From a virus: 28,487 bases of DNA. Shown here piece by piece: positions 1 to 28,487 of the stretch (positions are counted from its first letter, which is position 1; the number at the start of each line of letters is the position of its first letter). The position numbers were made by a program, and so were the translations under genes. The DNA is taken from IMG/VR virus record IMGVR_UViG_3300051212_001973, positions 1-28,487 of that record, one strand, 5' to 3'. The notes beneath the pieces are model-generated. The model was not told the origin of the DNA, ran no database searches, and was given only the letters and a program-made list of their open reading frames with translations.

Positions 1-1796
1 ATCCATTGTCCGTTTTGGGATTCTGCAACGGATTTTATAAGCAACTCTCGATTCAAATAACCACCCACATCTAATGACGTTGATAAACACATTTGAATGA
101 TATCAACAACTTCGCTAGTTGTTGATTTTAATATGGAAGAAGTTAAAAATGTAGACGGAGCACCAGAACCTCCAAACTGATATTGTATTTCTTGTGGATT
201 CGTTTGTTTGTTTTGCAAGCATGGACGCTTGTTCAATAAAAAAAACGTCCACATTGCGGGAGATACTAACGATTTGCCGGGAATATTCATCGAAGAACTT
301 AGTTCAATGCATATTTTCTCTAACAGGAAAGGTTCAGAAATATACTGATTCATCGATACGAGTTGGGAACTGGTAGGTTGAAATTTTGGATGATATGGAA
401 ATCCATAGTTGCTAATTTGTCTACCGTACAAGTTATAAGCTTCTGGGAGTCCTGTTAAAGTTCCACCAAAATCTATACTTGTATGAAAACCAAATGTTTG
501 TTCTTCTAAAGAAAGTTTCAATCCATTTAAATCCCCAGAGTAGCTATCTATGCCTTTGCCTGTTCCAATCCCCTCATAAAGTTTTGTGTTAGGATTCCAA
601 TAACCCATTGGATAGCTTCCAACACTTGCGCTTTTAAAAAGAGCGAATGATTGCACGGATGCTGGTGTTATATCGATTTCGATCTTGTTTTTGCTCCAAA
701 GAGGCTGTTGAAATCCTAATCCAGTTGTTGTTACCGCACTTCCTGTTGCATAAAAAGGATTCACTCCACCAATGCTTGCAGAAACTTTACCATCAACCTC
801 TGGGTTGGCAAAATCCATGAATGGTTCTACGTCTTGACCGGGAGTAAAGGTAACAAAAAGGTCGGAAACACCTTTAACCATGCTACCAGAGGCAACAATA
901 GGTTGATTAACAATTGAGGAGCCAGAGAAATATGGTTGCTTGTATAAATCTGTTTTATCTGCTTGAGACAATCCAGCGTTAATAGCTTGAGGAGTCATAA
1001 CAAGAGGATAAACAATACCTGTTACGTCAATACTAGCTGTTGATGGACCAACACCCATATAATGCAAAACAGTAGAACCACCACCTTGAGCACTAGCCGT
1101 AACTTGAACTGATGTGTTTGTGATATATGTACTATTAACGCTACCAGATAGGTTGGCTCCTGTATTGTTTGGAGGGCCATTATAATCCCAAAACGTTACA
1201 TAGTTTTCTGTTGGTGTAGAACCAAAATCGGAAAACGTTACATATGATGTGTTGCTGCTCATTATGTTGTTTTCTGCAACAACTAAAGAATATTGATCGG
1301 TATATCTTGGTGAGCGAAGTACGTTTACTGGGTTGCCATACGCAGGCTGGTATATCGCTCGGTATACAAAAGTACCTTCAAATGGAGCCGAAAACCCGAT
1401 TATAGAACCCGTGGTTGACATAACGGAAACAAATGCATTCACCATTGGAGTGTTTGGATTGCTCGTTATTTCTGTTATGACAACAATAGGAGTTCCAGAA
1501 AACGAATTGTCAAAAACTATAGGATCAGATTCATTTATCGGATTACCGGGGCTTCCCACAACGACAACTTTTTCTTCATATTCTGGATAAGTTGTAACGA
1601 AAATACCGGGATTGGTTACTGGTTGATTGAATGAAACAACCTTGTTGTCATTGAAGAACACAGGATATTTTCCTGTACGATTATCGCTTGCTGTTCTCCA
1701 TACAGTAGGAAAACTACCTGTTGCATCTTGTTTGCGGGATAGAAGAAGTTTTGGTGGAAGCCCTCTTGCTCTTGTTCCTTTTAGTGTTCTTGCCAT
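1..1796 (-). CDS. Large virion/tail protein, 3' end beyond window
   Basis: An open frame starts at ATG 1796 and runs without a stop to the left edge, giving 598 codons and a cut C-terminus. The start (MARTLKGTRARGLPPKLL) lies 8 bases after the stop of the preceding gene; a GGAG element is about 13 bases upstream, so initiation may rely on coupling. The protein is rich in Ser, Thr, Gly, Asn and Val, with many short strand-like stretches and no signal peptide or membrane segment. That composition and its place at the end of a baseplate gene series fit a structural tail or fibre protein, but no named family was recognised. It could be a fibre, a tail-surface decoration protein or a baseplate rim component. 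Confidence 0.8.
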   Translation of the reverse strand, partial: MARTLKGTRARGLPPKLLLSRKQDATGSFPTVWRTASDNRTGKYPVFFNDNKVVSFNQPVTNPGIFVTTYPEYEEKVVVVGSPGNPINESDPIVFDNSFSGTPIVVITEITSNPNTPMVNAFVSVMSTTGSIIGFSAPFEGTFVYRAIYQPAYGNPVNVLRSPRYTDQYSLVVAENNIMSSNTSYVTFSDFGSTPTENYVTFWDYNGPPNNTGANLSGSVNSTYITNTSVQVTASAQGGGSTVLHYMGVGPSTASIDVTGIVYPLVMTPQAINAGLSQADKTDLYKQPYFSGSSIVNQPIVASGSMVKGVSDLFVTFTPGQDVEPFMDFANPEVDGKVSASIGGVNPFYATGSAVTTTGLGFQQPLWSKNKIEIDITPASVQSFALFKSASVGSYPMGYWNPNTKLYEGIGTGKGIDSYSGDLNGLKLSLEEQTFGFHTSIDFGGTLTGLPEAYNLYGRQISNYGFPYHPKFQPTSSQLVSMNQYISEPFLLEKICIELSSSMNIPGKSLVSPAMWTFFLLNKRPCLQNKQTNPQEIQYQFGGSGAPSTFLTSSILKSTTSEVVDIIQMCLSTSLDVGGYLNRELLIKSVAESQNGQW

Positions 1797-1804
1797 GATA
1801 TTAG

Positions 1805-2842
1805 TTATGCTCCACGAAACATCCCACCAAAAGCAACAGAATCGGTGCCATACAATGCAACGTTGCCATATGTAAATCCAGCTGCGGCACTTTTTTGATC
1901 TCTTGTTTGTAGGTATGAATCTGATATATCATAGTTCTCACTAAAGAATGGCTGAGTTCTTGTTCCAACTATTTCACCATTCAAGTTAACAATGCTAGAA
2001 GTAACAGTAACACCAAGAAGGTCGATTGTATTTGTTAATGCTGGGAAATATTCTCCATTTGCTTCATCAACCCAAGGTTTAAACTTTGGCTGTACAGTTT
2101 GATCCATGATGGCATTTGGTTTGGTATCGACCACACCAACAACAACGTTACTTGAGTTTGTAACAATCAAATAACTTGCGCCGTATTCCAAGAACGATCT
2201 AACCGTAGTTGGTTGTTCTCTATAAATCATCTGCTCAACAACGTTGGTCCCGAACCTACGTTCGTCACCTATATTACCAGCTTCTAAAAAGGCATACACG
2301 CCACGAATTTGTTCTTGCGGGCTTTCGTTGGTTGCAAGACGAAATGGCAAAGGAAAAGGCTCTATAATCGATTCTTCGTAAAACTGAGGTCCGCCGTTCA
2401 TGTATATTGGATACACATCATCAACATTAACATAACCTTCAACAATAAGCCCAGATTCAATCAAGTAGTTTGTGGTTTTGCTGATACGAACGCCGTTAAC
2501 AAGTATTGTTCCTTCAACACCAACATGCGAGTCATTAAACAAAGTGTTTGAGGTATATTGTGTAAAATCCCCAGCTTGCCCGTATGTGATAAACGGTGAT
2601 TCGTGTATCATTTCACCGTTTGGTTTTGCTAGGTTGTCTTGTGTACCGTCTTGGAATATAACTTTGGGTTGGTTGGAGTTATAAACGTCTTGAACGGTGC
2701 GTAGGTTTATACCTTCACGGTATATGTCAATAGCTTTGGTTGGCATACCACCAGACACAACAAGGTTGCGATTGGTTCTGCCATAGTAGTCAGGTATGTC
2801 AACAAACGGCTTGAAAGATTGATCTGTAACCCAATATGCCAT
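1805..2842 (-). CDS. Hypothetical tail/baseplate structural protein (345 aa)
   Basis: A complete frame of 345 residues beginning MAYWVTDQSFKPFVDIPDYY. The start is well supported: an AAAAGGAAAC Shine-Dalgarno-like stretch sits just upstream, within the 12-base gap after the LamG protein. The chain is acidic to neutral, rich in beta-branched residues, Asn and Gly, with no cysteine clusters, signal peptide or membrane segment. It ends in a Gly/Ala-rich tail (GTDSVAFGGMFRGA). Position between the LamG baseplate protein and another large structural protein argues for a virion component, perhaps a fibre-attachment or baseplate-periphery protein. No family was recognised, so the role is inferred from context only. 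Confidence 0.8.
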   Translation of the reverse strand: MAYWVTDQSFKPFVDIPDYYGRTNRNLVVSGGMPTKAIDIYREGINLRTVQDVYNSNQPKVIFQDGTQDNLAKPNGEMIHESPFITYGQAGDFTQYTSNTLFNDSHVGVEGTILVNGVRISKTTNYLIESGLIVEGYVNVDDVYPIYMNGGPQFYEESIIEPFPLPFRLATNESPQEQIRGVYAFLEAGNIGDERRFGTNVVEQMIYREQPTTVRSFLEYGASYLIVTNSSNVVVGVVDTKPNAIMDQTVQPKFKPWVDEANGEYFPALTNTIDLLGVTVTSSIVNLNGEIVGTRTQPFFSENYDISDSYLQTRDQKSAAAGFTYGNVALYGTDSVAFGGMFRGA

Positions 2843-2854
2843 CGAAGTTTCCTT

Positions 2855-5800
2855 TTAATACTTGTTGAGTATGCCTGTTAAAAGTTGCAACAAAATCACT
2901 TCTTTTTGACGATTTCTGTTATTAGCCCCGACGTACTGATCCTCGAAGTGGTATTCAAGTTTTGGACGTTCAAGCATGTGGGATTGAATCACATAGTTGA
3001 TACCTTGGAATCTTGTTTTTCTGGGAAGCAGTTGCCCAATAAACTTGCCCATATTGGTATTAAACCATTGATAAAAGTCAAAGAACCCACGAACGTTTAG
3101 TTTGTCAGTCAAACGATTAAAGTAAATGTCTCTAAGTGTTTCAAGGTCTGGATAATCTGGAGAGAACATCATATTAGGATCACCTAGTATGTTGTTGAAT
3201 ACCTCTAGAGAAGAAAACATTCCAATCATGTCTTGGTTAAGAGAATCAACGATAGAAAAGTCTATACTGAACTTAGCGTTATCTTCTGGGATTTGTTCTT
3301 GTTGTATTTCGTATACTGGCGCTGCTTGAGAGTACATTCCACCGTCTTGATCTACAAAGTCCAAGCTTTGATAGCTTCTCACACGAACTTTTTGATCGGT
3401 AACAGCTTCGTCAAAGTTTGGTGAGATAAACGAGTAATAAAAACGTTCGGGAATGATGACGTTTTTAGAGTTTGGAAACAATGTACCGGTAGCATGGAGA
3501 TAATGCTGGGAGAAATCAAATATTTGAAGAGAACCGGTTGAATCCGTTGTTAGCTCTATTTGATCTGTTGACCAATCTGCTCTAAGTTTTTCGAACGAAC
3601 CGCTTCTAAAGTTTTCAAAGTTGAAGTTAACTCGTGGATCTGCAACACCAAGAGACTTGTAATCTCTAACGTGTTCTCTCCACTCACCTATCGTAAGAGC
3701 TTTGCTCCACCAACGAAGCTGAGAAACCTTACCATCAAATATTTGCAAGTTGTACAAGTTAACAAAATCATTGCTTGCGGATATCGTGGTGCTACCGCTA
3801 CCAATTGCTAGAAACGCCCCGCTAACGTTGTAAGTCGAGTTGATAACTTGCAGCATATTGTTCGCAGAATTGCTGCCAAAGTTATCGTCAAACAAAGAAC
3901 TTGTAACGTATTCTTCTGCAATGCTTCCAAGGTTGTTTCTTCCTATACGAAGAAAGTATGAAGAAGAAACTTGGCCGATAGAATCTCCTCTATCACGACC
4001 AAAGCTAATATTCCAAGCTTGACCATTTAGGATATCTGGTGTTGTTATGCTCATGGTTAGTGCTGATGCACCAACTGTGGAGTTCGGACGAACATACAAT
4101 GTCAATCCAGAACCACTTGTAGCATACAAGTTAGCAAGCACGTTTTCTGTACTGCCAGAACCAGAACACATAAGACGAACAATGCTTTGCACAGATGATG
4201 TGGAAGGAGTGCCTGCATAGTTGTATATACCTTCAAATGTCCACGATCCACTTGTAAACAAACCGTCGCTTGAGTTTGTTGTGTTGGTGTTATGTCCTGT
4301 AACGGGATCAATAATAAACGAACCAAGGGGGGTGGGGTACCCCGGCTCCACTCTACTACCAGAAAGATATGGAGATTTGAAATAACCACCATTCTTAAAG
4401 CTTAACGATGTACCGATTTCATTTCTGCTTTCTCTTAAAGAGTCAAGTGTACGTTGTGTTGGACCACCATATTCTTTGAATCTAAAGATGTTGTCACCAT
4501 CAATACCAACCGCCCGCAACAACGATTTAATACCATGAATGGTACCTTTGCTTTTAAGAATATCGTTGGCATTGATCAATATTCTACGCCATATTTGATT
4601 TTGCAGGTATTGCAAAGTATATTCGCTGTTAACAATGTTTGGTGTTATATTTTTACCGTTGATGAATTGATTTACATCTGAACCGATAAACAATGGTGGA
4701 AGATCTAAACCGTAAAAGTCTGCAAGTTGTTTTAAGAAAGCATCAGGCACCGTATCAAATTGTTGGTAGTCAACATGTCTTAGCGTTGAAAATGCATCAA
4801 GAAACAGTTTGATTTCGTCAAAAAAGCTTGCCCACATATAAAGTAAGCTTAACAGAGTTTGTGTGCTGCCAAGGTTTGCTGTGTTTGGTTCTGAACCATA
4901 CTGCAACTCATTGATTTCGCCTTCTTCAGTTTCCAAAGCGGCTTGTTCTTGACCATACGTAAAATATTGCCTTGGTATGAGTTTGGTAATGATGTTTGGG
5001 TTGTAGCTGTCGTATGAAGCGCCATTAGCAATGATATTTTCACGATATGCAACAACAGCTGGTTGATCTGGGAAAAGTATCGGGCACATCCTAATGTCTT
5101 CGTAAATCATTGGACTTGCGCCCATGTAAGATCCAGTGTTAATGTTTCTTACTTTAAGAGTGTTTAATGCATAACCGTTAAGTGTTCCATGCATACCTTT
5201 GCCAGAATGATCCAAAACAAGGTTGCTTACTGATCCAGAAGCTTCATTGAACTTATAATAAAGAGCTAAGTCTGATTCTGCGTATATGCTGCTGCTTTGA
5301 TATGCTAGCATTTCATCTGTTGAAACAACACGTTTGTAGTAACGTAGTTCGTCCAAGGCCCCAGAAAAGGTTGTTTGTGGAACAAAAAAGGGTGCAACAA
5401 CGTTGCTACCTGTTCCAATGAACATGCTAGCAGTTGCAAAATTCAAGTTTCTTATTGTTGTTTGACTGCTTGTTACAATCAATGATCCGCTTACGTAACC
5501 AAATAATTGGTTGACACCACTTGTTCTGTCCCATGTAAATGTAACAGGTGCCCAGTTGCCTTTTACAAGACTTATAGAGGCCGACATTACATTTGTTGAC
5601 CCAGAGGCCACAAAGAAAGTTAGGTCAGCTGTAGGGCCTGTAGAACTCGACAAAAAACAACCAAATCCATGTTGCTCGGTTGCACTCAAAGTTTGAAGTT
5701 TTTGAAATACAACTTGATTGGTATTTGAACCTGTTGCTGCGTATATTTGAAATTGAAAAGATATCGAACTAGTGATAGGATCAAGTCTACTTGCACCGTT

Positions 5801-6310
5801 AGGATCTTTGGTAAGAAAAGGAAACGTTGTGCCAGCAGCGTCTTTTATCGTTATCCATGTACCTTTTGTTGTTGTGTCGCCAACGTTGCTGCCAGAGAAA
5901 AAAAGGTAACCTTTATTTTTTGGCATATTGTCGTAAATATAACGTTCGTAGCCTGTCATTTGATCAAAAAACAACTCAGTTTCTTTGCGTGTACCATCAA
6001 AAGGGTATCTGTCAAAGATTTTGTTGAAAGCACTGTTAACTTTTACTTGAGCACTGTTGAAAAATACATGGTTTTCAAACAAACTCCAATCAATATTCAA
6101 CTGTTGAGTGCTTTTGATGCCAGAACCTATTGGATCGTATCTAAATGAACCTGTTTCTGCTACAGGTGCTTGAGTTAAAAATTCTCCGTTTTCTGTTTCA
6201 AAAGAAGACAAACCTCCATCTGGAGAGGAAATCCCACGAACAATCGATGGACTAAAAACACCCGGTCGAACACGAAGCAATCTTTGTATTGGAGACATTA
6301 ATGTTGTCAT
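2855..6310 (-). CDS. Baseplate/tail protein with two LamG-like lectin domains (1151 aa)
   Basis: Very large multidomain protein. Residues about 180-345 look like a LamG/concanavalin-like jelly roll, ending in the typical signature FSGALDELRYYKRVVSTDEM. Residues about 485-605 form a helical module resembling phage tail protein I (P2 gpI-like), with the motif ILKSKGTIHGIKSLLRAVGI. A second lectin-like domain follows (about 640-900, ending near SQLRWWSKALTIGEW). The last hundred or so residues include LLPRKTRFQGINYVIQSHML, a segment that fits baseplate proteins. Length and order after gp6 make a gp7-like wedge role possible, but this is inference. Its ATG overlaps the stop of the preceding gene by four bases (ATGA). 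The lectin domains probably contact surface glycans or other fibres. Confidence 0.85.
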   Translation of the reverse strand: MTTLMSPIQRLLRVRPGVFSPSIVRGISSPDGGLSSFETENGEFLTQAPVAETGSFRYDPIGSGIKSTQQLNIDWSLFENHVFFNSAQVKVNSAFNKIFDRYPFDGTRKETELFFDQMTGYERYIYDNMPKNKGYLFFSGSNVGDTTTKGTWITIKDAAGTTFPFLTKDPNGASRLDPITSSISFQFQIYAATGSNTNQVVFQKLQTLSATEQHGFGCFLSSSTGPTADLTFFVASGSTNVMSASISLVKGNWAPVTFTWDRTSGVNQLFGYVSGSLIVTSSQTTIRNLNFATASMFIGTGSNVVAPFFVPQTTFSGALDELRYYKRVVSTDEMLAYQSSSIYAESDLALYYKFNEASGSVSNLVLDHSGKGMHGTLNGYALNTLKVRNINTGSYMGASPMIYEDIRMCPILFPDQPAVVAYRENIIANGASYDSYNPNIITKLIPRQYFTYGQEQAALETEEGEINELQYGSEPNTANLGSTQTLLSLLYMWASFFDEIKLFLDAFSTLRHVDYQQFDTVPDAFLKQLADFYGLDLPPLFIGSDVNQFINGKNITPNIVNSEYTLQYLQNQIWRRILINANDILKSKGTIHGIKSLLRAVGIDGDNIFRFKEYGGPTQRTLDSLRESRNEIGTSLSFKNGGYFKSPYLSGSRVEPGYPTPLGSFIIDPVTGHNTNTTNSSDGLFTSGSWTFEGIYNYAGTPSTSSVQSIVRLMCSGSGSTENVLANLYATSGSGLTLYVRPNSTVGASALTMSITTPDILNGQAWNISFGRDRGDSIGQVSSSYFLRIGRNNLGSIAEEYVTSSLFDDNFGSNSANNMLQVINSTYNVSGAFLAIGSGSTTISASNDFVNLYNLQIFDGKVSQLRWWSKALTIGEWREHVRDYKSLGVADPRVNFNFENFRSGSFEKLRADWSTDQIELTTDSTGSLQIFDFSQHYLHATGTLFPNSKNVIIPERFYYSFISPNFDEAVTDQKVRVRSYQSLDFVDQDGGMYSQAAPVYEIQQEQIPEDNAKFSIDFSIVDSLNQDMIGMFSSLEVFNNILGDPNMMFSPDYPDLETLRDIYFNRLTDKLNVRGFFDFYQWFNTNMGKFIGQLLPRKTRFQGINYVIQSHMLERPKLEYHFEDQYVGANNRNRQKEVILLQLLTGILNKY

Positions 6311-7902
6311 GCTGTTACAACCTTGAACTTAAATCCTTGATTTTCAATCAAATATGTTTCACGATTTTCTTTGATCAAAAATTGTATTTCTAATGGTTTG
6401 TTGATTGGAAGATCTTGCATATACAAAGTAAAATACATACCTCCACCGTCCGCAGACAACTTTGTTCCAACATCATCAAACGGAATCAATACTTCTTTGG
6501 TAAATGGATCAATCAGTCTCCAGTACATTGTTGGAAAAATCTTTGGCTTTATATCATATGGCAAATAAAAGCTGTCAAGCGTTGTGTCATAGTCGTACAC
6601 AAGAACTTGCAGTTTTGTTGAGTCGGTGTTAATGTACAAATCTTTGAGATTGGTTATGTTTATCCCATAGTTTCTTGTTGGTACCAAGCTTTTAGTACCT
6701 TGAAGCGGTTTGAATGACAAAGATGGACCTGTGGTGAATATAACGGTATTATCCACAGACTTCCAAACGGTTTTGAATGTGGTAGAGTTGCCAGAATCCA
6801 ACACCCCAGATAATCCTGTTGTATTCAAAGGAATAAACACATCAGCATAATAGCTTCCTGTTTGATACAAACCACCAAAGCTTATTTGTGAACCTGTAAA
6901 GCTTTGAGAAAAATAGTTCCAACTTGCAGAAGTATAACTGATTGAAGCACTATGGCTTAAACTGTATGTTACAGCAGTAACATAAACACTCTTTGAAGCA
7001 ACAAGTTCCAACATAATACTACCAGAACCAGCTATTTCTGTGCTGCCAGATACAAAGTTTGTTGCCGTGCCAAATGGTGAGTAATACAAACCTATTTTGT
7101 TGTTGTAATCAAAAAACGTTTGTGCTTGATTATCGATAAAGCTATCGTTGTACTTAATCACCAATGCTGGGTGTATGTTTGTGTTTCTTGATTGCCTTGA
7201 AGAAAAACGTTTCACAAAGCGTGTAACTGTATCTGTTTCTTGTGAACCAGAATAAGCTATACGAAAACCATAATCAGGTATTTCTCCTGTTATTGCGGCA
7301 GAAACTGCCGCTGTTACATCAACAAAAAGGTCTTCATCTCCTCTTGGAAAGCTTTGAGAGAACGATAGTGGAACATAACCAAGAATAGAAGAACCAGATA
7401 GATAATAGTCGGCATTAACATCTGCTGTATCTCCAGCATATGATATTCCACCACTGGTCCATGTTGTTACATTTGCACCATCAATGGAAGCTGTAAACCA
7501 GTTCACAGCATCCAAATCACGGTAACCAATAACATCGTTGCCTCTGCCTTCAGTAAAAGCTTTTCCAAGAGGATTAACAACAAGTGCAAAGTTGGAAGGT
7601 ACTGTTTGACCTCCGTAAACGTTTTTCATCGACAAATAAGCTTTAAAGCTTGGATTGGTTACGTCTAGCAAAGAACTTGTTAAAGCTTTAAGAGTGTTTA
7701 AATCAAAGTGAATAACGCCACGAGATATTTCGATACCAGAAGTGCCAGAAGCAACAGGAGTTACATTATATAGCTTGAACAAGTCGATGGTACCAGCTTG
7801 ACCTACATTAGCATCAGTGCTGCGTGACGTAGCTGTTTTGCTGCTAAAAATCAGCTTGTTGGTGACGTATGAATCTTTGTCAGCTTTTAAAATTCTATAC
7901 AT
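6307..7902 (-). CDS. DNRLRE-like virion protein of the baseplate module (531 aa)
   Basis: Begins MYRILKADKDSYVTNKLIFS and continues with a stretch containing NVGQAGTIDLFKLYN. This is the pattern of DNRLRE-type beta domains (a leading 'D-x-Y-V' strand, 'x-N-x-G', then a value-holding strand), and the first ~250 residues fit such a domain. The remainder is beta-rich, with Ser/Gly-rich linkers and a C-terminal part containing YLIENQGFKFKVV. The start is set by a strong TTAGGAGT site five bases before ATG 7902, overlapping the stop of the gp6-like gene. No signal peptide or membrane segment is visible. The location between gp6 and the LamG protein indicates a wedge or peripheral baseplate component. 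Homology to a specific T4 protein is not claimed. Confidence 0.8.
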   Translation of the reverse strand: MYRILKADKDSYVTNKLIFSSKTATSRSTDANVGQAGTIDLFKLYNVTPVASGTSGIEISRGVIHFDLNTLKALTSSLLDVTNPSFKAYLSMKNVYGGQTVPSNFALVVNPLGKAFTEGRGNDVIGYRDLDAVNWFTASIDGANVTTWTSGGISYAGDTADVNADYYLSGSSILGYVPLSFSQSFPRGDEDLFVDVTAAVSAAITGEIPDYGFRIAYSGSQETDTVTRFVKRFSSRQSRNTNIHPALVIKYNDSFIDNQAQTFFDYNNKIGLYYSPFGTATNFVSGSTEIAGSGSIMLELVASKSVYVTAVTYSLSHSASISYTSASWNYFSQSFTGSQISFGGLYQTGSYYADVFIPLNTTGLSGVLDSGNSTTFKTVWKSVDNTVIFTTGPSLSFKPLQGTKSLVPTRNYGINITNLKDLYINTDSTKLQVLVYDYDTTLDSFYLPYDIKPKIFPTMYWRLIDPFTKEVLIPFDDVGTKLSADGGGMYFTLYMQDLPINKPLEIQFLIKENRETYLIENQGFKFKVVTA

Positions 7903-7907
7903 AGTAA

Positions 7908-7912
7908 CTCCT
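7908..7912 (-). promoter_or_regulatory. Strong Shine-Dalgarno for the DNRLRE-like gene
   Basis: AGGAG (within TTAGGAGT) lies five bases before ATG 7902 and overlaps the stop codon of the gp6-like gene, so ribosomes ending gp6 translation are placed directly at the next start. Confidence 0.7.
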
Positions 7913-9776
7913 AAGCAGCTGTTCGACCTACAAGATCAAAGTTAGTATACTTAATTTCAAACATACCTCCCGGTGGAGGTATCAATATCGAGTTGTTGAT
8001 TAAGTTTGTTGTTATGTCATAACGAACGTTGCTGTATGTTCTGTCGCTAACTGTTCCTGTAATATTGGTTGCGGTGATACCTCTAACTGCAAGCACACCA
8101 ACGTTGTTGTATATAATGTTTCTTACATCATCAAGAATCAATGGTTGATCCATTTGAAAGTTGCCAATATTAAAATATTGCACTAGTTTTCCTTGCACGT
8201 TTTGCAACACTTGTTGACGATTGAATGTAGGATCAACAGTTATGTCATAATTGATTTGCAAGTTAACGATTCTGCCATCCAGAATATCGATAGCATCTGA
8301 TATCATACGATACTGATTGAGATACACTTGTAAATTTCTCTTAAGAAGATCTGGAGCAAGAATAAGTTGATTTAGATCGTTTCTGCAAAGAATGTAAAGC
8401 AATGCAGCGTTTGGGTTGTCTGGATTGTTTTGCACTGAAGCACGATATACTCTACCAAAGTTTGCTGGCAACGAATATATTCTCGCCATTAAATCTTCTT
8501 TGCTTACAATGCGGCTTTGCGATGCTCTTGCTGAAGGTATTTGCAAACGAAGTTCGTCAAGAGTTGGAGCATCTGCACCACCTCTACCGGGAGAGTTGTT
8601 GTTTGCATCTGCCGATGCTCTCACCGCCGCTGCTATATCGTTTGTTGGGTTGTTGGGAAAGTCAGTAATCAAAGTGGCTATTTCGGTAATGCTTTGGTTT
8701 GGAACGTTGTGACTTAAACCACCGCCAGCACGATATGTAACAGTGATTGTAACGTTTGGAGCTATAGCACCAAGAGTCGAAGTTCTAAGTAAGTTGTTTG
8801 GATCGATAGCAAATCTAGAAAAATTTTTACGACCATACAAAGGCAAAGCTGCTTCTGATGGATCTGGTACGAGATCATCGTCCATTGTTTGACCAGATCC
8901 TCCACCAAAGGTTAACGTTGTTAGTCTTGTGGCTAGTTCGGTTGTTCGATAGAATCTAAATGGTGCTGGTAGAATTTCTAAGTTTGCTTCAACATATTGC
9001 TCATTTGGAGGCACAGCTGTAACAGGATTACGATTTCTGACCGATCTAAACACTGTATCTTGTGTTAGATAATCCACCTCATAATAGTTGTTACCATCGC
9101 TATCAACAACCGAGATTATATCTGTTACATCTCGGTTTTGAAGAGTGTAACGTTTAAATGGTTCAAAGCCATTAACGGTAAAAGATTCCGTAGAAGTAAC
9201 ACTGCTTAAACAATCTCCGGCAGCTGAAAATATCCAGTTAACTGGATTGCTTGCGTTGTCAACCTCACCTCTGACGTAGCTAATGTTTCTTGCCGGTGTT
9301 CCATCGCTTTTTGTAACAGTAAAATCAATGTCTTCAATTAATTGAAATTGCACTCCACGATTAGAGTTAACTATGGTTCCTTCTTTTACAACAGGTAAAG
9401 CAGTTGTGTTGTATGTTCCTTGAGAATTAACAGGAATACGAAAATAAAAAGTTACTGGTAAAACTGCTGGCGCTGCACCAACAATTTGTACATTTGCTTC
9501 TCTTAACAGCTTTTCAAGATTTTTTGATTCAACAGCTGTTTCGGCATTTATTTCACCAAACTGATGATCAAGATAAAAGCTTTGAACGTCACCAATATAT
9601 GATGCTAGCTCTAGTAGCAAACCACCAAATCCATTAGCAGAAAAGTCTTGTAAACGATCAGGAAAAAACGTTCGAGCATATTCTTCAAGATCGTTACGAA
9701 AAGCATCAAAATCTTTGTTAAGATACTTTCTTGACTTGACGAGTTGGTTTATTGTTCGTCTGGAATCAACCGGCAT
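7911..9776 (-). CDS. gp6: Baseplate wedge protein, gp6/baseplate J-like (621 aa)
   Basis: The N-terminus has the layout of T4 gp6 and related baseplate J proteins: a short basic leader, then DFDAFRNDLEEYARTFFPD and FGGLLLELASYIGDVQSFYLDHQFGEIN, where the helical 'LELxAYxGDxxxFYxDxxxxE' signature is clear. A central beta-rich region follows. A C-terminal part (GRIVNLQINYDITVDP, then a quotient-like domain with DDVRNIIYNNVGVLAVRGI) matches the J-protein C-terminal domain. Length is close to T4 gp6 (660 aa). In the T4 particle this protein forms the inner ring of wedges around the hub. An AAGGTG site precedes ATG 9776 at good spacing. It follows the gp25 gene, the usual order in myovirus tail modules. 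Confidence 0.9.
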   Translation of the reverse strand: MPVDSRRTINQLVKSRKYLNKDFDAFRNDLEEYARTFFPDRLQDFSANGFGGLLLELASYIGDVQSFYLDHQFGEINAETAVESKNLEKLLREANVQIVGAAPAVLPVTFYFRIPVNSQGTYNTTALPVVKEGTIVNSNRGVQFQLIEDIDFTVTKSDGTPARNISYVRGEVDNASNPVNWIFSAAGDCLSSVTSTESFTVNGFEPFKRYTLQNRDVTDIISVVDSDGNNYYEVDYLTQDTVFRSVRNRNPVTAVPPNEQYVEANLEILPAPFRFYRTTELATRLTTLTFGGGSGQTMDDDLVPDPSEAALPLYGRKNFSRFAIDPNNLLRTSTLGAIAPNVTITVTYRAGGGLSHNVPNQSITEIATLITDFPNNPTNDIAAAVRASADANNNSPGRGGADAPTLDELRLQIPSARASQSRIVSKEDLMARIYSLPANFGRVYRASVQNNPDNPNAALLYILCRNDLNQLILAPDLLKRNLQVYLNQYRMISDAIDILDGRIVNLQINYDITVDPTFNRQQVLQNVQGKLVQYFNIGNFQMDQPLILDDVRNIIYNNVGVLAVRGITATNITGTVSDRTYSNVRYDITTNLINNSILIPPPGGMFEIKYTNFDLVGRTAA

Positions 9777-9814
9777 TGTGTTTCACCTTATGTTAGATAT
9801 GGATCAGTGTTATT

Positions 9815-10291
9815 TTACGTAACTGCAAATGTTATTTGCAATCTTGTTGTAGGAACCGATGCTCTTGGTATGCTGTAATCAATCACTATGGTTACAACAC
9901 CTAAACCGGGATCTTGCGCATAAAACGTTTGTGAGCTATCAAATCCTTCCAATTCCACATAAGGCATATATTTGCCAACGGCGTTCATGATTCTTTGCAT
10001 CGCAGCATCATCAAATGCTTCTTTGCCTAGTTCGTATTCAGTAACCAATGGTCCAAGATTTGCCCCGTAATCGTATAAAGCAAGTCTTTCACCCCAGTTA
10101 GTCATAATCAAATCACGTAGATTGTTTTTCATGGTATCACCAACAGTGTAGTGCATACTCAACAATCCGTCGTCACTTGTTCCTAAACGCAATGGTGTAA
10201 CAATACCAATTGGTATAGGAGTTGGTTCTATGGCTCTTTGCTGCGCAGTTAACTCGGCTGATGTAATACCTACACTTTTAAAGCTTATCAT
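9815..10291 (-). CDS. gp25: Baseplate wedge subunit, gp25-like (158 aa)
   Basis: A short protein with the GPW/gp25 family core: PLRLGTSDDGLLSMHYTVGD, then NNLRDLIMTNWGERLALYDYGANLGPLVTEY, in which the conserved 'NLRDLIxTxxGERLxxPDFG' pattern is visible in slightly altered form. A C-terminal strand region (GVVTIVIDYSIPRASVPT) follows. T4 gp25 (132 aa) clamps the wedge core with gp6 and gp53 and is related to the sheath initiator of contractile machines. The extra length lies mainly in the N-terminal leader. The start at ATG 10291 has only a weak ribosome site, 9 bases after the previous stop. A 38-base gap before gp6 holds no hairpin that could be recognised. Confidence 0.92.
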   Translation of the reverse strand: MISFKSVGITSAELTAQQRAIEPTPIPIGIVTPLRLGTSDDGLLSMHYTVGDTMKNNLRDLIMTNWGERLALYDYGANLGPLVTEYELGKEAFDDAAMQRIMNAVGKYMPYVELEGFDSSQTFYAQDPGLGVVTIVIDYSIPRASVPTTRLQITFAVT

Positions 10292-10300
10292 GTTCTATAA

Positions 10301-11086
10301 CTATAGACCAAACAACTTGCGAGCTTCTTGATACCGGCTAACCTCCGATGCCCGCCATTCCGGTGATTCTATTTGAGTTGGAGCTGGTGGCACATTTGCC
10401 GTTGTTGCTCCTTGATTAATTTGCGATTGCAATGCTGTTGTTGCGTTCGAACCTGTGGATGTACCTGCTGGGGCAGCAGTTGCGGTGCTTGCAACAAACT
10501 GATCGAACGTTATGCCAGCAGGTTCACTTGTCATTTCAGTAGAACGTGAATCATTCTGTGAAGAATTTCGTAAGTTTTGTCTGGCTCTTTCTAACTCGCT
10601 GTTTGGAACAATCTCGATATTTCGATCACGAAAGTTATTATAGCTATTAGCTGCTGCTGCTAATGCTTGATTGCTGTTGTCGTTATTCGCAGCGGCCTCG
10701 TCGGCCCTGTTGTTTTCACTTAATGCTTCTTCAATGCAAAGAGAAAAAAATGAACCGATTATTGGCAAAGGATTCAAGATGCTTTTTATAAAACACCATA
10801 TGGCTTTTATGATGGCAAAAGCCATGGCATATGCCATTAGTTTGCGTGGGTCTTGATTTCCGTCTGCTGGTTGCAATATCGCATCTGGCTGAACCTTGAA
10901 CGCTGCGTGAAGACCCTCGCCAAGAGCTCTTGCAGCAAAGTTGACAGGAGCCGGTAAACTACTAACAATTCCCTCGATAACAGCTATTTTTCCTGCTGTT
11001 ATAGCTTTGTTTGTTAGGTCATTAACCAACTTTTGATTTTCTGCGTTTGTTGCTTTATTGTCTCTGATTTCGTCTTCTATAGCCAT
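10301..11086 (-). CDS. Hypothetical protein with hydrophobic segment, tail module (261 aa)
   Basis: Not assigned to a known family. Residues 1-60 are helical and polar to Ala-rich. Residues about 83-117 form a strongly hydrophobic stretch (including FAIIKAIWCFIKSILNPLPI and FFSLC) long enough for one or two membrane passes or a buried helical hairpin. The rest (about 120-261) is Asn/Ala/Thr/Ser-rich and looks disordered until a charged end (SEVSRYQEARKLFGL). No cleavable signal is apparent. It lies between the hub gene and gp25, so it is probably a virion or tail-assembly protein, perhaps one that meets the host membrane during ejection; this is inference. ATG 11086 has no clear Shine-Dalgarno site. 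Confidence 0.75.
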   Translation of the reverse strand: MAIEDEIRDNKATNAENQKLVNDLTNKAITAGKIAVIEGIVSSLPAPVNFAARALGEGLHAAFKVQPDAILQPADGNQDPRKLMAYAMAFAIIKAIWCFIKSILNPLPIIGSFFSLCIEEALSENNRADEAAANNDNSNQALAAAANSYNNFRDRNIEIVPNSELERARQNLRNSSQNDSRSTEMTSEPAGITFDQFVASTATAAPAGTSTGSNATTALQSQINQGATTANVPPAPTQIESPEWRASEVSRYQEARKLFGL

Positions 11087-11117
11087 GTCAGTAAGTAGAG
11101 AGGTAACGTTTTACAAA

Positions 11118-12887
11118 TCATTGCCCAAATATTTTAGTGCTACGGCTTTTGTATACAGCTTGATTTGTTTTGGTTCTAGCATCACGAATAGCGTTCTTGA
11201 GAGTGGTTCGTTTAGCGGCGCTTGCAGTATATAATGGCAGCCAAGCAGAGTTGGGTCCACCATGAACACATACGTTATTAGTAGCTATATTTAAATCATC
11301 AACCAAACCGCTGTAAGCTGTTTGCAATGCATCTATTTGACGCTGCAAGCCTTCAACAACCTTTTTGAACTCACTCCATTTGATGTAAGGCTCTGCACCA
11401 GCAAAAGTGTTTTGATTGCCAACGGACAAAGCATCTGTTGCGCCAGCTTGATTTCTTGGAACATCAGGTGCCGGTGCTTGAGGATTTGCTGGGGCAGGGT
11501 TGGTGTTTATTGCAGCACCACCAAGAAATATTTGCAAACCATCTACTTGAACTCTACCTTCTGGACTCATGTATAGGTAAGCCAAATGATCTGCTGCTGC
11601 GGCTTGTGCGTTCATATCTTCTGGAGTACGATTCTTGCCTTCTTTAAGAATCAACACAGAGCCAGATATCACAGGATCAAGATTGTCTTCTGCTGGAACA
11701 GATCTTCTCGCAATCAATCTTATATGATCGGCTTTAGTTACAACGTATGAAGACCCAACGTTGGCACTTGAAGAACTAAACTGTGTGGGATATAAGCTGT
11801 TAGGAGAATAGTTGATACCAGAAGGTTGTAATGCGTTGTTAACAGCACCTTGATTTGTATTAGCTGTTTTGAAGTTGGTGTCACCCAAAGTTTTCATGCT
11901 CATGTATATGCGGGCAGCATCATGAACAAAATCAGGATCTCCTTCTTTTGTTTGTTCTACCTTGCCATTTAATCGAGGTGCTTTATCAACTTCGTTAAGG
12001 CTTCTTGAGTTTATAATAACAAACGGACTAGTTTTTTTATGCTCTGTAACTGTGCTGTCTGCGGGCGTAAGCAAATAGCGGCTTCGACCTGTTACAAGAT
12101 CAATTGTTCCTGCATAGTTTTTCTGTTCGACTGCTGAACTTGTTACGTAACCCACACGATCTCTGCCCAACATGATAAGAGCATTGTTCATGCCTTGAAT
12201 CACAAACTCTTGTGGACGTTTTGTCCAGCGTGGAACTACCTCATAAGCGTGTTGCAAGCTACCAGAACGTGATTGCTGATATATTGTATCATATGGATTT
12301 GTGTTACTGTCTTGAGGAAGAGTTCGGGTGTTGATAGTGTCGCCACCATTAGGAAAACCCGGAGTATAGCTGGTTCTGTTTAATGATTGACTTGTTCGCT
12401 GTTCTGCGAAATACTCTTGGTTAAATCTTCTATCGTTATGAGTGAAGTTAGGATCTTCGATAGGCAAACCTTCTGGTGTTCTCGTAATCCATTTTCCACC
12501 TTTAAATCCGTATTTTTGAAAGTCTTCGAATACAACAGTAACTTGTTCTCCAACTTGAACAGGAAGCATGAAATGGCTTTGAAAAAATGGAGCAATAAGT
12601 ACTTTGGTTGGTGTTGCATCACTTACACCTTCAGATATAACCGTAGCAATAACGCTGTTTGCAGCTGCTTGATCTATTTCCTCTGGGTTAACTACTAAAC
12701 GTCTTAATCTGTCACGGTCAGCTGTTGACAATTCTTTTGGGTTGTATATGACTTCTTCAACAGTTGCCCGTTGAAAGGTTGGTGGTGAACCAGCCATTTG
12801 GCTGTTCAAGATTAATCTCGTTGGGTCTAACGTCGGCCTTGTTGCACCAGCTAATATTCTTCCAACGTTAACGTTTTCATTAGCCAT
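11118..12887 (-). CDS. gp5: Baseplate hub/spike protein, gp5-like OB-fold (589 aa)
   Basis: Residues about 78-120 (SVIATVISEGVSD, then IAPFFQSHFMLPVQVGEQVTVVF) match the OB-fold of T4 gp5 and VgrG-type spikes, which caps the tail tube and carries the central needle. Later segments such as ADHIRLIARRS, ISGSVLILKEG and YMSPEGRVQVDGLQIFLGG resemble the strand repeats of myovirus hub proteins. A coiled-coil-like stretch (FKKVVEGLQRQIDALQTAYSGL) may drive trimerisation. No lysozyme domain and no clear VxGxxxxx needle repeat is visible, unlike T4 gp5. The start is set by an AGAGGAT site five bases before ATG 12887. It lies two bases after the stop of the 139-aa gene and heads the tail module. Confidence 0.82.
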   Translation of the reverse strand: MANENVNVGRILAGATRPTLDPTRLILNSQMAGSPPTFQRATVEEVIYNPKELSTADRDRLRRLVVNPEEIDQAAANSVIATVISEGVSDATPTKVLIAPFFQSHFMLPVQVGEQVTVVFEDFQKYGFKGGKWITRTPEGLPIEDPNFTHNDRRFNQEYFAEQRTSQSLNRTSYTPGFPNGGDTINTRTLPQDSNTNPYDTIYQQSRSGSLQHAYEVVPRWTKRPQEFVIQGMNNALIMLGRDRVGYVTSSAVEQKNYAGTIDLVTGRSRYLLTPADSTVTEHKKTSPFVIINSRSLNEVDKAPRLNGKVEQTKEGDPDFVHDAARIYMSMKTLGDTNFKTANTNQGAVNNALQPSGINYSPNSLYPTQFSSSSANVGSSYVVTKADHIRLIARRSVPAEDNLDPVISGSVLILKEGKNRTPEDMNAQAAAADHLAYLYMSPEGRVQVDGLQIFLGGAAINTNPAPANPQAPAPDVPRNQAGATDALSVGNQNTFAGAEPYIKWSEFKKVVEGLQRQIDALQTAYSGLVDDLNIATNNVCVHGGPNSAWLPLYTASAAKRTTLKNAIRDARTKTNQAVYKSRSTKIFGQ

Positions 12888-12889
12888 GG

Positions 12890-13309
12890 CTATCCTCTGC
12901 TGTTACGCTTGATTCTATCAAATAGTGCCTTGCTATCTGGTATTTCTTCTGCTTCTTGCTTGTCTTTGGCTTTATAAACCAACTCCGCTAACTTTAATAG
13001 TTGAGTGTTAGCTTTTTCCATACGTTCCATATATTTGGACAAGTGATCGCCATGAATAACATGTTGCTCTGGGTTGCCATGAACTTGCAAATACAAGTCG
13101 GTCCAAATCATGTATGCATTGCGTCGATCAATCAAAGCGTTCTCATAGATTTGCTTCCAAAGCAACTTCAAGCGTTCATCAATACTAGTAATGGAATCGA
13201 GCAGCTCAACAAAGGTCGCTAGGTCTTGATCGGCTTTTTTGATAAGCTGTTGTCCAGATGGATTGTTGTCCATCTGGATTATTTCTTCTTCAAAAGATTG
13301 CGTACTCAT
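12890..13309 (-). CDS. Hypothetical helical protein (139 aa)
   Basis: An acidic-to-neutral, almost wholly helical small protein beginning MSTQSFEEEIIQMDNNPSGQ. A central stretch (IDERLKLLWKQIYENALIDR) and a heptad-like helix (HLSKYMERMEKANTQLLKLA) suggest a compact helical bundle or oligomer. No enzyme motif, zinc site or membrane segment is seen. It overlaps the late sigma gene by ATGA and runs directly into the hub gene. The size and helical character would suit an assembly chaperone or a small terminase-like packaging subunit, but neither can be shown from the sequence. Confidence 0.72.
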   Translation of the reverse strand: MSTQSFEEEIIQMDNNPSGQQLIKKADQDLATFVELLDSITSIDERLKLLWKQIYENALIDRRNAYMIWTDLYLQVHGNPEQHVIHGDHLSKYMERMEKANTQLLKLAELVYKAKDKQEAEEIPDSKALFDRIKRNSRG

Positions 13310-14043
13310 TCTGCTTGCTCATATTCCTGTTTAGACAACTTGTAATGTTTCTTCATTAGAGAAAGCACAACGCTTAATTGTTTGGGCGAAAGAGAAGTTA
13401 TTTCTCTCAAATAAAGCATTACAGCACGTTTGTTAAGAAAATCAAGTTCATTAATGTTGCTGAAAAGTAAGTTGATACCTTTGAGACATTCCATTTCGTT
13501 TTCGGTTACAGCTTTAGCTGCTATCAATTCCAATATCGATTGAATTTTTTGTTTGTTGGTATCATATAATAACGTTTCTTCCGGCGATGGAGAAACACTA
13601 TGATTTTCAATCGTTTCTAAATCGTGTTGAGATAATGCTTCTGTATCATCAATTGATGTAAACACATGTATGTTTCGAACACTTTGTTTGCTCTTGATAA
13701 TCAGCCAGTGTTTTGCAACAACGTTAAAGTAAGAAAAAGCTTTGGTACCTTTGCTAGCATCAAACTTGGTAATCACACCGTAAAGAAACTCAATGCATTC
13801 GTTTTGTAGATCTGCTTTGCTTTCATATTGAATCTGAAAACCATATACGTTGATAAGATTCTCTACAAGTTTGCTAAAAGCTGGAAGAATTTCACGAACG
13901 TATATCTCGTTTCTTTTGGCTGAGTTCGTTTCGGCTTTATAGTCAACAATAGCTTGTTGAGTGTTGGCATTGAAATAAAAATCTTGGGGAGATGCGCCGC
14001 CTTTTGGCTTGCGTTTGATCAGTTTTTTACCGTTAGGAATCAT
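13306..14043 (-). CDS. gp55: Late-transcription sigma factor, gp55-like (245 aa)
   Basis: Sigma-70-like core at residues about 76-118: KADLQNECIEFLYGV, then FDASKGTKAFSYFNVVAKHWLI. This matches region 2 of small phage sigma factors ('fD..kGtkafsYf..v'), which binds RNA polymerase and the -10-type element. The C-terminal part (SLSPKQLSVVLSLMKKHYKLS) could be a helix-turn-helix or clamp-binding tail. T4 gp55 (185 aa) is shorter; the extra length is an N-terminal basic leader and a central insertion. In T4 this protein directs RNA polymerase to TATAAATA late promoters together with the sliding clamp. The gene lies next to the tail genes it would activate. Both neighbours overlap by ATGA. Confidence 0.82.
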   Translation of the reverse strand: MIPNGKKLIKRKPKGGASPQDFYFNANTQQAIVDYKAETNSAKRNEIYVREILPAFSKLVENLINVYGFQIQYESKADLQNECIEFLYGVITKFDASKGTKAFSYFNVVAKHWLIIKSKQSVRNIHVFTSIDDTEALSQHDLETIENHSVSPSPEETLLYDTNKQKIQSILELIAAKAVTENEMECLKGINLLFSNINELDFLNKRAVMLYLREITSLSPKQLSVVLSLMKKHYKLSKQEYEQAE

Positions 14044-14363
14044 TCGTCCTCGTCTTGATCTACAAGCCGTATATAGCGTTGCTTGCTGCGTTGAGTAAAG
14101 TTTTGAATCAGTTTATGAGTTGCTGTTTGGCAAACCTTGACATTTTCCATCGCTTCGTCAACGGCAGCTTTGATTTGTGGATTATCAAAAAACATTGGTG
14201 TTTTAATGATAGCTTCCAAAGCTTTGGCTGTACGCTCATGTACTTCGATAGCTTCAGCAAGATCGTCTTCAAGAATAAAAATAATCTTGGCCCAGCGAAT
14301 TGCATAAAAAGATACAACACAAAGAACTGCCAACAGCAATACTGACAATATATATCCCATCAT
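14040..14363 (-). CDS. Small membrane-anchored helical protein (107 aa)
   Basis: The N-terminal residues about 3-28 (MGYILSVLLLAVLCVVSFYA and onward) form one clear transmembrane helix. The remainder is a soluble helical domain with coiled-coil character and a conserved-looking segment KTPMFFDNPQIKAAVDEAME, ending in an acidic tail (DQDEDE). No cleavage site follows the helix, so it should stay anchored in the inner membrane with the helical part in the cytosol. Two adjacent ATG codons open the frame, with a GAAAG site upstream. It lies between a glycosyltransferase gene and the late sigma gene, overlapping the latter by ATGA. The function is unknown. Confidence 0.75.
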   Translation of the reverse strand: MMGYILSVLLLAVLCVVSFYAIRWAKIIFILEDDLAEAIEVHERTAKALEAIIKTPMFFDNPQIKAAVDEAMENVKVCQTATHKLIQNFTQRSKQRYIRLVDQDEDE

Positions 14364-14365
14364 TA

Positions 14366-15538
14366 TTATTCTTTCAAGTGCTCGTCAAGTAATGATGAAT
14401 AAGTACGTGCTATAGCTTCAAACGAATACAAATCTTTTACTTTTGTTGCGAGCTCGTCGGCCCATTGTTTTGGAATGCTGGCCCCTCCATAAAACTTCTT
14501 CAAACGTTGCTTAACATCTGCCTCTACAGGGATCGCCCATTTTACACCCGGCATAAAGATTTGATTGTCAACTCGGCTTGTTGGGATCGCAGCCAAAGTA
14601 TGATCGATTCCAATAAATCTGCCGTGCTTAAGGAACTCTAAATGACCACTCCAGTTAGTTGCAATCACAGGTAGTCCACATGCTGCTGCTTCTAGAATGG
14701 GCAAACCATAACCTTCGCCGTGAGTAAAAGTTACAAGAGCCTTGATATCTGGATGTGTATATAACCCATGCATTTCTTCATCTGTCATATGACCATGAAG
14801 AAGATAAAACGTTGGTCCGTTTGGTTTCGAAACTTCTCCAACGAGCTTAGAAAAGATACCTGTTACGTTACGCTTGTCGAGTTGGGTTAATGCTCCACTG
14901 TTTGTTTTGATCACAACACCAACATCAGGGCATCCTGTGAAAGTTTCCGCAAGCCACTTCATTGTGTATGGAAGATTCTTACGATCATTTTCTGTGTTGT
15001 TACCTGTTAGTTGCCCAACAACAAGAAAGTTAAACTTGGTTTTCAACCCAAGATCCAACTTAGCTGGTTCACTGGCGAACGCTTCTGGAAATGCTTCCGG
15101 CACCACAATAAGCGGTACCTTTACTTCACCTGAGCTTATAAAAGTTTGCTTTGTAAACTCACTTGGAACAACAACCATATCCATACGATTAATACAGTCG
15201 ATCCAAGCGGGATTGCACTTGTCTGTTTCAACACCGGCAGTTACACCAATGTTGAAGTTACCAAGAAAAGGATTCCATTCGTTTGGAAGTTGAAGTTGAA
15301 CGGTTACATCATAAAAGTTCTTTTTGTTGTTAGCAGCTTGCAAGATTTGGCCGATAAGACCATCCTCAGCTTCTGGATCAACAATAAGATGGCACTTGCC
15401 CCATGAAAGAGGTTCTGTGGTAATATCTAGTTGATGTGTTTCTGTTGCAACACGAAATAACCATTTTGCAATCTGACGAGCGTGAACACCATAGCCAGCG
15501 TGAACCAAAAGTGGAGCTCTAAGTAATACTGATTTCAT
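14366..15538 (-). CDS. GT4-family glycosyltransferase (390 aa)
   Basis: GT-B fold retaining glycosyltransferase of the 'glycosyl transferase group 1' type. The N-terminal glycine loop GYGVHARQIA (residues 15-24) fits the acceptor domain. The C-terminal nucleotide-sugar domain has the classic EX7E motif: E275 and E283 in HGEGYGLPILEAAACGLPVI. No membrane helix is seen, so it should act in the cytosol. Substrate specificity cannot be read from the sequence; the nearby gmd and per genes make a GDP-sugar donor a fair guess. The start has an AGGAAGG site about 10 bases upstream. It follows the other GT4 gene and probably adds a consecutive sugar. Confidence 0.9.
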   Translation of the reverse strand: MKSVLLRAPLLVHAGYGVHARQIAKWLFRVATETHQLDITTEPLSWGKCHLIVDPEAEDGLIGQILQAANNKKNFYDVTVQLQLPNEWNPFLGNFNIGVTAGVETDKCNPAWIDCINRMDMVVVPSEFTKQTFISSGEVKVPLIVVPEAFPEAFASEPAKLDLGLKTKFNFLVVGQLTGNNTENDRKNLPYTMKWLAETFTGCPDVGVVIKTNSGALTQLDKRNVTGIFSKLVGEVSKPNGPTFYLLHGHMTDEEMHGLYTHPDIKALVTFTHGEGYGLPILEAAACGLPVIATNWSGHLEFLKHGRFIGIDHTLAAIPTSRVDNQIFMPGVKWAIPVEADVKQRLKKFYGGASIPKQWADELATKVKDLYSFEAIARTYSSLLDEHLKE

Positions 15539-15556
15539 TGTCTTATAACCTTCCTA

Positions 15557-16873
15557 TCATTTCCCAAATGGTCTAAGTTGTTCACAGGTCCAAGTTTTTG
15601 GCTTGTTTGTTTTCCATTCTGTAATGGTTTTATCCAAGCTTTCATCCCAAGCTTTGATCATGTTGTTGTAATCAAACTCAAAATCACAATATTGTCGAGC
15701 TTTTTCCCCAAGAGCTTTGCGTTCTTCTGGACTCATCTTATAAAGCTTGTAATAAGCTTCAGCAACATCAAGATAGTTAACATGGTCATCATAGATGTAA
15801 GGAACCATTTGTGAACCAACCATTGTACGGGCTGCTGGTTCAATAGCAATACCATTTTCTGAACCGTCACGGTGATCAACAACTTGTCTGGTCAATCCAC
15901 CAGTTTTAAGAGCAATAATAGGCTTCCCAACCATCATGGTTGATAGAGTGGCAAGACCAAAACCTTCTGCCTTAGAAACATTGATAGTGAAATCTGAAAG
16001 ATTATAAAGTGCATTCATGTCATTAAAGTCAACTTTTTGAGTTGAAAACATAACATTGTGTGCGATTCCTAGCATTTCAGAAACAGCAAGAAGATTTGGT
16101 CCTTCTGTATCTTGTGGGTCGGTATGCATGATAAGCATCGCCTTACGATGACCTTCTTCTTTTTCCAGACGATCTAGAAAAACACGGAATCCATTAAGTA
16201 CATCGTTTGGCATTTTGCGGGTAGCATTACGGTTAACCCATGTACCAACAAACCAATCTGCCCTGTCTCCAAAGTTCTTCTTACGGAGTTCTGTTCTTGT
16301 CTGCTCAGGAAAAGGTAAATACACTTGTTTTGGAAAAGCGTGTGGAATATAATTTGTGCGTTCTGGAAAGTGTGGCTTAACAAGCTCAAAAGTTTTGTAT
16401 GAAAGACAATTGATAAGATCTGTTGAGCGGTACCATACGTCGTTAAATGCTGGGTATGGATCATTATCCCAAACGTGCCAATAAGCAATCGGGCAAATTT
16501 GATGAATCTCGTCTTCGATTTCCCAAAGCCACATAAACTGACGTGGATCAGTAAATAGCAAAATGGCATCTGGACGTTCATTGATTAGAAGACTACGAAT
16601 GATATCATGGTTACCAAAACCATCAACAGGTTTGATAACGAAATCTGGATTTACCATAACTGTGTCATAGTTTGGGTGCTTGATTGCCCCACCCAAACAA
16701 CGGAAAGAATATTTCCCTGTGTTCAAAAGACCTTGGATAAGAAATCTTGCTTGAACACCTACTCCACTTGTACACAATGGATGATCCGAAAGCATTAAAA
16801 TCTTGTGTTTGCGTGTTGGCGTGGGGATTGCAACGCTTGGCAAAGAAGTAACTTCTTGAGAGCTGTCTGACAT
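15557..16873 (-). CDS. GT4-like glycosyltransferase with altered EX7E motif (438 aa)
   Basis: GT-B glycosyltransferase beginning MSDSSQEVTSLPSVAIPTPT. An upstream ATG at 16945 would add 24 residues, but ATG 16873 has a GAAAGG ribosome site at ideal spacing and avoids overlap with the preceding remnant gene. The N-terminal domain carries the glycine loop LCTSGVGVQARFLIQGL. The C-terminal domain has KAEGFGLATLSTMMVGKPII, where the second Glu of the GT4 EX7E motif is replaced by Ser. Many GT4 relatives tolerate change there, so it may still be active. No membrane segment is seen. It pairs with the next gene, another GT4, as the last two sugar genes before the phage core. Confidence 0.85.
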   Translation of the reverse strand: MSDSSQEVTSLPSVAIPTPTRKHKILMLSDHPLCTSGVGVQARFLIQGLLNTGKYSFRCLGGAIKHPNYDTVMVNPDFVIKPVDGFGNHDIIRSLLINERPDAILLFTDPRQFMWLWEIEDEIHQICPIAYWHVWDNDPYPAFNDVWYRSTDLINCLSYKTFELVKPHFPERTNYIPHAFPKQVYLPFPEQTRTELRKKNFGDRADWFVGTWVNRNATRKMPNDVLNGFRVFLDRLEKEEGHRKAMLIMHTDPQDTEGPNLLAVSEMLGIAHNVMFSTQKVDFNDMNALYNLSDFTINVSKAEGFGLATLSTMMVGKPIIALKTGGLTRQVVDHRDGSENGIAIEPAARTMVGSQMVPYIYDDHVNYLDVAEAYYKLYKMSPEERKALGEKARQYCDFEFDYNNMIKAWDESLDKTITEWKTNKPKTWTCEQLRPFGK

Positions 16874-16881
16874 TATTATTG

Positions 16882-16887
16882 CCTTTC
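16882..16887 (-). promoter_or_regulatory. Ribosome-binding site that decides the GT4 start
   Basis: GAAAGG on the minus strand, 8 bases before ATG 16873. It supports the internal start over the longer one at 16945. Confidence 0.6.
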
Positions 16888-16928
16888 GAGAGAATTTAGC
16901 TTGCCGGGATACACTACAAATGTTTAGT

Positions 16929-17126
16929 TTAGTAGCCTCTAACATTTGAATAAACAGTCTTAAACCATTCGCATGTTTGTTTTAAGGCTGTATCAAAAGA
17001 AGTATAGTCTCGTTTTGCCCAACTTGTTTTCTCTTTTGATGTAGGAGCGAGAAACGGCTCATTAATCAAGTATGATGCTAAAGCTTTGCCAACCAAACCA
17101 GAGCAACCAGTTATCGATATTGTCAT
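16929..17126 (-). pseudogene. fcl: GDP-L-fucose synthase remnant with internal in-frame deletion (65 aa)
   Basis: A 65-codon open frame whose two halves match opposite ends of a GDP-L-fucose synthase (Fcl/TSTA3 type, normally about 310-320 aa). Residues 1-30 (MTISITGCSGLVGKALASYL, then a stretch ending FLAPTS) carry the Rossmann glycine motif TGCSGLVG. Residues about 38-65 (YTSFDTALKQTCEWF, then NVRGY) match the C-terminal helix of the family ('F-x-P-F-x-x-A-x-x-x-T-x-x-W-F'). About 250 residues, including the catalytic Ser-Tyr-Lys set, are missing. The ATG lies one base after the gmd stop, the normal gmd-fcl arrangement. ATG 17156 is also in frame but lies within gmd. The enzyme cannot be active; a small stable peptide is possible. 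Confidence 0.82.
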
Positions 17127-17127
17127 G

Positions 17128-18105
17128 TCAGAGAAGTCTATGAAAATCCGCCTCATACATCATGATGGCTAGTTCTTTAAAACTAACCTTTGGTTCCCAA
17201 CCAAGATTCTTTTTAGCTTTACATGCATTTCCCAACAACAAAGGTACCTCATGTGGTCTAAACAATCTGTGGTCGATCTTAAGATGCTTGGACACATCTA
17301 AACCCGCATGTTCGAATACAATTTCTAAAAACTCTCTAACTGTATGCGTTTCACCAGTCGCAATAACATAATCGTCTGGTTTTTCTTGTTGCAGCATAAG
17401 CCACATAGCTTTAACATAATCCCCTGCAAATCCCCAATCACGTTTGGCTTCTAGGTTTCCAAGATATAAATGTTCTTGTTTACCAAACTTGATGTTTGCA
17501 GCAGCTATTGTAATCTTTCTGGTAACAAACGTTTCACCACGAACAGGACTTTCATGATTAAACAAGATGCCTGAAGAAACATGTAAGCCATAACTGTGAC
17601 GGTAGTTTCTACATAGGTTATGAGCATATAGTTTTGCTGCCGCATATGGAGACGCTGGAGTCATAAGCGTATGTTCATTTTGAGGCACATCGGTATTGTC
17701 TCCATACATCTCAGAGGAGCTAGCCTGATAGAAGCGAGCTTTTGGGCATATAAGACGGTAAGCCTCAAGTAGCTTAAGGGTACCACCTGCTACTGTGTCT
17801 AATGTTTCTTCTGGCACTTCAAAAGATACACGCACATGGCTTTGAGCGCCAAGATTGTAAATCTCATCTGGTTGATAACTTGTAAGTAATCGATATAAAC
17901 AGCTAGAATCTGTTAGATTGCCATATTCAAGCTTGAAATTTGGATGGTCAAATACTTCCATTTCATCGAGACGGTCTGTGCTAATCAGTGATGTGCGGCG
18001 TTTTACACCAATAACCCGATAACCTTTATCCAGCAATAACTTTGACAGATAAGAACCATCTTGACCTGTTACACCTGTAATGAGGGCTGTTTTTTGATTT
18101 AGCAT
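17128..18105 (-). CDS. gmd: GDP-mannose 4,6-dehydratase (325 aa)
   Basis: Short-chain dehydrogenase fold converting GDP-D-mannose to GDP-4-keto-6-deoxy-D-mannose. Residues 10-17 are TGVTGQDG, the Gmd-specific NADP-binding loop. The active site has SSSEMYG near residue 130 and the catalytic pair Y154 and K158 in SPYAAAKLYAH. The conserved GAQSHVRVSFEVPEET and the C-terminal LFRPHEVPLLLGNACKAKK are also typical. Length is near the family's lower range (about 325-370). The product is the branch point for GDP-fucose, GDP-perosamine, GDP-rhamnose and GDP-colitose; here the fucose synthase is only a remnant, while perosamine- and colitose-type enzymes lie upstream. The ribosome site at ATG 18105 is weak. 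Confidence 0.95.
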   Translation of the reverse strand: MLNQKTALITGVTGQDGSYLSKLLLDKGYRVIGVKRRTSLISTDRLDEMEVFDHPNFKLEYGNLTDSSCLYRLLTSYQPDEIYNLGAQSHVRVSFEVPEETLDTVAGGTLKLLEAYRLICPKARFYQASSSEMYGDNTDVPQNEHTLMTPASPYAAAKLYAHNLCRNYRHSYGLHVSSGILFNHESPVRGETFVTRKITIAAANIKFGKQEHLYLGNLEAKRDWGFAGDYVKAMWLMLQQEKPDDYVIATGETHTVREFLEIVFEHAGLDVSKHLKIDHRLFRPHEVPLLLGNACKAKKNLGWEPKVSFKELAIMMYEADFHRLL

Positions 18106-18116
18106 CTTATTACGAT

Positions 18117-18713
18117 TTATTCCACTTTTTTAATTACGGCACACCCTTTTCCACTTTGTCCTCTCCACCTTACTAAATTAATTTTATCAAAATTGGCTTT
18201 ACAGAAATCGTGTACAGCCGCATCCACTTCTGGGATTTGGCATCCGTCAGGTCCATCAGACATATAATCGTCCACCACAATGTATCCACCAATTTTCACA
18301 TGTGGAAATACATTCTGCAAATCAGATAAAGCATCCAGATAAGAATGTCCACCATCTACAAAAACAAAATCAACGTTGCCTGCAAAGTTAGTTTGAAAAA
18401 AATCTGGATTAATGATTTTTTTACTATCACCTTCGTATATGCGTAGCATTGGAAATTTTTCTAGAAGATTCATTGCATATTGTCTTGCGCCCATATAATC
18501 CAAGTTTAATTCAACTGAAACCATTTTTTCTGGTTTTGCAGCAAAAAGCGCAGTAATAGTACTCCTACCAGTAGCAAACCCAATCTCCAGATATCGCTTT
18601 GGTTTAGCTTCAAGAATTAGGTCGATTAAAAAATCTCGTTCCTCAGAATTTAAATGGCCTTTGGGAAACCACAGATTTTCAATTTCATTAACTATAGAAT
18701 TTTTTGTTGTCAT
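18117..18713 (-). CDS. Class I SAM-dependent methyltransferase, type 24-like (198 aa)
   Basis: A small Rossmann methyltransferase. Motif I is LEIGFATGRS (residues 42-51), and the post-motif acidic residue lies in VSVELNLDY. The later VDGGHSYLDALSD (from residue 119) and VVDDY (146-150) give the Methyltransf_24 pattern, whose Asp/Asp/His set often binds a metal ion in sugar O-methyltransferases such as those modifying rhamnose or cell-surface glycans. No membrane segment. The ATG overlaps the stop of the FkbM-type gene (ATGA), with AAAAGG upstream. The target is probably a sugar hydroxyl in the glycan built by this cluster; that is inferred from neighbours. Confidence 0.88.
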   Translation of the reverse strand: MTTKNSIVNEIENLWFPKGHLNSEERDFLIDLILEAKPKRYLEIGFATGRSTITALFAAKPEKMVSVELNLDYMGARQYAMNLLEKFPMLRIYEGDSKKIINPDFFQTNFAGNVDFVFVDGGHSYLDALSDLQNVFPHVKIGGYIVVDDYMSDGPDGCQIPEVDAAVHDFCKANFDKINLVRWRGQSGKGCAVIKKVE

Positions 18714-19324
18714 AGTGTACCTTTTAAAAGAATTGCTTGATATGGCCTTACAGCATCATCGCTTAACTTGTTAAGTTGTAAGTCATAAATACTATAACCA
18801 TATTCTGCCAGAATGGATCTCTTGTGCCAATCTTCATCTAGGTGAAACTCTACTTGCCAAACAATATTCCGTTCTTTAAGAAGCTTTCGAGCGCCCTCAA
18901 ACAAATTCCATTCAGCACCTTCGATATCAACCTTTATAAAGTCAACTTGCTTGTCTGCAAAAAAGCTATCTAACTTCAAACATGGCACTTCAACGTAAGA
19001 CGTATATGGATTATAGCTCATGTCATGGTTGAGCAAGCTTCCAAGGTGACTAGCAGCATTGTAAAACTTTACTGTGCCATCAACATCAGACACAGCAGAT
19101 TTTATCAGTTCTACTCTTGGAAAAGACCAACCATCAGTAGCTCTTATAACCGAACGCAAATAATCGTGATTTTCATTGTCTGGTTCGAATGCATATCCGT
19201 ATGACATAACTTGTTGGAAATAGTGTAACAACTCACCTCGGCACGCACCGATATCAGCATAATGCCAATCAGGTTGAATCACTCTGGATATACCTTGTAT
19301 TTGTCTAATGACCCATTCATCCAT
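18710..19324 (-). CDS. FkbM-family methyltransferase (204 aa)
   Basis: Shows the FkbM hallmarks: ADIGACRGELLHYF (motif I, residues 23-36), an acidic loop FEPDNENHDYLR, and the signature DFIKVDIEGAEWNLFEGA (about residues 128-145). FkbM-type enzymes O-methylate hydroxyls of polyketides and of surface sugars, and are frequent in O-antigen and viral glycan clusters. The protein is short and soluble, with no N-terminal targeting signal. Its start at ATG 19324 lies inside the end of the 47-aa remnant gene (8-base overlap), with GGAGGAG just upstream as a strong ribosome site. Confidence 0.92.
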   Translation of the reverse strand: MDEWVIRQIQGISRVIQPDWHYADIGACRGELLHYFQQVMSYGYAFEPDNENHDYLRSVIRATDGWSFPRVELIKSAVSDVDGTVKFYNAASHLGSLLNHDMSYNPYTSYVEVPCLKLDSFFADKQVDFIKVDIEGAEWNLFEGARKLLKERNIVWQVEFHLDEDWHKRSILAEYGYSIYDLQLNKLSDDAVRPYQAILLKGTL

Positions 19325-19460
19325 TGTATTTCTCCTCCGTTACAACCGCAGACTTACTTGTACTTTCAAAAAAGCTTTGCACGTATACTTTTGGTTGAAG
19401 CTGTGAAAAACCATATGCAACAGCTCCACCAACAAAACCGTTTCCGATAACACTAATCAT
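19317..19460 (-). pseudogene. UDP-glucose-dehydrogenase-like remnant (47 aa)
   Basis: A 47-codon frame. Its first 18 residues, MISVIGNGFVGGAVAYGF, match the NAD-binding start of phage UDP-glucose/GDP-mannose dehydrogenase-like proteins ('I-x-V-I-G-N-G-F-V-G'). A second strand (PKVYV) follows, and then an unrelated-looking end (SFFESTSKSAVVTEEKYNG). A functional member needs roughly 300-450 residues with a catalytic Cys domain, absent here. The ATG overlaps the previous stop by ATGA; its own stop overlaps the FkbM start and holds that gene's ribosome site. This looks like an in-frame internal deletion, but the C-terminal part could not be matched with confidence. Confidence 0.65.
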
Positions 19461-20074
19461 TGTTCTCGTCTTTCTTTTTTGAATATCAAGCAACTATTTT
19501 CTGCAATCGTGCGATATTCAAAACTAGTTTCGTGCTTTTTTGCAAGATTAATGTAAAAATGTTTATCAAACAACCAATTTGGTGAAGAGTTCATCATTCC
19601 ACCCCATTGATATTCTTGTTTTTCTGTTGTATTTCCAAGTCTTACACGAGCTAAGAAAACGATATCGTTTTGTTCTATTAGCAAATCAAGAAGTTCTTTT
19701 GGTTTTTCAACCATATTAATGGTGCTATCCATAAGCACACAATCATAGCCCTTAACTTGCTTCATTTCCTCCAAGTTATCTAAATCAGAGTAAAAAAACC
19801 TTGTGGTAGCAGAGTCAAAATAAGAGTTGGCAAAATCTAAACACGATTCGTTGATATCGTAACCATCACAATAAAATCGATCTGACAGTTTTTTTAGTGC
19901 ATAGAACCATCTGCCGTTTCCACAGCCAAGATCTGCGATTCTCGGCTTGGTAATCGATTTTGTTAGCCCATGTACGCATTCAGCAATACCACTGTGTAAA
20001 ATAGAAACATTTGCTTCGAAATCTTGCAAATAACCATGCGCAATCGCAACTTCTTTTTTTGCCCATTCTTTCAT
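19457..20074 (-). CDS. Class I SAM-dependent methyltransferase (205 aa)
   Basis: Rossmann methyltransferase with a clear motif I, IADLGCGNGRWFYAL (residues 46-60), and a motif II acidic end, CDGYDINESCLDFA. A segment near the middle (YDCVLMDSTINMVEKP) marks the catalytic-side strand. It is compact and soluble. Relatives with this pattern methylate sugars or small molecules, and its place between a ColD-like enzyme and an FkbM gene suggests a sugar substrate. It overlaps the ColD-like gene by ATGA and the dehydrogenase remnant by ATGA, so translation is coupled on both sides. The exact position methylated cannot be inferred. Confidence 0.87.
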   Translation of the reverse strand: MKEWAKKEVAIAHGYLQDFEANVSILHSGIAECVHGLTKSITKPRIADLGCGNGRWFYALKKLSDRFYCDGYDINESCLDFANSYFDSATTRFFYSDLDNLEEMKQVKGYDCVLMDSTINMVEKPKELLDLLIEQNDIVFLARVRLGNTTEKQEYQWGGMMNSSPNWLFDKHFYINLAKKHETSFEYRTIAENSCLIFKKERREQ

Positions 20075-21234
20075 GGTGTTTCTTTTTCTGTTGTTGTTAT
20101 AATGTTCGAAACTTTTTCAATATCTGTTTTTGACAACATTGGATGATTTGGAACATACAAGCCATATTCATTGATACGCATTGCGTTATCAACCTTGTAA
20201 CGTTGAGGAAAGTTTTTAGTGTAAAACGGTTGGCTTGTCATAGAACCAGCAATCAAAGGTCGAACTTGAACGTTTTCATCTTGCAAGCGTTTTACAATAT
20301 TGTTCTTAGCTTTTGATATCACTGGATATGCGAAGTTCGAAACAAAGCAGTCTTTGGCAACAACTGGGCTCCATTCTGTTTTTACTAAGCGTTTGTAGAG
20401 CTTATAGTTTGCGTTGCGATTTTTAATGATCTTTGGCAACTTGTCTAGCTGATCGATTCCCAAAAACGCTTGCAAATCGGTAGAACGAAAATTAAAGCCA
20501 AGATAATAAAAAGTGTATAACGAACTAAATGCATCTACATTGAACTCGGTTTGTAGTTTTGTTTTTTGTTCAGTCGTCAAATCACGATCCCATCCATGAT
20601 TTCTAATAGACTTAAGAACCATGTTTAGTTCTTCATCATTGGTAGAAACCATGCCGCCTTCGATAGTAGAAATATGATGACCAAAATAAGAAGAAAAAAT
20701 GCTCATTGCTCCGAACGTTCCAAGTTGTTTCCCTTTGTATGCAGAGCCAAGAGATTCACAAGCATCTTCTAACAAAATAACGTTATATTCGTTACAAAGC
20801 TTAACAATTTGATTCATGTCTGGTACTAAACCAAGAACTGAAACCAACAAAAGTACTTTTGGTTTTTCTGTTTGAAACAAATATTCAAGTTGCTTTAAAT
20901 CAACTGACAAATCTTGCAGATTGCAGTCACAAATAACTGGTTCAAATCCAAGTTGAACAACAGATGAAAAATCTGTTGCCCAAGACAAAGCAGGAACAAC
21001 AACTTTACAGCCACGGTCGATTCTTTTTGCTTCCAAAAGAGCTTGAAGCATCATGATGATAGCAGATGATCCAGAGTTAACGAATGTGCTATGCTCCATT
21101 CCCAACATCTTCGACCACTTGTTCTCAAAATCAATAGTTAATGGACCTTTTGTTAGTCTGGGGTAGGTCTTTAGCCACTTAATCAATCGATTTACGTCAC
21201 GTTTATCAATGGTGTCTTTTACTAGTTCTATCAC
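20071..21234 (-). CDS. PLP-dependent ColD/E1-like 3-dehydratase, Lys replaced by His (387 aa)
   Basis: Member of the DegT/DnrJ/EryC1/StrS fold: VNSGSSAIIMMLQAL near residues 52-66, PALSWATDFSSVVQLGFEPV (81-100), and the PLP-pyridine Asp in LLEDACES (D157). Where aminotransferases carry the Schiff-base Lys, it reads SSYFGHHISTIEGG, with His186-His187. This HH is known from ColD (GDP-4-keto-6-deoxymannose 3-dehydratase) and E1, which remove the C3 hydroxyl. The N-terminal KTYPRLTKGPLT also fits ColD. Substrate and product (a 3,6-dideoxy-4-keto sugar) are inferred from family and from neighbouring gmd. The start is GTG 21234, and the family-like N-terminus supports it. A different HH-containing dehydratase is the main alternative. 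Confidence 0.85.
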   Translation of the reverse strand: MIELVKDTIDKRDVNRLIKWLKTYPRLTKGPLTIDFENKWSKMLGMEHSTFVNSGSSAIIMMLQALLEAKRIDRGCKVVVPALSWATDFSSVVQLGFEPVICDCNLQDLSVDLKQLEYLFQTEKPKVLLLVSVLGLVPDMNQIVKLCNEYNVILLEDACESLGSAYKGKQLGTFGAMSIFSSYFGHHISTIEGGMVSTNDEELNMVLKSIRNHGWDRDLTTEQKTKLQTEFNVDAFSSLYTFYYLGFNFRSTDLQAFLGIDQLDKLPKIIKNRNANYKLYKRLVKTEWSPVVAKDCFVSNFAYPVISKAKNNIVKRLQDENVQVRPLIAGSMTSQPFYTKNFPQRYKVDNAMRINEYGLYVPNHPMLSKTDIEKVSNIITTTEKETP

Positions 21235-21241
21235 TGTTTTC

Positions 21242-22333
21242 TCACTTTTTGTAAAAAGCTTTTACACACTCAATAACAGTTGTTTGTTGATCTTGTTTTA
21301 GTTCATAAGATGAAGGCAAAGACAAAGCTCGATCATATATGTGTGCGCTATATGCGTATTGTTCTTTGTTTAGGTTCATATAGCTATAGCAAGGTTGTAC
21401 ATGCAATGGATAAAAAAACAACCTACTGCCTATTTGATTCGCTTTTAGATGCTCTTGTAGCTTTTCTCTATTCTCTGTCAAAAGAGAAGTAAACCAAAAC
21501 ACAGGCCGAGAAGTTTCTGGTCTGATTGGACAAAACATAAGTTCATCGATACCAGATAGCTCTTCAATATATCGATCATGAATTTCTTTTTTTCGAGCTA
21601 TAACTTTTTCTAGTTTTGTTAGTTGAGCTAAACCTACAGCCGCTTGCATTTCTGTGAAAGAAAAGTTGAATCCGATTTCTTCATGAATAAAGACGCCTTT
21701 TCTGTCCCGCCCATGATTTTTCAGTCGATAGCATTTGTTACGCAACTCTTCATTATTTGTAAGAATAACACCACCTTCGCCACAAGTAATGGTTTTATTG
21801 CCGTAAAAAGAAAGAATACCAATGTCACCAAACGTTCCAACATGCTTGTTGTTATGAAACACACCCATTCCTTGAGCTGCATCTTCAACAACATAAAGAC
21901 CATGTTTTTTGGCCAAATTCATCAATGGTTCCATGTTCGCACTTTGGCCGTAAAGATGCACTGGAACGATTGCTTTTGTTTTCGGAGTTATAAGCTTTTC
22001 TACGTTGTTTGCATCCAAGCAATAATAGTCTTTTTCAACTTCAGAAAACACTGGTGTTAATCCTGCCATGATAGCAGCATTGGCCGTCGCAACAAACGTT
22101 ATGTTTGGCACAATCACTTCATCTCCCGGCTGCAAACCAAGAGCCTTGAATGCGCAATAAAGAGCAGCAGTACCGTTCGTAAACGCCATCGCATATGTCG
22201 ATTGAGTATATTCTTTTATTGTTTGCTCAAATCGTTCGGTGAACTTATGCTCGGTTACATACTTTGTTCTAATAGAATCTGTCAAATATTCGAGTTCAAC
22301 ATCATCGATCCAAGGCTCGATTTGGTTTATCAT
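21242..22333 (-). CDS. per: GDP-perosamine synthase-like aminotransferase (363 aa)
   Basis: PLP sugar aminotransferase with the Schiff-base lysine K180 in SFYGNKTITCGEGG, almost identical to the RfbE/Per signature. It also has FTNGTAALYCAFKALGLQPG (51-70), PNITFVATANAAIMAG (76-91), and VVEDAAQ with D151 and Q154 for cofactor binding. Such enzymes convert GDP-4-keto-6-deoxymannose, the Gmd product, plus glutamate to GDP-perosamine. Length is typical (about 360-370). The ATG overlaps the upstream stop by ATGA, so it is coupled to the DUF6165-like gene. No N-acetyl- or N-formyltransferase for perosamine was seen nearby. A relative acting on a UDP-4-keto sugar cannot be fully excluded. Confidence 0.85.
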   Translation of the reverse strand: MINQIEPWIDDVELEYLTDSIRTKYVTEHKFTERFEQTIKEYTQSTYAMAFTNGTAALYCAFKALGLQPGDEVIVPNITFVATANAAIMAGLTPVFSEVEKDYYCLDANNVEKLITPKTKAIVPVHLYGQSANMEPLMNLAKKHGLYVVEDAAQGMGVFHNNKHVGTFGDIGILSFYGNKTITCGEGGVILTNNEELRNKCYRLKNHGRDRKGVFIHEEIGFNFSFTEMQAAVGLAQLTKLEKVIARKKEIHDRYIEELSGIDELMFCPIRPETSRPVFWFTSLLTENREKLQEHLKANQIGSRLFFYPLHVQPCYSYMNLNKEQYAYSAHIYDRALSLPSSYELKQDQQTTVIECVKAFYKK

Positions 22334-22737
22334 GGAGCGATAACTTTCCTTGCAAGTGTTGTTTCTTTGTAAGACTTTTGTTCTTTGATGCCAGAGTTGA
22401 AGAAATCGTTTATTTTTCGCTTTACAACAAAGCGTTTATCATTTAGTTGTGCGTCCATACAAGCGTATTTGATAAAATCAGAGTCAAAATTTTCGTGTTC
22501 TTCTTTTTCTCTGATTAGATCTTCTGTATCCCAAAGTTGAAGGTTGATTGTTTTAAGCTCTTGATACAAATCTTGTGGAATATCCAACTTGTTTTCTGTA
22601 ACACATTCATGAAGAACACTGAGTTCTTTTCTCACATGCACAAGACGTTCTTCTGAAGTAATACGTTCGTTTTTGATTTCCAATATCGTGATTTTGTCAA
22701 ACAGCTCTCCAACCGAAACTGGTATGCGTATGTCCAT
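22330..22737 (-). CDS. DUF6165-like protein (135 aa)
   Basis: The frame extends upstream, but the AGGAG site six bases before ATG 22737 and the family-like start MDIRIPVSVGELFDKITILE argue for this start (135 aa). The motif 'IxVSxGELxDKxxILEIKxE+I' followed by a helical region (ITSEERLVHVRKELSVLHE) matches, as far as can be judged by eye, the small DUF6165 family found in glycan and LPS clusters. Its function is not known. It ends overlapping the per gene by ATGA, and a 59-base gap separates it from the glycosyltransferase-like gene upstream. No membrane segment, metal site or enzyme motif is evident. Confidence 0.8.
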   Translation of the reverse strand: MDIRIPVSVGELFDKITILEIKNERITSEERLVHVRKELSVLHECVTENKLDIPQDLYQELKTINLQLWDTEDLIREKEEHENFDSDFIKYACMDAQLNDKRFVVKRKINDFFNSGIKEQKSYKETTLARKVIAP

Positions 22738-22743
22738 ATGAAA

Positions 22744-22748
22744 CTCCT
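22744..22748 (-). promoter_or_regulatory. Shine-Dalgarno site that decides the DUF6165 start
   Basis: AGGAG on the minus strand, six bases before ATG 22737. It overrides the longer frame starting at 22845, which has no family-like N-terminus and overlaps the previous gene by 49 bases. Confidence 0.7.
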
Positions 22749-22796
22749 GCTGAAATACTTTGATTGCAAACCAATCAAATGTACCAGCCAAAGTTT

Positions 22797-23561
22797 TTAC
22801 TTGTTCATGATTGTTTTGAAGTTGTTTTTGTAACGAACAGGACAAAAGAAATGTCCATCGATAAGAGCGTACAAGTGTATGTACTTTTTTTGTTCCGAGC
22901 GTAGATTAAAAAAATCTGAAAGGTCGGCAAATGAACTGTTGGTCATGTGAAGCTCTTTCGCATTTTCAATCACATATCCGTAGTCAAGAATGTCTCCTTT
23001 GTAAAACATTTGCTTTGGAGTAACAACTGGCAAGCCTTCTGGAAGCTTTGCTCGATCAATTGTTCTTCCACGTTCGGGATCATCGTGTAAAAACACATAC
23101 TCGCCTTCCTTTACTCCGAATCTGTCAAACAAAGCTTTTTCACGTTCCATATCACGTTTCATACCAAATGAATCCCATTTTTCATGAAATGGTACGTTTG
23201 CTTCCATGTAAAAGAACTCATCATACGTCATGGTTTTATTATCGATAACCGCATTAAACTCTTGGAATTTACTACCAAAAAATCCCAAACCAACATAGTC
23301 ATAACCATTTTGACGATAAAACTTGGCTAAAAGCTGTGATTCTTTCACATCTTGCTGCACTGTGTTGTATTCCAATCCACCAGCAACAGGTAAAACATGA
23401 AAATTATCTAAATCGTGAAACATCTTTTTAATGGTTATTAGATTGTTTTCTTTGCAAGGCATAACAACAAGTTTATTTCGCTTTGCAAAGTAACGAATCA
23501 TACCGTTCACAAGAAACAAATCACCCAAACCAAGATGGGGAAGATAAAACAATCTGCTCAT
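22797..23561 (-). CDS. GT-B/GT9-like glycosyltransferase-type protein (254 aa)
   Basis: Opens MSRLFYLPHLGLGDLFLVNG, reminiscent of the N-terminal 'GLGDxxxxxPL' loop of heptosyltransferase-like (GT9) and related GT-B proteins. The C-terminal half has YVFLHDDPERGRTIDR, which fits the nucleotide-sugar-side start of such folds, and then NSSFADLSDFFNLR. At 254 residues it is shorter than ADP-heptose transferases (about 320-350), so it may be a reduced or specialised member. The specific donor is unknown. The start has a GGAG site six bases upstream and overlaps the preceding gene by ATGA. It sits among several other transferases, consistent with a role in glycan assembly. Confidence 0.68.
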   Translation of the reverse strand: MSRLFYLPHLGLGDLFLVNGMIRYFAKRNKLVVMPCKENNLITIKKMFHDLDNFHVLPVAGGLEYNTVQQDVKESQLLAKFYRQNGYDYVGLGFFGSKFQEFNAVIDNKTMTYDEFFYMEANVPFHEKWDSFGMKRDMEREKALFDRFGVKEGEYVFLHDDPERGRTIDRAKLPEGLPVVTPKQMFYKGDILDYGYVIENAKELHMTNSSFADLSDFFNLRSEQKKYIHLYALIDGHFFCPVRYKNNFKTIMNK

Positions 23562-24367
23562 TTTAGCTCCTTATCAACAATTTTTTGTGTTAGTTTGAAA
23601 GATCCAAGAGGAGAGCAGTTCTCTTCATACCATTCCAAACAAGCTTGATGCATTTCTTTCCATCTTGTCTCTGAGCACCCTTCGATAACTTCTCTAACTT
23701 GTTCTGGGCTTTCTGCATAAAGATAATGCACGTCTTTTTGTGGTGGAGAATAATACTCGGTTGATACACCGGGAGTGAACACAGGAACGGTCCCTAAGCC
23801 AATCAACTCAATATCACGCAAACATTTTGGTCCTACGCCGGGCAAACACAAACCAAACTTGCTGCGCTTTAACGCTCTAAGATATTGTGGATGATCCAAT
23901 AATCTAGAACTATGTTGACCCATCCAGTATTTTTGTATGCTTGTGCCCCAGTTGTGTCCACCACGAAGATTTGTTGTAAACGTACCAATAAAAATGCTTT
24001 CTACACCACGTTCTGAATAACTTAAGTCACCTTCGTTTTTAACTTGTTCAAAAATTCGAGGATGCTTGGGCCAAAACGTCCATGGATGACAGCTGTTTCC
24101 TGTATGCACTTGATTGGCCCACAAAGACAGCTTCCATGTCAGAAATGGACTAAGCTTATCTGTTATGGGGTTATCATATAGTAGCACGTCTCCAACAGCA
24201 TTAATCCAAGGTCTTGCTTCTGGGTACATTGTTTCGTTTGGAAGTGGATAACTTCCAATGATTTTGTTTGGTACTACTTCACAATAACCACGTTCTCCCC
24301 ACATATCCAAAAGTTCTCTAAAAGAACTTCCATCATGACCACCGATTGTTGGTTTCAATATTTTCAT
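23558..24367 (-). CDS. Exostosin-like (GT47-type) glycosyltransferase (269 aa)
   Basis: A soluble protein with a C-terminal segment KFGLCLPGVGPKCLRDIELIGLGTVPVFTPGV. This matches the pattern of exostosin-like GT-B enzymes ('R-S-K-F-x-L-x-x-x-G', then an R/E-containing helix and 'G-x-x-P-V'). An upstream part contains FIGTFTTNLRGGHNWGTSIQ. The N-terminal part (KILKPTIGGHDGSSFRELLDMW) is unusual and short. No signal or membrane segment is present, unlike the eukaryotic exostosins. It overlaps both neighbours by ATGA, so it is translated with the CgeB-like and GT9-like proteins. The donor and linkage cannot be inferred. Confidence 0.72.
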   Translation of the reverse strand: MKILKPTIGGHDGSSFRELLDMWGERGYCEVVPNKIIGSYPLPNETMYPEARPWINAVGDVLLYDNPITDKLSPFLTWKLSLWANQVHTGNSCHPWTFWPKHPRIFEQVKNEGDLSYSERGVESIFIGTFTTNLRGGHNWGTSIQKYWMGQHSSRLLDHPQYLRALKRSKFGLCLPGVGPKCLRDIELIGLGTVPVFTPGVSTEYYSPPQKDVHYLYAESPEQVREVIEGCSETRWKEMHQACLEWYEENCSPLGSFKLTQKIVDKELK

Positions 24368-25242
24368 TTATATTCACCTACGATTTGTAGCAGTTGTTTT
24401 GCTCTTTCGTAGTATGTGTGGTTGGCCTTTACATGGTTATAGCCAGCTTCGGCAATCTCTGAAGTCTTTTCGGGATTAGCTAAATAATACTTAGCCTTTT
24501 CTATAAGCTCTTCAAAGGAAGCATATGAAACCATATGCTTGTCTGGTGTTACCAGTCTGTCCATCATGGGAACCATGTTGGTTAACAATAACGTTTTTGT
24601 GCCCATTGTTTCAAATACACGATAGTTGATATCGTCAGCCAGCGTTTTGTTCAAACCTATCTTGTAGCTGTTCAATGCATCAACCATCGCATCTCCAATC
24701 ACAAAAACATCACGGTGAACTGGGATATGCTGATTGATAGAATCTAACCATTTTACACGATCAGATATCATCGATCCACAAAAACCTAAACCATGCACTT
24801 TTTGCACATGTGGTCTATGATCAATCAAATCATCTGGATAAGCATTAGGAAACCATAAACACTTCGAAGAGTGCCTTGTGAAGTTTTTAAGATATCCTTC
24901 TGTGCTGTTTAAGTGGATATCGAACTTAGATATCTTGGAGAAGAAAACGTGTTGCCCTAACACACAATGACTGTCGATACTCCAGAAAACCTTTAGCTTT
25001 TTTACCTTGCTAAAGTCTGGTAGCCATTGTTGTTGGTCATAGTTCTCCATAACAAAAACTACATCATAATCTTTGACAATTTCTTCAAATGGAGTTGAAA
25101 AGGTAGGTTGCCCTAATCCCCACACTTCACAGTTAACTCCTAGTTTGGTGAATGCTCTACGAAAGTTTTCGGATTCACGGAACTGCCAGTTAGCAGCGTG
25201 TCTGCCACGCTCTTGAACCATCAAGATACTTGGATAATTCAT
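24364..25242 (-). CDS. CgeB/GT1-like glycosyltransferase (292 aa)
   Basis: Translation most likely begins at ATG 25242 (MNYPSILMVQERGRHAANWQ), which overlaps the previous stop as ATGA; an upstream TTG would only add six residues. The chain resembles CgeB-type (Glyco_trans_1_2) glycosyltransferases: an N-terminal Rossmann-like half with YDVVFVMENYD, and a C-terminal half with GLGFCGSMISDR, a helix after SYKIGLNKTLADDINYRVFE, and MGTKTLLLTNMVPMMDRL followed by SFEELIEKAKYYLANPE. That 'NxRxFExxGxGxxLLT' type pattern is typical of the donor-binding region. It is soluble. The donor sugar is unknown. Confidence 0.85.
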   Translation of the reverse strand: MNYPSILMVQERGRHAANWQFRESENFRRAFTKLGVNCEVWGLGQPTFSTPFEEIVKDYDVVFVMENYDQQQWLPDFSKVKKLKVFWSIDSHCVLGQHVFFSKISKFDIHLNSTEGYLKNFTRHSSKCLWFPNAYPDDLIDHRPHVQKVHGLGFCGSMISDRVKWLDSINQHIPVHRDVFVIGDAMVDALNSYKIGLNKTLADDINYRVFETMGTKTLLLTNMVPMMDRLVTPDKHMVSYASFEELIEKAKYYLANPEKTSEIAEAGYNHVKANHTYYERAKQLLQIVGEYK

Positions 25243-25886
25243 TTTACAAGTGCCTTCCAATATTCGGGATGACGTACATCGCTTGCATCAAATACGTCAC
25301 CAACGAACTCGTAGTTTACTCTTGATGTTGGAAATGGTTTACGTTCAAAAAACTCATCATGCACAACAGCAATGTCTTTTACTTTAGGATAAATGTGTTC
25401 ACGAAGAAAATTTTGATCTACTTGCCAAAAGTCACCTTTTTGATATTCATTGATCAGTTGTTTAATCTCTGTGAGAAAACCTCCTCTTGCTCCCCACATA
25501 CCACCGAGAATCTCTGTTTTGTGTGCAGGATGATCTCTCATGATATGGAAAGGAGAGTCGGTAGTAAGCCAAGCATCCACAGCTGCTTTTTCTCTCAAGC
25601 TTAAACGGCTATCTGTATCTCTTGATAGCATCACTTCAACATCAGGCTCTCCAGCGGGATAAAATCTCCAAAACATCCCCCGCCAATCTCCTTGCTCTGG
25701 CATGTTGACAACCTCTGCACCGGCTTTTAAAAGCTGTTTAGAGACTGCTGGTGAAGTTGATGCACCAATATAGAAACGTGACACCCAACCGGGATAAATG
25801 GTTTTTGTGAGCTCTGCATTTCTCAAAGCTCCCAATGTATATTTTGCATCATTACCCCAAAGACAAAAAGAAATAACTTTTTTCAT
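25239..25886 (-). CDS. GT-A-like glycosyltransferase with DTD motif (215 aa)
   Basis: Begins MKKVISFCLWGNDAKYTLGA, a pattern found in small GT-A-fold proteins. Its likely metal-binding motif is MLSRDTDSR (D90 and D92), the DxD site that holds a divalent ion and the nucleotide diphosphate. HIMRDHPAHKTEILGGMWGARGG follows as a probable donor/acceptor loop. The C-terminus has YEFVGDVFDASD, common in the same group. No membrane helix is seen. Its start overlaps the methyltransferase stop by ATGA. It probably adds one residue to the glycan; no substrate can be deduced. Confidence 0.83.
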   Translation of the reverse strand: MKKVISFCLWGNDAKYTLGALRNAELTKTIYPGWVSRFYIGASTSPAVSKQLLKAGAEVVNMPEQGDWRGMFWRFYPAGEPDVEVMLSRDTDSRLSLREKAAVDAWLTTDSPFHIMRDHPAHKTEILGGMWGARGGFLTEIKQLINEYQKGDFWQVDQNFLREHIYPKVKDIAVVHDEFFERKPFPTSRVNYEFVGDVFDASDVRHPEYWKALVK

Positions 25887-26578
25887 GGCTTTCTGCCTGC
25901 GAACATTAATGTTCCGCAGTTGGCATCAGGGTTTCTACTGTCACCACGCTCGTATGATCTACGAAACACAGGCGTATAAGCTGATAGAAATGGTTCCAAG
26001 TATTTTTCATCGATGACGATTGGATGGCAACCTTCATCAAAAGCTTTTGGATCACGAGAAACCAAATCTTCTTCAGAAGACAAGTCTTGGCCAAACACAA
26101 GAATACCACCGGGAGAAAGAGCATTCCACATTTGTTCGAAACATTTCGAAACGCTTTCAACGTGATCAAGCACGTTGTTACAAAGAACAACATCCACGGT
26201 TGGTAGATTTAGTTTCTGAAAGTTAATAACTTCCATTTGCAATGGAATAAGAGTTACGTTTGGTTGTCCAACAAAACGCCTAATGCTTTTACCAAGATTG
26301 ACATATTGCTGGATTAGTGGATCTTCTAGTAAGATTCTGGAGGGGCGATATCCAATAGCTCTAATGAAAAGTTCTAGATTTTTTGCGTAAGGTCCGCAAC
26401 CAACTTCTAGGATAGAATCAACTTTAAAGTCTTTCATGAACTGATAGTCATCAAAAGCTGTTGCCCACCATGAGTTCCAATCTTCACCATCAGCCGGTTC
26501 ATTTTTCCATGTGGCTAGTTCGTGCTGCTGTGCGTTCAACCAACGATCATGCGAAACCTCTCCAATGAATCTGGTCAT
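25883..26578 (-). CDS. Class I SAM-dependent methyltransferase, type 11-like (231 aa)
   Basis: Rossmann methyltransferase with motif I ILEVGCGPYAKNLELF (residues 56-71) and a family-like post-core segment VDVVLCNNVLDHVESVSKCF, followed by LSPGGILVFGQDLSSEEDL. This is the Methyltransf_11 pattern. Residues 1-50 form an extra helical part with several Trp residues (RWLNAQQHELATWKNEP), perhaps an acceptor-binding lid. It is soluble. A GGAGAAG site precedes its ATG, which overlaps the preceding glycosyltransferase by ATGA. A sugar O-methyl role is inferred from context; N- or C-methylation is possible. Confidence 0.88.
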   Translation of the reverse strand: MTRFIGEVSHDRWLNAQQHELATWKNEPADGEDWNSWWATAFDDYQFMKDFKVDSILEVGCGPYAKNLELFIRAIGYRPSRILLEDPLIQQYVNLGKSIRRFVGQPNVTLIPLQMEVINFQKLNLPTVDVVLCNNVLDHVESVSKCFEQMWNALSPGGILVFGQDLSSEEDLVSRDPKAFDEGCHPIVIDEKYLEPFLSAYTPVFRRSYERGDSRNPDANCGTLMFAGRKP

Positions 26579-27315
26579 TTTACTTCTCCTAAACCAAAGT
26601 TTGTTTGCTTTCTGGTATAATAGTTGATTCGATCTTGTTGCTCAAAAGGCAGATTCTTTATGAATGTATCATCGACACCATTTCCTCCTGCCGCTCCGTG
26701 GATATTTTGATGCATCGATGCTGTTGCCGGATCTTTTTGAATCCAATCAGGATGAACGTGACGAATGATCACTTTATCGATAAAGGTTTGCTTTCCAAGT
26801 TGGTTGGCAACATCAGTAAATTCATTATCCGACCAAAAGCTTTTATAGCTTGGGTGATAAATGTAACCAAAACGATCATAATATTTCTTGCCAAGAATAC
26901 AAAGAGTGTTGAAATCTCTTCGATATCCATCAAAGAACCACAACACACCGTCTGTGTCTGGATATAGCTCCGTCATTTTTTGACGGATAATCTCGTCATA
27001 CCCTTTTTCTTCTGGTACCATATCATCAGAAGCCAAAAGAATAATGTCGTGTTCTGGGGCCTGCGCCATATCTGCATTAACCGCTTCGATCTTGTTTTTA
27101 GAATGACCAAAAACAACAGTCATTCCTTTGTACTTGTCTTGCAGACGTTGGCGGGCGGCGGGATTGTTCATCGTTAAATCGTCATGATCGCATGTAATCA
27201 AGAACGATACAAGATTTTTACGTTTTGCCCCATAGTAATATCGATCTAAAACAGTGAAGAACTTGTCAGGTCTACCACGGGTAGGAAACTTAACAAGAAG
27301 CTTATAGTCGGCCAT
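26575..27315 (-). CDS. GT2-like (GT-A) glycosyltransferase (246 aa)
   Basis: Starts most plausibly at ATG 27315 (MADYKLLVKFPTRGRPDKFF). The longer frame from TTG 27345 would overlap the epimerase by 44 bases; this start overlaps by 14. The N-terminus matches a glycosyltransferase fold ('KFPTRGRPxKF', then LVSFLITCDHDD) and residues 95-99 are ASDDM, the likely DxD-type metal site. The later segment FWSDNEFTDVANQLGKQTFI resembles the C-terminal acceptor part. Relatives with 'PTRxRP' openings are common in phages and giant viruses. No membrane anchor. The donor is unknown; the upstream epimerase may provide it. Confidence 0.82.
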   Translation of the reverse strand: MADYKLLVKFPTRGRPDKFFTVLDRYYYGAKRKNLVSFLITCDHDDLTMNNPAARQRLQDKYKGMTVVFGHSKNKIEAVNADMAQAPEHDIILLASDDMVPEEKGYDEIIRQKMTELYPDTDGVLWFFDGYRRDFNTLCILGKKYYDRFGYIYHPSYKSFWSDNEFTDVANQLGKQTFIDKVIIRHVHPDWIQKDPATASMHQNIHGAAGGNGVDDTFIKNLPFEQQDRINYYTRKQTNFGLGEVK

Positions 27316-28216
27316 ATTGTTTACTAATCCATTCTGGTAGCACAACTTTCGGCTCCCAGTTTAACAAACGTTTAGCTTTCGAAATATCAGCCAAGGTTTC
27401 TCTTGACTCGCCTTTGCGCTCTGGGATAAAGGAAACGGTTGTTACTGGTTTGCCAATCATTGTGGCTAGGTCCATCATATCATAGTTCACACCGGTACCA
27501 ATGTTGAACAACTCTCCATCAACATCTGCATTTGTTGACAACGCAGCCAAAACATTCGCTTCCACGACATCATCAACATGAGTAAAATCTCTTCGCTGCA
27601 AACCGTCACCAACAATAGTCATCGGCTGGCCAGCCTGATGCTGACGCATAAACAACCCCACTACCGGTGCGTATTGACCTTTTAAGGGCTGGTTCTTTCC
27701 ATATACATTAAAGTACCTTAGAGTAACAGTTGAAAGCCCAAAAAGGCGTGTATAAAGCTTGCAATATTCTTCTCCTGATACCTTGGATACAGAATATGGA
27801 GTAAGGCAATCTGGTGACATATCTTCTGTATATGGTACTTTGTGTTTGCGACCATATGCTGAAGAAGTAGAAGAATACACAACACGTTTTACACCAAAAC
27901 TGCGTGCCGCTTGCAACACATTAAGGGTGCCCAACACGTTGGTTTTGGTTGTTAAAAATGGATTAATCAAAGAAGGTTGAATGCGAGCTTCAGCAGCAAG
28001 ATGAAAGACACAATCAACACCTTTAAATAAGGTGGCTACGTTTGAATAATCACATACATCGTAAACATGATTTTCTGCTTTGCTGTTCCAATAAAACTTG
28101 TCATGACATTCTGCCGATTCATTATCGATAGCAATAACTTCATGGTTATCGGCTAGTAGCCTGTCAACTAAATTTGAACCAATAAATCCAGCGGCACCCG
28201 TAACGAGACATTTCAT
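27302..28216 (-). CDS. NAD-dependent sugar epimerase, GalE-like (304 aa)
   Basis: Extended short-chain dehydrogenase. Residues 6-13 (TGAAGFIG) are the NAD-binding loop, then HLAAEARIQPSLINP (about 72-86). The catalytic Ser region is YSSTSSAYG (114-122), and Y141/K145 lie in TPYSVSKVSGE. C-terminal FNVYGKNQPLKGQYA and RRDFTHVDDVVEA fit UDP-hexose 4-epimerases and related nucleotide-sugar dehydratases. The most likely role is 4-epimerisation of a UDP-sugar, feeding the neighbouring transferases; a UDP-glucuronate decarboxylase-like role cannot be excluded. The first gene of the sugar cluster, it has an AAAGGAACG site and a 19-base gap after the nuclease gene. Confidence 0.88.
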   Translation of the reverse strand: MKCLVTGAAGFIGSNLVDRLLADNHEVIAIDNESAECHDKFYWNSKAENHVYDVCDYSNVATLFKGVDCVFHLAAEARIQPSLINPFLTTKTNVLGTLNVLQAARSFGVKRVVYSSTSSAYGRKHKVPYTEDMSPDCLTPYSVSKVSGEEYCKLYTRLFGLSTVTLRYFNVYGKNQPLKGQYAPVVGLFMRQHQAGQPMTIVGDGLQRRDFTHVDDVVEANVLAALSTNADVDGELFNIGTGVNYDMMDLATMIGKPVTTVSFIPERKGESRETLADISKAKRLLNWEPKVVLPEWISKQYGRL

Positions 28217-28235
28217 ATTGGTTTCGTTCCTTTAA

Positions 28236-28487
28236 CTACGGACAATGCTCTGTTCCGGCATATGGGCAGAATTTACACGCTTCTCTATTCTTGGGAAACA
28301 TTCGCTTTTGAATGTAACCAAGCATAGTATCAATAGTTCCCATAGCCTTTTCCACAGCCTTATCTCCTACACTGACAGTAACTAGCTCACAGTTACCTTT
28401 CTTTTTGCTACGACGCAGAAGAATAAAGCCACACTTAACATCTTTAAGTGTTAGGTTGTGCTTGCGAGCATAAAAGTATTTGTAAAA
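28236..28487 (-). CDS. C-terminal end of PD-(D/E)XK/Cas4-RecB-like nuclease (5' end outside window)
   Basis: An open frame enters from the right edge and stops with TAG at 28236; the visible 83 residues end CKFCPYAGTEHCP. A cysteine cluster of the form C-x2-C-x7-C at the extreme C-terminus is typical of RecB/Cas4-like PD-(D/E)XK nucleases, where with another Cys it holds a 4Fe-4S cluster. The preceding part (GFILLRRSKKKGNCELVTVS, then a helix with DKAVEKAMGTIDTMLGYIQK) fits the last strand and helix of that fold. The nuclease motif itself lies outside the window. A role in phage recombination or host DNA degradation is inferred. The sugar cluster begins directly after it. Confidence 0.7.
   Translation of the reverse strand, partial: FYKYFYARKHNLTLKDVKCGFILLRRSKKKGNCELVTVSVGDKAVEKAMGTIDTMLGYIQKRMFPKNREACKFCPYAGTEHCP

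Follow-up and report, generated by a model that had tools for sequence, protein, structure and literature searches.

A reading frame of 65 codons lies immediately behind the gene for GDP-mannose 4,6-dehydratase (gmd) in a viral genome fragment, and the question raised by this locus is what the frame represents and how it has arisen. The window, i.e. the whole stretch of DNA analysed, comprises nucleotides 1 to 28,487 of the IMG/VR record IMGVR_UViG_3300051212_001973. Genes for the baseplate wedge and for a late sigma factor, encoded in positions 1-15538, are indicative of a T4-like phage, and contigs related to the window reach 241-260 kb. On the basis of sequence comparisons the frame is interpreted, with good confidence, as what is left, without function, of a phage gene for GDP-L-fucose synthase (Fcl), illegitimate recombination having presumably deleted about 250 residues together with the catalytic core.

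A short frame behind gmd and its two halves

The coordinates of the remnant and of the features surrounding it are given in Table 1. The ATG of the frame is situated one base past the TGA of gmd (17130-17128), and its start, its stop and its coupling to gmd are intact. An alternative in-frame start at position 17156 would give a product of 75 aa, beginning within the 3' end of gmd. An earlier note on this DNA had drawn attention to the tiny frame after gmd; its existence and the gap of one base are confirmed here and its strand is corrected to minus, the plus strand of 16929-17126 having stops throughout and no open frame on translation.

Table 1. Location of the remnant frame and of associated features in the window
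Feature	Position	Strand	Basis
Glycosyltransferase, group 1, 438 aa from ATG 16873	15557..16873	-	Pfam; PHROG 2170; relatives L082-L161
55-base leader of the downstream glycosyltransferase	16874..16928	-	Similar to the L083 leader, which follows a different gene
65-aa Fcl remnant (predicted)	16929..17126	-	ATG 17126-17124, TAA 16931-16929; translation and homology
C-terminal piece EKTSW...NVRGY and stop	16929..17033	-	34 codons, shared E counted in both pieces; similarity to nine Fcl C-termini
Inferred deletion junction AAAGAG	17031..17036	-	DNA of relatives; 3-4 bases of microhomology against L137 and L126
N-terminal piece, putative Rossmann start of Fcl MTISITGCSGLVG...APTSKE	17031..17126	-	32 codons; agrees weakly but consistently with the starts of the Fcl group matched by the C-terminal piece
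gmd, GDP-mannose 4,6-dehydratase, intact, 325 aa	17128..18105	-	TIGR01472, 453.7 bits (cut-off 415)
ColD-like GDP-4-keto-6-deoxymannose 3-dehydratase (predicted)	20071..21234	-	WbdK/ColD 2gms, E 3.6e-57; GHHIST..EGG motif
Perosamine-synthetase-like sugar aminotransferase	21242..22333	-	3bn1, E 8.5e-71

The C-terminal half of the product (residues 32-65, EKTSWAKRDYTSFDTALKQTCEWFKTVYSNVRGY) shares a sequence identity of 67-76% over 33-35 residues with nine full-length Fcl proteins of 312-324 aa from related phage contigs, with E-values down to 5e-19 under short-query settings. A tblastn search with the whole 65-aa frame against the loci fetched with the neighbouring glycosyltransferase gave E-values to 4e-14, and the domain E-values of the remnant against the Fcl profile are 9.7e-14 and 1.3e-7. 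A profile built from the nine Fcl proteins matches, in the whole window, only the segment of the C-terminal half; the one other hit is a weak one to a GalE-like epimerase encoded at 27644-28216. To judge from these alignments, residues 32-65 are clearly the C-terminus of an Fcl.

The N-terminal half (MTISITGCSGLVGKALASYLINEPFLAPTSKE) carries the nucleotide-binding motif GxxGxxG of Fcl as TGCSGLVG (residues 6-13), and its top matches are the N-termini of the very Fcl group to which the C-terminal half belongs (L119, E 2e-4; L126, with 'IYAPTSKE'). The E-values against Fcl starts of the L119 and L126 type range from about 2e-4 to 1e-1 in a small set, and the match to the Pfam Epimerase family (E 0.043) falls below the cut-off. 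The match is in position, starting at or near residue 1 in both proteins and extending to the junction, and the placement as an Fcl N-terminus may hence be considered good, but statistically weak. The earlier reading, in which the N- and C-terminal ends of an Fcl are joined in frame after an intact gmd, is supported by these alignments to relatives, the second half in particular aligning significantly with full-length Fcl proteins and related loci.

As a whole, the remnant of 65 aa does not qualify as a full-length Fcl, for which a domain of some 310-320 aa has to score over the curated threshold of the family; a search of NCBIfam gave no matches and one of Pfam none above cut-off. Among phage records tblastn returned a single weak match (LR756511, E 0.08) confined to the C-terminal half, and a DNA search of these records gave no near match to the remnant. 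Peptide-pattern searches of viral contigs identified no relative of the 65- or 75-aa frame, and no description of such a remnant was found among the papers searched.

The junction, the missing core and the fate of the product

The two halves meet at APTSKE/KTSW, where L126 reads APTSKELN and the remnant APTSKEKTSW. On the N-terminal side the DNA of relatives reads TCAAAAGAGCTTAAT (L137) and AGTAAAGAATTGAAT (L126) and on the C-terminal side TTATTAGAAAAAACAAGTTGG, while the remnant reads TCAAAAGAGAAAACAAGTTGG across the junction. Since MAFFT placed the N-terminal half wrongly around a large gap, pairwise alignments with hardly any gaps were used to locate the junction, and its refined position falls inside the range of 17013-17036 proposed earlier. 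A search for short repeats at the junction had also been proposed, and the parental sequences, as represented by relatives and not by the true parent, probably shared about 3-4 bases at this point, which fits illegitimate recombination. Recombination across these few homologous bases would have joined codon ~32 to codon ~280.

The same observation bears on the possibility that a full fcl exists and that the assembler joined its two ends. That the window is a single metagenomic contig speaks for such an artefact, but the shared 3-4 bases are far below the k-mer lengths of assemblers and the DNA of the Fcl N- and C-termini is not repetitive, and a collapse of this kind is improbable. A degenerate pattern of the junction had no matches in IMG/VR, a collection from which near-identical records may be left out.

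In comparison with parents of 312-324 aa the remnant lacks 247-259 residues, in agreement with the earlier estimate of about 250. The lost core, residues ~60 to ~277, is highly conserved in the nine relatives and includes most of the invariant positions of the family. The catalytic Tyr-x3-Lys motif of the SDR enzymes, present in all nine (GYAYAKRM), is part of this loss, and therefore the predicted product cannot be a working Fcl.

The 65-aa product could alternatively be a functional mini-protein or a translational coupler that has been retained. Its frame is intact and starts next to the stop of gmd, and the pN/pS of the C-terminal half against near relatives is low (0.23-0.32, as against 0.3-0.4 for intact Fcl C-termini at similar distance and 0.17 for gmd), though this value rests on 34 codons and does not separate decay from function. 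Against this proposal, the joined form is without a homolog in viral contigs, in phages and in the 250 related loci, a clear Shine-Dalgarno sequence is absent ahead of the frame, the single-sequence AlphaFold2 model is poor and unconvincing, with a mean pLDDT of 58 and no confident fold, and the next gene has a leader of its own. Such a role is accordingly regarded as hardly probable. Still less credence is given to the related proposal that the product is purposely kept, for instance to space translation behind gmd or to regulate, as a small protein, the enzymes of nucleotide-sugar metabolism, and that it signals a change of this phage from fucose to an amino- or dideoxy-mannose. The earlier note had considered, as one possibility, selection for an open frame that serves downstream translation. 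Neither part of this is upheld, as a deletion keeps the frame by chance in one third of cases and the glycosyltransferase has its own 55-base, L083-like leader. The remnant, once formed, would probably be translated through coupling to gmd and be inert. Comparison with near relatives shows no signature of relaxed selection in the C-terminal half, which, like the intact start, stop and coupling to gmd, counts against the reading as a decayed remnant; in the simplest view the deletion would be young compared with the divergence.

Other short Fcl fragments were not found in about 250 related loci, apart from cuts at contig ends and the locus L099 (3869-4825), where an fcl upstream of gmd is disrupted and split into two frames of 125 and 172 aa.

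Gene order and an exchangeable slot

The Gmd of the window is 80-86% identical to its near relatives. The usual order in related contigs is fcl, gmd and then the glycosyltransferase, sometimes with other genes between. The position of fcl was tallied around 112 distinct gmd genes with enough flanking sequence, a sample partly biased as one query was Fcl: it immediately precedes gmd in 77 cases, lies before it at a distance of up to 2.5 kb in another 15, follows it in 7 and is missing from the vicinity in 13. In each of the nine relatives that share the Fcl type, fcl stands immediately before gmd, whereas the remnant is downstream; from this reversal of order the cluster is judged to be rearranged as well, and more than one event is needed, a point that the simple loss of the middle of one gene leaves unexplained. 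No related locus was retrieved with the methyltransferase gene that precedes gmd.

The slot just upstream of the glycosyltransferase leader is occupied by different genes in different phages: fcl-gmd in L137 and L001, per...gmd in L082 and L085, per-colD in L094 and other, unrelated sugar genes in L083, L084 and L089. These differences, together with the resemblance of the leader to that of L083, indicate that the locus is shaped by cassette exchange as well, beyond a single deletion in place. ORFs with Cys-rich, zinc-finger-like starts are located just ahead of the glycosyltransferase gene in L092 (4766-5689) and L119 (4785-5657), loci in which the detected glycosyltransferase ORF starts late (379-401 aa). 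The one in L092 has a sub-threshold match to restriction endonucleases, and these ORFs may represent mobile genes for endonucleases that have entered this slot.

In L104, L106, L111, L113, L117, L119, L126, L137 and L161 roughly the first 55 residues of Fcl are strongly variable, in contrast to the high conservation of the remaining protein, and the N-terminus is thereby suggested to undergo recombination or diversification. The gmd of L104 (3621-5828, the same contig as L163 10939-13146) encodes 735 aa. Two halves, 84% and 77% identical to the window Gmd, are separated by some 400 additional residues that match LAGLIDADG_3 below threshold, and this phage GDP-mannose dehydratase may thus contain an intein.

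The variable Fcl N-termini, the reversed order and the frequent exchange of the slot are also in keeping with a hybrid origin, in which an incoming cassette, terminating in gmd and the initial ~32 codons of its own fcl, was fused by recombination to the 3' part of another fcl already resident beside the glycosyltransferase leader. The pieces would then derive from two genes, with no internal deletion of any one gene, and the product would be equally non-functional. The top matches of the N-terminal half (L119, L126) lie, though weakly, in the same Fcl group as the C-terminal half, which speaks against two sources, and the hybrid origin is considered possible but rather unlikely. Most likely the frame was left behind, without function, by a deletion in a plastic slot for sugar genes, within a surface-sugar cluster upstream of the conserved glycosyltransferase and baseplate genes.

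Fate of the Gmd product and comparison with known systems

With fcl truncated, the intact Gmd would still yield GDP-4-keto-6-deoxymannose. Genes for a Per-like and a ColD-like enzyme adjoin in the window (20071-22333) and are also found together in L241 and L242. The ColD-like protein is closest to ColD/WbdK among solved structures and has the active-site His that replaces the aminotransferase Lys, its GHHIST aligning with SHHIAT of WbdK/ColD. Perosamine synthetase is an enzyme that uses GDP-4-keto-6-deoxymannose. The same compound, the product of Gmd, is the substrate of ColD (PMC8987622). The chances are about even that the ColD-like and Per-like enzymes can use the Gmd product in place of fucose synthesis, and an uncommon GDP-sugar, 4-amino and/or 3-deoxy, may be what the two produce together. 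When bacterial genomes were searched with patterns of the ColD-like enzyme no relative was retrieved, so that the pair could not be linked to a bacterial cluster.

It had been suggested that the deletion freed the Gmd product for other sugars. The two genes in the cluster provide circumstantial support, and the suggestion is plausible; but loss of fcl is not required, because L241 has the same pair beside intact fcl and gmd. On the 241-kb contig that includes L242 the pair is present and gmd and fcl are undetectable. An intact fcl could also be encoded elsewhere in the phage, outside the 28.5-kb fragment.

The locus offers a clear snapshot of the turnover of a phage surface-sugar cluster, in which a deletion across short homology would have severed one branch of a pathway, leaving in place the first enzyme common to the branches and two enzymes of alternative ones. 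Phage cassettes that are exchanged can be expected to contain such leftovers of genes, and the present one is regarded as real but fairly ordinary. The fcl gene is counted among the auxiliary metabolic genes of cyanophages (PMC10436341).

When compared with the Fcl/WcaG/TSTA3/GMER family (NCBIfam NF047922), the remnant shares the N-terminal Rossmann start, the C-terminal helix and the adjacency to gmd, but of about 315 residues some 250 are gone, and with them the catalytic motif and the core that binds the substrate. With the colitose pathway (Gmd, ColD, ColC) the window has in common a Gmd and a ColD-like protein in which the active-site His is kept; it differs in that no intact reductase of the ColC/Fcl type is found in the window and that the partner of the ColD-like enzyme is a Per-like aminotransferase. 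With the gmd-fcl and other sugar cassettes of T4-like phages it shares gmd, glycosyltransferases and methyltransferases beside baseplate genes, and it differs from them in an fcl that is reduced and downstream of gmd, where most relatives have theirs directly upstream.
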